Below are positions 1 through 64,000 of a DNA stretch of 64,000 nucleotides, in pieces (position 1 is the first letter of the stretch; the number at the start of each line of letters is the position of its first letter). The notes beneath the pieces were generated by a model. It was not told the origin of the DNA and did not search any database. It saw nothing but the letters and a program-made list of their open reading frames with translations. This stretch comes from Asanoa siamensis (GTDB lineage: Bacteria > Actinomycetota > Actinomycetes > Mycobacteriales > Micromonosporaceae): contig NZ_BONE01000016.1 of assembly GCF_016862555.1 (NCBI RefSeq), positions 1 to 64,000 of the forward strand, read 5' to 3'. A program made the translations under genes and the position numbers.

Positions 1-276
1 GGAGCTGACCGGCGGCGTCGGCGCTGGGGGCGGAGTCGCATCGACCGGTTGGGTGGCGTCGCCGGCCGAGGACGGGGCCGGCGGCGCCGGGCTGACCGGC
101 GGCGTCGGGGCCGCGGAGACCGGCGCCGTCGCGTCGGCGTCCGGGGCCGGTGGGGCCGGGGTCGACGCCGGGAACGGCGGCGGAGGCGGATGGGCCTGGG
201 TCCTGTCGGCCTGCTGCTCGTCGCCTCCCGGTTCGGGGCCCGCGGCGGCCGGCTCGGGAGGGTTATGACGGCTCAT
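1..276 (-). CDS. Pro/Ala-rich protein of unknown function, N-terminal 92 residues only
   Basis: The reading frame opens with ATG at 276 behind a GGAG five bases upstream and stays open to the left edge, so the C-terminus lies outside the window. The visible part begins MSRHNPPEPAAAGPEPG and is almost entirely Pro, Ala, Thr, Ser and Gly, with several PPxPxPP runs. It is an intrinsically disordered leader of the type often placed before a membrane or DNA-binding domain in actinobacteria. No family can be assigned. Transcription is divergent from glmS across about 290 bases. The existence of the gene is supported by the Shine-Dalgarno site and third-position GC bias; its function is unknown. Confidence 0.6.
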   Translation of the reverse strand, partial: MSRHNPPEPAAAGPEPGGDEQQADRTQAHPPPPPFPASTPAPPAPDADATAPVSAAPTPPVSPAPPAPSSAGDATQPVDATPPPAPTPPVSS

Positions 277-355
277 CTGCGCTCCAAGCGAGGGGCGGCC
301 GAGGGCTGGCCACCCGCGGCGCTGGGACGCCGTCGAGCGTCCCCGAATCCGATGC

Positions 356-436
356 CGTGGACAAGCGGAAATGCGTCAGGAGACGGAAGGGCCCGGCCGC
401 GGCGATACGGCCCGACAGTACCGGTTGCTGTCCACA
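356..436. promoter_or_regulatory. Two DnaA-box-like 9-mers between the first gene and glmS
   Basis: CGTGGACAA (356-364, complement TTGTCCACG) and CTGTCCACA (428-436) each differ by one base from the actinobacterial DnaA-box form TTGTCCACA. They lie in the roughly 290-base divergent intergenic region, which holds no gene that I can support. They may be fortuitous. Confidence 0.2.
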
Positions 437-557
437 ACGGCCGGTCTCACCCGCGCTGCCCGGCCGGGTCGGCGGACACGGACCGTACTCGATGCATCGC
501 TCATGTCAGATGATTGATAGGCACACTTTCGAGCACGCGCCATGAGCGATTTTCGGC

Positions 558-570
558 TAGAGTCCTCCTC
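558..570 (+). promoter_or_regulatory. Predicted -10 element giving a leaderless glmS transcript
   Basis: TAGAGT (558-563) is followed by exactly seven bases before the glmS ATG. The bases just before the ATG (CCTCCTC) are the opposite of a Shine-Dalgarno site. The TAnnnT-N7-ATG layout is the usual architecture of actinobacterial leaderless promoters, with transcription starting at the A of ATG. Confidence 0.5.
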
Positions 571-2469
571 ATGTGTGGAATCGTGGGTTACGTGGGCGCC
601 CGACCGGCGCTCGGCATCGTGCTCGACGGGCTGCGGCGGCTCGAATACCGCGGCTACGACTCGGCCGGCGTCGCCGTCGTCGGGGCTGACTGCCTGCTGA
701 CCGAGAAGCGCGCCGGCAAGCTGGCCAACCTCGAGAAGGCCCTCGCCGAGCTGCCGATCGACACCGCCGAGACCCACATCGGCACCGGCACGACCGCCAT
801 CGGCCACACCCGCTGGGCCACCCACGGCGGCCCGACCGACCGTAACGCCCACCCACACCTGTCGCGCAACGGCCGGGTCGCGGTCATCCATAACGGCATC
901 ATCGAGAATTTCGCGGTCCTGCGGGCCGAGTTGGAAGCCACGGGCATCGAGTTCGCCAGCGACACCGACACCGAGTGCGCGGCGCACCTGATGGAGATCG
1001 CCCTGGCCGCCGTGCACCTGGAGCAGCCCCACCTCGACGGCCCGCAGGCGATGGCCGAGGCGATGCGCCGCGTCTGCCGGCGCCTGGAAGGCGCGTTCAC
1101 ACTGCTCGCGACCGACGCCGGCACGCCCGGCGCGGTGGTCGCGGCCCGCCGCAACTCGCCGCTCGTGGTCGGTCGCGGCGTCGACGAGAACTTCCTGGCC
1201 AGCGACGTCTCCGCGTTCATCGAGCACACCCGCGAGGCGATCGAGCTCGGCCAGGACCAGGTCGTCCTGATCACCCCCGAGGCCATCGAGATCACCGACT
1301 TCGCCGGCGCCCCGGCGGCCGGCCGCGACTTCCACATCGACTGGGACGCGTCGGCGGCCGAAAAGGGCGGCTTCGACTACTTCATGCTCAAGGAGATCGC
1401 CGAGCAGCCCCAGGCGATCGCCGACACCCTGCTGGGCCGCCTGACGGAGCACGGCGAGATCCGCCTCGACGAGGTGCGCCTGACCGACCAGGACCTCCGC
1501 GACGTCGACAAGATCTTCATCGTCGCCTGCGGCACCTCGTACCATGCCGGGCTTGTCGCCAAATATGCCATCGAGCACTGGACCCGCATCCCGTGCGAGG
1601 TCGAGCTGGCCAGCGAGTTCCGCTACCGCGACCCGGTGCTCGACCGCTCGACGCTGGTCGTCGCGATCTCCCAGTCGGGCGAGACCATGGACACCCTGAT
1701 GGCGCTCCGGCACGCCAAGGACCAGAAGGCCCGAGTGCTCGCCATCTGCAACACCAACGGATCCACGATCCCGCGCGAGTCCGACGCGGTGCTCTACACC
1801 CACGGCGGCCCGGAGATCGCGGTCGCGTCGACGAAGGCGTTCCTCACCCAGGTGGTCGCCTGCTACCTGATCGGCCTGCACCTGGCCCAGGTCCGCGGCA
1901 TCAAGTACGCCGACGAGGTCGGCGCCGTCGTCGCCCAGCTCCAGGAGATGCCCGACAAGCTGCGCGCGCTGCTGGACCGGATGGACCCGGTCCGCGCGCT
2001 GGCCCGCGACCTGGCCAGCGCCGGCACGGTGCTGTTCATCGGCCGCCACGTCGGCTACCCGGTGGCGTTGGAAGGCGCGCTCAAGCTCAAGGAGCTCGCC
2101 TACATGCACGCCGAGGGCTTCGCGGCGGGCGAGCTCAAGCACGGCCCGATCTCCCTGATCGACCACGGCACGCCGGTGGTCTGCGTGGTCCCGTCACCGG
2201 CGGGCCGCGGCATGCTCCACGACAAAATCGTCTCGAACATCCAGGAGGTACGCGCCCGCGGCGCCCGCACGATCGTCATCGCCGAGGACGGCGACGAGGC
2301 GGTCCTGCCCTACGCGGACCACGTGATCTCCGTGCCCCGCACCCCGACCCTGCTGGCCCCGCTGGTCACGACGGTCCCGTTGCAGGTGCTGGCCTGCGAG
2401 ATCGCCGCAGCCCGCGGCCACGACGTGGACCAGCCCCGCAACCTCGCGAAGTCGGTCACCGTCGAGTAA
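571..2469 (+). CDS. glmS: Glutamine--fructose-6-phosphate aminotransferase (isomerizing)
   Basis: GlmS makes glucosamine-6-phosphate from fructose-6-phosphate and glutamine, the first committed step to UDP-GlcNAc for peptidoglycan. The protein (632 aa) starts MCGIVGYVGARPALG, so removal of Met exposes the catalytic Cys of the N-terminal class II glutaminase domain (about residues 1-230). Two SIS sugar-isomerase domains follow, with the motifs VACGTSYHAGL, SQSGETMDTL and ELKHGPISL, and the C-terminus ends KSVTVE as usual for the family. The ATG was chosen because Cys must be residue 2. Length is typical of actinobacterial GlmS. It is monocistronic here; no glmS ribozyme is apparent, as expected outside Firmicutes. 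Confidence 0.97.
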   Translation: MCGIVGYVGARPALGIVLDGLRRLEYRGYDSAGVAVVGADCLLTEKRAGKLANLEKALAELPIDTAETHIGTGTTAIGHTRWATHGGPTDRNAHPHLSRNGRVAVIHNGIIENFAVLRAELEATGIEFASDTDTECAAHLMEIALAAVHLEQPHLDGPQAMAEAMRRVCRRLEGAFTLLATDAGTPGAVVAARRNSPLVVGRGVDENFLASDVSAFIEHTREAIELGQDQVVLITPEAIEITDFAGAPAAGRDFHIDWDASAAEKGGFDYFMLKEIAEQPQAIADTLLGRLTEHGEIRLDEVRLTDQDLRDVDKIFIVACGTSYHAGLVAKYAIEHWTRIPCEVELASEFRYRDPVLDRSTLVVAISQSGETMDTLMALRHAKDQKARVLAICNTNGSTIPRESDAVLYTHGGPEIAVASTKAFLTQVVACYLIGLHLAQVRGIKYADEVGAVVAQLQEMPDKLRALLDRMDPVRALARDLASAGTVLFIGRHVGYPVALEGALKLKELAYMHAEGFAAGELKHGPISLIDHGTPVVCVVPSPAGRGMLHDKIVSNIQEVRARGARTIVIAEDGDEAVLPYADHVISVPRTPTLLAPLVTTVPLQVLACEIAAARGHDVDQPRNLAKSVTVE

Positions 2470-2605
2470 GAATATTTGGGTCATTCGGCGCTTGCTGAAA
2501 GGATCGGAAACGGGACAGCCCCTTTCGACGTGAACCGGCCATTCATCCATGCCCGCCAGTTATCATGTTGGCTCGCCATCCACGCCAATACCGGAGGCGG
2601 GCCGA

Positions 2606-3502
2606 ATGCCCCACCAAAAGCTGGCCGAGCACGACGTTGTGGTTCACGGGGGACGGCGGTTGGCGGTGGCGGTCTCGGGCGCCCCTGATGGTCATCCGGT
2701 CTTTCTGCTGCACGGCACTCCGGGCTCCCGCAGTGGGCCCAAGCCGCGCAGCGGCGTCCTCTACCGCCTGGGCATCCGGCTCATCAGCTACGACCGCCCC
2801 GGTTACGGGCTTTCGTCGCGCAGCCCCGGGCGACGCGTGGCCGACGCCGCGCGGGACGTCGACGCGATCGCCGACCATCTCGGCCTCGAACGGTTCGCGG
2901 TGGTGGGCCGCTCCGGCGGCGGCCCCCACGCGCTGGCCTGCGCCGCCCTGCTGCCCGACCGGGTCACCCGCACCGCCGCCCTGGTCGGCCTCGCGCCGTC
3001 CAACGCCGCCGGGTTGGACTGGTTCGACGGAATGGCGGCCGACAATGTGCGCGGCTATTCGACGGCCGACCGTGACCGGAGCATTCTGGCGGAGCATCTC
3101 CGCCTCCGCGCCGACCGAATAATTCGCGACCCGGAGAGCCTGCTCGAATTCCTCCGCACGCAGATGGCCGAATCCGATCGACGGGTGGTCGACAGCGCCG
3201 TCTTCCGGCGGTTGCTCACCCAGACCTACGCCGAAGGCCTCCGCTGCGGCCCGTACGGCTGGATCGACGACGTGCTCGCCCTGCGCGACGACTGGGACTT
3301 TCCCTTCGACGCCATCGCGGGCCGCGTGCTGCTCTGGCACGGCAAGGACGACACGTTCTCGCCGATCAACCACCTCTGGTGGCTGGCCAACCGGATCCCC
3401 GGGGCGGAGGTGCGCGTGCAGACCGACTCCGCGCACTTCGGCGCCGTCGAGGTGCTGCCCCGGATCCTGGCCTGGCTGATCAGAACGGGTGCGGATCGAT
3501 GA
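2606..3502 (+). CDS. Alpha/beta hydrolase
   Basis: A 298-residue alpha/beta-hydrolase-fold protein. It has the oxyanion-hole motif HGTPGS (about 36-41), the nucleophile elbow G-R-S-G-G with Ser103, an acidic residue in the GKDDTF segment and a histidine in DSAHFG, so a full Ser-Asp-His triad is available. The substrate cannot be predicted. ATG at 2606 has GGAGG about eight bases upstream, which favours it over the upstream in-frame ATG at 2549. The gene converges on the fxsT-like gene and the two 3' ends overlap by 23 bases. It is probably not part of the Fxs operon, being on the other strand. Confidence 0.85.
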   Translation: MPHQKLAEHDVVVHGGRRLAVAVSGAPDGHPVFLLHGTPGSRSGPKPRSGVLYRLGIRLISYDRPGYGLSSRSPGRRVADAARDVDAIADHLGLERFAVVGRSGGGPHALACAALLPDRVTRTAALVGLAPSNAAGLDWFDGMAADNVRGYSTADRDRSILAEHLRLRADRIIRDPESLLEFLRTQMAESDRRVVDSAVFRRLLTQTYAEGLRCGPYGWIDDVLALRDDWDFPFDAIAGRVLLWHGKDDTFSPINHLWWLANRIPGAEVRVQTDSAHFGAVEVLPRILAWLIRTGADR

Positions 3503-6500
3503 TCCGATAGAGATAGTGCCGCCGGCGGAAGGCCCGCACCACGGGGTGCTCGCCGCCGACCCGTTCGACCAGGCGGTGCAGAGCCGTCTCGATCTGCTCC
3601 TCCGCCTCCGGCCGGTCGAGCGCCGCGAGGACCAGCGTGACGTTGGCCCGGCAGCGCAACGTGTTGGGATGGTCGGGCCCGACCACCGCCTCCATCGCGT
3701 CGGCGGTCGCCTCGAAGATCGTCAGGGCCTGTTCGAGCCGACCGGCGTCGACCTCGCAGATGGCTCGGTTCATGTGCGACGAGAGCGTGTACGGATGCAC
3801 CGCCCCCAACACGGTCTGCAGTCCCTCGGCCGCCAGGTCCACCCAGATGCGCGCCTCGTCCGGCTTCCCGGCGGCGCGTTCGGCGATGCCCCGGTTGTTG
3901 GCGCAGACCAGCGTGTGCGGGTGGTTCTCGCCGAACTTGTCGCGGAAGTAGGCGCCCAGATCCGTGAAGTCCCGCGAGGCCTGGACGGGGTCGCCGACCG
4001 CCAGCCGGCTCAGCGCGAGGCTGACCCGACAGCTGAGGGTCTCGGGGTTGTCCTTGCCGAACCGCTCGTTGAGCTTCTCGTAGACCTCCTCGTGGATCTG
4101 CACCGCCTCGCTGTGGCGACCCGCGCTGCGCAGCGACACGGCGAGGTTGGAGCGTGAGGTCAGGGCGGCCCGCGACTCGGCGCCGCGGGTCGCCACGCAG
4201 GACTCGTACACCGTGGTCAGGGCGACCACGGACCGCTCGTAGTCGCCCGCGTCCCGGATGTCGCGTGCGACGTGGGCGGCCGAGGCGAGCGTGAACGGGT
4301 TGGTGTCGCCGAGCGCGACCCGGCGGCCGCGCAGCGTCTGCTCGTCCCGTTCGCGCGCCGTGCGGAAGTCGCCGAGCAGGCGGTTGCAGGCGGCGAGGTT
4401 GTTGAGGGCGGCGAGCGTACGCGGGTGCTCCTCGCCGTGGCTCTCCAACCAGGACCGGTAGGTTCGCTGGTCGAGTTCCAGCGCGTCCGCGTACCGGCCG
4501 ATGCCGCGCAGGTCGCCGGCGAGTCCGCCCGCCGTCATCAGCGTGTGCGGGTGTTCGGGGCCCAACAGTTCGGTCTGCCGCTGCAGCACCTCGGCGTTCA
4601 TGGCCCGGGACGCCTCGAACTCGCCGAGGTCGCGCAGCAGGTTGCCCATGTTGAACTTGAGGTGCAGCAACTGCCGCTCCAGCGTGTCGCGCTCCTCGCT
4701 GCGGTCGGCCGGGATCGCCGCGAGCTTCTCGGTCCAGATCCGCACCGCGTTGGCGGCCCGGACCCGTCCGGAGATCGCGTCACCCTGGATCCACTGGTAC
4801 CGGACGCGGTCGATGATCAGGCGGCGCACCGCCTCGGAGTCGCTGTGCACCACGTCGGCGATGTCCAGGTGGGGCCAGAGCATCCGGAATCGCGGCCAGT
4901 TCTCGTCCTCGTCGACGTCGCCTTCGGGCCGGCCGGCGGCGAGCACGCTCTGCACCTGGCGCCGGGCGTCCTCCAACTCGTCGGCGGACATCCGGGACCG
5001 GACCACCGCCTGCAGCACCCGGTGCACCAGGATCTGCCCGCTGCGGCCGCTGTCCCGGCTGTGGCCCTCGCCCCGCTGGTCGACGCGCAGCAGCGCCAGC
5101 CGGTTGATCTGCTGGACCAGCGACCCGCGAACGACCCGTTCCGAGACGCTCGCGTCGTACGGCTTGAGGAAGGCGGCCAACTCGTCGCCGTAGACGAGGT
5201 CCAGCGCGATCTCCGGGGCCATCACGCTGCACAGTTGGAACAGCCGGTAGGCGGCCGGTGAGCGTTCCCGCAGGCGGTTGAGCGACAGGTCCCAGGTCTT
5301 GTCGATCGACTCGTCGGAGGTCGGCTCCTTCATGGCGCTCGGGCCACGGTCGCGGATGAGGCTGAGGTAGTCGTCGACCGACGTGCCGGTGTCGGCGAGC
5401 CAGGCACCCGCGGCCGCGATGGCGATGGGCAGGTCGGCGAGTTGCTCCGCGACCGCCCGGGCGTCCTCGGGCCGCATCTCCGGAACCCGCTGGATGAGGT
5501 GCGCCACGCTCTCCCGGCGCTGGAAGACGTCGACCGGGAGTTCCTTGGCGCGATCACTCCACGACGGGTTGCGCGAGGTGATCAGCACGTGCCCCCGACC
5601 CTCGGGGAGGTAGGCCCGGAGATCCTCGGGATCGTCGGCGTTGTCATAGATCAACAACCAGCGCTCGGCGGTACGGTTCAGCGCCTGCACGACCGCCCGC
5701 GCCGTCTCGGGGCCCGACCACTCGGTGTGGATGCCGAGGCGGTTGCCCAGGTCGGTCAGCGAGTTCTCGATGTCGCCGATCGGGTCGGTGCTCATCCACC
5801 AGACGACGTCGTACGCGGAACGGAAGCGGTGCGCGTACTCGATCGCCAGTTGGGTCTTGCCCACACCGCCCATGCCCTGCAGCGTGACCGGCATGCCCTG
5901 CTGCCCGGTCGTCTGCCGGCTGAGCAGGGCCACCGTGGCGGTGGCACCGGCCTGCAGCAGCGACCGCAGCCGCCAGAGGTGGCTCTCCCGGCCCGTGAAC
6001 CGGCTGTTGCGCGCCGGCACGTTGAAGATCTCGGTCTCGGTGCCGGGGAACCGGGGCGCGCCCGCCAGCTTGCCCGGCACGTCCACCGGCGAGCGGTTGA
6101 GCAGGGCCAGCACCCGTTCCGCCGCGGTGCGCTCCGGCAGGCCCGCGATGAACGCCGAGTTCGGGATCAGCACGTTGTCGAGGGGCGTCATGTCGGCGAC
6201 GTAGATGGCCAGCGGCTCCTCCGTCGCGGCGTCCGACGGCACGTACACGCTCTGCTCGGCCGCGTTCGCCAGCGAGATGATCGTCAGTTCCCGGGCGGCG
6301 CGGGCCGACTGCGTGTCCGGTTCCGGGTCCTCGAGCACCACGTCGGGGTTGACCTCCGGCGGCAGCGCGGGCAGCACCCGGACGCCGGCGGCCGTGAGCA
6401 CGTGGTCGACCCACTCCGCCCAGACCTGGTCGACCGCCGAGTAGCGCAGCACGACGGCGTCCTCGACCGGGGTCGGCCGGCGCTCGAACCGGGCGTTGAC

Positions 6501-7457
6501 CAGGGCCCGCAGGGCCGGATCGACCACGGGCAGCGAGGTGACCGCACCGTTGGTGATGTAGCCGGCGATCGCCTCGTACGCGCTCAGCAGGGTGCCGGGA
6601 CTGCCGGGGTTGTCGCCGAACGTGGCCAGCGCCTCCTCGTACGCGTAGAAGGCCTGGTAGGGCACCTGCACCTTGGCCCAGTAGAGCTGACGGTCCTGGT
6701 CGGAGAGCTCGGCCGGCAGCCCGGCGAAGCGCTGGAGCGCCACCACGCGACCGGCGTCGGCCTTCTGCTTCTCGGCGGGGTCGACGCGCATCGGCACCGG
6801 CAGGATCCGGATCTTGCGACGGCCGTAGTCGTCCCGGACGGTCCGGGCCACCTGCGCGGCGCCGTCGATGCCCTGGCCGCTCAGCGTGAAGCAGTCGACG
6901 AGGACGTCGGGCAGTTGCTTGGTGCAGATGTCGGCGACGTCGCTGAGCCCCGTGCGGCTGTCGATCAGCGCGTAGTCATAGTTTGCCTTCATGTCGAGCC
7001 GCAGCGCGTCGAAGAACTCGCCGCCGGACCGGTTCTCGTAGAAGTCGTCCCAGCTCGTCGCGGCCAAGGTCGTGGCGTAGTCGTGGTTCTGCTGGCCCGC
7101 CGAGAGGAAGTCGAGCGTGCCGTCACCGGGGAAGTCGTCCCAGCGCAGCGAGAACGAGTACTTCTGGACCGTGGCGTACAGCTCGGCCCAGTCGTCGGGC
7201 CGGCGCCCGCCGGCGGTCGCCCACTCGTATTCCTGGATCAGCTCGATGACCCCCCGAGCGCTGGGCAGTGCGTCCGGCTTCATGAACGGTGCGAAGAACC
7301 GGAACAGCCCCGGCGACTCCAGGTCCCAGTCGACCGCGAGCACCCGCTTCCCGTTCGCGGCCAGGATCCACGCCACGTTGGCCAGAGCCATCGTGCGTCC
7401 GGTGCCACCCTTGTACGAGTAGAAGGTGACGACCTGGCCGTTGCGGTTCTCTGTCAT
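3480..7457 (-). CDS. fxsT: FxsT-type STAND protein: MinD/ParA-like ATPase, NB-ARC and TPR repeats
   Basis: A 1325-residue protein of the kind found in FxSxx-COOH RiPP loci. Domains in order: a MinD/ParA-type P-loop ATPase (deviant Walker A KGGTGRT at 16-22; LIDSRTG at 164-170); a middle region of about 330-430 that may be a degenerate TIR-like domain; an NB-ARC/STAND NTPase (Walker A GMGGVGKT at 528-535, Walker B LLIYDNAD at 601-608, then LITSRNPSW); and about eight kinesin-light-chain-like TPR units (PEHPHTLM, NPETLS, HPYTLS, HPNTLR). GGAAGAGGA upstream supports the start. It is last in the Fxs operon, 51 bases after fxsC. By analogy with other STAND proteins it should be a nucleotide-gated sensor or scaffold; what it senses is unknown. 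Confidence 0.85.
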   Translation of the reverse strand: MTENRNGQVVTFYSYKGGTGRTMALANVAWILAANGKRVLAVDWDLESPGLFRFFAPFMKPDALPSARGVIELIQEYEWATAGGRRPDDWAELYATVQKYSFSLRWDDFPGDGTLDFLSAGQQNHDYATTLAATSWDDFYENRSGGEFFDALRLDMKANYDYALIDSRTGLSDVADICTKQLPDVLVDCFTLSGQGIDGAAQVARTVRDDYGRRKIRILPVPMRVDPAEKQKADAGRVVALQRFAGLPAELSDQDRQLYWAKVQVPYQAFYAYEEALATFGDNPGSPGTLLSAYEAIAGYITNGAVTSLPVVDPALRALVNARFERRPTPVEDAVVLRYSAVDQVWAEWVDHVLTAAGVRVLPALPPEVNPDVVLEDPEPDTQSARAARELTIISLANAAEQSVYVPSDAATEEPLAIYVADMTPLDNVLIPNSAFIAGLPERTAAERVLALLNRSPVDVPGKLAGAPRFPGTETEIFNVPARNSRFTGRESHLWRLRSLLQAGATATVALLSRQTTGQQGMPVTLQGMGGVGKTQLAIEYAHRFRSAYDVVWWMSTDPIGDIENSLTDLGNRLGIHTEWSGPETARAVVQALNRTAERWLLIYDNADDPEDLRAYLPEGRGHVLITSRNPSWSDRAKELPVDVFQRRESVAHLIQRVPEMRPEDARAVAEQLADLPIAIAAAGAWLADTGTSVDDYLSLIRDRGPSAMKEPTSDESIDKTWDLSLNRLRERSPAAYRLFQLCSVMAPEIALDLVYGDELAAFLKPYDASVSERVVRGSLVQQINRLALLRVDQRGEGHSRDSGRSGQILVHRVLQAVVRSRMSADELEDARRQVQSVLAAGRPEGDVDEDENWPRFRMLWPHLDIADVVHSDSEAVRRLIIDRVRYQWIQGDAISGRVRAANAVRIWTEKLAAIPADRSEERDTLERQLLHLKFNMGNLLRDLGEFEASRAMNAEVLQRQTELLGPEHPHTLMTAGGLAGDLRGIGRYADALELDQRTYRSWLESHGEEHPRTLAALNNLAACNRLLGDFRTARERDEQTLRGRRVALGDTNPFTLASAAHVARDIRDAGDYERSVVALTTVYESCVATRGAESRAALTSRSNLAVSLRSAGRHSEAVQIHEEVYEKLNERFGKDNPETLSCRVSLALSRLAVGDPVQASRDFTDLGAYFRDKFGENHPHTLVCANNRGIAERAAGKPDEARIWVDLAAEGLQTVLGAVHPYTLSSHMNRAICEVDAGRLEQALTIFEATADAMEAVVGPDHPNTLRCRANVTLVLAALDRPEAEEQIETALHRLVERVGGEHPVVRAFRRRHYLYRIIDPHPF

Positions 7458-7508
7458 CGAAGTCCTCTTCCGGTGGGCGGGAGCTCGACGGGTCGTGCGG
7501 ACGCTTCG

Positions 7509-8606
7509 CTATCCGGACGGGTCTTCGTCCGGCGGGCGGTTGAGGTAGTGCCTACGGGCGCGCGAGATCAGCTTCCCGATCTGCTGCTTGAACTCGTCCT
7601 GGTCGCGGACGACCTTGTGGTTGGCGTTGCCGCGACCGATCTGGACGACCTCGTCGATCAGCAACGAACCCTGGTCGTACTGGGGGTCGTTGCGATCGAC
7701 CACGACGACCATCGTCACCCACTGGCGCAAGGCGTCGAACGCCGCGCGGACCATCTCCCGACCGCCGTGGTGCTCGAGCACCCAGGGGTCGACGAGGATC
7801 ACTCCCGGGGACGTGTCCAGGAAGTTGTCGTTGCCGGCGAAGTCGACGATCAACGTCGGCATGCGCATGGCTCCGGCCACCCGCGCGGTGTGGTCGGCGA
7901 TCGGCAGGTAGTTGTCGTTCCGGAACGGGCGCCAGTTGGTCGGCCGCGAGTCGTAGCAGTTGCGTTGCCGGTGCGAGGCGATGCGGTTCTCGCTCGGGGC
8001 GATCACCGCGATGATGAACGAGATGCCGGCCCGCACTGGCAGCGACAGCCGGACCGGTTCGGCCTGCGCGCCCGCGGCGGGCAGCTCCGCGGCTTCGACG
8101 ATGCGGCCGGCGAGTCGACGGACGACCGTTCCGTAGTCGTTGGCGTGCGAACGCAGCCGGGACAGGGCCGACAGGCCGTGGCGGGCGTAGTCGGGCAGGT
8201 CGCCGCCGAGCTCGAGAGCCGCGGTGAGGTGGGGGAAGCGGCGATCGGGTGGCAGCGGCACCCAGAGGACCGGCTGGACCTTGCTGATCCGCTGCCCCGC
8301 GGGCACGTTGCTGTCGAGGAAGAGTTGGCTGTCGCGGGGTGGCGCCGCGACGTATTCGGGGGAGAAGAGCGGCACGAACACCCGCGCGCCGGCCACCGCG
8401 CGGTCGATCTCGCTGTCACGGTCCACGCTGGTCGGTTGCAGGTCGCCGGTGCCGATGTCGAGCTCCGGGTTGCGGCGGGGGCGGTCGCGCACCTCGTCAT
8501 GCAGGTCCTCGAAGAAGGTGCGGACCCAGTAGTCGACTCCACCGGACTTCTGGCGGGCATGACTGAGGTAGAAATATGCCTCGCGGCTCGGCCCGGCGGG
8601 GGTCAC
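7509..8606 (-). CDS. fxsC: FxsC-like protein with N-terminal TIR-like domain
   Basis: A 365-residue protein matching the FxsC family found beside FxSxx-COOH peptides. The N-terminus has a TIR-like signature (YFYLSHARQKSG, residues 11-22, then a helix with WVRTFFEDLHDEV), followed by VFVPLFSPEY. The C-terminal half holds a second alpha/beta unit (FIIAVIAPSENR, WRPFR, ILVDPWVL, MVVVVDRNDPQ). The GTG start overlaps the stop of an 18-codon ORF (GTGA) and has no Shine-Dalgarno of its own, implying translational coupling. TIR-like folds can be NADases or adaptors; no catalytic Glu can be assigned with certainty by eye. It is followed by fxsT. Confidence 0.8.
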   Translation of the reverse strand: MTPAGPSREAYFYLSHARQKSGGVDYWVRTFFEDLHDEVRDRPRRNPELDIGTGDLQPTSVDRDSEIDRAVAGARVFVPLFSPEYVAAPPRDSQLFLDSNVPAGQRISKVQPVLWVPLPPDRRFPHLTAALELGGDLPDYARHGLSALSRLRSHANDYGTVVRRLAGRIVEAAELPAAGAQAEPVRLSLPVRAGISFIIAVIAPSENRIASHRQRNCYDSRPTNWRPFRNDNYLPIADHTARVAGAMRMPTLIVDFAGNDNFLDTSPGVILVDPWVLEHHGGREMVRAAFDALRQWVTMVVVVDRNDPQYDQGSLLIDEVVQIGRGNANHKVVRDQDEFKQQIGKLISRARRHYLNRPPDEDPSG

Positions 8607-8659
8607 CGCGCGATGGCCACGGGTCGGGCCGCACGCGAAGCGACGTCGTCAACCTGCAT
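8603..8659 (-). CDS. 18-codon leader ORF coupled to fxsC
   Basis: ATG at 8659 is preceded by AGGGGG at a good distance and encodes MQVDDVASRAARPVAIAR. Its TGA stop overlaps the GTG start of fxsC. It lies downstream of a good internal promoter. It may be a leader peptide that drives coupled translation of fxsC, or an unrecognised small protein. The assignment rests only on the ribosome site, the overlap and the lack of any other ribosome site for fxsC. Confidence 0.45.
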   Translation of the reverse strand: MQVDDVASRAARPVAIAR

Positions 8660-8698
8660 CGAGCCCCCTGGTGAGCGTCCCGTCGGCGGAACCGCGAC

Positions 8699-8728
8699 GT
8701 TCTACAGAGGGTAATCCGACTGTGTCAA
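8699..8728 (-). promoter_or_regulatory. Predicted internal promoter for fxsC-fxsT
   Basis: On the minus strand TTGACA (8728-8723) and TAGAAC (8704-8699) are separated by 18 bases. This is a good housekeeping-sigma promoter in a GC-rich genome where such matches are rare. It sits in the 134-base gap between the AAC(3)-like gene and fxsC, so the signalling half of the locus could be expressed apart from the peptide half. Confidence 0.5.
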
Positions 8729-8740
8729 TGTGTCAGCGCC

Positions 8741-9556
8741 CTAATGGGCCGTTCTCCATCGAGCTATCCACCCGATGGCGTGATCCACCGCGTCTTTGAT
8801 CGGTATCAGGCGGGCGTACGCGTCTCCGACGGACCCGGTGCGCACGAACGGCCGGCTGTCGAGACTCTCGCCCAACTGGGGGAAGCAACTATCATCAAGG
8901 TCAATTGCTCGGAACAGCAGAGTGGTCCGGTGCCGGCCACGGGCGACGAAGCAGCGATATTGCTTGGTCCGCGTCGGCACACCCTTCGGCAGCCGGTATT
9001 CCGCGAGATGAAGCGCCGTGCATTTGTCGTAGCCGACGCCCACCATGAGGCTGTATCCGTTGGCGTCGTGCAGGGCCGCGAGCGGCGACTCGTCACCCAG
9101 ATGCGAATCGAGCCGGTGCCGGGCCATGAGGGTGCCGGCCGACGGGCCGATCGCGGCGAACGACGTCTGCGGATGACCACTGCGGACGGCGTCCGGCCGC
9201 GTCCGCACGTGTTCGGCCAGCAGGCCCATCCGGAACGACGGGCTCCGGTCACGGTCGAAGCCGGGCAGCCCCTCGACGTAGCGCTTGCGCTGCCGGCGGC
9301 GCATTCCGGCGATCGCCGCGTGGTGGTCGCGGCTGGTCGTCGAGTTGTTGGCCGTCTGGGTCGGCACCACCACGGTGCCGGTCGGCCCGATGACCTGCTG
9401 GATGGCGGACAGCAGCGTGTCGGGGCCGCCGCGGACGAAGCCCAGCGCGCGCATCGAGCAGTGCACGAGGACCTGGCCGCCCTGGGGCAGGCCGAGTCGC
9501 CGGAGATCGTCGACCAGCCGTTGCAGGTCGTGCGCCCGCTGCGCGACGGGTGTCAT
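8741..9556 (-). CDS. AAC(3)-family acetyltransferase inside the Fxs RiPP operon
   Basis: A 271-residue protein with the aminoglycoside N3-acetyltransferase fold. Conserved blocks: LVHCSMRALGFVRGG near the N-terminus, GTVVVPTQT, then GLPGFDRDRSP, MGLLAEHVRTRPDAVRSGHPQTSFAA, SHLGDESPL and LMVGVGYDKCTALHLAEYRLP. The ATG overlaps the fxsB stop (ATGA), so it is translationally coupled to the radical SAM maturase. That position argues for a role in peptide maturation or immunity rather than aminoglycoside resistance; that role is inference. Acetyl-CoA dependence follows from the family. Confidence 0.8.
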   Translation of the reverse strand: MTPVAQRAHDLQRLVDDLRRLGLPQGGQVLVHCSMRALGFVRGGPDTLLSAIQQVIGPTGTVVVPTQTANNSTTSRDHHAAIAGMRRRQRKRYVEGLPGFDRDRSPSFRMGLLAEHVRTRPDAVRSGHPQTSFAAIGPSAGTLMARHRLDSHLGDESPLAALHDANGYSLMVGVGYDKCTALHLAEYRLPKGVPTRTKQYRCFVARGRHRTTLLFRAIDLDDSCFPQLGESLDSRPFVRTGSVGDAYARLIPIKDAVDHAIGWIARWRTAH

Positions 9557-11871
9557 CAGCGCCAGGTCTCCGTCGCGCCGGCCATGCGCTCGACGAAGCG
9601 CTCGCCGAGGGCCGTGAGGGCGCCGCTGCCGCGCAGGCCGTCGACCGCGGCCAGGGTCCAGGCCCGGTACCGGTCGACGATCTTCTCCGCCTCCGCCTGG
9701 TCGGGACCCGGCCGGGCGGCGCGCCGCCCCCAGATCTCGGCCACCGCGAGATGGGCGTACGTGCCCTGGAAGACGCCTTCGATCGGGCGCTCGTCGGGCC
9801 GCCAGCCCACCCGCATGGTCACCGGCGAGTTCGGGTCGAACAGGTCGTACATGTCGAGCACGGCGCCGAGCTTGCTGTGCTGGAACTCGTGCACGAGGAT
9901 CACCGCGAGCGACGCCGGGTCGGTCGGCGCGGCGGCCACCGAGCCGAACGCGTCCCGGGCCGTGGAGGCACGCTTCTTGTCGCCCTCGTCGGCGGCCAGC
10001 GGGACGATCGCCATGAGTCCCGCACGCAGCCCGTCGACCTGGTGCGGTGACTCCTCCTTGATGATCGACCACGCGTCGCCGACCGCCTGGCGCCAGGGGG
10101 CCTCCTCCGGCGCGCTGGCCAGCCCCCAGCCGTGGCAGTCCCGGTGCGGGTCGCCGTGCTCGATGATCAGGTCGAGCCCGTCGTCGGTGATCCGGGGCGC
10201 GGGCTGCCACCAGGGCGCTGCCGGGCCGGCCAGGTCGACGTAGAGCTTCTCGTCGTCCAGGTGCACCGTGAAGCTCTGGTGCCCGGTCGACAGCACGGCC
10301 GTGCCGTCGTGCGCTTCGCCCAGCCGCACCGTGCCGAGCCCGGGCAGGTGGACCAGCCCGCCGGCGACCGGCACCACCACCTCGGTCTCGACACCGGCCC
10401 GCAGGCCCGCGGCGGCCGCCAGGTTGGCCAACCGGCTGACCCGCTCGTCGGGTTTGTTGAGCATGGCGACGGCCCAGGGACGCAGGTAGGGGTGGGCGAG
10501 GACCTGGTCGACGGCGGCGGGCGCGGCGCGCTCGATGGCGACCAGCGTCTCCCAGCCGGCCGTCGCCGTCGTGTCGGCGCGCGGCAGGTCGGCGACGCCG
10601 ACCACGAGCGCCCGGGTGATGGAGAGTTGGCTGTCGGCCAGCCACCGGATCGCGGTCGTGCCGCCGTGGCCGGTGGCGATCTCGTCCAGGAGGGTGGTGT
10701 GCTCCGCCTCGGTCGGCCGGACCCGCGCCTGCTGCGCCCGTTCCGATCCGTCGATGTTCATGATCAGCTCCTGGAGATCGGCGCAGTAGACGCTCGGGTT
10801 GTCGAAGCCGCTGCCGGTGCGGAACCGATGGGCGTAGAGGCCCCCGCCGCAACGCCGCACGAGCGGGCAGGCCTGGCACGTCGCGCTCAGGCCGGCGACG
10901 CCGATCTGTCGCTCGTGGACGGCCGGGTGCCGGGAGACCTCGTCGACCGAGTGGCTGAACACCGACATGCCGGTGTCGGGCGCACCGGCGTACGCCGTCT
11001 TGAGCGAGTCGACCTGCTCCCATGATCCGTCGGTGTCGATCACCAGCAGGTCGGCCGCGTCGGTGCCGAGTTGTTCGCTGCCGCCGGGGCCGCCGTCGGC
11101 GGTCGACAGGAGCGACTCGAACATCCGGATCCGCATCGGGCGCCCGTCGGCCACCCAGTTGGCGTGGATGACACCGAGCCAGGTCGCGTACGGGGTGGTG
11201 TCGTCACCCGGACGCAGCGGCGGGGTGTCCCACGTGGCGTGCGGAAGAAGGAAGTCGACGCTCGGCGGTCGTTCGTCCCGCAAGGCCTCGTAGACGGCGA
11301 CGGGGTCGTTGCGAACGTCGATCGTGCACAATATGCCGCCGAACAGCGACCGGTATTCGGGTCGCCGCAGCATGGCCAGTGCCCGGCGCACCTGCTCGTG
11401 GCTGCTGGCGCCGTTGCGGAAACGGCGGTGCAGGTCGTTGGCGGATCGGTCGCCGTCGAGGGAGACGCCTATCTTGACGCCGAACTCCAGCAGGACGTCG
11501 CAGATCGACTCGGTGAGCAGCACGCCATTGGTCTGCATGACCAGGCGGAGGTCGGTCACCGGCGCTATCGTCGCCCGGAGTTCGGTCAGGACGCTGCGGA
11601 GGCCGTGCGCTCCGAGCAGCAATGGTTCGCCGCCGTGCACGATCACGCTGACGCTCGGCAGGTGCCAGGCGCTCGCGTGTTCGGCGATCCGTCCCGCCAC
11701 CGCGCGTACGGTGGCGGGCGTGATCATTTTGCTCTTCTGACGCCAGCTTTGATCGGCGTGCTCGAAGACGTAACAATGGTCGCAGGCAAGATCACATCGG
11801 CCGTGCACCTTCAGCACGAACTGTCGCAGCGGGTGCGGCCCGCCGGTGATCCGACCCGCGGTGTCGGGCAT
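9556..11871 (-). CDS. fxsB: FxsB-type radical SAM/SPASM peptide maturase with C-terminal HExxH domain
   Basis: A 771-residue protein. The radical SAM [4Fe-4S] motif is Cys26-x3-Cys30-x2-Cys33 (CDLACDHC), followed by the GGEPLLL motif (about 80-86). A SPASM-type cysteine set follows at 332, 335, 341 and 363. The C-terminal half carries HEFQH (661-665), the HExxH-type peptide beta-hydroxylase-like domain known as a fusion to some FxsB proteins. FxsB enzymes belong with the Xye/Grr/Fxs maturases that form three-residue cyclophanes in their peptides, so the expected site here is Phe-Ser-Ser at the end of FxsA. Start and stop both overlap neighbours (ATGA on each side). Confidence 0.92.
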   Translation of the reverse strand: MPDTAGRITGGPHPLRQFVLKVHGRCDLACDHCYVFEHADQSWRQKSKMITPATVRAVAGRIAEHASAWHLPSVSVIVHGGEPLLLGAHGLRSVLTELRATIAPVTDLRLVMQTNGVLLTESICDVLLEFGVKIGVSLDGDRSANDLHRRFRNGASSHEQVRRALAMLRRPEYRSLFGGILCTIDVRNDPVAVYEALRDERPPSVDFLLPHATWDTPPLRPGDDTTPYATWLGVIHANWVADGRPMRIRMFESLLSTADGGPGGSEQLGTDAADLLVIDTDGSWEQVDSLKTAYAGAPDTGMSVFSHSVDEVSRHPAVHERQIGVAGLSATCQACPLVRRCGGGLYAHRFRTGSGFDNPSVYCADLQELIMNIDGSERAQQARVRPTEAEHTTLLDEIATGHGGTTAIRWLADSQLSITRALVVGVADLPRADTTATAGWETLVAIERAAPAAVDQVLAHPYLRPWAVAMLNKPDERVSRLANLAAAAGLRAGVETEVVVPVAGGLVHLPGLGTVRLGEAHDGTAVLSTGHQSFTVHLDDEKLYVDLAGPAAPWWQPAPRITDDGLDLIIEHGDPHRDCHGWGLASAPEEAPWRQAVGDAWSIIKEESPHQVDGLRAGLMAIVPLAADEGDKKRASTARDAFGSVAAAPTDPASLAVILVHEFQHSKLGAVLDMYDLFDPNSPVTMRVGWRPDERPIEGVFQGTYAHLAVAEIWGRRAARPGPDQAEAEKIVDRYRAWTLAAVDGLRGSGALTALGERFVERMAGATETWR

Positions 11872-12044
11872 CAGACGGCGGAGCTGAATTTCGCGACGTC
11901 CAGCTTGGGCGTGACCGCCTCATGATCGACAATGCGGCGCACCACCTTGGCGACCTGGCTCGCGGAGAGACTGTCCAACCTGGCCTCCCGGATGGTGCCT
12001 AACGAGGTGACGAGGCTGTTGGTCCTCACGGCTGCGGCGTTCAC
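11871..12044 (-). CDS. fxsA: FxSxx-COOH RiPP precursor peptide FxsA
   Basis: A 57-residue peptide that ends in Phe53-Ser54-Ser55-Ala56-Val57, fitting the FxSxx-COOH signature exactly. The leader is hydrophilic and helical (SLVTSLGTIREARLDS, then a VAKVVRRIVDHE segment), as in other FxsA peptides. GTG at 12044 was chosen because AGGAG lies six bases upstream; an upstream in-frame GTG at 12164 has no such site. The stop overlaps the fxsB ATG. The mature product is probably a short C-terminal peptide with a Phe-to-Ser cyclophane; no protease gene is obvious nearby. Confidence 0.88.
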   Translation of the reverse strand: MNAAAVRTNSLVTSLGTIREARLDSLSASQVAKVVRRIVDHEAVTPKLDVAKFSSAV

Positions 12045-12448
12045 TTTGTGCTCCTGATGAGTGAGCTTCCGGACGAGTATTGCCAGCTTGGAGTAACGAG
12101 CCTGCGGCGCCGAGGCCACGGCGGTAACCCTCCGTGGTCGTAGCCGGCGTGTGAATTGAACCACAGTCTCATGTGGTGGGTCTTAGGTTGGGGCAGGTTC
12201 GCGCGCGGCGGCGCCGAGCTGGCATGTGCCGCTCGCCGCGCGCGGATTCGGCAGCCATCGGCAGAGTACAGAGGGCATGCTCGTCTGCCGACACACCACG
12301 AGTCCGTCGGACATCCTGCCCGTCGGAATCGCCGCTGTCACCGATGAAGCTTTATTTCATCGTGAATTTTCCGGGGGGCAGAGATCCGGCCGTTCCGCTG
12401 TGCTCCCAAGCCGTGACCGTGTGCTTCCATTGCTGCGGGAGGCCGCCG
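12045..12448. other. Divergent intergenic region between fxsA and the NACHT gene
   Basis: About 400 bases without a supportable gene; reading frames extending into it from both sides lack ribosome sites and family similarity. It holds a short inverted repeat, CCACA (12161-12165) and TGTGG (12172-12176), that could be an operator near the middle of the divergent promoters. No confident -35/-10 pair was found for either gene. No regulator gene lies beside it. Confidence 0.45.
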
Positions 12449-15400
12449 GTGACGCCATTGCTGCGCTGGACATTGGTTGGCTTGGCTGCGGCCTGCGCAT
12501 TCGCCGGCACCTGGGTCCTTTGTCAACTGGTGATCGGCCTCGATCCCGATGATTCCAGCGCGATCGGTGGTGCCGCGATGGCGATTGTCACCGCGCCGGT
12601 CATCGCGTGGGCCGCGCAGCCGTCGACCGGCCAACGATCGACGGGTCTGCTGACCCGTCCGGCCGACCCTGATGAGCAGGGCGAAATCACCCTCGCGGAT
12701 TATCTGCGGGCCATCAGAAGTCGTTATAGCAGGGTCGACCTGGAGGTCCTGACTCCGCTGAATGACCAGGATGATTATCCGATCATCCCGCTGATCCAGG
12801 TGTTCGTACCGCAACAGGTCAAAGCCGATCCCCCTCCCGTCGAACTCCCGCGTGAGGTGACCCTGCGCCTGCGCGACTCTGATCTCGCCGATCCGCGCCT
12901 GCTCCCGGGGTCGATCACCCAGGCCCAACTGAACCGCGTCCGGCAGTACGAGCAGCGCGACCCGGTCGACGTCCTGCCCCTGATCGCCGGCGAGGGCCGA
13001 CGCCTGGTGCTGCTCGGTGACCCGGGCTCAGGAAAGTCGACCTTGGCCAGGTTCATCGCCCGGCGCCTGGCCGAGCCGACGGTCGACGGCGCCCTGGCCC
13101 CGCTGGAGGGTTGGCTGCCGATCCTGGTGGAACTACGCGAGTACGGCCGGCAGGACGAGCACGCCGCCGGTGACTTCATGGACTTCCTCGACCGGCAGCA
13201 CGCGCAGCACTCGACGGGCCTGCCGCGCGCGTTCCTCGAGGGTCATCTGGAACGGGACGGCCGCGCGATCGTCGTCTTCGACGGCCTCGACGAGATCTTC
13301 GACCCGGCCCGCCGCAACCGGGTGGCGGGCCAGATCGCCGGCTTCGCCGAGCGCCACCTGAAGGTGCGGATCGTGGTCACCTCACGGCCGGTCGGCTATC
13401 AGCGCTCGGTCCTGGAGGCGGCGGGCTTCAAGCGGTACAAGCTGCAGGACCTCGATCTCGGCCGGATGGCCCTGTTCGTACGCCAGTGGTACGTGATCGC
13501 CTGCGGCGGCGACGAAGGCGCGGCGGCGCCGCTGGAACGTCGGCTGATGGACGTGATCGGCTCCTCCACCGCGATCCGTGAGCTCGCCGGCAACCCGATG
13601 CTGCTGACGATCCTCGCGATCATCGGCCGCCGGCAGGCCCTCCCGCGTGACCGCTCGTCGGTCTACAAGCACGCGGTGACGGTCCTCGTCGAGCACTGGG
13701 ACCCGAGCAAGTTCCTGGTCAGCGACCGCGTGGGCGACCTGCCGTTCCTGGACCCGGCCGACCGCCTGGAGATGCTCCGGCTGATCGCCCGCAAGCTGCA
13801 GGACAGCGCGGCCGGGCTGTCGGGCAACTACATCACCGGGCCGGACCTGATGGCCGAGTTCGTCGCGTTCCTGCAGCAACGCGACCCGGCCAACATCAGC
13901 CTGGGGCAGGCCGGGGTGGCGGCCGAGCAGATGCTGCGCCAGTTCCGTGACAGGAACTTCATCCTGAGTCGCTTCGGCGGTGAGGTGTACGGCTTCGTAC
14001 ACCGATCGTTCCTGGAATATCTCACTGCCGCCGACATCGTCCATCGCTTCAACAACGAGCGCAGCCTCAGCGAGGCGGATCTCGTCGACGGCTATTTCGG
14101 GCGGCGGTGCCGGGAGGTGTCGTGGCACGAGGTGCTGCAACTGACCGCGGGGATGCTCGACGAGCGCTTCGTCAACGCGGCCGTGCTGCGCATGCTGTCG
14201 GCCGATCCGCACTGGGCCGCCGGCGACGACGTCGAGCCGCACCACATCCTGGTCGCGATCCGGTGCATCGGCGAGGTGCGCAAGCTGGGTCTGCTGGCCG
14301 ATTCCTGCCGCGCCGCGATCGACCAGCTGATCCGGCTGCTGACGGTGGCCCACCGCCGGGTGACGCGCTCCTACAGCGACTCGGTCAACCGGGCCATCGA
14401 ACAGTCCGTCCTGCCGGTCCTCATGACCTTCGCGGCGTACTGGCCGGGGCGCGAGACGTACCTCTCCTGGTTCCAGCGCAGCGGCTTCGTCGAGGCGGAC
14501 GACCCGGTGACGGGGCTGACGGCGACGCGGGTGGCGGTCACCCTGGGCGGGGACGATCCCGAGTTGCGGGCGTTCCTGGAGCTCCGCGCGAGTCACGGCT
14601 GGAGCGTCAACCATCGGGTCGCCGCGGCGGTCGGCCTGGTCCAGGGCTGGCCGACCGACCAGCGCAGCCTGGAGATCGTCCGCAGGCAGTGCGCCGCCGA
14701 CCCGAGCTGGGTCGTCCGGCTCGGCGCGCTGCAGGCGATGGTGGCGCTGGCCGGGCAGCAGAAATCGACCCTGGGCCTGCTGCGGGCGCGCGCGGTGGAC
14801 GACGAGAACGAGGAGATCCGGCGTACCGCGGTCCGGGCCTTGGCGACGCACTGGATCGACGCCCCGGACACCCGGTCGTTGCTCACCGGACGGGCCACCC
14901 GGGACGGGCATCACTACGTCCGCTCCGCCGCGCTGGAGGTGATCGCCGAGCGGTGGCCCGGCGACAGTGCCATCCGGGCGCTGGTCTTCCGGCAGGGCGG
15001 CACCGACCCGCACGAACACGTGCGGCAGGCCGCGCTGCGCCTGGTGGCCGCGCTCTGGGCGGGCGAGGTGGGCAGCCGCTCCTGGCTGCAGGACCGGGCC
15101 GAGGCGGATCCGAGCGCGGACGTGCGCCGGGCGGGGCTCACGGCGATCGCGAAGGGCTGGCCGGGGGACACCGCGTGGCTGCGGGTCCGTGCCGTGTCGG
15201 ACCATCACCCCGGCGTACGGCAGGCGGCGGTCACCGCGATCGCGGAGAACGACCCGGGCACCGCGGCGGACCTGCTCGGCCGGCTCGGTGACGAGAGCGG
15301 TGAGGTCCGGGAGGCGGTCCTGCAGGCACTGGCGGGCATCGGGTTCGGGGTTCCGGGGTTCGTCGAGGTGCTGCGCGGGCTGGCGGAGCGGGATCCGAGC

Positions 15401-16459
15401 GCCGACGTGCGCCTCGTCGCGTTGGAGGCGCTGGGCCCGCACGTCCGCCATGACGACGCGCTCCAAGGGTGGTTGCGGCAGCGGGCGCAGAACGACCAGA
15501 ACGATCGGGTACGCAGCACCGGCGTGCGCCTGTTGAGCGAGACCTGGCACGAGGATCCGCTGGTCGAGATCTGGTTGCGCGAGACGGCGTCGCGGGACCG
15601 GTCGGCGTCCGTACGCCGCGCCGCGGTGACGTCGCTGGCCACCGCCGGTCGCGACGACGACGACACGCTGCCGTGGCTGCTGCGGTGCGCGGTCGACGAC
15701 CCCGACGTCGACGTCCGGATGACGGCGGTCCACCACATCGCTGACGGCTGGGCGGAGTCACCGGGCGTCCGGACCTGGCTGCACGCGCGCTTCGCGAACG
15801 AGCCGGCCGAGGACGTCCGCAACCTGGTCATGCGCGCACTGGTGGCCCGCTGGCACAACGAACCGGAGACCTACGCCCTGCTCTGCGCCGGCGCACAGCA
15901 GGACCGCCACGAGTTCATCCGCCGCGCGGCGGTCTGGATGATCGCCGACGGATGGCCGGACGAGCCGGGTGCACTGACGCTGCTGCGGGGCTGCGCGATG
16001 AACGACACCCACGAGATCGTCCGGCGAGCGGCGGTGCAGGCGGTCGCCGTGGGCTGGCACGACGACCCGGAAACGCTGGGCCTCCTGCTCGGCCGCGCCA
16101 CGGACGACCCACACGAACACGTCCGCGCGGGCGTCCTACGCTCGATAGCCAGCGGCTGGCACGACGACGCGGCGACCTTGCCGCTGCTGGTCCGCCGCGC
16201 GACCGCCGAGCAGCACCCGGCCGTCCGCTCCCTGGTCCTCCAGATCATCGTCTCCGGCTGGCCGGTCACCGCGGAGTCGCTGCACACGGCCCTGACCCTG
16301 GCGGCCGGCGACCCGGCACCCGCGGTGAGACTGACCGCGGTGCAGGCACTGGCCCGCTTCTGGCACAGCGACGCCGCGGTCGCGGCCCTGCTCCACCGCC
16401 TCGCAACAGACGACCCGGACGAGGACATCCGGCAAGCGGCCCACACAGCGGCCCGCTGA
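12449..16459 (+). CDS. Membrane-anchored NACHT NTPase with C-terminal HEAT-type repeats
   Basis: A 1336-residue STAND protein. GTG at 12449 has GGGAGG seven bases upstream, which is why it was preferred to earlier in-frame starts. Two hydrophobic segments (about 8-30 and 39-56) should anchor it in the membrane. The NACHT domain follows: Walker A GDPGSGKS (190-197), Walker B VVFDGLDE (about 267-274), VTSRPVGY. From about residue 690 to the end there are some 18 HEAT-like repeats of 30-36 residues, each with a core like D-P-x-x-x-V-R-x-A-A-V. NACHT proteins with repeat arrays include bacterial anti-phage sensors, but none of the usual nuclease effectors is visible. It is divergent from fxsA. 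Confidence 0.85.
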   Translation: MTPLLRWTLVGLAAACAFAGTWVLCQLVIGLDPDDSSAIGGAAMAIVTAPVIAWAAQPSTGQRSTGLLTRPADPDEQGEITLADYLRAIRSRYSRVDLEVLTPLNDQDDYPIIPLIQVFVPQQVKADPPPVELPREVTLRLRDSDLADPRLLPGSITQAQLNRVRQYEQRDPVDVLPLIAGEGRRLVLLGDPGSGKSTLARFIARRLAEPTVDGALAPLEGWLPILVELREYGRQDEHAAGDFMDFLDRQHAQHSTGLPRAFLEGHLERDGRAIVVFDGLDEIFDPARRNRVAGQIAGFAERHLKVRIVVTSRPVGYQRSVLEAAGFKRYKLQDLDLGRMALFVRQWYVIACGGDEGAAAPLERRLMDVIGSSTAIRELAGNPMLLTILAIIGRRQALPRDRSSVYKHAVTVLVEHWDPSKFLVSDRVGDLPFLDPADRLEMLRLIARKLQDSAAGLSGNYITGPDLMAEFVAFLQQRDPANISLGQAGVAAEQMLRQFRDRNFILSRFGGEVYGFVHRSFLEYLTAADIVHRFNNERSLSEADLVDGYFGRRCREVSWHEVLQLTAGMLDERFVNAAVLRMLSADPHWAAGDDVEPHHILVAIRCIGEVRKLGLLADSCRAAIDQLIRLLTVAHRRVTRSYSDSVNRAIEQSVLPVLMTFAAYWPGRETYLSWFQRSGFVEADDPVTGLTATRVAVTLGGDDPELRAFLELRASHGWSVNHRVAAAVGLVQGWPTDQRSLEIVRRQCAADPSWVVRLGALQAMVALAGQQKSTLGLLRARAVDDENEEIRRTAVRALATHWIDAPDTRSLLTGRATRDGHHYVRSAALEVIAERWPGDSAIRALVFRQGGTDPHEHVRQAALRLVAALWAGEVGSRSWLQDRAEADPSADVRRAGLTAIAKGWPGDTAWLRVRAVSDHHPGVRQAAVTAIAENDPGTAADLLGRLGDESGEVREAVLQALAGIGFGVPGFVEVLRGLAERDPSADVRLVALEALGPHVRHDDALQGWLRQRAQNDQNDRVRSTGVRLLSETWHEDPLVEIWLRETASRDRSASVRRAAVTSLATAGRDDDDTLPWLLRCAVDDPDVDVRMTAVHHIADGWAESPGVRTWLHARFANEPAEDVRNLVMRALVARWHNEPETYALLCAGAQQDRHEFIRRAAVWMIADGWPDEPGALTLLRGCAMNDTHEIVRRAAVQAVAVGWHDDPETLGLLLGRATDDPHEHVRAGVLRSIASGWHDDAATLPLLVRRATAEQHPAVRSLVLQIIVSGWPVTAESLHTALTLAAGDPAPAVRLTAVQALARFWHSDAAVAALLHRLATDDPDEDIRQAAHTAAR

Positions 16460-16682
16460 GCCCCGCCCGCGGCCCTGCGTTAGACGAGGACGTCGGGTAG
16501 GTGGGGCTGGTACATGCCTTGAGCGAGGACTTCGACGAAGACATGGGGCCAGGCGGTGCTGGTCCGTCCGGGTCCGGACACCGCGCTGCTCGATCTGCCC
16601 CGCTGTTGCGTGGCGATCGGGTCGCGGCGAGGCAGGCCGGCGGGCCGCGGACCCTCACCCGTTGGGCTGGCCGGCTTGGCGG

Positions 16683-18062
16683 TCAGTCGGATGGTTGGGC
16701 GGCCTCGACCGGCAGCAGTCGGCCGCCCTTGAGGTCCGTCGGGTCTGTTGTTTCGCGCCAGCCGGCCGGCCAGTCGGCGTGGCGGGTGCGGTCGGCGCGG
16801 CGGGCGTCGGTGAAGTCTGGTTCTGTCGCGAACTCCGCGTCGGTGAACCAGGCCTCGCCGCCGAACTCGGCGTGGTCGAACTCCGCGTCGCGGTGGAACT
16901 TCGCGTCGCTGAAGGCCGCCGCCTCCGCGAACGAGACCGCGCTGAAGTTGGCTCGGCGGTGGAACGTGGTCTCGCGGAAGCCGCCCACCCCCGTGAACCG
17001 GGCCGTGCGGAACAGCGCCCGGCCCAGGAACGTCGCGGCGGCGAAGCCGGCGGCCCGGCCGAACACCACGTCGCTGAACTCAGCGTCGTGTGCGAAGACC
17101 GCGCGGTCGAAGTCGGCGACCGCCCCGAACGAGGCCTCCTCGAACGTGACCACGCCCTGGAACCGCACGTCGTCGAACCGCGCCGGACCGTCGAACCGCA
17201 CCTTGCCGAAATCGACCTGTGCGGCGAAGACGGCGCCCGCGAAGCTCGCCGCGTCGGCGAACGAAGCACTGTCGAAGCGGGTTCGGCCGTCGAAGGTCGC
17301 CCTGGTGAAGACAGCGCGGTGCAGCCGGCCCCGTTCGATGCTCCAGTCGACCAGCCGCGCGCCCGTGAGGTCGATGTCGATGCCCGGCCAGAACGTCTGC
17401 TCAGGGCTCCCGGCGACATCCGCGTCGGCGCTGCCGGGTGGACAGCAGAGGTGTCGCGTCAGGATGCCCTGCGCCGTGACCCGGACCTGGAGCTGCTCGT
17501 TCGGATCCCGGCCACCGTTGCGGGCACCCCGCTGACCCGGCGCGACCGGCGGCGCGAACGGCATGCGCAGCAGCGCACAGACCACGTTGACGATGGGCTG
17601 CCGCTGCCCGACGTTGTCCTGGGCCAACCGGTCCAGGGCGTAGAGGGCGCCGAGCCGCACCGCCGCGTCCGGCGAGCCGAGCAGCTCGACCGCCTTCGTG
17701 TAGAGCTCCGTCACCCGCCGCTCCCGCGCGTCCTGCTCGGTGTGGGCCTGGGTCTGCTGCGCCAACTCGTACGCCCGCTCCGCCAGCCGCTGCCGGCGCA
17801 CCGCGAGCAGGAGCGCCGCCAGCCCGCCGGCAGCCGCCACATATCCGACGCCGTACTTGATGGCGTCGATCCGCAGCGTCGACCGTTGCGCCGCCGTGGG
17901 TGCGTCGCCGGCCACCTGCAGCATCCACAGCAACGCCGTGAGTCCGAGGGCCATCGTCGCGACCACGGCGGTCGCGATGCCACGGTCGGTCACCAGCCAG
18001 GGCAACCGATCCTCGCCGGCGGTCGCGGGCCCGCGCGTCCACATAGCTGCATGGTGCCTCAC
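16683..18062 (-). CDS. Pentapeptide-like repeat membrane protein
   Basis: A protein of about 459 residues with two predicted membrane helices (about 29-52 and 71-88), a charged helix (about 91-125), and from about residue 252 to 415 a very regular array in which Phe recurs at alternating five- and six-residue steps (RATF, DGRTRF, DSASF, ADAASF). That is about 15 copies of an 11-residue double coil, as in F-rich pentapeptide-repeat families that form a quadrilateral beta helix. The cytosolic beta helix probably acts as a scaffold; the ligand is unknown. GTG at 18062 lies 12 bases after the preceding stop; an ATG at 18044 is an alternative start. It is last in a three-gene operon. Confidence 0.75.
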   Translation of the reverse strand: MRHHAAMWTRGPATAGEDRLPWLVTDRGIATAVVATMALGLTALLWMLQVAGDAPTAAQRSTLRIDAIKYGVGYVAAAGGLAALLLAVRRQRLAERAYELAQQTQAHTEQDARERRVTELYTKAVELLGSPDAAVRLGALYALDRLAQDNVGQRQPIVNVVCALLRMPFAPPVAPGQRGARNGGRDPNEQLQVRVTAQGILTRHLCCPPGSADADVAGSPEQTFWPGIDIDLTGARLVDWSIERGRLHRAVFTRATFDGRTRFDSASFADAASFAGAVFAAQVDFGKVRFDGPARFDDVRFQGVVTFEEASFGAVADFDRAVFAHDAEFSDVVFGRAAGFAAATFLGRALFRTARFTGVGGFRETTFHRRANFSAVSFAEAAAFSDAKFHRDAEFDHAEFGGEAWFTDAEFATEPDFTDARRADRTRHADWPAGWRETTDPTDLKGGRLLPVEAAQPSD

Positions 18063-18074
18063 CCGATCAAGCGC

Positions 18075-19658
18075 TCACGAGACCTCCGACTGGTGTTCCG
18101 GGCCCAGGGCGATGCGGGCGATGTCGGTCAGGGCGTCGTTGTCCGTGCGCCAGTAGCCGCTGTGGCCGTGGGCGTCGCCGTCGAAGACCTGGGCGCCGAA
18201 GGATGGGTCCGTCGGGTTGCGGCCGAACCACAGGTGTTCGTAAGGGCCCGTGTCGAACGGGTCGCGGAAGCGGGTCAAGGGCTCCCGCCAGCCCGGCGCC
18301 AGGTAGGCGATCGGGTCGTTGGGCGCCGTGCTCGACCAGATGTCGGTCGCCGGCCGGCCCAGGTCTGTCGCGTGGTCGACGCCCACGCCCGGTGAGCCCA
18401 CGAAGACCAGGTCGTCGGCTGCCAGGCCGGTCGTGCGGACCGTCGTGCCCACCGTCAGCGAGCCGTAGCTGTGGCCCAGCACCGTCTGCTGCGCCGGTGG
18501 GCCCTCGTGGGTCGCGCGTAGGCCCTCCGCGAAGTCGTGCAGTGCCGGCCCCGCCGCCTGTGCCTTCGCCGTGAACATCGCCTCGTCGAGGAACGACGGT
18601 GCGTCGTAGTCGAGCCAGAGCACCGCCGCCGTGCGTTGGCTCGGGTCCAGCGCCGCCGCGCGGGCGGCCACCGCCTCCACGCGGCTCAGGTCGTCGCGGA
18701 CCGCGCCCAGGCTGGCCGTCATGCCCGGCACGTAGGTCAGGACGTTGTCGGCCCTGTCGGGGTCGCCGACCGCGAGCACCACCCGGCCGTCGTCCTCGGC
18801 GACCAGGCTCAGGAGATAAGCCCGCTCGCCTGTCTCCGCCCGGAGTCGCGCGTCGACCGCGTCGATGCCCGACATCAGGCCGACCAGCCGGTGGCTCGCC
18901 GAGACCGCCCCGTGGCGGGGCATCGCCGTGCGGACCGCCTCGGCCCGTTCCCGCACCAGGGCCGCCCGTTGCCCCGCGAGCAGGGACCGGTTGGCCTGGT
19001 CGCGGGCCGCCACCGGCACCCCGTGGAGCCGGCCCACGTAGGCCGGCTGGTGCACGACCAGCCACCGCCGCTCGGTCTCGGACAGACCCGCCCACCAGCG
19101 CCGCACCGCGTCGGGCCGGGCGCCGAGCGGCGGGCGGAACCGCGGCGGCGTCGTCGGCCAGCCCGCGGCGGCCGCTGCCGCGAGCCGGTCGAGGTGGGTG
19201 GCGGCCGCGCGGTCGGCCGCCGAAGCCGCGTGCAGGGCGTCGGCTATCCCGGCCCCGACCCGGTCAGCCGCGCGCAGCGCGGCCGCCCGGTCGATCCCCG
19301 TGACCGTGACATCCGGCGCCGTGCGCCCCGACCGGTCGATCTCGACGTGGGCGGGCCCGGCCGACGACACCGCGGCCGCGAGCATGCCCCGGGCCCGCAC
19401 CAGCGCCGCCGCGAGGCCCGACAGCACCTGGTCGGTCTCGACGAACGCCGACCGGGCCGCGTCGAGCGGCGCGCGTAACCGCCGCACATGATCACCCGCC
19501 GCCGAACCGGCCGCGCCCTGCCACCCGTCGGTGACCCGACCGGCCACCGCGCCGAGCGCCGCCGCCCGCTGCCCGACCGCGTCGGCCAACCGGCTCCACG
19601 CGGCGCCCGCCGCCCGCCAGGCCCCCGGATCGGCCTGCCACAACTGCGCGTAGGTCAC
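18075..19658 (-). CDS. DUF1023-type alpha/beta hydrolase with helical N-terminal domain
   Basis: About 527 residues. The first 200 are Ala-rich helices resembling the WXG100-like heads seen before DUF1023 hydrolases (W-x-x-A-A-x-A-W pattern near the start). The C-terminal half has the nucleophile elbow GHSYGS, with YVPGMTASLG, LWLDYDAP, VGSPGVGVDHA and HGHSGYW. These match the DUF1023 family, thought to be secreted or envelope-associated serine hydrolases in actinobacteria. The GTG chosen at 19658 lies ten bases after the preceding stop; GTG at 19661 is equally possible. Substrate unknown. Confidence 0.75.
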   Translation of the reverse strand: MTYAQLWQADPGAWRAAGAAWSRLADAVGQRAAALGAVAGRVTDGWQGAAGSAAGDHVRRLRAPLDAARSAFVETDQVLSGLAAALVRARGMLAAAVSSAGPAHVEIDRSGRTAPDVTVTGIDRAAALRAADRVGAGIADALHAASAADRAAATHLDRLAAAAAAGWPTTPPRFRPPLGARPDAVRRWWAGLSETERRWLVVHQPAYVGRLHGVPVAARDQANRSLLAGQRAALVRERAEAVRTAMPRHGAVSASHRLVGLMSGIDAVDARLRAETGERAYLLSLVAEDDGRVVLAVGDPDRADNVLTYVPGMTASLGAVRDDLSRVEAVAARAAALDPSQRTAAVLWLDYDAPSFLDEAMFTAKAQAAGPALHDFAEGLRATHEGPPAQQTVLGHSYGSLTVGTTVRTTGLAADDLVFVGSPGVGVDHATDLGRPATDIWSSTAPNDPIAYLAPGWREPLTRFRDPFDTGPYEHLWFGRNPTDPSFGAQVFDGDAHGHSGYWRTDNDALTDIARIALGPEHQSEVS

Positions 19659-19668
19659 CACCGCCCGC

Positions 19669-19956
19669 TCACCCCACCCGGTGGAGCCGCCGCGCGGCCC
19701 GCAGGTCGGCGTCTTCGTAGGACTGGGCCGCCTCCCGCAGCAGCCCACCGGAGTGCGCGACCCGACCGGCGGCCGCGCCCAACTCCGCCGACACCGCGCC
19801 GGCCAGCCCGACCAGGGCGGCCCCGGCGGCCCACGACGGCGCCGGCACGATCAGGTCGGAGCCGCCGACCACCGACGCCAGCGCCCGGGCGACCGAGTCG
19901 AGGTCGCCCGCCCGGTCGCGCAACAGCCCGGGATCGACCCGGAGATCACCGTCCAC
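19669..19956 (-). CDS. Small helical WXG100-like protein
   Basis: A 95-residue acidic, Ala-rich helical protein starting with GTG behind GGGAGG. It contains PAPSWAAGAALVGLAGAVS and a second helix ending SYEDADL, the size and helical-hairpin layout of ESX/WXG100-like proteins paired with DUF1023 hydrolases. Sequence similarity alone is weak. It leads the three-gene minus-strand operon and is divergent from acpS. A GTG 27 bases upstream is the alternative start but has no ribosome site. Confidence 0.6.
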   Translation of the reverse strand: MDGDLRVDPGLLRDRAGDLDSVARALASVVGGSDLIVPAPSWAAGAALVGLAGAVSAELGAAAGRVAHSGGLLREAAQSYEDADLRAARRLHRVG

Positions 19957-20017
19957 GTCCCACCTCCCAGCAGCGAGAACCACACGCTAGAAGGGCGGCA
20001 AGCCCGGAAGGCGAGCC

Positions 20018-20058
20018 TGTGGACAACGCCCGACCCGAGGGCGGCGGCGCTGTCCACA
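20018..20058. promoter_or_regulatory. Pair of DnaA-box-like sites upstream of acpS
   Basis: TGTGGACAA (20018-20026, complement of a perfect TTGTCCACA) and CTGTCCACA (20050-20058, one mismatch) face each other across 23 bases in the acpS divergent region. They may be DnaA titration or regulatory boxes. No origin features (DnaA gene, AT-rich unwinding element) are nearby. Confidence 0.25.
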
Positions 20059-20101
20059 AGGCTTCCCCACCGCGTACACCTCGTGCTAATAGGCTGGACC
20101 G

Positions 20102-20470
20102 ATGATCGTCGCTGTCGGGATCGACGTGGTCCTCGTCGAACGGTTCACCGGAGCGCTGAGCCGCACACCGCTGCTCGGTGACCGGCTGTTCACGGAGTCG
20201 GAGCGCTTCACGAGTGCCGGCAACCAGCGCTCGCCGGAGTCCCTGGCGGCCCGGTTCGCCGCCAAGGAGGCCGTGGCCAAGGCCCTCGGCGCACCCGCCG
20301 GCCTCCGCTGGCACGACTGCGAGATCGTCACCGACCCCGACGGCCGACCCTGGCTCACCGTCAGCGGCACGGTCGCCGCGGCGGCCGCCGAGCGCGGTGT
20401 CAACCGGTGGCACCTGAGCCTCTCGCACGACGGCGGCATCGCCTCCGCGATGGTGGTGGCGGAGCAGTGA
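20102..20470 (+). CDS. acpS: Holo-[acyl-carrier-protein] synthase
   Basis: AcpS transfers 4'-phosphopantetheine from CoA to apo-ACP. At 122 residues it has the family length. It carries the N-terminal [10 protein letters not shown] motif with the Mg-binding Asp, [12 protein letters not shown] with the catalytic Glu/Lys pair, and HLSLSHD near the C-terminus. TAGGCT six bases before the ATG suggests a leaderless message. The TGA overlaps the GTG of nnr, so the two are co-translated, a common arrangement (acpS-nnr-alr) in actinobacteria. Confidence 0.95.
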
Positions 20471-21927
20471 GGCCGGCCTGGCGGGTCGCCGACGTGCGCG
20501 CGGCCGAAGAAGCGCTGATGGCCCGCCTCCCGGAGGGCACCCTGATGCAACGCGCCGCCGCGGGCCTCGCCCGCCGCTGCGCACTCCTTCTCGAGCAGGT
20601 GTACGGCGCCCACGTCACGCTCCTCGTCGGCGCGGGCAACAACGGCGGCGACGCGCTGTACGCCGGCGCCATCCTGGCGAGAAGAGGAGCCGCCGTCACC
20701 GCCGTCCTCCTCGATCCGGCGAAAGCCCACGAAGAGGGCCTCCAAGCCCTCAGGCAGCAAGGCGGCCGCACCGCGGACAACCCGCCGGCCACCATCGACC
20801 TCCTCGTCGACGGCATCGTCGGCATCGGCGCCAAGGGCGGCCTCCGCGACGCCGCCGCGGCCGCCCTCCACAAAGCAACGGACCGCGGCCGACGCCCCAC
20901 CATCGTCGCCGTCGACGTCCCCAGCGGCGTCGACGTCGACACGGGCGACGTACCCGGAAAAGCCGTTCAAGCCGACGTCACCGTCACCTTCGGCTGCCTC
21001 AAGCCGGCCCACGTCGTCGGCCCGGCCGCCCCGCTCGCCGGCGAGGTCGAGCTGGTCGACATCGGCCTGCGCCCCTGGCTGCGCGCCGACCCGGCCGTCC
21101 TCGTCCCGGACCGCGCCGACATCGCCGAGGCCCTGCCGAAGCACCGCCCGACCGACGAGAAGTACACCCGCGGCGTCGTCGGCGTCGCCACGGGCTCGAA
21201 GACCTACCCCGGCGCCGCGATCCTCTCGACGGCCGGTGCCCTCGCCGGCCCGACCGGCATGGTCCGCTACGCCGGCACCGCCCGCCAGTACGTCCTGCAG
21301 GCCCACCCGAGCGTCATCGCCACCGACCGCATCACCGACGCCGGCCGCGTACAGGCCTGGGTGATCGGCAGTGGTCTCGGCACCGACGCCGCCGCCGCGA
21401 CCGCCCTGCGCACCGTGCTCGCCACCAGCCTCCCCGTCGTGCTCGACGCCGACGCGCTCAACCTGCTCGTCGACGGCGCGATGGCCGACCTGATGCGCGG
21501 GCGCAACGCGCCGATGGTGCTCACCCCGCACGACCGCGAGTTCGCCCGGCTGGCGGGCGAGGCGCCCGGCCCCGACCGGGTCGCCGCCGCGCTGAAGCTG
21601 GCCGCGCACACCAACGCGGTGGTCCTCCTGAAGGGTGACCGCACGATCGTGGCCACCCCGAGCGGCACCGCGTACGCCAACCCGACCGGCTCACCCGCAC
21701 TGGCCACCGGCGGCACCGGCGACGTCCTGGCCGGCCTCCTCGGCTCCCTGCTGGCCGGCGGCCTGCGCCCCGAGGTGGCCGCCGTCACAGCCGCCTACCT
21801 GCACGGACTCGCCGGCCGCGAAGCCGCCCGGCACGGGCCGGTCGCCGCGCCCGACGTCGCCGCCGCCCTCCGCCCCGTCCTCGCCGACCTCGCGTCACCT
21901 GACGCAGCGGCAGCTACCCACAAGTAG
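20467..21927 (+). CDS. nnr: Bifunctional NAD(P)H-hydrate epimerase / ADP-dependent NAD(P)H-hydrate dehydratase
   Basis: Nnr repairs hydrated NADH and NADPH. The 486-residue protein has an N-terminal YjeF epimerase domain ([25 protein letters not shown]) and a C-terminal ribokinase-like dehydratase domain ([39 protein letters not shown]). GTG at 20467 overlaps the acpS stop and follows GGTGGCGG; the next start would remove the first helix. Length agrees with two-domain Nnr proteins. Confidence 0.95.
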
Positions 21928-21937
21928 GCTGGGCCTC

Positions 21938-23059
21938 ATGTGGCAAGCCGAAGTCCGCGTCGACCTCGACGCGATCCGTGCCAACGTGGCCCGGCTGCGC
22001 GCTGGCACGGATGCCGCGGTGATGGCGGTCGTCAAGGGCGACGGTTACGGCCACGGCATGGTCCCGGCCGCGCGGGCGGCGATCAAGGGCGGCGCGACCT
22101 GGCTCGGCGTCTGCACCCTCGACGAGGCGCTTGGCCTGCGCCGGGCCGGCATCACCACGCCCGTGTTGGCCTGGCTGCTCGCCCCTGGCCTGCCGCTGCA
22201 CGAGGGCGTCGCCCACGACATCGACCTGAGCGCCGCCAGCCTCGGCCAGCTCGACGAGATGATCAAAGCTGGCCAGCAGGCGCGCAAGCCCACCCGGGTG
22301 CACCTCAAGATCGACACGGGCCTGTCCCGGGGCGGCGCCACCGCCGACGACTGGCCCGCGCTGGTCGAGGCGGCCGCCAAGGCCCAGGCCGACGGCGCGA
22401 TCGAGATCGTCGGGATCTGGAGCCACTTCGTCTACGCCGACGCGCCCGGCCACGAGACCATCGACCACCAGCTCGACGCCTACCGCGACGCGCTGGCCGT
22501 GGCCGAGCGCCTGGGCGTGCGCCCGCGGTTGCGGCACATCGCCAACTCCGCCGCCACCCTGACCCGGCCCGACGCCCACTTCGACCTCGTACGCCCGGGC
22601 ATCGCGGTCTACGGTCTGTCGCCGGTGCCCGGCGAGCAGTACGGCCTGCGCCGCGCGATGACCGCCCGCGCCCGGATCATGCTGGTCAAGCGGGTGCCCG
22701 CCGGCACCGGCGTCTCCTACGGCCACACCTACACCACGACCCGCGAGACCACGCTCGCCGTCGTCCCGCTCGGCTACGCCGACGGCGTGCCGCGGCACGC
22801 GTCCAACGTCGGTCCGGTCGCCATCGGCGCCGGCCGGCACACCATCGCGGGCCGGGTCTGCATGGACCAGATCGTCGTCGACGTCGGCGACCAGCCGGTC
22901 GCGCCCGGCGACGTGGCCACCCTGTTCGGCAGCGGCGACGGCGGCGCACCCACCGCCGACGACTGGGCGGCCGCCATCGACACCATCAACTACGAGATCG
23001 TGACCCGGTTCGGGAGCAGCAGGGTTCCCCGGGTCTACGAGGGCGAGGACGGTGAATGA
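21938..23059 (+). CDS. alr: Alanine racemase
   Basis: A PLP enzyme making D-alanine for peptidoglycan. The 373-residue protein has the PLP lysine in AVVKGDGYGHG (Lys33; the usual motif is KADAYGHG, so two Ala are Gly here), the phosphate-binding and substrate segments HIANSAA and GIAVYGL, and a C-terminal beta domain with CMDQIVVDVG. TAGGCT lies seven bases before the ATG, the leaderless pattern. Its stop overlaps the next gene (ATGA). Confidence 0.95.
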   Translation: MWQAEVRVDLDAIRANVARLRAGTDAAVMAVVKGDGYGHGMVPAARAAIKGGATWLGVCTLDEALGLRRAGITTPVLAWLLAPGLPLHEGVAHDIDLSAASLGQLDEMIKAGQQARKPTRVHLKIDTGLSRGGATADDWPALVEAAAKAQADGAIEIVGIWSHFVYADAPGHETIDHQLDAYRDALAVAERLGVRPRLRHIANSAATLTRPDAHFDLVRPGIAVYGLSPVPGEQYGLRRAMTARARIMLVKRVPAGTGVSYGHTYTTTRETTLAVVPLGYADGVPRHASNVGPVAIGAGRHTIAGRVCMDQIVVDVGDQPVAPGDVATLFGSGDGGAPTADDWAAAIDTINYEIVTRFGSSRVPRVYEGEDGE

Positions 23060-24120
23060 GTACCCGACGCCGCGCGGGAATCGTCGGCGCGGTGGTCGGT
23101 CTGGCCGCGGCCGGCATCGCCACCGGCATAGCGGTCGAGCGTGCGGTCGTCCGGCGATCGAAGCGCGGCGTGACTGACCCCTATGTGGACGAGCCCTTCG
23201 ACCGCCTGCCGTACGACGAGTCCCTGGCCGTCAGCACCGCGGACGGCACGGACATCCACGTCGAGGTGGTCGAGCCGACGGTGGCCGAGCCGAAGGAAGC
23301 CACCATCGTCTTCGTCCACGGCTTCTGCCTCGACATGGGCACGTTCCACTTCCAGCGCACCGCCCTGACCGCCCGCGGCGAGCACCGGATGGTCTTCTAC
23401 GACCAGCCCGGCCACGGCCGCTCCGGCAAGCTCGAGACCGGCGAGTACGAGCTGCCCGCGCTCGGCGAGACGCTGCACGCGGTGCTCACGGAGACGGTCC
23501 CGGACGGCCCGCTGATCCTGGTCGGCCACTCGATGGGCGGCATGACCATCATGGCGTTCGCCGAGCTCTACCCGGAGTTCTTCGAGGACCGGGTCAAGGG
23601 CTGCGTGCTGATCGCGACCTCCGGTGGCCTCATCGACGAGACCCGGATCGGCCTGCCCGCGCTGATCGGCCGCGTCGGCGGCCCGCTGCTGCCGCTGGTC
23701 AACAGCGCGACCCGGCTCACCGGCCCGGCCATCGACCGCGCCCGGGTCGCGGCGACCGACCTGGCCTGGCTGCTCACCCGCCGGTACGGCTTCGGCGAGT
23801 CACGACCGAGCCCGTCGCTTGTGTCCTATGTGGAGAAGATGAACGCGCGGACCTCGGTCGACACCGTCGCCCGCTACCTGCGCACCCTCTACACGCACGC
23901 CCGCTACCCGGCGCTGGTCGCCCTCGAGCGCACGCCGACCATCATCATCGTCGGCGACAAGGACATGATCACTCCGGTCGCGCACTCCGAGGAGATCCTG
24001 CGGCACCTGCCGGACGCCGAGTTCGTGAAACTGAACGACAGCGGCCACGTCGTCATGCTGGAACACGCCGACGAGGTGAACGCGACGCTCATCGCCTTCC
24101 TGGAGAAGATTTCCAAATGA
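23056..24120 (+). CDS. Membrane-anchored alpha/beta hydrolase
   Basis: A 354-residue alpha/beta hydrolase between alr and tsaE, overlapping both by four bases. An N-terminal hydrophobic stretch (about 6-29) looks like a signal anchor. The hydrolase core has HGFCLDMG, YDQPGHGRSG, the nucleophile elbow GHSMGG, and VGDKDMITP with a late His in DSGHVVMLEH, so the triad is complete. It is frequent in this chromosomal context; a lipid or peptide esterase role is possible, but the substrate is unknown. Confidence 0.85.
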   Translation: MSTRRRAGIVGAVVGLAAAGIATGIAVERAVVRRSKRGVTDPYVDEPFDRLPYDESLAVSTADGTDIHVEVVEPTVAEPKEATIVFVHGFCLDMGTFHFQRTALTARGEHRMVFYDQPGHGRSGKLETGEYELPALGETLHAVLTETVPDGPLILVGHSMGGMTIMAFAELYPEFFEDRVKGCVLIATSGGLIDETRIGLPALIGRVGGPLLPLVNSATRLTGPAIDRARVAATDLAWLLTRRYGFGESRPSPSLVSYVEKMNARTSVDTVARYLRTLYTHARYPALVALERTPTIIIVGDKDMITPVAHSEEILRHLPDAEFVKLNDSGHVVMLEHADEVNATLIAFLEKISK

Positions 24121-25277
24121 TCGAGCTGACCACAGTGGACGACACCCGGGCGTTCGGTGCGCGCCTGGCCGCGCTGCTGCGCCCCGGCGACCTCGTCGTG
24201 CTCACCGGCCCGCTCGGCGCCGGCAAGACGGCGCTGGTCCAGGGCATCGGCGCCGGACTGCACGTGACGGGCGACATCACCTCGCCGACGTTCGTGATCG
24301 CCCGGGTGCACCGGCCCGACCGCGCGCGGGGCGGCGTCATCCCGCTGGTGCACGCCGACGCGTACCGGATCGGCGCCGCCGCCGACTCGATCGCCGAGAT
24401 CGACGGCCTCGACCTGGACGCGTCGATGGACGACTCGGTCACCGTCGTCGAGTGGGGCGAGGGCGTCGTCGAGCAACTGCGCGACGACCACCTGCGGGTA
24501 CGCATCGACCGGCGCGACGACGACACCCGCGTGATCGCGCTCGAGCCGACCGGAGGAGACTGGGCCGCCCGGATCACGACTCTCACCCAGGACGCCCCGG
24601 TGAACCTGCACGACCTGCTGCCGCCGGAGTGGCGTGCCGCGCTGGCGCCGCACCTCGACCCGGCCGCCACCGCCGACCTCGGCGCGTTCGTGGCCGCCGA
24701 GTACGCGGCGACGACGGTGTTCCCCCCGCTGCCCGACCTTTTCACGGCTTACCAGCTCTGCCCGCCCGCTGACACTCGCGTCGTGATCCTGGGCCAGGAC
24801 CCCTACCACAAGGCCGGCCAGGCACACGGGCTCAGCTTCAGCGTCCAGGCCGGTGTGCGGGTGCCGCCGTCGCTGCGCAACGTCTACAAGGAGCTCGCCG
24901 CCGACCTCGGCGCGGCCGCGCCCGACGGCGGTGACCTGCGTGGCTGGGCCAGGCAAGGGGTGCTGCTGCTCAACGCGGTGCTGACGGTGCGCGAGGGGGC
25001 CGCGGGATCGCACGCCAACAAGGGCTGGGAGGCGTTCACCGACGCCACGATCAGGGCGCTGCAGGACCAGCCCGACCGGGTGGTCTTCCTGCTCTGGGGC
25101 AGCTACGCCCGCAAGAAGGCCGCGCTGGTCACCAACCCGGCCCACGTGGTGCTGGAGGCAGGTCACCCGAGCCCGCTCAACCCGCGTGGTTTCCTGGGCA
25201 GCCGCCCGTTCAGCGCCGCCAACAAGGCCCTCGCCGACGCGGGCCTGACCCCCATCGACTGGAGCAGGTCCGCCTGA
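24117..25277 (+). CDS. tsaE-ung: Fusion: TsaE tRNA-modification ATPase and family 1 uracil-DNA glycosylase
   Basis: One open frame of 386 residues. Residues 1-150 are TsaE, the ATPase of t6A tRNA modification (Walker A GPLGAGKT 31-38; TSPTFVIARVH; HADAYR; VVEWGEGV). Residues 162-386 are a full family 1 uracil-DNA glycosylase (GQDPYH 226-231 with the catalytic Asp; GVLLLNAVLTVR; AGHPSPLNPRGFLGSRPF with catalytic His350). The linker is about 11 residues and no stop separates the domains. An internal GTG at 24600 with AGGA seven bases upstream could yield Ung alone. Both halves look intact. The gene starts in an ATGA overlap and precedes tsaB, as tsaE normally does. Confidence 0.9.
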   Translation: MIELTTVDDTRAFGARLAALLRPGDLVVLTGPLGAGKTALVQGIGAGLHVTGDITSPTFVIARVHRPDRARGGVIPLVHADAYRIGAAADSIAEIDGLDLDASMDDSVTVVEWGEGVVEQLRDDHLRVRIDRRDDDTRVIALEPTGGDWAARITTLTQDAPVNLHDLLPPEWRAALAPHLDPAATADLGAFVAAEYAATTVFPPLPDLFTAYQLCPPADTRVVILGQDPYHKAGQAHGLSFSVQAGVRVPPSLRNVYKELAADLGAAAPDGGDLRGWARQGVLLLNAVLTVREGAAGSHANKGWEAFTDATIRALQDQPDRVVFLLWGSYARKKAALVTNPAHVVLEAGHPSPLNPRGFLGSRPFSAANKALADAGLTPIDWSRSA

Positions 25278-25315
25278 CGAGCAGGTGGACCACCGCGCCG
25301 GATAAGGTGCATATC

Positions 25316-25981
25316 GTGCTCGTTCTCGTCCTCGACACGTCGACCCCCGCGGTGACCGCGGCCGTGGCCGACGTCACCCCGACCGGTCATGCCGTGGTCG
25401 CCGAGTTGCGCGCGGTCGACGGGCGGGCGCACGGCGAGCTGATGGCACCCGAGATCGACGAGGTGCTGCGCAAGGCGGGCGCGTCCGTCCGCGACCTGCG
25501 CGCGATCGTCGCGGGCACCGGCCCCGGCCCGTTCACCGGCCTGCGGGTGGGCCTGGTGACCGCGGCCAGCATGGGCCAGGCATTGGGCATTCCGGCTCAC
25601 GGTGTCTGCTCGCTCGACGCCATCGGCGGCGTGCCCGGCCAGGTGACGCTGGTGGCGACGGACGCCCGCCGGCGCGAGGTCTACTGGGCGCTCTACGACC
25701 AGGCCGGCGCCCGGGTCGAGGGTCCGCACGTCGACCTGCCCGAGGCGGCCGTCGAGCGGGCCGCCGGGGCCACCGTCGCGGTCGGCGACGGCGCGATGAA
25801 ATACGCCGACCGGCTCGGGCTCGAGGTGCGCGACGAGCCGCGCTACCCCCGGGTCGACGCGTTCGTGCGACTGGCCGCCGAGCGCGTCCGAGCCGGTGCC
25901 CCCAGCGAGCCGCTCACTCCGCTCTATCTCCGCCGCCCGGACGCCGTCGCGGCGGGAGGGCACAAGCCGGTGCTGCGGTGA
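25316..25981 (+). CDS. tsaB: tRNA threonylcarbamoyladenosine biosynthesis protein TsaB
   Basis: TsaB is the partner and scaffold of TsaD in the t6A37 complex. The 221-residue ASKHA-fold protein begins VLVLVLDTSTPAVTAAV and has GRAHGELM and GTGPGPFTGLRVGLV, the family's central motif. GTG at 25316 was chosen because TAAGGT lies exactly seven bases upstream, the leaderless pattern; GTG at 25307 is the alternative. Its stop overlaps rimI (GTGA). Confidence 0.92.
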   Translation: MLVLVLDTSTPAVTAAVADVTPTGHAVVAELRAVDGRAHGELMAPEIDEVLRKAGASVRDLRAIVAGTGPGPFTGLRVGLVTAASMGQALGIPAHGVCSLDAIGGVPGQVTLVATDARRREVYWALYDQAGARVEGPHVDLPEAAVERAAGATVAVGDGAMKYADRLGLEVRDEPRYPRVDAFVRLAAERVRAGAPSEPLTPLYLRRPDAVAAGGHKPVLR

Positions 25982-26418
25982 CCGTCACGCTCAGCCGGCT
26001 GCGCTGGTGGCACATCGCGGAGTTGCTGCCGATCGAGCAGGACCTGTTCGGCGACGAGAAGTGGTCGGCCGGCATGTTCTGGAACGAGCTGTCCAGCGGC
26101 CACTTCTACCTGGTGGCCGAGGACGAGGACGGGCGCGTCCTGGGTTACGGCGGTCTGGCCGTCAACGCCGACGAGGCCTGGATCCAGAACATCGCGGTAC
26201 GACGGGACGCGCAGCGCCAGGGCATCGGCCGCCGGATGCTCGAGGCGCTGCTGGCCGAGGCCGAGCGCCAGCGGGCGCGGGCCGTGCTGCTCGAGGTCGC
26301 CGTCGACAACGCGCCGGCCCAGAAGCTCTACGCCACCTACGGTTTCGAGCCGATCGGCGTACGCCGTGGCTACTACCAACCAAGCAACACCGACGCGCTG
26401 GTGATGAGACGTGACTGA
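25978..26418 (+). CDS. rimI: Ribosomal protein S18-alanine N-acetyltransferase
   Basis: A 146-residue GNAT enzyme. Acetyl-CoA-binding motif A is seen in [17 protein letters not shown], and a C-terminal [18 protein letters not shown] segment is typical of RimI. It lies between tsaB and tsaD with overlaps on both sides (GTGA; 8 bases), the standard tsaB-rimI-tsaD arrangement. The start is fixed by the overlap. Confidence 0.93.
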
Positions 26419-27454
26419 CGAACCTCTGGTCCTCGGCATCGAGACCTCCTGCGACGAGACAGGCGTGGGCATCGTCCGTGGGACGACCCTGCTCGCCGAC
26501 GCGCTCGCGTCCAGTGTGGACCTGCACGCGCGGTTCGGTGGCGTGGTCCCCGAGGTGGCCAGCCGGGCGCACCTCGAAGCCATGGTGCCGACCATGCAGC
26601 GGGCGCTCGACGAGGCCGGCGTGACGCTCGCCGACGTCGACGCGATCGCCGTGACCTCCGGCCCGGGTCTCGCGGGCGCACTGCTGGTCGGTGTCGCCGC
26701 GGCCAAGGGCTACGCGGTCGCGGCCGAGAAGCCGGTCTACGGCGTCAACCACCTGGCCGCGCACGTCGCGGTCGACACCCTGGAGCACGGCCCGCTGCCC
26801 GAGCCGGCGATCGCGCTGCTGGTCTCCGGCGGGCACTCGTCGCTGCTGCTGGTCGACGACCTGGCCGGCGGGGTGACGCCGCTCGGCTCGACCATCGACG
26901 ACGCGGCGGGCGAGGCGTTCGACAAGGTGGCCCGGCTGCTCGGCATGCCGTTCCCCGGCGGCCCGCCGATCGACAGGGCGGCCCGCGACGGGCAGGCCAC
27001 CATCGCCTTCCCGCGTGGCCTCACCGCGGCCAAGGACCAGGCCGCGCACCGCTTCGACTTCTCCTTCAGCGGCCTCAAGACCGCGGTGGCCCGCTGGGTC
27101 GAGGCCCGCGAGCGGGCGGGGGAGCCGGTGCCGGTCAACGACGTGGCGGCCTCGTTCCAGGACGCGGTCTGCGACGTGCTGACCGCGAAGGCGATCGACG
27201 CCTGCCGCCAGCACGGCGTCGACACGCTGGTGATCGGCGGTGGCGTGGCCGCCAACTCCCGGCTGCGCGCGCTGGCCGAGGAGCGGGCCGCGAAGGTCGG
27301 CATCACGGTGCGGGTGCCGCGCCCCAAGCTGTGCACCGACAACGGCGCGATGGTCGCCGCGCTCGGCTCGCACCTGGTCGCCGCGGGTGTCCGGCCCAGT
27401 CGGCTGGATCTGCCGGCCGACTCCGCGATGCCGTTGACGCTCGTGAGTGTGTAG
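26411..27454 (+). CDS. tsaD: tRNA threonylcarbamoyltransferase TsaD
   Basis: TsaD transfers the threonylcarbamoyl group to A37 of ANN-decoding tRNAs. The 347-residue protein has the N-terminal [12 protein letters not shown] motif, metal-binding His114 and His118 in [17 protein letters not shown], and [11 protein letters not shown] near the C-terminus. Length is normal. GTG at 26411 lies inside the end of rimI. With the TsaE half of the preceding fusion and tsaB, all t6A genes except tsaC are here. Confidence 0.95.
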
Positions 27455-27720
27455 TGTCCGGCAACGTGATCGTCCGCATGTGGGAGGCCCGCGCCGAGCG
27501 CAACCGCCTGCCCGAGCTGGTCGAGTGGGTCTGTGACACCGCCCTCCCGCGGGTCGAGGTGAGCCCCCTGCACATCGCGAGCGAGGTGTTCTCGTCGTCC
27601 GACGACCGCTGCGTCGTGATTTCCAAATGGCGCGGTGAGCCCGAGGGCCTGCCCGCCCCGCCGACACGGCTGGTAGCCAGGGCTCCGCACGAGTGGGACT
27701 TCACCCAGGTAGACCGATAA
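27454..27720 (+). CDS. Small protein, possible dimeric alpha+beta barrel
   Basis: About 84-88 residues. The body VIVRMWEARAERNRLPELVEW, followed by PLHIASEVFSS and RCVVISKW, has the beta-alpha-beta-beta pattern and Trp/Arg placement of small dimeric ferredoxin-like barrels (ABM/YCII type), but no active residues identify a reaction. GTG at 27454 overlaps the tsaD stop by one base; GTG at 27466 is an alternative. It appears to close the tsaD operon, as a hairpin follows. Confidence 0.6.
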   Translation: MSGNVIVRMWEARAERNRLPELVEWVCDTALPRVEVSPLHIASEVFSSSDDRCVVISKWRGEPEGLPAPPTRLVARAPHEWDFTQVDR

Positions 27721-27732
27721 ATCAGTGGCGTG

Positions 27733-27760
27733 GCCCGAAGTTGATCATTTAGCTTCGGGC
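27733..27760 (+). terminator. Hairpin after the tsaD operon, immediately before an ABC exporter gene
   Basis: Perfect 8-base stem GCCCGAAG / CTTCGGGC with a 12-base loop, followed by TGTT and then the ATG of the next gene. It could end the tsaD operon. Because only four bases separate it from the ATG, it would also sequester the ribosome landing area of that gene if transcribed through. Confidence 0.5.
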
Positions 27761-27764
27761 TGTT

Positions 27765-29462
27765 ATGCGGCCCTTACCCGTCGCCGATCCCGGCGATCCC
27801 GACGTCCGGTCGGCCACCAGATACCTCCTGTGGCTGGCGGCCCGCAACTGGCGTCCGCTCTCCGCGGCGATCGTCTTCGCGACGCTCTGGATGGTCAGCC
27901 AGGCGCTCGTCCCGGCCACCGTGGGTCGGGCGATCGACGCCGGCCTGACCGCCCGCGACCCCGGCGGGCTGCTGCGCTGGGGCGCCGTGCTGCTCGGCCT
28001 CGGCATCGTCACCGGCGCGACCGGCATCCTGCGCCACCGGATGGCGGCGTTCAACTGGCTCTCGGCCGCCTACCGCACCGTACAGCTCACCGTCCGGCAG
28101 GCCAACCGGGTCGGCGCCACGCTGCCCAAGCGGCTCGCGACCGGCGAGGTCGTCAGCATCGGCACGTCCGACATCAACCACATCGGCAACGCGCTCGACA
28201 TCACCGCCCGCGGCACCGGCTCGCTGGTCGCCGTGGTCACCGTCGGCGCCATCCTGCTGAACACGTCGGTGCCGCTCGGCCTGGTCGTCGTGCTCGGCGT
28301 GCCGGTGATGATGCTCGTGGCCGGCAGCCTGATCAAGCCGCTGCAGCGCCGCCAGCAGGTCTACCGCGACCAGGAGGGCAAGCTGACCACCCGCGCCGGC
28401 GACATCGTCACCGGCCTGCGGGTGCTGCGCGGCGTCGGCGGCGAGGCGACCTTCGCCGGCCGCTACCGGGCCGAGTCGCAGGACCTTCGATCCGCCGGCG
28501 TACGCGTCGCGCGGATCGAGTCGCTGCTGGCCGCCTCGGAGATCCTGCTGCCCGGCATGTTTCTCGTGCTGGTCACCTGGCTCGGCGCCCGGTTCGCCCT
28601 GCGCGGTGAGATCACCGCGGGCGAGCTCGTCGCCCTGTACGGCTACACGGCGTTCCTGGTCAGCCCGCTGCGCCAGCTCACCGAGGCGATCGACAAGGTC
28701 ACCAAAGGGCACGTCGCGGCCCGCCGGGTGGTGCGGATGTTCACGCTCCAGCCCGAGTTCAGCTCGCCGGCCACGCCGCGGACCGCGCCGCCCGGGCCGC
28801 TGGCCGACCCCGAGTCCGGCCTGACCATCCAACCTGGACGGTTCCTGGCGGTGGCCGCCAAGGATCCGGGTGACGCGGCCGCGATCGCCGACCGGCTCGG
28901 CCGGTTCGCCGACGGCGCGGTCACCCTGTCCGGCGTACCCCTGGCCGACCTCGACCTCGCCGACGTGCGCGGGCGCATCCTCGTCGCCGACAACGACGCG
29001 CGGCTGTTCGCGGGCCCGCTGCGCGGCGAGCTCGACCCGCGCGCGGCGGGCGACGGCGCCGTCGCCGCGGCCCTCGACACCGCCAGCGCGGTCGACGTGG
29101 TCGACGCGCTGCCCGCGGGCCTCGACGCCCTCGTCGCCGAGCGGGGCCGGGAGTTCTCGGGCGGCCAGCAGCAGCGGCTCAAGCTGGCCCGGGCGCTGGT
29201 CGCCGACCCCGAGACCCTGGTGCTGGTCGAGCCGACCAGCGCCGTCGACGCCCACACCGAGGCCCGGATCGCCGCCCGCCTCGGTGCCGCGCGGGCCGGC
29301 CGCACCACGGTCGTCTGCACCACCAGCCCGCTCGTCCTCGATCGCGCCGACGAGGTGGCCTTCGTCGTCCACGGTCGCGTGGTCGTCACGGGCACCCACC
29401 GCGAGCTGCTGCGCGACCGCCCCGACTACGCCGCCGCCGTCACCCGGGAGGAAGACGAATGA
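27765..29462 (+). CDS. ABC exporter half-transporter with degenerate ATP-binding site
   Basis: A 565-residue half-transporter: six-helix exporter membrane domain (about 1-310) and a C-terminal nucleotide-binding domain. The NBD lacks a Walker A motif (AAKDPGDAAAIAD stands where GxxGxGKS should be) and the Walker B Asp is Val (LVLVEPTSAVD), but the signature SGGQQQR is intact. The partner gene is overlapped by four bases and has the reverse defects, so the pair should form an asymmetric heterodimer. The ATG at 27765 has no ribosome site; a later start would cut the first helix. Substrate unknown. Confidence 0.85.
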   Translation: MRPLPVADPGDPDVRSATRYLLWLAARNWRPLSAAIVFATLWMVSQALVPATVGRAIDAGLTARDPGGLLRWGAVLLGLGIVTGATGILRHRMAAFNWLSAAYRTVQLTVRQANRVGATLPKRLATGEVVSIGTSDINHIGNALDITARGTGSLVAVVTVGAILLNTSVPLGLVVVLGVPVMMLVAGSLIKPLQRRQQVYRDQEGKLTTRAGDIVTGLRVLRGVGGEATFAGRYRAESQDLRSAGVRVARIESLLAASEILLPGMFLVLVTWLGARFALRGEITAGELVALYGYTAFLVSPLRQLTEAIDKVTKGHVAARRVVRMFTLQPEFSSPATPRTAPPGPLADPESGLTIQPGRFLAVAAKDPGDAAAIADRLGRFADGAVTLSGVPLADLDLADVRGRILVADNDARLFAGPLRGELDPRAAGDGAVAAALDTASAVDVVDALPAGLDALVAERGREFSGGQQQRLKLARALVADPETLVLVEPTSAVDAHTEARIAARLGAARAGRTTVVCTTSPLVLDRADEVAFVVHGRVVVTGTHRELLRDRPDYAAAVTREEDE

Positions 29463-31249
29463 GCAACCAGCTCCCGGTCGCGGACGCGGCGGAGGTCCGC
29501 CGGTACGCGCGCCGCCTGGTCCGCCGGCACCCCCGCGAGCTCGGCCTCGCCCTCGGCCTGCACGGGCTCGCGGCGGTCGCGGGTCTGGTCGCGCCGCGGC
29601 TCCTCGGCAACCTCGTCGAAGGGCTCTCCACCGGCACCACCACGCGCACCGTCGACGAGATCGCGGTGGCCATCGCCACCTTCGTGGTGGCCCAGGCGGT
29701 GCTGACGCGGTTCGCCAGCTTCTGGTCGGCCCGGCTCGGCGAGCGGGTGCTGGCCGAGCTGCGCGAGGAGTTCGTCGACCGGATCCTCGCCATTCCACTG
29801 TCCACGGTGGAGCGCGCCGGCACCGGCGACCTGCTGACCCGCACGTCGCGCGACGTCTCGGCGCTGTCGCACAGCGTCCGTTTCGCCATGCCCGAGACGC
29901 TGATCGCGCTCGTCACCGCGGCGTTCGTGGTCGGCGCGATCGTGCTGACCAGCCCGTTGCTGGCCCTGCCCTGCCTGATCGCGGTGCCGATGCTCTGGTT
30001 CGGCACCCGCTGGTACCTGCGCCGGGCGCCGGCCGGCTACCTGCGGGAGAACGCCGCCTACTCGGACATCACCGACGGCATCAGCGAGACCGTCGAAGGC
30101 TCCCGCACCACCGAGGCGCTGCGGCTGCAGGACCGTCGCCGCGCCCGCACCGACGCCGACATCGCCCGGTCCTACGCCGCCGAGCGCTACACGCTGATGC
30201 TGCGTACCGTCTGGTTCCCGATCGTCGAGGTCGGCTACGTGGTGCCGGTGGTGGCCACGCTGCTCTTCGGTGGCTGGTTCTACCTCGAGGGTTGGGTGAC
30301 GCTCGGTCAGGTGACCGCGGCGACGCTCTACGTGCAGGCCCTGGTCGACCCGCTCGACCGCCTGCTCTCCTGGCTCGACGAGTTGCAGGTCGGCGGGGCG
30401 TCGCTGGCCCGCCTGCTCGGCGTCGCCGGCAAACCCGCCCCGGTGGAGTCCGGGGCGGCGCAGCCGCGGGGCGAGCGCCTGGTGGCCACGGACGTGCGAT
30501 ACGCCTATGTGGAGGGTCGTGACGTCCTGCACGGCATCGACCTGACCGTCGAACCGGGGGAGCGGCTGGCCATGGTCGGCCCGTCCGGCGCGGGCAAGTC
30601 GACGCTGGGCCGGCTGCTGGCGGGCATCCACGCGCCCACCGCCGGCTCGGTCACCGTCGGCGGCGTCCCGCTCGTGGACCTGCCGCTGGGCGACCTGCGC
30701 TCGCGGGTCGCGCTGGTGACCCAGGAACACCACGTCTTCATCGGCACGATCCGCGACAACCTGGTGATGGCCCGGCCGGGCGCGACCGACGACGAGGTGC
30801 GGGCCGCGCTGGCCGCGGTCGACGCGCTCGACTGGGTCACCGCGCTGCCGTCCGATTTGGACACCGTGGTAGGCACAGGCGGGCAGGCGGTGCCGCCGGC
30901 CCAGGCCCAGCAACTCGCGCTGGCGCGCCTCGTGCTGGCCGACCCGCACACGCTGGTGCTCGACGAGGCGACCTCGCTGATCGACCCGCGGGCCGCCCGG
31001 CACCTGGAACGGTCACTCGCCGCAGTCCTGGCGGGGCGCACCGTGATCGCCATCGCGCACCGGCTGTTCTCGGCGCACGACGCCGACCGGGTGGCGGTGG
31101 TGGAGGACGGGCGGATCACGGAGCTCGGCTCGCACGCCGAGTTGGTCGCGGCCGGGGGCTCGTACGCGGCGCTCTGGCGGTCCTGGCACGGCGCCGAGGA
31201 GCCTTCCGCCCAGAATCGGCGCGAAAGTCCTTATTCGACAGTGGCGTAA
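29459..31249 (+). CDS. ABC exporter half-transporter, partner of the preceding gene
   Basis: A 596-residue half-transporter with exporter-type membrane domain and NBD. Walker A is canonical (VGPSGAGKSTLGRLL), Walker B with catalytic Glu is intact (TLVLDEATSLIDP) and a switch His lies in IAIAHRL. The signature motif is degenerate (VGTGGQAVPPAQAQQLALAR in place of LSGGQ). Combined with the preceding gene this leaves one fully canonical ATP site and one degenerate on both faces, as in heterodimeric multidrug exporters. The start overlaps the previous stop (ATGA). No substrate clue in the neighbourhood. Confidence 0.88.
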   Translation: MSNQLPVADAAEVRRYARRLVRRHPRELGLALGLHGLAAVAGLVAPRLLGNLVEGLSTGTTTRTVDEIAVAIATFVVAQAVLTRFASFWSARLGERVLAELREEFVDRILAIPLSTVERAGTGDLLTRTSRDVSALSHSVRFAMPETLIALVTAAFVVGAIVLTSPLLALPCLIAVPMLWFGTRWYLRRAPAGYLRENAAYSDITDGISETVEGSRTTEALRLQDRRRARTDADIARSYAAERYTLMLRTVWFPIVEVGYVVPVVATLLFGGWFYLEGWVTLGQVTAATLYVQALVDPLDRLLSWLDELQVGGASLARLLGVAGKPAPVESGAAQPRGERLVATDVRYAYVEGRDVLHGIDLTVEPGERLAMVGPSGAGKSTLGRLLAGIHAPTAGSVTVGGVPLVDLPLGDLRSRVALVTQEHHVFIGTIRDNLVMARPGATDDEVRAALAAVDALDWVTALPSDLDTVVGTGGQAVPPAQAQQLALARLVLADPHTLVLDEATSLIDPRAARHLERSLAAVLAGRTVIAIAHRLFSAHDADRVAVVEDGRITELGSHAELVAAGGSYAALWRSWHGAEEPSAQNRRESPYSTVA

Positions 31250-31259
31250 CGGCTCGTCC

Positions 31260-31538
31260 TCAGCGGGTCACGGCCATGTATAGCCCCAGTAACAACAAGG
31301 TCACGGCGGCGATCGCGAAGATAACAAGTAGGTCCCGGTGCACCCGGCCCGGCTTCTCAGGAAGCGGCGGAAGATCGCTGGTTACGACGGCGAGATCACG
31401 GAGCGTACGGGCGCTGTAGGCGTTGTCGACACGGTCGGTGAACTCTTCCAGCGTGAGGCGACCGACGGCGGTGTGCTCCTGTAACAGTTCGACCACGCGC
31501 TGTCGATCGTCGTCCGACGCACGAGTATCCAAAGTCAA
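31260..31538 (-). CDS. DUF1707 domain membrane protein
   Basis: A 92-residue protein with the DUF1707 signature (RASDDDRQRVVELLQEHTAVGRL, LTLEEFTDRVDNAYSARTLRDL), followed by a short linker and one membrane helix (LLVIFAIAAVTLLLLGLYMAV) at the C-terminus. The TTG at 31538 is proposed because GGAGAGGGGATAGG lies just upstream; longer in-frame starts exist but give no conserved sequence. Tail-to-tail with the ABC exporter and divergent from the sugar ABC operon. The role of the family is unclear. Confidence 0.75.
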   Translation of the reverse strand: MTLDTRASDDDRQRVVELLQEHTAVGRLTLEEFTDRVDNAYSARTLRDLAVVTSDLPPLPEKPGRVHRDLLVIFAIAAVTLLLLGLYMAVTR

Positions 31539-31573
31539 CCTATCCCCTCTCCGCGGGCGAAAGCGTACGCTCT

Positions 31574-31587
31574 GAGAGCGCTTTCTC
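31574..31587. promoter_or_regulatory. Possible LacI-family operator upstream of the sugar ABC operon
   Basis: GAGAGCGCTTTCTC is a near-palindrome centred on GC with the GAAAGC-GCTTTC layout typical of LacI-family sugar regulators. It is about 190 bases before the binding-protein gene in the divergent region. No LacI gene lies in the window. Confidence 0.35.
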
Positions 31588-31775
31588 GCCTCGTACGAAC
31601 GCGCTGTAGCCGGTTCCAGTGCCGTGACCGGATCGTTACGGCAGCGTGTCAGCCGCGCGAGGTTGCTCAACAAATGCGCGAGTATTTTGTGTTTCGGATC
31701 GCGAGGGTCCGGGAGGTCAACAGTGCCGTTCGCCCCCGCGCGGTCCGCTCAACGGCCATGAAGGAGTCCAAGGTT

Positions 31776-32885
31776 ATGCGTAACCGATTTCTGTCGGTCG
31801 TCGTCGCCGCTGCTGCGGTCGGCGCACTGGCACTTGCGGGTTGTGGATCCGATGACGGCGGCAGTGGTGACGCCGGCGGCGGCACCGCGGCCAAGAAGGT
31901 CGGCGTGATCCTGCCCGACGCCGCGACCTCGCCCCGCTGGGAGGCCAACGACCGTCCGCTGCTCAAGGCGGCGTTCGACAGCGCCGGCATCACCGCCAAC
32001 ATCCAGAACGCCGACGGTGACAAGGCCAAGTTCGGCACCCTCTGCGACAGCATGATCAGCGAGGGCGTGTCCGTCCTCCTCATCGTCAACCTCGACTCTG
32101 ACTCCGGCAGCGCCTGCCTGAAGAAGGCCCAGGGCGCCGGCATCAAGACGATCGACTACGACCGCCTGACCCTCGGCGGCGAAGCCTCGTACTACGTCTC
32201 CTTCGACAACGTCCAGGTCGGCAAGCTGATGGGCGAAGGCCTCACCAAGTGCCTGACCGACGCCGGCAAGACCAAGGCCAACATCGTCCAGATCAACGGC
32301 GACCCGACCGACAACAACGCCGCGCTGTTCAAGCAGGGCTACGTCGAGGGCCTCAAGCCGAAGGTGGACGCGGGCGACTACACCATCGTCGGTGACCAGA
32401 CCGGTAAGTGGGACGCCACCGTCGCGGGCACCGCGTTCGAGCAGATCTACACCCAGGCCGGTGGCAAGGTCGACGGCGTCATCTCCGCCAACGACACCAT
32501 GGCCCAGGGCATCATCGCCCGTCTGACCGCCAACGGCCTCAACGGCAAGGTGCCCGTCACCGGTCAGGACGCCAGCAAGGAAGGCCTCCAGGCCATCCTC
32601 TCCGGCAACCAGTGCATGACGGTCTACAAGGCCATCAAGAAGGAGGCCGACACCGCCTCCAAGCTCGCGATCGCGCTGATCAACGGCGAGACCCCGGGCA
32701 GCGACCTGGTCAACGGTTCGGTCAAGGACACCGTCCTGAACAAGGACGTCCCCTCGGCCCTGGCGACCCCGCAGGCCATCTACAAGGACTCCGTCAAGGA
32801 CGTCATCGCGGACGGCTTCTGGAAGGCCAGTGACATCTGCACCGGCCAGTACGCCGCCCTCTGCACGTCGGCCGGCGTTCAGTAA
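31776..32885 (+). CDS. Sugar ABC transporter substrate-binding lipoprotein (xylose/ribose type)
   Basis: A 369-residue periplasmic-binding-protein type I protein. The signal peptide ends in the lipobox LALAGC (Cys about 23), so it should be lipid-anchored outside the membrane. The mature part starts KKVGVILPDAATSPRWEAND and contains VDGVISANDTMAQG and VPVTGQDA, as in XylF-like proteins. The ATG at 31776 was preferred to that at 31758 because AAGGAG sits nine bases upstream. It leads a three-gene importer operon; a hairpin after it probably lets it be made in excess. Confidence 0.9.
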   Translation: MRNRFLSVVVAAAAVGALALAGCGSDDGGSGDAGGGTAAKKVGVILPDAATSPRWEANDRPLLKAAFDSAGITANIQNADGDKAKFGTLCDSMISEGVSVLLIVNLDSDSGSACLKKAQGAGIKTIDYDRLTLGGEASYYVSFDNVQVGKLMGEGLTKCLTDAGKTKANIVQINGDPTDNNAALFKQGYVEGLKPKVDAGDYTIVGDQTGKWDATVAGTAFEQIYTQAGGKVDGVISANDTMAQGIIARLTANGLNGKVPVTGQDASKEGLQAILSGNQCMTVYKAIKKEADTASKLAIALINGETPGSDLVNGSVKDTVLNKDVPSALATPQAIYKDSVKDVIADGFWKASDICTGQYAALCTSAGVQ

Positions 32886-32896
32886 CCAACGCCAAG

Positions 32897-32925
32897 GGGC
32901 CCGGCGGGGATGACCTGCCGGGCCC
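32897..32925 (+). terminator. Intra-operon hairpin after the binding-protein gene
   Basis: GGGCCCGGC (32897-32905) pairs with GCCGGGCCC (32917-32925), with no U-tract. Such hairpins after the first gene of importer operons stabilise the binding-protein message or attenuate read-through. Confidence 0.6.
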
Positions 32926-32982
32926 TCTGGGCGCTTAAGGCCACGGTTACTGCCGGGCCGGGAAACAACTAGTGAGGTGACC

Positions 32983-33804
32983 ATGACGGTGCCGGAGGCC
33001 GCCGCGGGGGCGGCGGCGACAACGGAGGACGCCGCACCGCTGCTTTCGTTGCGGGGTATCAACAAGAGCTTCGGCGCGGTCCACGTCCTGCAGGACGTGG
33101 ACTTCGACGCATATGCGGGACAGGTGACCGCCCTCGTCGGCGACAACGGCGCGGGCAAGAGCACCCTGATCAAGGGGATCGCCGGCAGTCAGCCGTTCGA
33201 TTCCGGGGAGTACGTCTTCGACGGCCACGCGGTCACGGTGACGAACCCCAAGCACGCCAACGAACTCGGCATCGAGGTCGTCTACCAGGACCTGGCGCTC
33301 TGCGACAACCTGGACATCGTCGACAACCTGTTCCTGGGCCGCGAGGTCACCAAGAACGGCATCCTCGACGAGGCGACCATGGAGCGCCGGGCTCAGGAGA
33401 CGCTGGCGGGCCTGTCGGTCCGCACGGTGAAGTCCATCCGCCAGGTGGTCGCCAGCCTTTCCGGTGGCCAGCGCCAGACGGTGGCGATCGCCCGCGCGGT
33501 GATCTGGAACTCCAAGCTGGTCGTGCTCGATGAGCCGACCGCGGCGCTCGGTGTCGCACAGACCGAGCAGGTGCTGCGGCTCGTCCGCCAACTGGCCGAC
33601 AACGGCCTCGCGGTCGTGCTGATCAGCCACAACCTCAACGACGTGTTCCAGGTGGCCGACCGGATCTCGGTCCTCTACCTGGGTCGCATGGCGGCGCAGA
33701 TGAAGACCAAGGACGTGAAGAGCAACCAGGTCGTCGAGGTCATCACGACCGGTAGGTCGGACGCCATCGGCGGCATCACCAACGGGAACGGGGAGTTGAA
33801 ATGA
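32983..33804 (+). CDS. Sugar ABC transporter ATP-binding protein
   Basis: A 273-residue single-domain ATPase of a CUT2-type sugar importer. Walker A is GDNGAGKST, the signature LSGGQRQ, Walker B VVLDEPTAALG, and the switch His is in VLISHNLNDV. E. coli XylG and RbsA have two such domains, so two copies of this protein must work together. ATG at 32983 follows GAGG; an in-frame GTG six bases upstream is less likely. The stop overlaps the permease start (ATGA). Confidence 0.92.
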   Translation: MTVPEAAAGAAATTEDAAPLLSLRGINKSFGAVHVLQDVDFDAYAGQVTALVGDNGAGKSTLIKGIAGSQPFDSGEYVFDGHAVTVTNPKHANELGIEVVYQDLALCDNLDIVDNLFLGREVTKNGILDEATMERRAQETLAGLSVRTVKSIRQVVASLSGGQRQTVAIARAVIWNSKLVVLDEPTAALGVAQTEQVLRLVRQLADNGLAVVLISHNLNDVFQVADRISVLYLGRMAAQMKTKDVKSNQVVEVITTGRSDAIGGITNGNGELK

Positions 33805-35075
33805 GCACCCCGACCAAGGTCGAAGCGACCGAGCCGGCCACCCAGCCGACGCCGCCGGCGGGCAACCCGATCGTCGGCGCCATCGGCGACTGGTGGGCCA
33901 AGGTCCGCGGCGGTGACGCGGGCTCGCTGCCCGCGACGCTGGGCATCATCGTGCTGGTCATCGTGTTCGCGTCGTTGCGGCCCAACACGTTCACCAACGC
34001 GTTCAACTTCGCCAACCTGATCCACCAGGCGGCGGCCGTCATCGTGATCGCGATGGGTCTGGTCTTCGTCCTGCTGCTGGGCGAGATCGACCTCTCCGCC
34101 GGTTACGCGGCGGGCACGGCGGCCGCGACGATGGGCATCGTCGTCACCCGATGGGGCTGGTCCTGGCCGCTGGGCATCCTGACCTGTCTGGTCACCGGTG
34201 CCGTGGTGGGTCTGCTGATCGGCCTGCTGGTCGCGAAGCTGGGCATCCCGTCGTTCGTCGTGACGCTGGCGGCGTTCCTCGCCCTGCAGGGCGTGCTGCT
34301 GAAGTTCATCGGCGAGGGCGGCACGATCCCGATCCGCGACGAGACGCTGCGGGCGATCAACAACAACGACATGCCCGTCTGGCTGGGCTGGGTGATGTAC
34401 GCCCTGGTGGTCGGCGGCTACGCGGCGATCGTCCTGCGGCGCGGTGCCAAGCGCCGAGCCGGCGGCCTCTCCTACGAGGCGGTCCAGGTGACCCTGGCCA
34501 AGATCGTCTCGCTGGCGGTGCTGCTGGGCCTGGTGACGTACTGGCTGAGCATCGAACGCAGCCGCAACGCGGCCGTGACCTCGATCAAGGGCGTCCCCAT
34601 CGTGGTGGCGGTCCTGCTCGTCCTGCTGGTCGGTCTGACCTTCCTGCTGACGAAGACATCCTTCGGCCGGCACGTGTACGCGGTCGGCGGCAACGCCGAG
34701 GCGGCCCGCCGGGCAGGCATCAACGTGGCGATGGTCAAGCTGGCCTGCTTCATGATCGGATCGACGTTGGCAGCGGTCGGCGGCATCATGCTCGCCAGCC
34801 GCGACAACTCGATCTCGCCGTCGACGGGTGGCGCGTCCACCCTGCTCTACGCGGTGGGCGCCGCGGTCATCGGCGGCACCAGCCTCTTCGGCGGCAAGGG
34901 CCGGATCGTCGACGCCATCCTGGGTGGCTTCGTGATCGCGATCATCATCAACGGCATGGGCCTGCTCAACCAGCCCTCCAGCGTCGTCTACATGGTGACC
35001 GGTCTGGTGCTGCTGGTGGCGGCCAGCGTCGACGCGATCTCGCGCCGGCGGGCTCGGTCTACCGGTCGGGTTTAG
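33801..35075 (+). CDS. Sugar ABC transporter permease (XylH-like)
   Basis: A 424-residue permease with a hydrophilic N-terminus of about 45 residues and about ten membrane helices. Family segments include MGLVFVLLLGEIDLSAGYAAG and AGINVAMVKLACFMIGSTLAA, as in the BPD_transp_2 family serving xylose, ribose and related sugars. It completes the importer with the two preceding genes and is followed by a strong terminator. The transported sugar cannot be told from sequence. Confidence 0.92.
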   Translation: MSTPTKVEATEPATQPTPPAGNPIVGAIGDWWAKVRGGDAGSLPATLGIIVLVIVFASLRPNTFTNAFNFANLIHQAAAVIVIAMGLVFVLLLGEIDLSAGYAAGTAAATMGIVVTRWGWSWPLGILTCLVTGAVVGLLIGLLVAKLGIPSFVVTLAAFLALQGVLLKFIGEGGTIPIRDETLRAINNNDMPVWLGWVMYALVVGGYAAIVLRRGAKRRAGGLSYEAVQVTLAKIVSLAVLLGLVTYWLSIERSRNAAVTSIKGVPIVVAVLLVLLVGLTFLLTKTSFGRHVYAVGGNAEAARRAGINVAMVKLACFMIGSTLAAVGGIMLASRDNSISPSTGGASTLLYAVGAAVIGGTSLFGGKGRIVDAILGGFVIAIIINGMGLLNQPSSVVYMVTGLVLLVAASVDAISRRRARSTGRV

Positions 35076-35087
35076 CTGTTTGTTGGG

Positions 35088-35125
35088 AAGGCCCGGCGGC
35101 TTTGGCCGCCGGGCCTTTTCTTTGG
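35088..35125 (+). terminator. Strong rho-independent terminator of the sugar ABC operon
   Basis: A 13-base perfect stem, AAGGCCCGGCGGC (35088-35100) with GCCGCCGGGCCTT (35105-35117), closed by a TTTG loop and followed by a T-rich tail. Confidence 0.9.
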
Positions 35126-35138
35126 TCGCGGGTTGCTT

Positions 35139-35183
35139 GGGCGGATCTGGTTGTCGGGCTACGCCCGACGACGAGATTCGCCC
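35139..35183. repeat. 21-base imperfect palindrome
   Basis: Arms 35139-35159 and 35163-35183 match at 18 of 21 positions around a 3-base loop. The sequence TCGTCGGGCGTAG on the minus strand is shared closely with the outer arm of the larger palindrome at 35558-35696, so the two belong to one repeat family. Confidence 0.75.
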
Positions 35184-35557
35184 CCTTCGGGCCCCGGGGG
35201 TGGGGGTAGGCAGGTCGGGTGTGGCGGTCCGGTCGGGGAAGTCGCGGGCCCGCCTGCCACGAGCCAACCGCCGGTCGGTCGCGGCGTGTGGGCAGGGAAG
35301 TTGCGTTACCGGCAACAAGACTTGGAACACGCTGTCATCAGCTCGCGGTTTGTTCGTGACCTGCGAGCCGATTGCGTGTTGGGGCGGCTGACGGCCTGGT
35401 CTCCTGACCGCTGTTGGCTTGGGGTCTGCTGGTGACGTGCGGGCCGATGGTTTGTGCGGCGGGTGATGGATCCCCGATCGTGCGCGTCGCCGCGCAACGG
35501 CTGGACAACCTAGCCGCGAGAACACCAGCCGCCCCCACCCCTGCCCCCGGGGGCGGG

Positions 35558-35696
35558 GTGGATCTCCTCGTCGGGCGTAGCCAGACCAATCAGGATCTCC
35601 GGATGGGGCCAAGGTGGAGCGCCCCACCGGACGAACGACCTTGGCCCCATCCGGAGATCCTGATGCCCTAAGGCGAAGCCCGACGAAGAGATCCAC
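35558..35696. repeat. 139-base nested palindrome with a perfect 27-base inner stem
   Basis: The inner arms 35589-35615 and 35638-35664 are perfectly complementary over 27 bases around a 22-base spacer. Outer arms 35558-35582 and 35672-35696 are also complementary with a few mismatches. As RNA this would be one very stable hairpin. It lies between two genes facing each other (sugar permease and ybaK), so it may act as a bidirectional terminator, but it is much larger than needed and has no T-tract. Confidence 0.85.
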
Positions 35697-35721
35697 CCAA
35701 ACGGCGCGCAACCAACGAAGA

Positions 35722-36207
35722 CTACGAAGTAGCGATGAGAGCGACCGCCGCCCCGGTGAGATGCACCAGGTCCGACGGCGCCAGCTCCAACTGCAGCCCA
35801 CGCTTCCCTGCCGACACGAAGATCGTCGCGTGCGCCATCGCCGACTCGTCCAGGACGATCGGTAACCGCGAGCGTTGGCCCAGAGGGGAGATGCCCCCGG
35901 TGACGTAGCCCGTCGCCCGCTCCGCGGCCGCCGGCTCCGCCATCGCCGCTTTCTTGCCTCCCAGCGCCGCCGCCAGGGCCTTCAGGTCAAGCGAGCGGGC
36001 TACCGGAACCACCCCGACGCCGAGCTGGCCGTCGATCGAGGCCACCAAGGTTTTGAAGACTCGCGGTGGGTCGATGCCCAGCGCCGCCGCCACCGCCTCC
36101 CCGTAGGACGGGGTTTTCGGGTCCACCGAATATGGATGCGTCGTGAACGGGACCTTCTCGCGGGTCGGTACCACCGTCGCAGGGGTTCCCTGGGCTCGCT
36201 TGGCCAC
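35722..36207 (-). CDS. ybaK: Cys-tRNA(Pro)/Cys-tRNA(Cys) deacylase YbaK
   Basis: YbaK trans-edits mischarged Cys-tRNA(Pro). The 161-residue protein has the YbaK/EbsC fold segments GIDPPRVFKTLVASIDG, the catalytic-type Lys in FKTLV, GYVTGGISPLGQR and VLDESAMAHATIFVSAGKRGLQLEL. The GTG start (GTGGCCAAG) leaves nine bases to the stop of the upstream methyltransferase, so both genes are probably co-transcribed. Confidence 0.92.
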   Translation of the reverse strand: MAKRAQGTPATVVPTREKVPFTTHPYSVDPKTPSYGEAVAAALGIDPPRVFKTLVASIDGQLGVGVVPVARSLDLKALAAALGGKKAAMAEPAAAERATGYVTGGISPLGQRSRLPIVLDESAMAHATIFVSAGKRGLQLELAPSDLVHLTGAAVALIATS

Positions 36208-36216
36208 CCTCGAAGG

Positions 36217-37377
36217 CTATAAGGCCACCGGCTGTGCCAGCACGGCGACCTGCGCGCCCGCCACGCGGGTCAGGAGCAGCGACGTTGACTCCCGGCCCGA
36301 GAGGCGCAGGTCGCGGCGGAACGCGGCCGGGTCGATCGCCGAGCCCCGCTTCAAGATCTCGACCGTGCCCACCTCGCGGGAACGCAACTCCGCCCGCAGC
36401 CGCTTGAGCGAGAACGGCAGCACGTCGGTCACCCGGAAGCAGCGCGCGAAACCGGTCGCCACCGCCGAGGGAGCCCAGACGTACGCGATCGTCGGGTCGC
36501 CCAACCGGCCCGAGACCAGCGACGCGAACTCGGCCACCAGGCCCGCCCGGACCACCGCGCCGTCCGGGTCGTAGAGGTAGTCGTCCACCGGGCCCACCGG
36601 GGCCGCCGCCGCGCCCGAGCCCGTCAGCGTGCCCGCCACCCCGCCCCGGAGCACCGTCGCCCGGCGGGGCACCGATGCCAGTGCCCCGCACCACAGCGTC
36701 GCCTCCACCACCTCGCGGTCCACGCTGACCAGCTCCGTCTCCGCGCCCGCCGGCACCCGGTCGTGGTCGAAACCCGGTGCCACCTTGACCGCCAGGCGCG
36801 GCACCCGGGCCGCCAGGCCCTCGACGAAGTCCCACGGCGGCGAGTACGCGGCCGGGTCGAACACCCGCCGCCCACCAGTCGCCCGGCGGGCCGGATCGCA
36901 GAACACCGCGTCGAACCCGCTCACATCGAACGTGGTGGCGTCGCCGTGCACGACCGAGAACAGCCCTGCGCCGTTGGCCGCCGCGACCTCCGCCGTGGCC
37001 TCGTCGCGTTCGACACCGACGACCCGGATCCCGGCCCGGGCGGCGGCCAGCGCATCAGCCCCGATGCCGCATCCGAGGTCGGCCAGGGAGCGCACCCCCG
37101 CCGCGACCAACCGCTCCGCCCGCCGCCGCGCGACCACCGCGCGGGTCGCCTGCTCGAGCCCCGCCCGGGTGAAGAACATGCCCGCGGCGTCCGGACCGAA
37201 CTTCGTCACCGCCTGCCGGCGGAGGGTGGTTTGGGTCAGCGCCGCGGCCGCCAGGTCGGGCGGGACGCCCCGCGAGCGCAGCGCCGCCGCCGCGGCCAAG
37301 GGGTCACCGCCGGCCAGGGAAGCGGCCGCGGCGAGCGCGGCCTCGCCATCGGGGGTACGCAGGGCAGCCAGGCTCAC
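36217..37377 (-). CDS. Class I SAM-dependent methyltransferase with THUMP-like domain
   Basis: A 386-residue protein. The N-terminal helical part (about 1-90) precedes a Rossmann methyltransferase with motif I DLGCGIGADALAAA and an Asp-Pro-Ala-Arg catalytic-type motif (FDAVFCDPARR), as in actinobacterial proteins with a C-terminal THUMP-like domain. The last 100 residues include TIAYVWAPSA and VEILKRGSAID. An RNA substrate is likely from the THUMP-like domain, but the target is not known. It is divergent from groES, whose CIRCE elements lie just upstream. Confidence 0.8.
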   Translation of the reverse strand: MSLAALRTPDGEAALAAAASLAGGDPLAAAAALRSRGVPPDLAAAALTQTTLRRQAVTKFGPDAAGMFFTRAGLEQATRAVVARRRAERLVAAGVRSLADLGCGIGADALAAARAGIRVVGVERDEATAEVAAANGAGLFSVVHGDATTFDVSGFDAVFCDPARRATGGRRVFDPAAYSPPWDFVEGLAARVPRLAVKVAPGFDHDRVPAGAETELVSVDREVVEATLWCGALASVPRRATVLRGGVAGTLTGSGAAAAPVGPVDDYLYDPDGAVVRAGLVAEFASLVSGRLGDPTIAYVWAPSAVATGFARCFRVTDVLPFSLKRLRAELRSREVGTVEILKRGSAIDPAAFRRDLRLSGRESTSLLLTRVAGAQVAVLAQPVAL

Positions 37378-37405
37378 GCCACCGATTCTCCCGCGGTGTG
37401 GCGAG

Positions 37406-37432
37406 CTGGCACTCTCCTTGACGGAGTGCTAG
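37406..37432. promoter_or_regulatory. CIRCE element 1 (HrcA operator)
   Basis: CTGGCACTC - 9 bases - GAGTGCTAG, a close match to the CIRCE consensus TTAGCACTC-N9-GAGTGCTAA. Expected to bind the heat-shock repressor HrcA upstream of groES. Confidence 0.85.
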
Positions 37433-37450
37433 TCGCGGAATAACCTGCGA

Positions 37451-37477
37451 TTAGCACTCTCGGTCTGAGGGTGCCAA
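37451..37477. promoter_or_regulatory. CIRCE element 2 (HrcA operator)
   Basis: TTAGCACTC - 9 bases - GGGTGCCAA: a perfect left half and a partly degenerate right half, 45 bases downstream of the first element and before the groES start. Confidence 0.75.
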
Positions 37478-37594
37478 CAACGCCAGGCAGGCCCGGCACC
37501 CGCGACGACGGACCCGCCCTGGTGGCATGAGGCAAATTGGCGCCGGCCGGATCCTCGGCCGGCTACGAACCTGATACCCCAGGAGGGTATGCCC

Positions 37595-37903
37595 GTGACT
37601 ACCGCGACCAAGGTTGCGATCAAGCCTCTCGAGGACCGGATTCTCGTCCAGGCCAACGAGGCTGAGACGACCACGGCGTCGGGCATCGTGATCCCCGACA
37701 CCGCCAAGGAGAAGCCGCAAGAGGGCACCGTCATCGCCGTCGGCCCGGGCCGGGTCGACGACAACGGCAACCGCGTCCCGGTTGACGTGAAGGTCGGCGA
37801 CACGGTGATCTACTCGAAGTACGGCGGCACCGAGGTCAAGTACGCCGGCGAGGAGTACCTGGTGCTCTCCGCCCGCGACGTCCTCGCGGTCATCGAGAAG
37901 TAA
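37595..37903 (+). CDS. groES: Co-chaperonin GroES
   Basis: A 102-residue cap of the GroEL chaperonin. Family motifs: [35 protein letters not shown] and the mobile loop around TTTASGIVI. The GTG at 37595 lies eight bases after AGGAGG; the ATG at 37589 would be only two bases after it, so GTG is the better start although databases often use the ATG. Two CIRCE elements upstream imply HrcA control. It is followed by groEL with a hairpin between. Confidence 0.96.
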
Positions 37904-37924
37904 CCAACCAGAAGCTGAAATGCG

Positions 37925-37962
37925 CGTCGCCCCGGACCGGTTCTGCCCGGGCCGGGGCGACG
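37925..37962 (+). terminator. Hairpin between groES and groEL
   Basis: CGTCGCCCCGG (37925-37935) pairs with CCGGGGCGACG (37952-37962), with no T-tract. Probably a processing or stabilising hairpin that sets the GroES to GroEL ratio rather than a full terminator. Confidence 0.6.
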
Positions 37963-37982
37963 TGCGTTCGAAGGGACTTTAA

Positions 37983-39620
<1,638 letters not shown>

Positions 39621-39637
39621 CAAAACGATTACGAGAT

Positions 39638-39677
39638 CCGCGCGGCCGGGGGCGACCCCGACCGCGCGGTTCTTTTT
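39638..39677 (+). terminator. Rho-independent terminator of groES-groEL
   Basis: A 14-base stem with one mismatch (39638-39651 with 39656-39669), GCGA loop, followed by TTCTTTTT. Confidence 0.88.
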
Positions 39678-39694
39678 GGAGCACACTTGCCGCT

Positions 39695-41248
39695 GTGACA
39701 CGCACGTCGTGGAAGTTCGGCGCGCTGGCCGGCGTGGCCGCCGCCGCTGTAGCGCTCGGCCTGGCCGAGGTGGTCGCCGTGTTGACCGGGTCGCGCAGCG
39801 CGCCCCTGGTCGCCGTCGGCGGGGTGGTCGTCGACCACGTCCCGGAGAGTCTCAAGCAGTTCGCGATCACCCTGTTCGGCGTGCACGACAAGACGGCCCT
39901 GCTGATCGGCACCGCCGTGCTGCTCCTCGCGTTCGCCGCGCTGATCGGCGCGCTGTCGGTGCGCTGGCCGGCGGCGGGCTTCGCCGGCATCGGGCTGTTC
40001 GCCGCGATCGGCGTCGCCGCCGCGCTGACCCGCCCGGACGCGGGCATCGGGGCCGCGTTCCCCGCACTGCTCGGCGCGGCCGCCGCGGGCGCCACCCTCT
40101 GGCTGCTGGTGCTGGGCCCGCTGGCGCCGGCCGAGGTCACCGCGCTCCCCGCACCGTCCGTGCAGGAGGAGGAAGAGGCCGTCGCCGGCCGGCGCCGGTT
40201 CCTGCGCAGCGGGCTGCTCTTCATCGCCGGTGCGGCCGTGCTCGGTTTCGCGGGCCGGTTGCTCTCGACGCGCCGCAGCGTCTCGTCGGCCCGTGCCGAG
40301 GTGCGGCTGCCCGCGCCGGCCAGCCCCGCACCCGAGGTCCCGGCCGGCGCCGACCTGCGGCTGGCCGACCTGTCCTCCTACGTCACGCCGAACGACGCCT
40401 TCTACCGGATCGACACCGCGCTCGTCGTGCCGCAGGTCGACCCGCTCGACTGGAGCCTGCGCATCCACGGCCGGGTGCGCAAGGAGATCCGGCTCAGCTA
40501 CGCCGACCTGCTGGCCCTCCCGATGATCGAGCGGTACGTGACGCTGGCCTGCGTCTCCAACGAGGTCGGCGGTGACCTGATCGGCAACGCGCGCTGGCTC
40601 GGCGTGCCCCTGAAGCGGCTGTTGGACGAGGCGCAGCCGCTGGACGGCGCGGACCAGGTCGTCGGGCGTTCGGCCGACGGCTGGACCTGCGGCACGCCGA
40701 CCGAGGTGCTGCGCGACGGCCGCGACGCGATGCTCGCCGTCGGCATGAACGGCGCGCCGCTGCCGATCGAGCACGGCTTCCCCGTACGCGTGGTCGTCCC
40801 GGGTCTGTACGGCTACGTGTCGGCGACGAAGTGGGTCGTCGAGCTGGAGGTGACCAGCTTCGCCGACTACGACGCCTACTGGGTGCCGCGCGGCTGGTCG
40901 GCCAAGGGTCCGATCAAGACGCAGTCCCGGATCGACACCCCGCGCGGCCGCGGCGACCTGAAGCCCGGCCCGGTCACCGTCGCAGGCGTGGCCTGGGCGC
41001 AGCACCGCGGTATCGCCAAGGTGGAGGTACAGGTCGACGACGCGCCGTGGCAGGAGGCCCGGGTGGCCCGCGCGGTCTCCGACGACACCTGGGTGCAGTG
41101 GTCCTGGCACTGGGAGGCCGAGAGCGGTGACCACGTGCTGCGGGTGCGGGCCACCGACAAGAACGGCGAGACCCAGACCAGCCAGCCGGCCGAGGTGATC
41201 CCGGACGGCGCCACCGGCTACCACACCGTGTCGGTCACCGTCGCGTAA
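39695..41248 (+). CDS. Molybdopterin-dependent sulfite-oxidase-like protein, membrane-anchored
   Basis: A 517-residue protein. Four N-terminal hydrophobic segments (about 8-30, 65-85, 92-112, 118-140), then an RRRFLRSGLLFIAGAAVLG segment resembling a twin-arginine-like junction, then an oxidoreductase molybdopterin domain. The Moco-ligating Cys is in TLACVSNEVGGDLIG, followed by GVPLKRLLDEA and GYVSATKWVVELEV, and a C-terminal dimerisation domain (GVAWAQHRGIAKVEVQVDD). Such proteins are oxidoreductases at the outer face with unknown physiological substrate. Start GTG at 39695. A convergent terminator separates it from whiD. Confidence 0.87.
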   Translation: MTRTSWKFGALAGVAAAAVALGLAEVVAVLTGSRSAPLVAVGGVVVDHVPESLKQFAITLFGVHDKTALLIGTAVLLLAFAALIGALSVRWPAAGFAGIGLFAAIGVAAALTRPDAGIGAAFPALLGAAAAGATLWLLVLGPLAPAEVTALPAPSVQEEEEAVAGRRRFLRSGLLFIAGAAVLGFAGRLLSTRRSVSSARAEVRLPAPASPAPEVPAGADLRLADLSSYVTPNDAFYRIDTALVVPQVDPLDWSLRIHGRVRKEIRLSYADLLALPMIERYVTLACVSNEVGGDLIGNARWLGVPLKRLLDEAQPLDGADQVVGRSADGWTCGTPTEVLRDGRDAMLAVGMNGAPLPIEHGFPVRVVVPGLYGYVSATKWVVELEVTSFADYDAYWVPRGWSAKGPIKTQSRIDTPRGRGDLKPGPVTVAGVAWAQHRGIAKVEVQVDDAPWQEARVARAVSDDTWVQWSWHWEAESGDHVLRVRATDKNGETQTSQPAEVIPDGATGYHTVSVTVA

Positions 41249-41252
41249 ACAA

Positions 41253-41284
41253 CGGTCCGGGACCCTGACGGGGGTCCCGGACCG
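41253..41284. terminator. Bidirectional terminator between the sulfite-oxidase-like gene and whiD
   Basis: Perfect 13-base stem, CGGTCCGGGACCC (41253-41265) with GGGTCCCGGACCG (41272-41284), between convergent genes. Confidence 0.8.
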
Positions 41285-41299
41285 CGAGAATGGGGAGTG

Positions 41300-41710
41300 T
41301 CAGCTCGCGCGCCGCTGGGCCGGCGCGGGGGTGGGCCGGATCGCGGCCGGCACCGTTGACTTGTGGGGGCGGCCGAGGCGCGCCTCGAGCCGCTCGACAT
41401 CGACCCGCGTCTGCCGCCGGTCGGCCAGGTCCTCCCAGCCGGTGGCCAGCAGCCGGAGCCGCTCTGACTCACTGAACCCGCCCCACACGCCGTAGGGCTC
41501 GCGCACCGCGAGGGCGTGCGCGGCGCACTCGGCGCGCACCGGGCAGGTGCCGCATACCATCTTGGCCTTCATCTCACGCCGGTTGCGGGACGAGCCGCGC
41601 TCACCGTCGGGATGGAAGAACTGGGCACTGTCGCGACCCCGGCAGGCACCCAGCCGCTGCCAATCCCAACGCTCGTCGATGGGCCCGGGCAGCCTGCGTA
41701 CGTTGGACAT
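41300..41710 (-). CDS. whiD: WhiB-family iron-sulfur regulator, WhiD/WhiB3 type
   Basis: A 136-residue Wbl protein. [4Fe-4S] ligands are Cys23, Cys53, Cys56 and Cys62, and the turn motif GVWGGFSESER follows. The segment LPGPIDERWDWQRLGACRGRDS and FFHPDGERGSSR closely match Streptomyces WhiD, needed for spore maturation, and mycobacterial WhiB3. ATG at 41710 has AAGGAGG eight bases upstream. It is divergent from the bldM-like gene and close to guaB, the conserved whiD-bldM-guaB arrangement. The basic C-terminal tail probably contacts DNA. Confidence 0.92.
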   Translation of the reverse strand: MSNVRRLPGPIDERWDWQRLGACRGRDSAQFFHPDGERGSSRNRREMKAKMVCGTCPVRAECAAHALAVREPYGVWGGFSESERLRLLATGWEDLADRRQTRVDVERLEARLGRPHKSTVPAAIRPTPAPAQRRAS

Positions 41711-41914
41711 CGGCAACCCCTCCTTCCGCGCGATACCTGGACTAGGGCCTCACTACCCCGAGCGGTGTCGCCTCACACGTGCCTGATCGATTCGATGCGC
41801 GCACCTACCGCATCGGCGTGGCGAACTGTCCGGAACTTTCCTGTTCTTTCCACTGAAACGCCGTAATGATCTCAGCGCTCCGTGGTCCTCTTCTATGAGG
41901 AGAGGAGGACCACC

Positions 41915-42736
41915 GTGCGTACTGTCCTCGTTTGCGTTCGGACATCGCAGGCCGCGCAGAACGTCAATGCGGCAGCGGCCCGGCTCGGAGTAGCCGGCGC
42001 CGTCAGAACTGCGGTATCCGAGCCCGAGGTATTGCTCCGTCTCGCCGAGCGCCCCGCTGATGTGGTGCTCGCGGACACCGCCGTCACCAGACCGGACACC
42101 GTCGGATTCACCCAGCGCGTGCTGGGCCGGGCACCCGGCGCGACGATCGTGCTCTTCGGGTCAGAGGACCCGCGGATCGCGGCCGCCGCCGTCAACGCCG
42201 GAGCCCGGGCCCTGATCCAGGGCACCGACCAGGACCTGGTCAGCGTCGTCGCCAAGACCGTGCTGCTGCTCTTCGTCGCCGGCCGCGTGCCGGCCGCGGT
42301 CGGCGGGCTCGCCGGCGCCGCGGCCGGGCGTAACGCCGGGCCGATGCGGATGCAGGCCGGTGTGGGCGCCGGCCACCCCCAGCTCGGCCTCGCCGAGGCG
42401 GCGTCCGCCGTCGTGCCGGTGCAGCGTGGTGACGTCGGGCCTGGCATCGACGTCCGCGACAACGCCGAGGAAGGTCGGTATTTCGGCCCCCAGGCCGACC
42501 CGGTCAACCGCTACGGGCGCGACGAGCCGGTCACCCGCCGCGCCGCGCTCACCGAGCGGGAGCTCCAGGTGCTGCGGGGCATGGCTGACGGGAAGAGCAA
42601 TGCCGAGATCGGGCGCGAGCTGTTCGTGTCCGAAGACACCGTGAAGACCCACGCCCGCCGGCTGTTCCGGAAATTGGGCGCGCGGGACCGCGCGCACGCC
42701 GTAGCCGCCGGGTTCCGGTCGGGCTTGGTGGCCTGA
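41915..42736 (+). CDS. bldM: BldM-like atypical response regulator with LuxR-type HTH
   Basis: A 273-residue regulator. The N-terminal receiver-like domain (MRTVLVCVRTSQAAQNV) lacks the paired acidic residues that bind Mg in ordinary receivers, so phosphorylation-independent control is likely. After a linker of about 70 residues comes a LuxR/GerE HTH (LTERELQVLRGMADGKSNAEIG, SEDTVKTHARRLFRKL). Its position between whiD and guaB matches bldM, a developmental regulator that forms homo- or heterodimers with WhiI. GTG at 41915 follows GGAGAGGAGG. Function in this organism is inferred by synteny. Confidence 0.88.
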   Translation: MRTVLVCVRTSQAAQNVNAAAARLGVAGAVRTAVSEPEVLLRLAERPADVVLADTAVTRPDTVGFTQRVLGRAPGATIVLFGSEDPRIAAAAVNAGARALIQGTDQDLVSVVAKTVLLLFVAGRVPAAVGGLAGAAAGRNAGPMRMQAGVGAGHPQLGLAEAASAVVPVQRGDVGPGIDVRDNAEEGRYFGPQADPVNRYGRDEPVTRRAALTERELQVLRGMADGKSNAEIGRELFVSEDTVKTHARRLFRKLGARDRAHAVAAGFRSGLVA

Positions 42737-42745
42737 CCCGCGGAC

Positions 42746-42777
42746 AGGCCGGCCGCACCCCTCTCCTTGGCCGGCCT
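42746..42777. terminator. Bidirectional terminator between bldM and the DUF5319 gene
   Basis: AGGCCGGCC (42746-42754) pairs perfectly with GGCCGGCCT (42769-42777) between convergent genes. Confidence 0.6.
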
Positions 42778-42789
42778 ACCGCGCGGTGA

Positions 42790-43224
42790 TCACGATCCCG
42801 GGCTGCCCGTTCTGCCGGGTGGCTCGGGATCGTCGGCTTCGTCCGCCAGGGTGTCGTGGACGCCGTCCGCGTACCCCTTGGCGTATTCCCAGGTGACGTA
42901 GTGATCGGGATCGGGGTCGTAGGCAGGCTCGTGCACGCGGGGCCGGCCCGAGGTCAGCAGGTGCCGCAGGTTGCCGCGGAGCAGGTCCCAGTCGAAATAG
43001 TGGGGTTCGTGGCAGTCCTCACACTCGATGACCAGCCCGCGGATCCCGACAGGCCCGAGCAGGGCCTGGTAAACCTCGAGGTCGGCGAGGTCTTCGAGCA
43101 CGTCCTGCCGCTCGACCTCGGTCAACGGGTCGAGTGCCGGGTCGTCGTCGCCCGCGTCGTCGGAGAGCCCCGCGGTGGGGTCGTCCTTGAACGGATCGAT
43201 GGGCTCGTCGTTCACCCTTCCCAC
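42790..43224 (-). CDS. DUF5319 family protein
   Basis: A strongly acidic protein of about 141-144 residues with a short Cys pair (IECEDCHEPHYFDWDLLRGNL) that may bind a metal, then DPDPDHYVTWEYAKGYADGVHD. The sequence and the position next to guaB match the actinobacterial DUF5319 family, whose function is unknown. Starts GTG 43224 or GTG 43215 are both possible; neither has an ideally spaced ribosome site. It is divergent from guaB. Confidence 0.82.
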   Translation of the reverse strand: MGRVNDEPIDPFKDDPTAGLSDDAGDDDPALDPLTEVERQDVLEDLADLEVYQALLGPVGIRGLVIECEDCHEPHYFDWDLLRGNLRHLLTSGRPRVHEPAYDPDPDHYVTWEYAKGYADGVHDTLADEADDPEPPGRTGSPGS

Positions 43225-43292
43225 CGTAGTCGTTTTCCGGCCCAGCGCGCCTGCCCGGAGCGGGGCGCGCCGACCAGGCGCGGGTAAGCTGA

Positions 43293-44858
<1,566 letters not shown>

Positions 44859-44873
44859 ATTTAGGAGCCCCCG

Positions 44874-45992
44874 TTGCGTGACGTGGTCGAGATCGGCTTG
44901 GGGAAGACCGCGCAGCGCGGCTATCACCTCGACGACATCGCGATCGTGCCGAGCCGTCGCACCCGCGACGTCGACGACGTGTCGACGGCGTGGCAGCTCG
45001 ACGCGTACCCGTTCAAGATCCCCTGCGTCGGCCACCCGAGCGACGCCACCATGAGCCCGGCCTCGGCCGTGGCGTTGGGCCAGCTCGGCGGCCTCGGCGT
45101 GCTCAACGTCGAGGGCCTGTGGGCTCGCTACGAGGACCCCCGCAAGATCCTCGACGAGCTGGCCGGGCTCGACGAGGACGCGCCGGCCACCCGCCGGCTG
45201 CAGGAGGTCTACGCGGAGCCGATCCGCCCCGAGCTGATCGGTGAGCGGGTCCGCGAGATCCGCGAGGGCGGCGTCACGGTCGCCGTCCGGGTGTCGCCGC
45301 AGCACACCCTCGCGCTGGCCCCGGTGATCCTCGACGCGGGCGTCGACCTGCTGGTCATCCAGGGCACGCTGGTCTCGGCCGAGCACGTCTCGACCACCGA
45401 CGAGCCGCTCAACCTCAAGGAGTTCATCGCCGACCTCGACCTGCCGGTCATCGTCGGCGGTTGCACCGACTACAAGACCGCACTGCACCTCATGCGTACG
45501 GGCGCCGCCGGCGTCATCGTCGGCGTGGGTGCCGACGAGTGGTCGACCACCGACAGCGTGCTCGGCATCCGGGTGCCGATGGCCACCGCGATCGCCGACG
45601 CCGCCGCGGCCCGCCGCGACTACCTCGACGAGACCGGCGGCCGCTACGTGCACCTGATCGCCGACGGCGACGTGCAGACCTCCGGCGACATCGCCAAGGC
45701 CCTGGGCTGCGGTGCCGACGCGGTGATGCTCGGCGAGCCGCTCACGCAGGCCGCGGAGGCGCCGGCCAAGGGCGCCTGGTGGCACTCGGTGTCCAGCCAC
45801 CCGAAGCTGCCGCGCGGCGCGTTCGGCGTGGGCGGGCCGTCGCTGGGCAACCTCGAGCAGTTGCTGTTCGGCCCGGCCGACGACCCCGACGGCCAGCTCA
45901 ACCTGTTCGGCGGGCTCAAGCGAGCCATGGCCAAGTGCGGCTACCGCGATCTCAAGGAGTTCCAGAAGGTCGGTCTGGTCATCGATCGTTAG
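44874..45992 (+). CDS. guaB3: GuaB3 family IMP dehydrogenase-related protein
   Basis: A 372-residue IMPDH-like barrel without CBS domains, beginning MRDVVEIGLGKTAQRGYHLDDIAIVPS. The TTG at 44874 is the only start that preserves this conserved N-terminus, and AGGAG lies seven bases upstream. No GxGxxCxTR catalytic loop is present, so it is not a standard IMP dehydrogenase; some GuaB3 proteins act as GMP reductases or remain uncharacterised. Co-transcribed with guaB. Confidence 0.92.
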   Translation: MRDVVEIGLGKTAQRGYHLDDIAIVPSRRTRDVDDVSTAWQLDAYPFKIPCVGHPSDATMSPASAVALGQLGGLGVLNVEGLWARYEDPRKILDELAGLDEDAPATRRLQEVYAEPIRPELIGERVREIREGGVTVAVRVSPQHTLALAPVILDAGVDLLVIQGTLVSAEHVSTTDEPLNLKEFIADLDLPVIVGGCTDYKTALHLMRTGAAGVIVGVGADEWSTTDSVLGIRVPMATAIADAAAARRDYLDETGGRYVHLIADGDVQTSGDIAKALGCGADAVMLGEPLTQAAEAPAKGAWWHSVSSHPKLPRGAFGVGGPSLGNLEQLLFGPADDPDGQLNLFGGLKRAMAKCGYRDLKEFQKVGLVIDR

Positions 45993-46009
45993 GCCCCATA
46001 CTGGGGCTT

Positions 46010-46666
46010 ATGTCCGATCAGCCGGACGCCATACGCGAACGGCGCGGTCGAAATCTCGACCGCGCCGTCAGCTTCAGCGACGCCGTCATGTCGATCGCGC
46101 TCACCCTGCTCGTGCTGCCCCTGGTCGACATCGCGACCGACAACGCGGACGAGCCGATCCTGGACCAGCTCGACCGGTTCGAACCACAGATCCTCGGGTT
46201 CGTCGTCTCGTTCCTGGTGATCTCGCAGTTCTGGGGCGCCCACCGTCGCGTGTGGTCCTATCTCGCGGACTACGACGAGAAGCTGCTCACGATCAACACG
46301 TTCTGGCTGCTCCTGATCGTCTTCCTGCCGTACCCGACCGCCTTGTTGTTCACCGAGAGCGACACCAACTCGGGCTCGGCGATCTTCTATCTGCTGGTCC
46401 TGCTCGGCATCGGCGGGCTGATGCTGCTGCAGGCCTGGTACGTCGCCCGGCACCCGTGGCTGCGGCACGTCGACGACCAGAGGTCGGTGCGCGCCCAGGT
46501 GCTCCCGACCGTCGTCACCACCGCCGTGTTCGCGCTCGCCATCCTGTTGACGCTGGTCGACCGCAGCTTCGGCCTGCTTTCGCTGCTCCTGCTGATACTG
46601 GTGCAACGGTTCGCCGCGCAGAAGGACGAACCCGTCCGCAAGCCGCGTCCCGAGACGCGCCCGTGA
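46010..46666 (+). CDS. TMEM175-family potassium channel-like protein
   Basis: A 218-residue membrane protein. It has the R-x3-FSD signature of the TMEM175/DUF1211 family near the N-terminus (RAVSFSDAVMSIALTLLVLP) and six predicted helices, including FVVSFLVISQFWGAHRRVW. Bacterial members form K+-permeable tetramers. CATACT seven bases before the ATG suggests a leaderless message, inside the loop of a small GCCCC/GGGGC hairpin that may end guaB3. Confidence 0.85.
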   Translation: MSDQPDAIRERRGRNLDRAVSFSDAVMSIALTLLVLPLVDIATDNADEPILDQLDRFEPQILGFVVSFLVISQFWGAHRRVWSYLADYDEKLLTINTFWLLLIVFLPYPTALLFTESDTNSGSAIFYLLVLLGIGGLMLLQAWYVARHPWLRHVDDQRSVRAQVLPTVVTTAVFALAILLTLVDRSFGLLSLLLLILVQRFAAQKDEPVRKPRPETRP

Positions 46667-46689
46667 CCCCGGAAGAATAGGCTCTCGTG

Positions 46690-48099
46690 ATGATGATCAG
46701 GCGTTCGGCGCTCGCCGCCCTGGTGGCCCTGACCATCGGCGGCGCGGCCGCCTGCACCGACTCCGGTCAGGCCGACGAGGGGTTCGGCCCCGGCGCGGCC
46801 GGCATCGGTGACCCCTATTTCCCGACCTACGGCAACGGCGGCTACGACGTCAAGGACTACGCGCTGGTCCTGCGTTACGACCCCGGCAGCGACCGGCTCG
46901 AGGGCACCGCGACGATCACCGCGACCGCCACCCAGAACCTGTCACGGTTCAACCTGGACTTCCGGGGCCCCGAGGTGTCGGCGGTGACCGTCGACGGCGC
47001 GGCCGCCGCCGAGCAGAAGCGGGAGGCCGACGAGCTCGTCGTGACGCCCGCCGCCGGCCTGCGCAAGGACAGCACGTTCACCACGGTCGTGACCTACGGC
47101 GGTGTGCCGCAGCCGATCACGAGCCCCGAGCTGGGCACCGGCGGCTGGCTGGCCACCCCGACCGGCGCGATCGCGCTCGGCCAGCCGGAGTCCGCGAGCA
47201 GCTGGTACCCGGTCAACGACCACCCGCGCGACAAGGCCACCTTCGCGCTCGAGATGACCGTGCCGAACGGCACTTCGGCGCTGAGCAACGGCGCGCCGGG
47301 GGAGAAGACCGAGAAGGACGGCTGGACCACCTGGCGCTGGCGGGAGTCGGCGCCGATGGCCAGCTATCTGTCCACGGTGGTCATCGGCGACTTCCGGGTC
47401 ACGACGGGCAGCCACCAGGGCAAGCCGATCGTGACCGCGGTCGACAACACGCTGGCCAAGGACTCCAACGCCGACAAGGCGATGGCCCGCACCGGCGAGG
47501 TCGCCGACTTCCTGGCCACCCAGTTCGGGCCTTACCCCTTCGACGCGTACGGCGGTGTCGTGGTCGTCGACAACCGCATCCGGTACGCGCTGGAGACGCA
47601 GTCCCGCCCGGTCTACAGCGACTCGTTCTTCAGCAGCTCCACCAGCGAGTGGGTGGTCGCGCACGAGCTGGCCCACCAGTGGTTCGGCGACAGCGTGTCG
47701 ATCGGGGCCTGGCGCGACATCTGGCTCAACGAGGGCTTCGCCACCTACGCCGAGTGGCTCTGGGCCGAGCACGACGAGGGCGTGCCGGTGCGGACCTCGT
47801 TCGATCGCGCGTACGAGACGATCCGCTGGGAGGACCCGACCTTCGACCCCGGCACCTCCGGGCTGTTCGGCAACTCCGTCTACATCCGCGGCGGGCTGAC
47901 GGTGCACGCGCTGCGGGAGGAGGTCGGCGACGACTCGTTCTTCCGCATCCTGAAGGAATGGACGGCGCAGAAGCGCAACGCCAACGCGACGACCGAGGAG
48001 TTCATCGCGCTGGCCGAGCGGATCTCCGGCAAGCCGCTGCGCGAGTTCCTGATGGCCTGGCTCACCTCGAAGACGCCGCCCCCGAAACCCGGCGACTAG
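46690..48099 (+). CDS. M1-family aminopeptidase, secreted lipoprotein
   Basis: About 469 residues. The signal peptide ends at a lipobox-like GGAAAC (Cys about 24). The N-terminal beta domain is followed by the zinc peptidase core: HELAHQW with the catalytic Glu and the third ligand in WLNEGFATYAEW (HExxH-x18-E), and a downstream Tyr in the RGGLTVHAL region. It is shorter than full M1 enzymes, lacking the large C-terminal helical domain, as is usual for this actinobacterial group. TAGGCT lies six bases before ATG 46690; GTG 46687 is the alternative. Substrate unknown. Confidence 0.88.
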   Translation: MMIRRSALAALVALTIGGAAACTDSGQADEGFGPGAAGIGDPYFPTYGNGGYDVKDYALVLRYDPGSDRLEGTATITATATQNLSRFNLDFRGPEVSAVTVDGAAAAEQKREADELVVTPAAGLRKDSTFTTVVTYGGVPQPITSPELGTGGWLATPTGAIALGQPESASSWYPVNDHPRDKATFALEMTVPNGTSALSNGAPGEKTEKDGWTTWRWRESAPMASYLSTVVIGDFRVTTGSHQGKPIVTAVDNTLAKDSNADKAMARTGEVADFLATQFGPYPFDAYGGVVVVDNRIRYALETQSRPVYSDSFFSSSTSEWVVAHELAHQWFGDSVSIGAWRDIWLNEGFATYAEWLWAEHDEGVPVRTSFDRAYETIRWEDPTFDPGTSGLFGNSVYIRGGLTVHALREEVGDDSFFRILKEWTAQKRNANATTEEFIALAERISGKPLREFLMAWLTSKTPPPKPGD

Positions 48100-49217
48100 C
48101 GCTTGACGACCAGCTTGGGGTTGGCCTTGAGGTAGGCGTCGGCCTTGCCGGCCCGCAGCTCGGTGATGAAGCCCCGGCCGACCGCGGTGAGCTGCTCGCC
48201 GCGGTAGCCGCTGCCGCGGCCCACGCCGGCGCCCGGCAGCGAGACCAGCGTCAGGTTCTCCGGGCGCAGCTTGGACAGCGCGAAGCCGTACTCGATCGGG
48301 GTGCGGTCGCCGGCGATGAAGTCGACGGAGTTGCCCAGCGCCCGGAACAGCCGCTCGATGCCCGCCGCGTCCGTCGGCAGGCCGGTGGAGAGCGCCTTCG
48401 CCAGGATCGCCTTGATCAGCTGCTGCTGGTGACGCTGCCTCGTGTAGTCACCGCCGGCCGTGTAGCGCTGCCGCGCGTAGTCGATCGCCTGCCAGCCGAC
48501 GAAGTGCCGGTTGCCCGGGTTGTAGGTCATCTGCGGGCCCTGGTAGTCGCCCCCGCGCAGGGTGCGCGATTCGCCGTCGGGCCGGCGGTGCATCGAGACG
48601 ACCTTCTGGTCGACGTACATGTCGACGCCGCCGAGTTCGTTGACCAGCTTCTCGAAGCCGCCGAAGTTGAGGATCGCGCCGACGTGGAAGGTCTTGATCC
48701 CGGTGTACCGGCTGACCGTCTGTCGCAGCAGCTCGAAGCCCTGCGCCGCGGAGGGTTCGGCCTTGCCGCGCCGGCTGCCGTAGCTCATCGCGTGCGTCAG
48801 CTTGGTGTTGCCGCCGCGGTAGCCCGACTTCGGGAACGCCGGGATGTCGACGACGAGGTCGCGGGGCAGCGAGTAAAGATAGCCGCGGTCGAGGTTCTCG
48901 GTGACGTGCAGGATCAGCACCGCGTCGGCGTGGGGCTCCCATCCGGGCACGGAGACCCGGGTGTCGACGCCCACCAGCAGGATGTCGAGCGGGCCCTTGA
49001 TGTCGAGGCCGGGCTGCACGGTCGGGCTCGGTGTCGGCGCGCTCTCGGTCGGCCGGTCCGACGTGGTCGGTGCGGCGGCGGCCGGCGCCCGCTCCTCGCC
49101 GCCGGTGCGGGTCACCGCGAAGACCGCGCCGCCGATCAGCAGCACCGCCACGACGGCGGCCCCGACAAGCAGCGTGAGCCTGTGTCGCCCGAGCGCACCG
49201 ATCCCCGTCCCAGTCAC
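48096..49217 (-). CDS. LytR-CpsA-Psr (LCP) family glycopolymer ligase
   Basis: About 373 residues. LCP proteins attach glycopolymers (teichoic-type polymers, arabinogalactan) from lipid carriers to peptidoglycan. There is one N-terminal membrane helix (LTLLVGAAVVAVLLIGGAVFAV), a Pro/Thr-rich linker, then the LCP domain: DILLVGVDTR, the Arg-containing SLPRDLVVDIP, GGFEKLVNELGGVDMYVDQ and ARQRYTAGGDYTRQRHQQQLI. The start is uncertain; GTG 49217 gives the conserved topology. Its stop overlaps that of the M1 peptidase gene within the palindrome CTAG. Confidence 0.9.
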   Translation of the reverse strand: MTGTGIGALGRHRLTLLVGAAVVAVLLIGGAVFAVTRTGGEERAPAAAAPTTSDRPTESAPTPSPTVQPGLDIKGPLDILLVGVDTRVSVPGWEPHADAVLILHVTENLDRGYLYSLPRDLVVDIPAFPKSGYRGGNTKLTHAMSYGSRRGKAEPSAAQGFELLRQTVSRYTGIKTFHVGAILNFGGFEKLVNELGGVDMYVDQKVVSMHRRPDGESRTLRGGDYQGPQMTYNPGNRHFVGWQAIDYARQRYTAGGDYTRQRHQQQLIKAILAKALSTGLPTDAAGIERLFRALGNSVDFIAGDRTPIEYGFALSKLRPENLTLVSLPGAGVGRGSGYRGEQLTAVGRGFITELRAGKADAYLKANPKLVVKR

Positions 49218-49278
49218 GCCGAAATGATGACGGAACTTCACGATGGCGCAATACCTACCGACGGGTAATGATGTCGGG

Positions 49279-50940
49279 ATGAGGTACGACGTGGTCGTCA
49301 TCGGCTCCGGTTTCGGGGGCAGTGTCGCCGCGTTGCGCCTGGTGGAGAAGGGCTACTCGGCGCTGGTCCTGGAGGCGGGGCGGCGGTTCGCCGACGACGA
49401 GCTGCCGGCGACGTCCTGGCGGCTCCGCCGTTTCCTCTGGGCGCCGCGGCTGCGTTTCTTCGGGATCCAGCGGCTGCGCGTGCTGCGGCCGGCCGGGCGG
49501 CGCGGGCGCGGCGACAAGGTGCTGGTGCTCTCCGGCGCCGGGGTCGGCGGCGGTTCGCTGGTCTACGCCAACACCCTCTACGAGCCGATGCCCGACTTCT
49601 ACGCCGATCCGCAGTGGGCCGCGATGGCCGACTGGCGGGCGGAGCTCGCGCCGCACTTCGACCAGGCGAAGCGAATGCTGGGTGTCGCGACGTACCCGTC
49701 GCGCACGCCGGCCGACCGGGCCATGCGGGCCGTCGCCGCCCGGATGGGGGTCGAGTCGACGTTCCACCCGACGCCGGTGGGGATCCACTTCGGGCGACCG
49801 GGCGAGACCGTTCCCGACCCTTACTTCGGTGGGGCCGGCCCGGCGCGTACGGGTTGCCTGCACTGTGGTGCGTGCATGACCGGGTGCCGGCACGGCGCGA
49901 AGAACAGCCTGGTGAAGAACTATCTCCATCTCGCCGAGCGGGCGGGTGCCGAGGTGCGGCCGCTGACGACGGCGGTCGCGGTGCGGCCCGCGGGCTCCGG
50001 CTACGAGGTCTCCACGGTCCGGACCGGCGGCCGGCGGCGCACGGTGGTCGCGGCCGACCAGGTCGTGTTCGCGGCCGGCGCCCTGGGCACCGTGGAGCTG
50101 CTGCACCGGATGCGGGCATCGAATGCGTTGCCGGGGCTGTCCGCCCGGCTGGGCACGCTGGTCCGCACCAACTCCGAGTCGATCCTCGGTGCGACGATCC
50201 CGGGCCGGTCGGCCGTCGACTACACGCAGGGTGCGGCGATCACGAGCTCGTTCCACCCCGACGCGCGTACGCACATCGAACCGGTCCGCTACGGCCCCGG
50301 CTCCAACGCGATGGGGCTGCTGCAGTCGGCGCTGGTCGACGGCGGGCCGCACCGGGTCCGGCGGCTGCTGGCGACCCTGGCCGGGCGACCCCTGACCTAC
50401 CTGCGCGCGCTGTCGGTGCGTGACTGGTCCCGGCGCACCGTGATCGCGCTCGTCATGCAGTCACTGGACAACTCGCTGACGCTCGACTGGCGGCGGGGCC
50501 GGCTGGTCAGCACGCCCGGGCACGGCGCCCCGAACCCGACCTGGATCCCGGCCGGCAACACCGCCGCCCGGTTGCTGGCCGAGGAGATCGGCGGGGTGCC
50601 GGGCGGCTCGCTGACCGAGGCCTTCGACATCCCGCTGACGGCGCACATCCTGGGTGGCGCGGCGATCGGGGCCACGCCCGCGGCCGGGGTGGTCGACGGG
50701 TGGCAGCGCGTCTACGGACACCCGGGCCTGCACGTCGTCGACGGGGCGGCGGTGCCGGCGAACCTGGGCGTCAACCCCGCGCTGACGATCACCGCGCTGG
50801 CCGAGCGGGCGCTGTCGTTCTGGCCCGAGAAGGGTGCGGTCGACCCTCGGCCCGCGCTCGGATCCGCGTACGCCCCGGTCCCTCGGGTCTGGCCGGGACG
50901 GCCCGCCGTGCCGCCCGCGGCGCCGGGGGAGCTGCGCTGA
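49279..50940 (+). CDS. GMC-type FAD-dependent oxidoreductase (cholesterol-oxidase-like)
   Basis: A 553-residue flavoprotein: FAD-binding motif VVVIGSGFGGSVAALRL at the N-terminus, GMC signature SGAGVGGGSLVYANTLYEP, and the C-terminal NxGVNPALTITALAERA with conserved Asn. A Cys cluster, GCLHCGACMTGCRHGAKN, follows the FAD domain and has CxxCxxCxxxC spacing that could hold an iron-sulfur cluster; it is characteristic of this subgroup. The overall layout resembles cholesterol oxidases and related alcohol/sterol oxidoreductases, but no signal peptide is seen and the substrate is unknown. ATG at 49279. Confidence 0.86.
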   Translation: MRYDVVVIGSGFGGSVAALRLVEKGYSALVLEAGRRFADDELPATSWRLRRFLWAPRLRFFGIQRLRVLRPAGRRGRGDKVLVLSGAGVGGGSLVYANTLYEPMPDFYADPQWAAMADWRAELAPHFDQAKRMLGVATYPSRTPADRAMRAVAARMGVESTFHPTPVGIHFGRPGETVPDPYFGGAGPARTGCLHCGACMTGCRHGAKNSLVKNYLHLAERAGAEVRPLTTAVAVRPAGSGYEVSTVRTGGRRRTVVAADQVVFAAGALGTVELLHRMRASNALPGLSARLGTLVRTNSESILGATIPGRSAVDYTQGAAITSSFHPDARTHIEPVRYGPGSNAMGLLQSALVDGGPHRVRRLLATLAGRPLTYLRALSVRDWSRRTVIALVMQSLDNSLTLDWRRGRLVSTPGHGAPNPTWIPAGNTAARLLAEEIGGVPGGSLTEAFDIPLTAHILGGAAIGATPAAGVVDGWQRVYGHPGLHVVDGAAVPANLGVNPALTITALAERALSFWPEKGAVDPRPALGSAYAPVPRVWPGRPAVPPAAPGELR

Positions 50941-51064
50941 GCGTGCCCCCTGATGGTCCTGGGCTTCGTGATGTCGTGACCTTGGTTACGGCGGTGGTCG
51001 CGGGCCGCTCCGTGCGGGTGAGCGCGCGTCGGGCGGCCCGGCCCGGTCGGTAAACTCCGGACAC

Positions 51065-52618
51065 ATGACCACGCCTCGCCCGGTTCTCGTCGTCGACTAC
51101 GGCGCGCAGTACGCACAGCTCATCGCCCGCCGGGTGCGGGAGGCCAAGGTCTACTCCGAGATCGTGCCGCACACCATGCCGGTCAAGGACATGCTGGCCA
51201 AGGACCCGGTGGCGATCATCCTGTCCGGCGGCCCCTCCAGCGTCTACGAGGTTGGCGCCCCGCAGGTCGACAGCGACCTGTTCGAGACGGGTGTCCCGGT
51301 GTTCGGCATCTGCTACGGCTTCCAGGCGATGGCCCAGGCGCTGGGCGGCACGGTGGCGCACACGGGCGGGCGCGAGTTCGGCGGCACCCAGCTGACCGTG
51401 GCGCCCGAGGCCGGTGTGCTGCTGCGCGACCTGCCGGCGTCGCTGCCGGTGTGGATGAGCCACGGCGACAGCGTGACCGCGGCGCCGGCCGGGTTCACCG
51501 TCACCGCCGCGACGCCGGGCGCCGAGGTGGCCGCGTTCGAGGACCTGGCCGGCCGGCGGGCCGGCACCCAGTTCCACCCCGAGGTCATGCACACGGCGCA
51601 CGGGCAGGACGTGCTCACCCGCTTCCTGTACGACATCGCCGGCATCGCGCCGAGTTGGACGCCGGACAACATCATCGACGACCAGGTCGAAGCGATCCGA
51701 GCCCGCGTGGGTGACAAGGAGGTCATCTGCGGCCTGTCGGGTGGCGTCGACTCCGCGGTGGCGGCGGCGCTCGTCCACAAGGCCGTCGGCGACCAGCTCA
51801 CCTGCGTCTTCGTCGACCACGGGCTGCTCCGCGCGGGTGAGGCCGAGCAGGTCGAGAAGGACTACGTCGCGGCCACGGGCGTCAAGCTCAAGGTCGTCGA
51901 CGCGGCCGACCGCTTCCTGGCGGCGCTGGACGGCGTGACCGACCCGGAGCAGAAGCGGAAGATCATCGGCCGCGAGTTCATCCGGGTCTTCGAGCAGGCG
52001 GCCCGCGAGGTCGCCGCCTCGGGCGACGTCGAGTTCCTGGTGCAGGGCACGCTCTACCCGGACGTCGTCGAGTCGGGCGGCGGCACGGGCACGGCCAACA
52101 TCAAGTCCCACCACAACGTGGGCGGGCTGCCCGAGGACCTGAAGTTCGCGCTGGTGGAGCCGCTGCGCACGTTGTTCAAGGACGAGGTACGCACGATCGG
52201 CCACGCCCTGGGCCTGCCCGAGGCGATGGTATGGCGGCACCCGTTCCCGGGCCCGGGCCTGGCCATCCGGATCATCGGCGCGGTCGACCGCGACCGCCTC
52301 GACATCCTGCGGGCGGCCGACCTGATCGCCCGCGAGGAGTTGACGGCGGCGGGCCTCGACCGGGACGTCTGGCAGTTCCCGGTGGTGCTGCTGGCCGACG
52401 TCCGCAGCGTGGGTGTCCAGGGTGACGGCAGGACCTACGGCCACCCGGTGGTGCTGCGGCCCGTCTCCAGCGAGGACGCCATGACGGCCGACTGGTCACG
52501 CCTGCCGTACGACGTGATCACCCGCATCTCCACCCGGATCACGAACGAGGTCCGCGAGGTGAACCGCGTGGTCCTCGACGTGACGAGCAAGCCGCCGGGC
52601 ACGATCGAGTGGGAGTGA
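51065..52618 (+). CDS. guaA: GMP synthase (glutamine-hydrolysing)
   Basis: GuaA converts XMP to GMP. The 517-residue protein has an N-terminal class I glutamine amidotransferase domain ([25 protein letters not shown] with catalytic Cys; QFHPEV), an ATP-pyrophosphatase domain ([14 protein letters not shown]) and a C-terminal dimerisation domain ending GTIEWE. TAAACT eight bases before the ATG suggests a leaderless or near-leaderless message. It completes the IMP-to-GMP route with guaB. Confidence 0.97.
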
Positions 52619-52822
52619 TCCGGCCGGTAGGCCGTCTCGCCTAGTCAATACCGTCCCCGTTTGGCCCGGACCCCCGCGGCGGTCGGCCGCCGGGATGCCG
52701 GCGGCAGGCAGGCAGCGCGTCGACCACGGCGTCGCCGAGACGGCCGAGCGACGCCGGGGTGGCCGGCGGCCCGCTGGCGCGGGCCGGCCGGCCTTCGACG
52801 ACCGGGTCCCCGATGTGGACCG

Positions 52823-53251
52823 TCAGGCCCGGGTATTCGGGTCGTCGCCCTCGTGCGTGCCGGTCCCGGTGTCCATCCCGGACGCCGGCGCCTGGTAACC
52901 CTGCTGGCCGCCGGGCGCCTGGTAGGCCTGCGGCTCCGGGTTGGCCGGCGGCTGGTATGTCGGCGGCTGGTAGGTGCTGGTCCCGCGCGTCTGGGTCTGC
53001 CAGTTCGCGGACGCTCCGCCCTGCCACAGCCCCGAGCCCGGGCCGGCGTCCTCCGGCATCAGGAACCACAGCACCGGGTAGGCGAACAGCGCCAGGCCGC
53101 CCGTGAGGACCACGGTGACCGCGAAGATCACCCGCATCAGCACCGGGTCGACGCCGAAGTAACGACCGAGGCCGCCGCAGACACCTGCGATGATCTTGTC
53201 GTCGGTCGTCCTGCGTAGTTGTTTGTACGGTGGGTTCGCGCTCGTCGTCAT
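52823..53251 (-). CDS. PspC domain membrane protein
   Basis: A 142-residue protein with an N-terminal PspC domain (LRRTTDDKIIAGVCGGLGRYFGV, then a membrane helix VIFAVTVVLTGGLALFAYPVLWFLMP) and a Pro/Gln/Gly/Tyr-rich tail (QAPGGQQGYQAP). PspC proteins belong to envelope-stress responses. ATG at 53251 precedes the conserved domain by about 16 residues; its ribosome site is weak. It is divergent from the Nudix genes. Downstream, 52619-52822 holds no gene that can be supported. Confidence 0.85.
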   Translation of the reverse strand: MTTSANPPYKQLRRTTDDKIIAGVCGGLGRYFGVDPVLMRVIFAVTVVLTGGLALFAYPVLWFLMPEDAGPGSGLWQGGASANWQTQTRGTSTYQPPTYQPPANPEPQAYQAPGGQQGYQAPASGMDTGTGTHEGDDPNTRA

Positions 53252-53372
53252 GCTTCTACGGTCCACCCGACAGGACGGATCTACCTCGGGTACCGCCCGG
53301 AGGCTTACCCTGAATCTGGACCCCTGCGGGTGATCAAGTGTCAGCAATCCGACTCCGGCCCGGAGGTGTCGA

Positions 53373-54344
53373 GTGATTCGGGAAGAATCTCCCTCTGTGA
53401 CCCCTGCGCTCGAACCGGTACGCCGCATCGCGGCCTACGCCGTCTGCACCGACGCCGGCGGCCGCGTGCTCCTGGTCCGAGCCTCCACCCGGTCCGGCAC
53501 CCCCGGCGCCTGGTCCCTCCCGGGCGGCGCCGTCGATCATGGTGAGGACCCCAACCACACCGTCGTACGCGAGTCCGCCGCCGAGACCGGCCTGTCGATC
53601 GCCGTCACCGGCCTGCACGACGTCCTCGCCGACATGCGGGCCCTCCCGCACCGCGGTGTCACCATCCACACCGACCGCCTCATCTACGCCGCGTCGGTCC
53701 GCGGCGGCACCCTGGTCGACCGCGTCGGCCAGCCCACCGACCTGGCCCGCTGGCACACCCTCGACGAGGCCAAGGGCCTCGCGCTGCGCCCGTTCACGGC
53801 CAACGCGCTGGGCCTGCCGCCGGCCACCATCGACCTGCGCCCCGACGAGACGCCCGACTTCCCGAGCTTCTACGCCGCGCCCGGCCCCGACGGCCTGCAC
53901 CGCGCCCAGCGGTTCGCCGCCTACGCGGTCGCCACGGATCCGGCCGGTCGCGTCCTGCTGACCCGGGTCGCCGCGGGCTATCCCGGCGCCGGCTGCTGGC
54001 ACCTCCCGGGCGGCGGCACCGACTTCGGCGAGCAGCCGGGCCAGGCCCTGCTCCGCGAGCTCGTCGAGGAGACGGGTCAGACCGGCCGCCTGGTCTCCCT
54101 GCTCGGCGTGGCCAGCCACCGCGACGCGGCGTCGCTGGGCCCGGAGGGCTACCCGATCGACTGGCACGGCGTCCGCGCCTTCTACCGCGTCGCCGTCGAG
54201 ACCCCGGTGACCCCCAAGGTCGGCGACGTGGGCGGCTCGACCGACGCGGCCCGCTGGTTCCCGCCGGAGGAGCTCCGCGACCTGCCGGAGGCCGCGATCA
54301 CCGAGGTCACCGCCGACGCGGTCCGCGCCGCGTTCCCCGCCTGA
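53373..54344 (+). CDS. Double Nudix hydrolase, paralogue 1
   Basis: A 323-residue protein with two Nudix domains. Domain 2 (about 178-320) has a full Nudix box, GGGTDFGEQPGQ followed by LLRELVEETGQ. Domain 1 (about 17-150) has GGAVDHGEDPNH followed by VVRESAAETGL, in which the first Glu of the EE pair is Ala, so it may be catalytically weak. GTG at 53373 follows GGAGGT. The next gene is a paralogue with the same two-domain order. Nudix enzymes hydrolyse nucleoside diphosphates linked to other groups; the substrate here is unknown. Confidence 0.87.
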   Translation: MIREESPSVTPALEPVRRIAAYAVCTDAGGRVLLVRASTRSGTPGAWSLPGGAVDHGEDPNHTVVRESAAETGLSIAVTGLHDVLADMRALPHRGVTIHTDRLIYAASVRGGTLVDRVGQPTDLARWHTLDEAKGLALRPFTANALGLPPATIDLRPDETPDFPSFYAAPGPDGLHRAQRFAAYAVATDPAGRVLLTRVAAGYPGAGCWHLPGGGTDFGEQPGQALLRELVEETGQTGRLVSLLGVASHRDAASLGPEGYPIDWHGVRAFYRVAVETPVTPKVGDVGGSTDAARWFPPEELRDLPEAAITEVTADAVRAAFPA

Positions 54345-54421
54345 CCCGACGGGCTCGAGTCACCTTCCGCGCCCCGGGGTCGTGAATCCGCGACCGGGCG
54401 CCGGGTGAGATCGTTTGGGTC

Positions 54422-55330
54422 ATGCAGCGACGGCGGCGGATCGGGGCCTACGGTCTGTGCCGGGACGGTGGTCGGGTCCTGCTCACCCGGACCTCCGACC
54501 GGTCCGACTTTCCCGGTGTGTGGCAGCTGCCCGGCGGCGGCCTCGAGCACGGCGAGCCGCCCGCGCACGCGCTCGTCCGCGAATATCAGGAGGAGACCGG
54601 CCTGGAGATCGAGGTCGGCCGCCCCGTCGCCGCCCTCGCCTCCGTGCGCGAGCTGTGGGACATCGACCTCGCCTGGCATTACGACCTGATCGTGTACGAG
54701 GTCCGCGTGCGTCGCGGTGCGCTGCGCGGTGAGGTGGCCGGCACGAGCGACGAGGTCGCCTGGGTGCCCGAGCGCGACCTGGCCGACCTGCGGCTGATGC
54801 CGTTCACCGCCGAGATCCTCGGGCAGCCGGTCGTGCCGCTCGACTTCGCCGCGCCGCATCCCCTCGGTCGCCGGGTGGCGCCGGCGCCGCTGCCGGCCGC
54901 GCAGGGCCAGCGCTTCGCCGCGTACGGGCTCGTGACGTCGCCGCGCGGCGTACTCCTGACCAGGATTTCCCAAGGTTTTCCCGGTGCCGGGAAGTGGCAC
55001 CTGCCCGGCGGCGGCACGGACTTCGGTGAGCAGCCGGCGGCTGGGTTGCTCCGTGAGCTGGCCGAGGAGTCGGGTCAGGCCGGCGAGATCGTCGAGCTCC
55101 TCGCGGTGTCCGACCACCGCAACCCGCGGGCGCTCGGTCCCGAGGGCTATCCGATGGACTGGCACGCGGTACGGGTGGTCTACCGTGTCGATGTCCCGGC
55201 GCCGACGGAGCCCCGCGTGGCCGAGGTGAACGGATCGACGGCGGACGCGCGCTGGTTCGCCCGCGCGGAGGTCGACGCGCTGACCCTGACGGACGTGGCC
55301 GCGGCGGCTGTCCCGATCTGGGCGGGCTGA
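54422..55330 (+). CDS. Double Nudix hydrolase, paralogue 2
   Basis: A 302-residue protein, again two Nudix domains in one chain. Both boxes look intact: GGGLEHGEPPAH followed by LVREYQEETGL, and GGGTDFGEQPAA followed by LLRELAEESGQ. The second domain is strikingly similar to the second domain of the upstream neighbour (shared WHLPGGGTDFGEQP, LGPEGYP, DWH, GST and ARWF), showing a recent tandem duplication of an already doubled gene. The first domains differ more. ATG at 54422; no clear ribosome site. Confidence 0.87.
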   Translation: MQRRRRIGAYGLCRDGGRVLLTRTSDRSDFPGVWQLPGGGLEHGEPPAHALVREYQEETGLEIEVGRPVAALASVRELWDIDLAWHYDLIVYEVRVRRGALRGEVAGTSDEVAWVPERDLADLRLMPFTAEILGQPVVPLDFAAPHPLGRRVAPAPLPAAQGQRFAAYGLVTSPRGVLLTRISQGFPGAGKWHLPGGGTDFGEQPAAGLLRELAEESGQAGEIVELLAVSDHRNPRALGPEGYPMDWHAVRVVYRVDVPAPTEPRVAEVNGSTADARWFARAEVDALTLTDVAAAAVPIWAG

Positions 55331-55373
55331 GCTGCGCAGACGGCACAAATCACCAATGTTGCCGCCTAGACCC

Positions 55374-55379
55374 TATAAT
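55374..55379 (+). promoter_or_regulatory. TATAAT -10-like element upstream of pssA
   Basis: A perfect TATAAT in an unusually AT-rich patch between the Nudix genes and pssA. No good -35 lies 16-18 bases upstream. The 240-base gap contains no other supportable feature. Confidence 0.35.
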
Positions 55380-55573
55380 CGGTGGTTGGGCCAAGAGCTC
55401 GTACCGTCGCTTATGCCGTTCAAGTCAATATTGTCGCGTTCGTGCTGGTTCATCCGATAGAACCGTGTACGAGTCTCGCCAATCAGAACCATCTGTGCGA
55501 TGGTGTAGACCGCAAGATCGGGCGGTCGCTCGACTTGGCGGCGCAGAGATCCGATCCGGACCTGGAGGACCAC

Positions 55574-56545
55574 GTGCCGAGAGCCCCTTGGCGTCGGCGT
55601 AGCACCACCGATAGTCCGCGTCTCGCTTTCGACAGCCCGCGCCCCGGTGGTCGCCGGTGGTACGGCCTGCGTCGTGGCGGCAGCACCCTCGCCCGGCAGG
55701 TCCTGCGCGTGCGGGTGGGCCGGCGCTCCCGGGTCGCCGTGGTGCATCCCGACAGCCACTCCATCGACCCGTTGGCCATCCGCGAGATCCAGGCGATCGC
55801 ACCGGTCAGCCCCGCGGTCGGCCCGAGCGAGCCGGCCCCGGCCGTCGGCATGGCGATCCCGCTGCTGCCCGGCGAGCGCACGCTGGCCCGCCGCGCGAAG
55901 TTCGCGCTGGTCAACGGCTGCACGCTGGCCAGCCTCGGGCTGGGCCTCCTGGCCATCTTCCTGGCGATGCAGGGCGACATCCAGATCGCCGCGATCTGCC
56001 TGGTCGCCTGCGTGGTCTTCGACGGCCTCGACGGCATGCTGGCCCGCCGCCTCGGCGTCGCGAGCCCGTTCGGCGCCCAGATGGACTCGCTGGCCGACAT
56101 GTGCTCGTTCGGCCTGGCGGCGCCGGTGGTGGTCTACGCGTCCCTGCACGGCACGGTCTCGACGGCCGCGGCGGCGATAGCCTGCGCACTGGTCGCGGGT
56201 TGCGCGGCGATCCGGCTGGCCAGATTCAACGTCTCGCCCAAGGACGGCCGCTTCTTCTGCGGGGTGCCGACCACGATGGCCGCCGCGGTGCTGGCCCTGG
56301 CGGTGCTGATCGGCCTCCCGGTCTCGGGCACGTTCGTCGTGGCAGGCGTAGCCCTGCTGGCCTTCGCGATGGTGTCCAGCTTCCCCTACGCGAAGCTGGC
56401 ACGCCTGGTGAAGCTCCCGCCGTGGCTGCTCCTGGTCCCGGTGGTGGGCGCGCTGCTCGACATCCGCGCGACGTTCTTCGCGATCGTCATCGCCTACCTG
56501 GTCAGTGGCCCGCTGCTCTGGCTCCGCCAGCGCAACACCGCCTGA
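55574..56545 (+). CDS. pssA: CDP-diacylglycerol--serine O-phosphatidyltransferase
   Basis: An integral membrane enzyme of phosphatidylserine synthesis. The 323-residue protein has the complete CDP-alcohol phosphotransferase motif D-G-x2-A-R-x8-G-x3-D-x3-D (FDGLDGMLARR, then GAQMDSLAD) and six to eight membrane helices. There is an unusual basic N-terminal extension of about 100 residues (RRWYGLRRGGSTLARQVLRVRVGRR). GTG at 55574 has TGGAGG five bases upstream. The partner psd lies 5 kb away on the other strand with the biotin operon between. Activity assigned from the motif and from linkage to psd. Confidence 0.82.
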   Translation: MPRAPWRRRSTTDSPRLAFDSPRPGGRRWYGLRRGGSTLARQVLRVRVGRRSRVAVVHPDSHSIDPLAIREIQAIAPVSPAVGPSEPAPAVGMAIPLLPGERTLARRAKFALVNGCTLASLGLGLLAIFLAMQGDIQIAAICLVACVVFDGLDGMLARRLGVASPFGAQMDSLADMCSFGLAAPVVVYASLHGTVSTAAAAIACALVAGCAAIRLARFNVSPKDGRFFCGVPTTMAAAVLALAVLIGLPVSGTFVVAGVALLAFAMVSSFPYAKLARLVKLPPWLLLVPVVGALLDIRATFFAIVIAYLVSGPLLWLRQRNTA

Positions 56546-56562
56546 CACCAGCCCAACCAACC

Positions 56563-56591
56563 GCGGCCCCTGCCAAACCGGCGGGGGCCGC
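56563..56591. terminator. Bidirectional terminator between pssA and bioQ-like gene
   Basis: GCGGCCCCTGCC (56563-56574) pairs with GGCGGGGGCCGC (56580-56591), one mismatch, between convergent genes. Confidence 0.65.
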
Positions 56592-56614
56592 GCCATGTCC
56601 AAGCCGCAACGGGC

Positions 56615-57235
56615 CTAAGGTCGCCGCACCTGGGCGTCCAGGCCTGCGACCAGCAGTGTGATGCCCAGGTCGAAGGCCTGCGGCTCCCGCGCCACCGGGT
56701 TCTCGTTGTCCACCGAATGTGCCCCCGCCACCGCGCCCAAGGTGTCCGCCTGGATGCGCTGCTGGCGGTGGAACGCGTGCCCCACGATGAAGTGGACCAT
56801 GGTCTCCGCCGCCAGTGACGTGGTTCGTTCGTCGAAACCGCCACTGCCCAGAGCCGCAACCAGCCGATCCTGCAGCGCCTCCGCTCCCAACCCCAGCGCG
56901 AGCGTGCTCGACACCACCTCGGCGCCGTCCTTGTAAGCGAGCAGCGCGTCGTGCAGCGCCCCCGCCTCCGCCCGGACCGCGGCGCGCCAGTCGTCGGCCC
57001 GAGCCCGAGGCCCCGCCGGGCGGGCGCCCGCGATGATCCGGTCCGAGACCGCCGCCAGGAGTGACTGCTTGTTGGGGAAGTGCCAGTACAGCGCGCTCGG
57101 TGCCACCTCCAGCGTCGCCGCCAGGTGGCGCATGGTCAGGTCCGGCAGGCCCTGCCGGTCGAGGATCTCCAGCGCGGCGGCGACGACGTCGTCGCGGCTG
57201 TTGCGGACGTGACCGCTGCTATCCGATCTCGGCAT
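56615..57235 (-). CDS. bioQ: TetR-family repressor, BioQ-like
   Basis: A 206-residue TetR regulator with a typical N-terminal HTH (DDVVAAALEILDRQGLPDLTMRHLAATLEVAPSALYWHFPNK, split here for clarity at the recognition helix) and a TetR_C_1-like ligand domain. It is divergent from bioY, and the shared promoter holds three palindromes of the form TGAAC-N3-GTTCA, close to the BioQ site TGAAC-N3-GTTAC described in corynebacteria. TATAGT lies six bases before its ATG, and the first operator sits just upstream of that -10, so autorepression is likely. The biotin link is inferred from operator and context. Confidence 0.82.
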   Translation of the reverse strand: MPRSDSSGHVRNSRDDVVAAALEILDRQGLPDLTMRHLAATLEVAPSALYWHFPNKQSLLAAVSDRIIAGARPAGPRARADDWRAAVRAEAGALHDALLAYKDGAEVVSSTLALGLGAEALQDRLVAALGSGGFDERTTSLAAETMVHFIVGHAFHRQQRIQADTLGAVAGAHSVDNENPVAREPQAFDLGITLLVAGLDAQVRRP

Positions 57236-57241
57236 CCCACC

Positions 57242-57247
57242 ACTATA
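57242..57247 (-). promoter_or_regulatory. -10 element of the bioQ-like gene (leaderless)
   Basis: TATAGT on the minus strand, six bases before the ATG at 57235. It directly abuts operator copy 1. Confidence 0.55.
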
Positions 57248-57248
57248 G

Positions 57249-57291
57249 TGAACGCCGTTCTAGAGAACGCTGTTCAGGTGAACGGCGTTCA
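57249..57291. promoter_or_regulatory. Three phased 13-base operators in the bioQ-bioY promoter
   Basis: TGAACGCCGTTCT (57249-57261), AGAACGCTGTTCA (57264-57276) and TGAACGGCGTTCA (57279-57291): three copies of a GAACGnnGTTC palindrome spaced exactly 15 bases centre to centre. The third copy is a perfect-armed TGAAC-N3-GTTCA and ends just before the bioY ribosome site, so binding should block both divergent promoters. Confidence 0.85.
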
Positions 57292-57307
57292 GGAGGGGGA
57301 GGCTTCA

Positions 57308-57883
57308 GTGGACCGACGCGGGCTCGACACGCGGGACGTCACCCGGATCGTGGCATTCGCGGCCATCCTGGCCGTCCTGGGTCTGCCGGGCGCCATTCCC
57401 ATCGGCGGGTCCGTGCCGATCACGGCACAGACCCTCGGCGTCATGCTCGCTGGCGCCGTCCTCGGCGCGTGGCGCGGCGCCGCCGCCGTCGTCCTCTTCC
57501 TCGCCCTCGTGCTCGCCGGCCTCCCGCTGCTCTCCGGCGGCCGAGGCGGCGCGGGCGTGTTCGTCGGCCCCTCGGCCGGCTACCTGTTCGGCTGGATCCT
57601 CGGCGCGTTCGTGGTCGGCCTCGTCGTGCGGCTCGGCGGCCGGCGCCCCGTCTGGTGGCGCACCGCGGTCGGCTGCTTCCTCGGCGGCGCGCTCGTCGTC
57701 TACGCGATCGGCATCCCGGTGCAGTCGATGGTCACCGGCCTCGGCCTGCGCGAGACCGCCGTCACCAGCGCGGCGTTCCTCCCCGGCGACCTGCTCAAGA
57801 CGGTTGCGGCTACGGTCGTGACGATGGCGCTCTGGCGCGCGTACCCCCGCGCATTCGGCAACCCCACCCGGGTACGGGCGTGA
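57308..57883 (+). CDS. bioY: Biotin ECF transporter S component BioY
   Basis: A 191-residue membrane protein with six helices. BioY hallmarks: PIGGSVPITAQTLGVMLAGAVLGAWRG (split as PIGG-SVPITAQTLGVML) near the first helices and GPSAGYLFGWILGAFVVG in the middle, with a late VYAIGIPV segment. GTG at 57308 has AGGAGGGGGAGG upstream. It captures biotin and works with the BioM/BioN module encoded three genes later. Its stop overlaps the ligase start (GTGA). Confidence 0.92.
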   Translation: MDRRGLDTRDVTRIVAFAAILAVLGLPGAIPIGGSVPITAQTLGVMLAGAVLGAWRGAAAVVLFLALVLAGLPLLSGGRGGAGVFVGPSAGYLFGWILGAFVVGLVVRLGGRRPVWWRTAVGCFLGGALVVYAIGIPVQSMVTGLGLRETAVTSAAFLPGDLLKTVAATVVTMALWRAYPRAFGNPTRVRA

Positions 57884-59106
57884 ACCTCGTCTGCGGCGAC
57901 ACCACCCTGACCGCCGCCGAGCTGACGGACCGGATCGCCGCCGCGCGGTCGGCTGTCGACGTGCCGGGCCGGGCCGTCGCGGTCCGCCACCCCGACCGGG
58001 TGACCGCGCTGGTCACCGCCCTCGCGGCGCACGACGCCGGTGGTGTGCCGCTGGTCGGCGACGACCGGTGGGACGACACCTACTGGGCCGGCCTGCGCGG
58101 CCCGGTCGAGGCCGCGTCGCCGCGACCGGGCCTGGGCTGGGGGACGTTCACCTCGGGCAGCACCGGGGCCCCGCGGATGATCGCGCGGACCGCCGCCTCC
58201 TGGGCGGCCTCCTTCCCGGCGATCGAGCGGCTGACCGGCCTGTCCGCCGGCGACGTGCTCTATCTGCCGTCGCCGCTGGTCTCCTCGGTGACCATGTTCT
58301 CGGTCGCGCACGCCCGCGCGCTCGGCGCCACCGTCCTGCTGCCCCGCACGCACACCGTCTCCGGCACCGACCTGGCTCGGGCCACCGTGCTGCACGGCAC
58401 CCCGTACGCCCTGCGTGATGTCCTCGAGTCCGGCGCCGCCCACCGCCTGCGGGTGGCGCTCGTCGGCGGCGCCCGCCTCGACCCCGAGCTGCGCGCGCGG
58501 GCCGCCGCGCAGGGGATCCGGGTCGTCAGCTACTACGGCGCGGCCGAGCTGTCCTTCGTCGCCGTCGACGAGGACGGGCTGGGGCTGCGCCCCTTCGACG
58601 GCGTCGAGATCCGGGTCGACGACGGCGTGCTCTGGGTCCGGTCGGCCTACTTCGCCGCCGGCTACCTGGGCGCGGCCGCCGGCCCGCTGCGCCGCGACGA
58701 CGCCGGCTGGGCCACGGTCGGCGACCTCGTCGAGAGCGGCACCGACGAAACGCTGCGGCTGCGGGGCCGGGGAGACGGCGCCATCCTGACCGCCGCCGCG
58801 ACCGTCGTACCCGAGGACGTCGAGGCCGCCCTCCTCGGCATCGAGGGCATCGCGGACGCCGTCGTCTTCGCGCTGCCGCACGAGAGGGCCGGCGCCCTGG
58901 TCGCAGCGGTGATCGAGACCGAGCCCGGGCAGCGCCCGCCCAGCGCGCGCGAGCTGCGCGCCCGGGCCGGCACGCTGTTGACCGGCACCCACCGGCCGCG
59001 CCGCTGGTTCTGGACCGACCGGCTGCCGCGCACCGCCACCGGCAAGCCGGCCCGTGAGCAGATCCGGCACGACGCGATCGAGGGTCGGGTGGCCCGGATT
59101 GGTTGA
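57880..59106 (+). CDS. AMP-forming acyl-CoA ligase inside the biotin operon
   Basis: A 408-residue member of the ANL adenylating superfamily, shorter than usual because the N-terminal subdomain is reduced. It has the P-loop TSGSTGAPRM, the A5-type YYGAAELSF, a late GDLVESG hinge-region motif and the C-terminal catalytic Lys in PRTATGKPAREQI. It should activate a carboxylic acid to its CoA thioester. Located between bioY and bioMN and overlapping bioY by four bases, it may act on a pimelate-like acid, but this is inference. Confidence 0.82.
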   Translation: MNLVCGDTTLTAAELTDRIAAARSAVDVPGRAVAVRHPDRVTALVTALAAHDAGGVPLVGDDRWDDTYWAGLRGPVEAASPRPGLGWGTFTSGSTGAPRMIARTAASWAASFPAIERLTGLSAGDVLYLPSPLVSSVTMFSVAHARALGATVLLPRTHTVSGTDLARATVLHGTPYALRDVLESGAAHRLRVALVGGARLDPELRARAAAQGIRVVSYYGAAELSFVAVDEDGLGLRPFDGVEIRVDDGVLWVRSAYFAAGYLGAAAGPLRRDDAGWATVGDLVESGTDETLRLRGRGDGAILTAAATVVPEDVEAALLGIEGIADAVVFALPHERAGALVAAVIETEPGQRPPSARELRARAGTLLTGTHRPRRWFWTDRLPRTATGKPAREQIRHDAIEGRVARIG

Positions 59107-60220
59107 GCCGACCACACCGGTCGTCGTGGCCGCGCGGCGTACGCCGATCGCGGTCAAAGGCGGCGCCCTCGCCCACCTGACCGCCGTCGACCTCGCCACC
59201 CCGGCGCTCCGGGCCTGCCTCGAGGACCTCGCGCAGCCGGGCGACGTCGTCCTCGGCAACTGCATGGGCCCCGGCGGCAACCTCGCGCGGGTCGCCGCCC
59301 TCGCCGCGGGACTCGACGTGACGGTGCCCGGCATGACCATCGACCGGCAGTGCGGCAGCGGGCTCGCCGCGATCATCACCGCCGCCGAGCCGATCCGCGC
59401 CGGGGACGACCGGCCGCGCCTCGCCGGCGGCGTCGAGAGCTGCTCCACCGCGCCGACCCGGATCGCCGACGGCGTAGCGTACGCGCGGGCGCCGTTCGCG
59501 CCGTCCGGGCATCCCGACCCCGACATGGTCCGGGCCGCGCAGGATCTCGCGGTTCACGACGGCATCACCCGCGAGCGCCAGGACGCGTACGCGGCCCGCA
59601 GCCACGAGCGAGCCGTCCACACGCGAGCGTCCGGCGGTTTCGCCGCGGAACTCGTCCCCCTCGAGACCGACGACACCGGGCCCCGCGCGCGCATCCCCGC
59701 CATGCTCGGCCGCTTCCCGGCGCTGTTCCCGGACGCGGCGGACGGCGGCACGCTGACCGCCGGCAACTCCTGTCGCGACAGCGACGGCGCCGCCGCGGTC
59801 GCGCTCGTCCCGGCCGCCGGCCGCGGCGACCGCCCCGGTCTCGCCCTGATCGCGACCGCCACCGTCGGCTGCGACCCCGCGCTGCCCGGCCTCGGCCCCG
59901 TGCCCGCCGTCGAGCAGCTGATGAAGCGCGCGGGCCGCGACCTCGGCGACGTCGCCGCCATCGAGATCGTCGAGGCGTTCGCGGCCCAGGCCCTGGCCGC
60001 CCTCACCCGGCTGGGAGTGGCCGACGACGACCCCCGGGTCTGCGCCGACGGCGGCGCGCTCGCCCTCGGCCATCCGTGGGGCGCCAGCGGCGCGGTCAGC
60101 GTCGTGCGGCTGTTCAGCCGGCTGGTGCGGGCCGGCGCCCCGGCCGGCACGCTGGGCCTGGCCACCGCGGCCGTCGGCGGCGGCCTCGGTGTGGCCGCGC
60201 TGTTCGAGGTGGTCCGGTGA
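59099..60220 (+). CDS. Thiolase-family protein with altered active site
   Basis: About 373 residues with the thiolase fold. The nucleophile is present (DRQCGSGLA, Cys85), and so is the late His in GGALALGHPWGASGA. Two other catalytic residues are changed: Asn of the NEAF motif is Val (EIVEAFAAQA), and the second Cys of the C-terminal CxGGG motif is Ala (LATAAVGGGLG). It therefore probably does not catalyse ordinary reversible Claisen condensation. TTG at 59099 overlaps the ligase by eight bases; GTG at 59054 is an alternative. The stop overlaps bioM. Confidence 0.82.
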   Translation: MVEPTTPVVVAARRTPIAVKGGALAHLTAVDLATPALRACLEDLAQPGDVVLGNCMGPGGNLARVAALAAGLDVTVPGMTIDRQCGSGLAAIITAAEPIRAGDDRPRLAGGVESCSTAPTRIADGVAYARAPFAPSGHPDPDMVRAAQDLAVHDGITRERQDAYAARSHERAVHTRASGGFAAELVPLETDDTGPRARIPAMLGRFPALFPDAADGGTLTAGNSCRDSDGAAAVALVPAAGRGDRPGLALIATATVGCDPALPGLGPVPAVEQLMKRAGRDLGDVAAIEIVEAFAAQALAALTRLGVADDDPRVCADGGALALGHPWGASGAVSVVRLFSRLVRAGAPAGTLGLATAAVGGGLGVAALFEVVR

Positions 60221-60903
60221 GGGAGATCGAGCTGACCGCGGTCACGGTCGAGTTCCCCGGCCGGGTCGCGCTGCGCGACCTGTCGGTGCGCCTCGACCAG
60301 CAGCGGATCGCCGTCATCGGCGCCAACGGCTCGGGCAAGTCGACCTTCGCCCGTACGCTCAACGGCCTGGTCACCCCGACCTCCGGCGAGGTGCGGGTGC
60401 ACGGCGTCGACGCGGTCCGGCACGCCCGCCAGTTGCGCCGCCGGGTCGGCTTCGTGTTCAGCAACCCGGACACGCAGATCATCATGCCGACGGTCGCCGA
60501 GGACGTGGCGTTCTCGCTGCGCGGCCGCGGCCTGTCCCGTGCGGAGATCCGCGAGCGGGTCGCCGACGCGCTGGCCCGGGTCGGGCTCACCGAGTACGCG
60601 GAAGCGCCCGCGCACACCCTCTCCGGCGGGCAGAAGCAGTTGCTCGCCCTCTGCGCGGTGCTGATCGGCGAACCGAGCCTGGTGGTGGCCGACGAGCCGA
60701 CCGCCTACCTGGACGCCGCGAACAGCCGGCGCATCGCCCGGTTCCTGCTCGACGAGATGCCGCAACAGCTCGTGCTGGCCACCCACGACCTGCGCCTGGC
60801 CGCCCGGTGCGAGGTGGCGCTGCGGTTCGAGGACGGCCGGCTGGTCGACCACGGCGACCCGGGGCCGGTCATCGCCCGCTATGAGCGGGACCAGGACCAG
60901 TGA
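60217..60903 (+). CDS. bioM: Energy-coupling factor transporter ATPase BioM
   Basis: A 228-residue ATPase: Walker A GANGSGKST, Q-loop region with FVFSNPDTQI typical of ECF A subunits, signature LSGGQKQ, Walker B VVADEPTAYLD, switch His in ATHDLRLAA. It energises BioY uptake together with BioN. The GTG overlaps the thiolase stop and its own stop overlaps bioN (GTGA). Confidence 0.93.
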   Translation: MREIELTAVTVEFPGRVALRDLSVRLDQQRIAVIGANGSGKSTFARTLNGLVTPTSGEVRVHGVDAVRHARQLRRRVGFVFSNPDTQIIMPTVAEDVAFSLRGRGLSRAEIRERVADALARVGLTEYAEAPAHTLSGGQKQLLALCAVLIGEPSLVVADEPTAYLDAANSRRIARFLLDEMPQQLVLATHDLRLAARCEVALRFEDGRLVDHGDPGPVIARYERDQDQ

Positions 60904-61496
60904 TCTCCCTCTACCGGCCCGGCAACAGCCCGCTGCACCGGCTGCCCGCCGGCCCGAAGCTGCTGGTCGTGATGGCCGCGGCGCTCGGCATCTCGCTGAC
61001 CCCGCCGAGCCCCGCGCTGCTGGCCGGGGCGGCCGTGGCGGTGACCGGCGCCTACCTGCTCGCCGGTCTCGGGGCCGCCGAACCCGCCCGGCAGGCCTGG
61101 CGGCTGCGCTGGCTGGTGCTGGTGGTGGCCGTCAGCCAGGTCTTCTTCCTGCCGGCGCTGACCGTCGTCGCCAACGTCGTCCGGGTGGTCGTGGTGATCC
61201 TGCTGGCCAACCTGATCACCCTGACGACGCCCACCGGGCTGCTGGTCGACGCGATCGAACGCGCCCTCACCCCGCTGCGCCCGCTCGGCGTCAACCCGAG
61301 CCGGGTGGCCCTGATGCTGTCGATGACGATCACCACGATCCCGGTGATCGCGGGGTTCGCCGCTCAGATCCGCGAGGCGCAGCGGGCCCGGGGCGTACCC
61401 GTGGCACCGCTGGCCTTCGCCGTACCTCTGCTGATCATGACCATGAAGCACGCGGACGACCTGGCCGACGCCCTGACGGCCCGCGGCATCGACTGA
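60900..61496 (+). CDS. bioN: Energy-coupling factor transporter transmembrane protein BioN
   Basis: A 198-residue EcfT-type protein with about five helices, beginning ISLYRPGNSPLHRLPAGPKLL. It carries the coupling-helix motif ARG-type segments (QIREAQRARGVP, DALTARGID) that dock on the ATPase. It ends the bioY-ligase-thiolase-bioM-bioN operon; the psd-containing gene converges three bases away with no visible terminator. Confidence 0.92.
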   Translation: MISLYRPGNSPLHRLPAGPKLLVVMAAALGISLTPPSPALLAGAAVAVTGAYLLAGLGAAEPARQAWRLRWLVLVVAVSQVFFLPALTVVANVVRVVVVILLANLITLTTPTGLLVDAIERALTPLRPLGVNPSRVALMLSMTITTIPVIAGFAAQIREAQRARGVPVAPLAFAVPLLIMTMKHADDLADALTARGID

Positions 61497-61499
61497 GAG

Positions 61500-62726
61500 T
61501 CAGCGCCAGCGCGCGATGATCGACGCGCCGCCCACGACCCGGTCGCCCGGCGCCACCAGCGCGTCGGCCGTGCCGGCGGGCAGGTAGACGTCGGTGCGCG
61601 AGCCGAACCGGATCAGGCCGAACCGCTCGCCGCGGGCCAGCAGGGCGCCGACGGGCGCACGCTGCACGATCCGGCGGGCGATCAGGCCGGTCCGCTGCGC
61701 GACGACGACGGTGCCGCGGGTGGTGTCCAGCACGGTGTACGCGGCCACGTTGTGCTCGGCCGCCGGGTTCATCGCCGCCGCGTAACCGCCGTCGGTGACG
61801 AAGTAGTCGACCACCTTGCCGGCCACCGGGCTGCGGTTGACGTGCACGTCGAGGACGGAGAGGAAGACCGCGATCCGGAGGAACTCACCGTCGCCGAACC
61901 GCTCGTCGGTCACCGTCTCGACCGAGAGGACCTTGCCGTCGGACGCGGCGACCACGGCCGACGGGTCTTCGGGGACGTCCCGCTCCGGGTCGCGGAAGAA
62001 CGCGGCGACGGGCAGGGCGGCCAGCGCCGGCACCAGCCACAGCCGCGACGACGGCCGCGACCGGCGGGCGAACGCGGCCAGGCCGAGCGCGATGCCGGCG
62101 GCGGCCACGCCGTTGGAGTCGATGTGCATCGTGCGCGTCAGCGGGATGCTCGACGGCCGGTAGGCCGGGGCGAGCCGCTCGGCCGACGCGGCCTCGGCGG
62201 CGGAGAACCGCAGCCGGTGCACCCGCACGGGCGGCCGGTTGGCCAGCACCAGGTCGGAGCCGACACCGAACAACGCGGACTGCCGCTCGAGCTCGGCCGC
62301 GGCCCCGCCGGTCAGGCCGGGCAGCGCGGGCGCGGCGACGGCCAGCACGCCGCCGTCCGCGAGATATTTGGCCAGCCCGTCGATGGTGGCCCGGGCCTCC
62401 TCGGCGGTGCCGGCCAGCGGCTCCGCCACGATCACGAACTGGGCGGGGTCGGCCTCGCCGACCGACTCGGCAACCCGGACCCGGTCACCGACCCACTGCC
62501 CCTGCTGGTGCACCTCGGCGCGCAGCTCGGCACTGGTCGTGCCCGCGCCGGGGGTGACGACCAGGGCGTCACCCGGCAGCAGGGCGTCGAACGCGGCCCG
62601 GAGCACCGCCGACCCGGGCGCGGCACCGACCACCAGGGCGGTCTTGGGGCCGGCGTGGCGGGCGAGCTCGGCGGTGAGCGTGCGCGCGGCACGCTCGCCG
62701 ACGTGGTGCGCGGGGGAGGCGGTCAT
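61500..62726 (-). CDS. psd: Fusion: methyltransferase-like domain and phosphatidylserine decarboxylase
   Basis: One frame of 408 residues starting at ATG 62726 with GAGGAG ten bases upstream. Residues 1-200 form a Rossmann, class I methyltransferase-like domain with a weak SAM motif (ALVVGAAPGSAVLRAAFDALL, shortened here; then GGVLAVAAP). Residues 200-408 are a complete short-type phosphatidylserine decarboxylase: FFRDPERDVP, SDGKVLSVE, VFLSVLDVHVNRSP, and RFGSRTDVYLPAG with the Gly-Ser autocleavage site that makes the pyruvoyl group. Psd makes phosphatidylethanolamine from the PssA product. Free-standing actinobacterial Psd is about 210-240 residues. Confidence 0.86.
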   Translation of the reverse strand: MTASPAHHVGERAARTLTAELARHAGPKTALVVGAAPGSAVLRAAFDALLPGDALVVTPGAGTTSAELRAEVHQQGQWVGDRVRVAESVGEADPAQFVIVAEPLAGTAEEARATIDGLAKYLADGGVLAVAAPALPGLTGGAAAELERQSALFGVGSDLVLANRPPVRVHRLRFSAAEAASAERLAPAYRPSSIPLTRTMHIDSNGVAAAGIALGLAAFARRSRPSSRLWLVPALAALPVAAFFRDPERDVPEDPSAVVAASDGKVLSVETVTDERFGDGEFLRIAVFLSVLDVHVNRSPVAGKVVDYFVTDGGYAAAMNPAAEHNVAAYTVLDTTRGTVVVAQRTGLIARRIVQRAPVGALLARGERFGLIRFGSRTDVYLPAGTADALVAPGDRVVGGASIIARWR

Positions 62727-62792
62727 AGCGGGCTGGCTCCTCAGCGGTCGGGATCGATGGCCGGGCGGCGCGCGGGGTGGACACAAGCGGCG

Positions 62793-62828
62793 CTGGCCGG
62801 CGGAGGCGACAAAACCTCCACCGGCCAG
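62793..62828 (-). terminator. Hairpin after the small membrane-protein gene, before psd
   Basis: CTGGCCGGCGGAGG (62793-62806) pairs with CCTCCACCGGCCAG (62815-62828), one mismatch, 8-base loop. Placed to end transcription of the minus-strand pair at 62846-64000. No T-tract. Confidence 0.65.
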
Positions 62829-62845
62829 CATAGGTGCGCGGGAGC

Positions 62846-63172
62846 CTAGTCGTGGCTTTGGCCGCGCGGGGGAGGGGAGGTGGGCTCGCCGAGCTCGACG
62901 GTGCGGTCGCCCACGGTCGCCGGCTCGAGGTCGGGATCGTCGACCGGTGCGGGGGCCGCCGCGGCCGCGCGCTGCGCGGCGTTGGCGTTGGCGGCCGACC
63001 GGATCGCGCCGATCAGGCCCAGCAGCCCCAGCAGGATCAGGCCGAACGCGACCCACCAGCCGGCGGCCGGCACGTTGACGTGCACGACCTGGGCGAACAC
63101 CCACCAGCCGAAGATCGCCAGGAAGATGACGGCGAAGGTCAGCGACAGCAGGTCTGTGCGATGCGGCTTCAT
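62846..63172 (-). CDS. Small membrane protein with acidic tail
   Basis: A 108-residue protein with two membrane helices (FAVIFLAIFGWWVFAQVV; WWVAFGLILLGLLGLIGAI) and an Ala/Pro/acidic tail. The ATG overlaps the stop of the upstream LiaF-like gene, so they are co-translated. No family with known function is recognised; it could be a partner in the envelope-stress module. Confidence 0.75.
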   Translation of the reverse strand: MKPHRTDLLSLTFAVIFLAIFGWWVFAQVVHVNVPAAGWWVAFGLILLGLLGLIGAIRSAANANAAQRAAAAAPAPVDDPDLEPATVGDRTVELGEPTSPPPRGQSHD

Positions 63173-64000
63173 CGGGACACCTCCACGCGGCCGGTGTTGA
63201 CCTGGATGGTCAGGCGCAGCGTGCCGCCGCCGACGCCGTCCGGCCCGTTGTCCTCGACGGTCAGCGACTGGGCCAGCCCGCTGAACGAGCGGTCGAAGAT
63301 CTGCGCGTCGCCGGCGTCGACGTTGACGTCGGTCACCACGTCGACGTTGTCCGGCAGCCGCACCTCGAGCTCGCCGGCGTTGAGGTTGACGTTGACGTCC
63401 CGGGTCTGACCGGTGAAGTCGAGGTTGGTCAGGTCCAGCCGGGCGTCGCCGAACGGCAGGCGGTAGTTGGTGCGCAACTCGTTCATCGTGCGCGGCTCCC
63501 AGACCGCGTCGCGCGGCCCGATCCGGTCGTGGTCGACCTGATACTCCGCGATCGAGGAGATGCCCAGGGCCGCCGCGGCGACCAGGCCGAGCGCGATCAG
63601 CCAGCGGGCCCGGCCCAGCCAGGCGCCGACCAGCAGGCCGAGCGCGACGGTGAGCAGCGCGGCCGCGAAGTAGGTGGTCGGCCGCACCCGGAACACGTTG
63701 AGCAGGTCGAACATCGCCACGATGCCCATCGCCACGAAGATCATCGAGAACGTCGCGGCGCCCAGCGCGGAGCGCTCCTTGGGCGGCTTCGGGGGCTTGG
63801 CCGGCCGCGGCGGTGCGGGCGGCGGCGGGGGCGGCGGGCCACCGTACGGGCCGTAGGGCGCGAACGGGGGCTGGTAGCCCTGCTGGGGCGGGTACGGGCC
63901 GGCCACCGGCGGGAACTGCGCGGTCGGCGGCGGCTGGTCGTACGCCCGGGTCGGCTCGTCGACGGCGACCGGCGGCGGCCCGGCCGGCGCGGCCGGGACG
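63169..64000 (-). CDS. LiaF-like envelope-stress membrane protein, N-terminus outside window
   Basis: The frame is open to the right edge, so the start is not visible. The available 277 or so residues begin with a Pro/Gly/Tyr-rich stretch (PPQQGYQPPFAPYGPYGG), then a membrane region of four helices (MIFVAMGIVAMFDLLNV; TYFAAALLTVALGLLVGAW; WLIALGLVAAAALGIS), then a beta-rich C-terminal domain (ARLDLTNLDF, ELEVRLPDNVDVVTDVNVDAG) matching the LiaF/DUF2154 type. Upstream PspC is often fused or adjacent in this group. Confidence 0.75.
   Translation of the reverse strand, partial: VPAAPAGPPPVAVDEPTRAYDQPPPTAQFPPVAGPYPPQQGYQPPFAPYGPYGGPPPPPPPAPPRPAKPPKPPKERSALGAATFSMIFVAMGIVAMFDLLNVFRVRPTTYFAAALLTVALGLLVGAWLGRARWLIALGLVAAAALGISSIAEYQVDHDRIGPRDAVWEPRTMNELRTNYRLPFGDARLDLTNLDFTGQTRDVNVNLNAGELEVRLPDNVDVVTDVNVDAGDAQIFDRSFSGLAQSLTVEDNGPDGVGGGTLRLTIQVNTGRVEVSR

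What the first reader, a model, noticed from the sequence alone, without database searches (positions are those of the whole stretch)
3480..12044. Complete FxSxx-COOH (triceptide-class) RiPP locus with novel gene order
Seen: a 57-residue precursor ending Phe-Ser-Ser-Ala-Val, a radical SAM/SPASM maturase coupled by ATGA, an AAC(3)-like enzyme coupled by ATGA, then FxsC and FxsT. Known: FxsB-class maturases make three-residue cyclophanes on aromatic-x-Ser type motifs. Inference: the product is a C-terminal Phe-Ser cyclophane peptide. Its biological role is unknown, and no exporter or protease is linked.
Basis: partly seen in the sequence, partly recalled or inferred. Interest (0 to 1): 0.75.

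Follow-up and report, generated by a model that had tools for sequence, protein, structure and literature searches.

The report
Common actinobacterial cyclic-peptide and immune-like cassette
This stretch holds a known kind of bacterial gene cassette that is predicted to put a chemical ring on the end of a small protein and that sits beside immune-receptor-like genes; its gene order is ordinary, but two of its enzyme genes are tied to such cassettes more closely than expected, which makes its unknown role easier to test.

Summary
The gene order is not novel: of 105 distinct fused-FxsB loci with FxsC and FxsT, 54 read B-AAC3-C-T and 51 read B-C-T.

(1) FxsB carries an intact C-terminal aKG-HExxH hydroxylase-type domain. 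(2) An alpha/beta-hydrolase, tail-to-tail with FxsT at 2549-3502, accompanies 90 of 104 such loci with enough sequence. (3) A divergent NACHT-HEAT gene accompanies 6 of 105. (4) The whole 15.6-kb block is an insert that five of five congeners lack at this site.

Where the HExxH site has decayed, Val three residues before the cyclophane Phe is nearly always gone (Val in 69 of 85 intact, 1 of 14 decayed loci), over about four changes on a tree: suggestive, not significant.

Best reading: a modified peptide coupled to a STAND/TIR-like conflict system, close to what Kaur et al. 2020 proposed for this class. New member of a known kind.

The parts
11871..12044 (-). FxsA precursor, 57 aa, C-terminus D49-V-A-K-F53-S-S55-A-V57; GTG start with AGGAG site
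   Evidence: such an end found upstream of FxsB in 100 of 106 loci
9556..11871 (-). FxsB: radical SAM/SPASM (res. 15-373) fused to an aKG-HExxH peptide beta-hydroxylase-type domain (res. 598-763; HEFQH at 661-665, His707)
   Evidence: TIGR04269 544.6 bits, TIGR04267 156.5 bits; solved relatives 9gm3 (ChlB) and 22nu; motif alignment
8741..9556 (-). AAC(3)-fold acyltransferase of a group tied to Fxs loci; below the AAC(3) resistance-family cut-offs
   Evidence: PF02522 240 bits; NF033082 166 bits, cut-off 270; 12 of the 13 non-self matches of 192 bits or more lie within 10 kb of an FxsB gene, 0 of 26 weaker ones (against coordinates)
7509..8606 (-). FxsC: TIR-like N-terminal half with an eroded Glu region; C-terminal half with only weak flavodoxin-like matches
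   Evidence: alignments; AlphaFold model mean pLDDT 74.9 and Foldseek
3480..7457 (-). FxsT: MinD/ParA-like KGGTGR domain, weak TIR-like segment near residue 335, NB-ARC (STAND) ATPase, TPR repeats
   Evidence: NF040586 929.6 bits, NF047398 138.3 bits; NB-ARC, TPR and a sub-threshold TIR_2 match; K16, R21 and K534 in 105 of 105
2549..3502 (+). Conserved alpha/beta-hydrolase, tail-to-tail with FxsT (3480-3502 shared); presumed triad S122-D268-H296
   Evidence: model mean pLDDT 87.1, nearest solved structure 9wlv
12449..16459 (+). NACHT-HEAT STAND protein, divergent from FxsA; start inferred from where relatives' similarity begins
   Evidence: PF05729 43.7 bits, HEAT_2 191 bits; divergent partner in 6 of 105 distinct loci
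2471..18073 (.). Block absent from this site in five congeners: all of the above plus a pentapeptide-repeat gene (16683-18062)
   Evidence: DNA similarity to the five congeners stops at 2468-2470 and resumes at 18074-18093

Best explanation
The locus makes a C-terminally modified peptide and couples it to a STAND/TIR-like conflict system. FxsB's radical SAM domain joins Phe53 to Ser55 of FxsA (chemistry reported for the family; here inferred). Its fused aKG-HExxH domain then hydroxylates a residue just before the ring, most likely in the Val50-Ala51 segment (inferred from covariation). The AAC(3)-fold enzyme adds an acyl group to an amine, for example a freed N-terminus (weak inference). The modified FxSxx carboxyl end is a ligand or signal that FxsT (ParA-like, TIR-like, NB-ARC, TPR) senses, with FxsC as TIR-like partner and the conserved alpha/beta-hydrolase acting on the same pathway (inferred from linkage alone). 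In this strain a second STAND protein, the NACHT-HEAT, is added. Shown: gene content, domains, linkage and the insert. Inferred: every chemical and signalling step.
For: Domain calls over cut-off. FxsB, FxsC and FxsT stand in this order on one strand in 105 of 112 distinct fused loci; of the 7 others, L056 is cut by its contig end and L155 and L174 lack only a recognised FxsC. K16, R21 and the NB-ARC lysine of FxsT are invariant in 105 of 105. The hydrolase lies within 2.1 kb of FxsT, convergent, in 90 of 104; in 101 genomes, the 15 matches of 322 bits or more (own included) all lie within about 2.1 kb of an FxsT. Val(-3): 69 of 85 HExxH-intact, 1 of 14 decayed (Fisher p 1e-7 on the set with one duplicate, kinship ignored); about 4 changes of HExxH state on the tree, 2.5 of 3 supported pairs agreeing on average and none opposing. 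The ParA-like part of FxsT matches a candidate-defence model, PDC-M28B, at 74.7 bits. The block is an insert in one of six congeners. Kaur et al. 2020, section 24, propose a toxin or signal role.
Against: No experiment shows any step here. Other PADLOC matches are weak or generic. FxsC in this window lacks the CG[RK]EW stretch of Streptomyces and Actinomadura relatives and the other Glu-bearing stretches of its nearer kin, so it may not be an active NADase. Three to four independent contrasts cannot reach significance by sign test, and 16 of 85 intact loci lack Val(-3). The hydrolase is absent from 14 of 104 loci, and its nearest folds are an uncharacterised hydrolase and esterases, which say nothing of a peptide substrate. 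AAC(3) is absent from 51 of 105 loci.
Confidence: 0.5

Rival explanations
1. An ordinary secreted RiPP: the cyclophane peptide is cut free, exported and acts outside the cell as an antimicrobial or hormone; FxsC and FxsT only regulate or protect the producer.
For: Darobactin and dynobactin, with related crosslinks, have well understood activities (passage; that they are antibiotics is recalled for dynobactin). The same passage says triceptide bioactivities are not yet elucidated, so this is open.
Against: No exporter among the proteins of the block that I scanned; the ABC transporter genes at 27.8-31.2 kb lie outside it. FxsC and FxsT accompany fused FxsB in 105 of 112 distinct loci, very constant for optional regulators.
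Confidence: 0.2
2. The fused HExxH domain cuts the peptide instead of only hydroxylating it, by alpha-hydroxylation of an Ala as in PosC/PflC, and so frees the cyclophane end without any protease.
For: PosC cleaves oxidatively at Ala (PMC12636437, parts 1 and 3 of 6 read). Ala is at -2 in 62 of 85 HExxH-intact and 2 of 14 decayed distinct loci.
Against: 23 of 85 intact loci lack Ala at -2, and one clade (VTPF) has neither Ala nor Gly in the three residues before Phe. For the fused relative ChlBH the passage I saw reports hydroxylation of Asp and His and mentions no cutting.
Confidence: 0.2
3. The peptide is not released: FxsA stays full length and its modified C-terminus works as a cofactor-like or adaptor tail.
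For: No peptidase family among the block's proteins scanned; the last residue is Ile or Val in 70 of 86 intact loci (one duplicate included), and the motif sits at the very end (partly by selection).
Against: The part before the core diverges fast between loci, which fits a discarded leader.
Confidence: 0.2
4. The AAC(3)-like gene is an aminoglycoside resistance gene that happens to lie here.
For: PF02522 at 240 bits; 21 distinct solved relatives, most named aminoglycoside acetyltransferases.
Against: 166 bits against a cut-off of 270 for NF033082; it stands between FxsB and FxsC in 54 of 105 distinct loci; 12 of its 13 best non-self matches are Fxs-linked.
Confidence: 0.05

Closest known systems
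FxSxx-COOH peptide systems (NCBIfam FxsB/C/T) and the standalone actinobacterial peptide-processing systems of Kaur et al. 2020
   Same: Precursor ending FxSxx, FxsB, FxsC, MinD/ParA-AP-ATPase-TPR protein
   Different: The AAC(3)-fold enzyme, the hydrolase convergent with FxsT and the NACHT-HEAT partner are not in the section and passages I read; in those, the zincin-like protein is called a metallopeptidase and an alpha/beta-hydrolase is mentioned with caspase-type systems
Triceptides made by MscB and other three-residue cyclophane-forming enzymes
   Same: F-x-S core and cyclophane-forming radical SAM/SPASM family
   Different: Here a hydroxylase-type domain is fused and the product has not been seen
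ChlBH fused radical SAM/aKG-HExxH enzymes (Morishita et al. 2024, seen only as cited)
   Same: Same two-domain layout; ChlB is the best solved match to the radical SAM half
   Different: The predicted hydroxylation segment here is Val-Ala, whereas Asp and His are reported for ChlH

Membership tests
FxSxx-COOH system | Small precursor ending F-x-S-x-x next to FxsB | tested here: met
   FSSAV end, one-base overlap with fxsB
FxSxx-COOH system | FxsB over TIGR04269 cut-off with CxxxCxxC and SPASM cysteines | tested here: met
   544.6 bits against 370; alignment
FxSxx-COOH system | FxsC: both NCBIfam models over cut-off | tested here: inconclusive
   TIGR04276 67.6 over 55; NF040588 97.8 under 130
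FxSxx-COOH system | FxsT over NF040586 cut-off | tested here: met
   929.6 over 300
Triceptide (three-residue cyclophane RiPP) | Phe-Ser C-C crosslink in the product | not testable with these tools
   needs mass spectrometry or NMR
aKG-HExxH peptide beta-hydroxylase | TIGR04267 over cut-off, HExxH and third His | tested here: met
   156.5 over 40; HEFQH and His707 (that His707 is the third ligand is inferred)
aKG-HExxH peptide beta-hydroxylase | Hydroxylation activity | not testable with these tools
   needs an enzyme assay
AAC(3) aminoglycoside resistance enzyme | Score over NF033082 or subfamily cut-offs | tested here: not met
   166 against 270; the four others are further below
TIR NADase | Conserved Glu of the TIR active site in FxsC | tested here: inconclusive
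   CG[RK]EW of Streptomyces and Actinomadura FxsCs reads RDSQL here, so the Glu seems lost; the alignment is uncertain there, the model has pLDDT under 50 at 92-108, and the role of that Glu is recalled
STAND NTPase | NB-ARC or NACHT P-loop | tested here: met
   FxsT NB-ARC 36.1 bits and NACHT 43.7 bits; P-loop Lys in 105 of 105 FxsTs
VMAP ternary conflict system | vWA and MoxR/VMAP genes beside the peptide genes | tested here: not met
   no such domain among the 8 proteins of the block scanned

The most novel reading that the evidence does not exclude
The cyclophane-tipped C-terminus of FxsA is an intracellular alarm ligand: its carboxyl-terminal FxSx(I/V) end docks on the FxsT TPR repeats to hold or fire a STAND/TIR-like immune switch, the fused hydroxylase tunes that ligand on the Val-Ala segment before the ring, and the dedicated alpha/beta-hydrolase by FxsT removes a mark or opens the signal. 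To my knowledge (not searched exhaustively) this would be the first RiPP whose target is the producer's own immune receptor.
Probability: 0.25. Interest if true: 0.8.

Novelty: new member of a known kind. Interest (0 to 1): 0.42.

Why it matters
[quoted passage not shown] The comparison here gives that question handles: a conserved hydrolase gene to delete, an AAC(3)-fold enzyme of the same loci to assay on the peptide, and a predicted hydroxylation segment that changes together with decay of the enzyme's active site. If the immune-coupling reading holds, a widespread class of actinobacterial peptides would be internal signals rather than secreted products.

Tried and rejected
Rejected: 'novel gene order'. 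Not supported: AAC(3) as acylase of the hydroxyl put on by the HExxH domain, since AAC(3) is no rarer where the HExxH is lost (11 of 15) than where it is intact (43 of 90 distinct; Fisher p 0.09 with one duplicate). An early sample showed a stronger AAC(3)-HExxH link (8 of 35 intact, 10 of 14 lost; my tally) that faded with more loci. Weakened: 'Ala at -2 in nearly all HExxH-intact systems' held in most of the first set but only in 62 of 85 later. Foldseek of the FxsC model gave only weak matches, one at E under 0.001 with rmsd 17 and then others, flavodoxins among them. PADLOC gave one candidate-defence match to the ParA-like part of FxsT and otherwise weak or generic ones. NCBIfam gave the NACHT-HEAT protein only 33 bits to the antiphage EruA model, cut-off 1000.

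Limits of the counts: loci were taken from the strongest FxsB or NF040587 hits with long frames, not at random; 60 of the fused hits listed were fetched. Duplicates L053, L136 and L101 were dropped before the counts; L064 and L175 turned out identical only at the end, so those counts hold one duplicate (106 loci; the tree had 103 rows after further near-identical rows were left out) and those do not (105). L104 was a 401-base slip and was not used. FxsA was not found in 6 loci. The HExxH state was read by a HE..H match after residue 450 of the frame. The 13 weaker hydrolase matches and the AAC(3) contig of G042 were not examined for neighbours. Both trees are quick ones with several long, unsure branches, and they cannot tell gain from loss.

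Literature: ten searches of one open-access library. I opened PMC7159879 (section 24 and passages), PMC12636437 (parts 1 and 3 of 6, and passages), PMC11002830, PMC10885120 and PMC12257519 (passages); the other listed papers were seen as title and start of abstract only. The key triceptide papers could not be read (Phan and Morinaka 2022 and Sugiyama et al. 2022 seen only in reference lists; Morishita et al. 2024 not held), so nothing here is a claim of priority for the hydrolase, the AAC(3) link or the covariation.
Full report
What is there. Library scans place FxsB, FxsT and the C-terminal half of FxsC over curated NCBIfam cut-offs; the TIR-like half of FxsC falls short of its own. FxsA has no match in NCBIfam or Pfam and only a chance-like one in PADLOC, but its F-S-S-A-V end, the AGGAG site before its GTG and its one-base overlap with fxsB identify it.

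Residues 598-763 match the aKG-HExxH peptide beta-hydroxylase model at 156.5 bits (cut-off 40). The radical SAM half is closest to solved ChlB (228 bits) and the other half to chain 22nu (226 bits). The HExxH motif and a candidate third His are intact. So two modifications are predicted, not one.

How common it is. FxsB passes its cut-off in 35 of 101 relatives, in 161 of 250 genomes of the window's family and in 25 of 35 genomes of another family. I gathered loci whose FxsB is fused to the second domain. Of 112 distinct ones, 105 have FxsC and FxsT downstream on the same strand; the other seven include one cut by its contig end (L056) and two with FxsT but no recognised FxsC (L155, L174). By position, 54 of the 105 read FxsB-AAC3-FxsC-FxsT and 51 read FxsB-FxsC-FxsT; 6 have the NACHT-HEAT gene divergent from FxsA. 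The order is therefore the rule, not a novelty. Kaur et al. 2020 (PMC7159879, section 24) had described standalone actinobacterial systems of this sort and proposed that the peptide is a toxin or signal.

A conserved hydrolase by FxsT. The gene at 2549-3502 meets FxsT tail to tail. It is present within 2.1 kb of FxsT, convergent in every case found, in 90 of 104 distinct loci with enough sequence; 14 with room lack it. In 101 relatives searched with it alone, the 15 matches of at least 322 bits (own included) all lie within about 2.1 kb of an FxsT gene, two of them in other arrangements (L186, L188); a partial match in G006 does too; the 13 other matches are at most 219 bits and their neighbours were not examined. 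In the stretches held of unfused-type loci L043-L045, L047, L112, L114 and L116 it was not found; L052/L188 and L186 have it. Ser122, Asp268 and His296 are kept in 96, 95 and 95 of 96 sequences, duplicates included. The model (mean pLDDT 87.1) is nearest to an uncharacterised hydrolase, 9wlv, then to esterases and C-C hydrolases. A peptide substrate is possible but not indicated.

The AAC(3)-like gene is also tied to these loci. Of 13 non-self matches of at least 192 bits in 101 genomes, 12 lie within 10 kb of an over-cut-off or split FxsB; the other (G042) was not examined. None of the 26 weaker ones does (against the coordinates). It fails the resistance-family cut-offs.

A clue to what the hydroxylase does. 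Among distinct loci with FxsA found, Val stands three residues before the Phe in 69 of 85 with an intact HExxH and 1 of 14 with a decayed one; Ala stands at -2 in 62 of 85 and 2 of 14 (Fisher p 1.1e-7 and 6e-5 on the set with one duplicate, kinship ignored). On a tree of the radical SAM part alone the HExxH state changed about four times; in the three supported independent pairs Val(-3) went the same way in 2.5 on average and never the other way (Ala(-2): 1.6). This is suggestive, not significant, and 16 of 85 intact loci lack Val(-3). The decayed form itself is known: NCBIfam has a model for it (NF040587).

An insert. In all five congeners held, DNA similarity to the window ends at the glmS stop (2468-2470) and resumes at 18074-18093, with 0.8-1.7 kb of other DNA between. 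The 15.6-kb block is thus accessory at this site, as conflict cassettes often are (recalled); the one tRNA call in the window is not at its edges.

Signs for a receptor-like role. FxsT has a KGGTGR MinD/ParA-like domain and an NB-ARC P-loop (key residues in 105 of 105) and TPR repeats; its ParA-like part also matches the candidate-defence model PDC-M28B at 74.7 bits. FxsC is TIR-like, but in this window the stretch that reads CG[RK]EW in Streptomyces and Actinomadura is eroded; nearer kin show other Glu-bearing stretches such as WALGEQ. The NACHT-HEAT protein is a second STAND NTPase. Together with linkage this favours a modified peptide read by a STAND system, but nothing here tests binding.

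Verdict. Observation confirmed; novelty of order refuted; interpretation enlarged. A new member of a known kind, with linkage and covariation results that make the open question of triceptide function easier to test.

Noticed in passing
window 2471-18073: 15.6-kb insert between glmS and an Abhydrolase_8 gene; the five congeners carry 0.8-1.7 kb of other DNA there, of differing lengths, so the site may be an insertion hot spot.
   Followed up: partly
window 16683-18062: Pentapeptide-repeat protein inside the insert; no similar gene in the other Fxs loci held.
   Followed up: partly
G000:C41 (L042, 8778-11326): The same genome has a second, unfused FxsB with a separate HExxH-type protein and two FxsT-like TPR genes; no FxsC match was seen.
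   Followed up: no
window 16039-16137: ARAGORN calls a tRNA-His inside the NACHT-HEAT reading frame; probably spurious.
   Followed up: no
L041, L150, L154, L158, L160, L161, L168: A clade in which the TIR-like Glu region of FxsC is more eroded and FxsA ends in His or Pro (FxsA of L150 not found).
   Followed up: no
window 27765-31249: Two adjacent ABC transporter genes outside the insert, beyond alr and tsaD; no sign of a tie to the Fxs genes.
   Followed up: no
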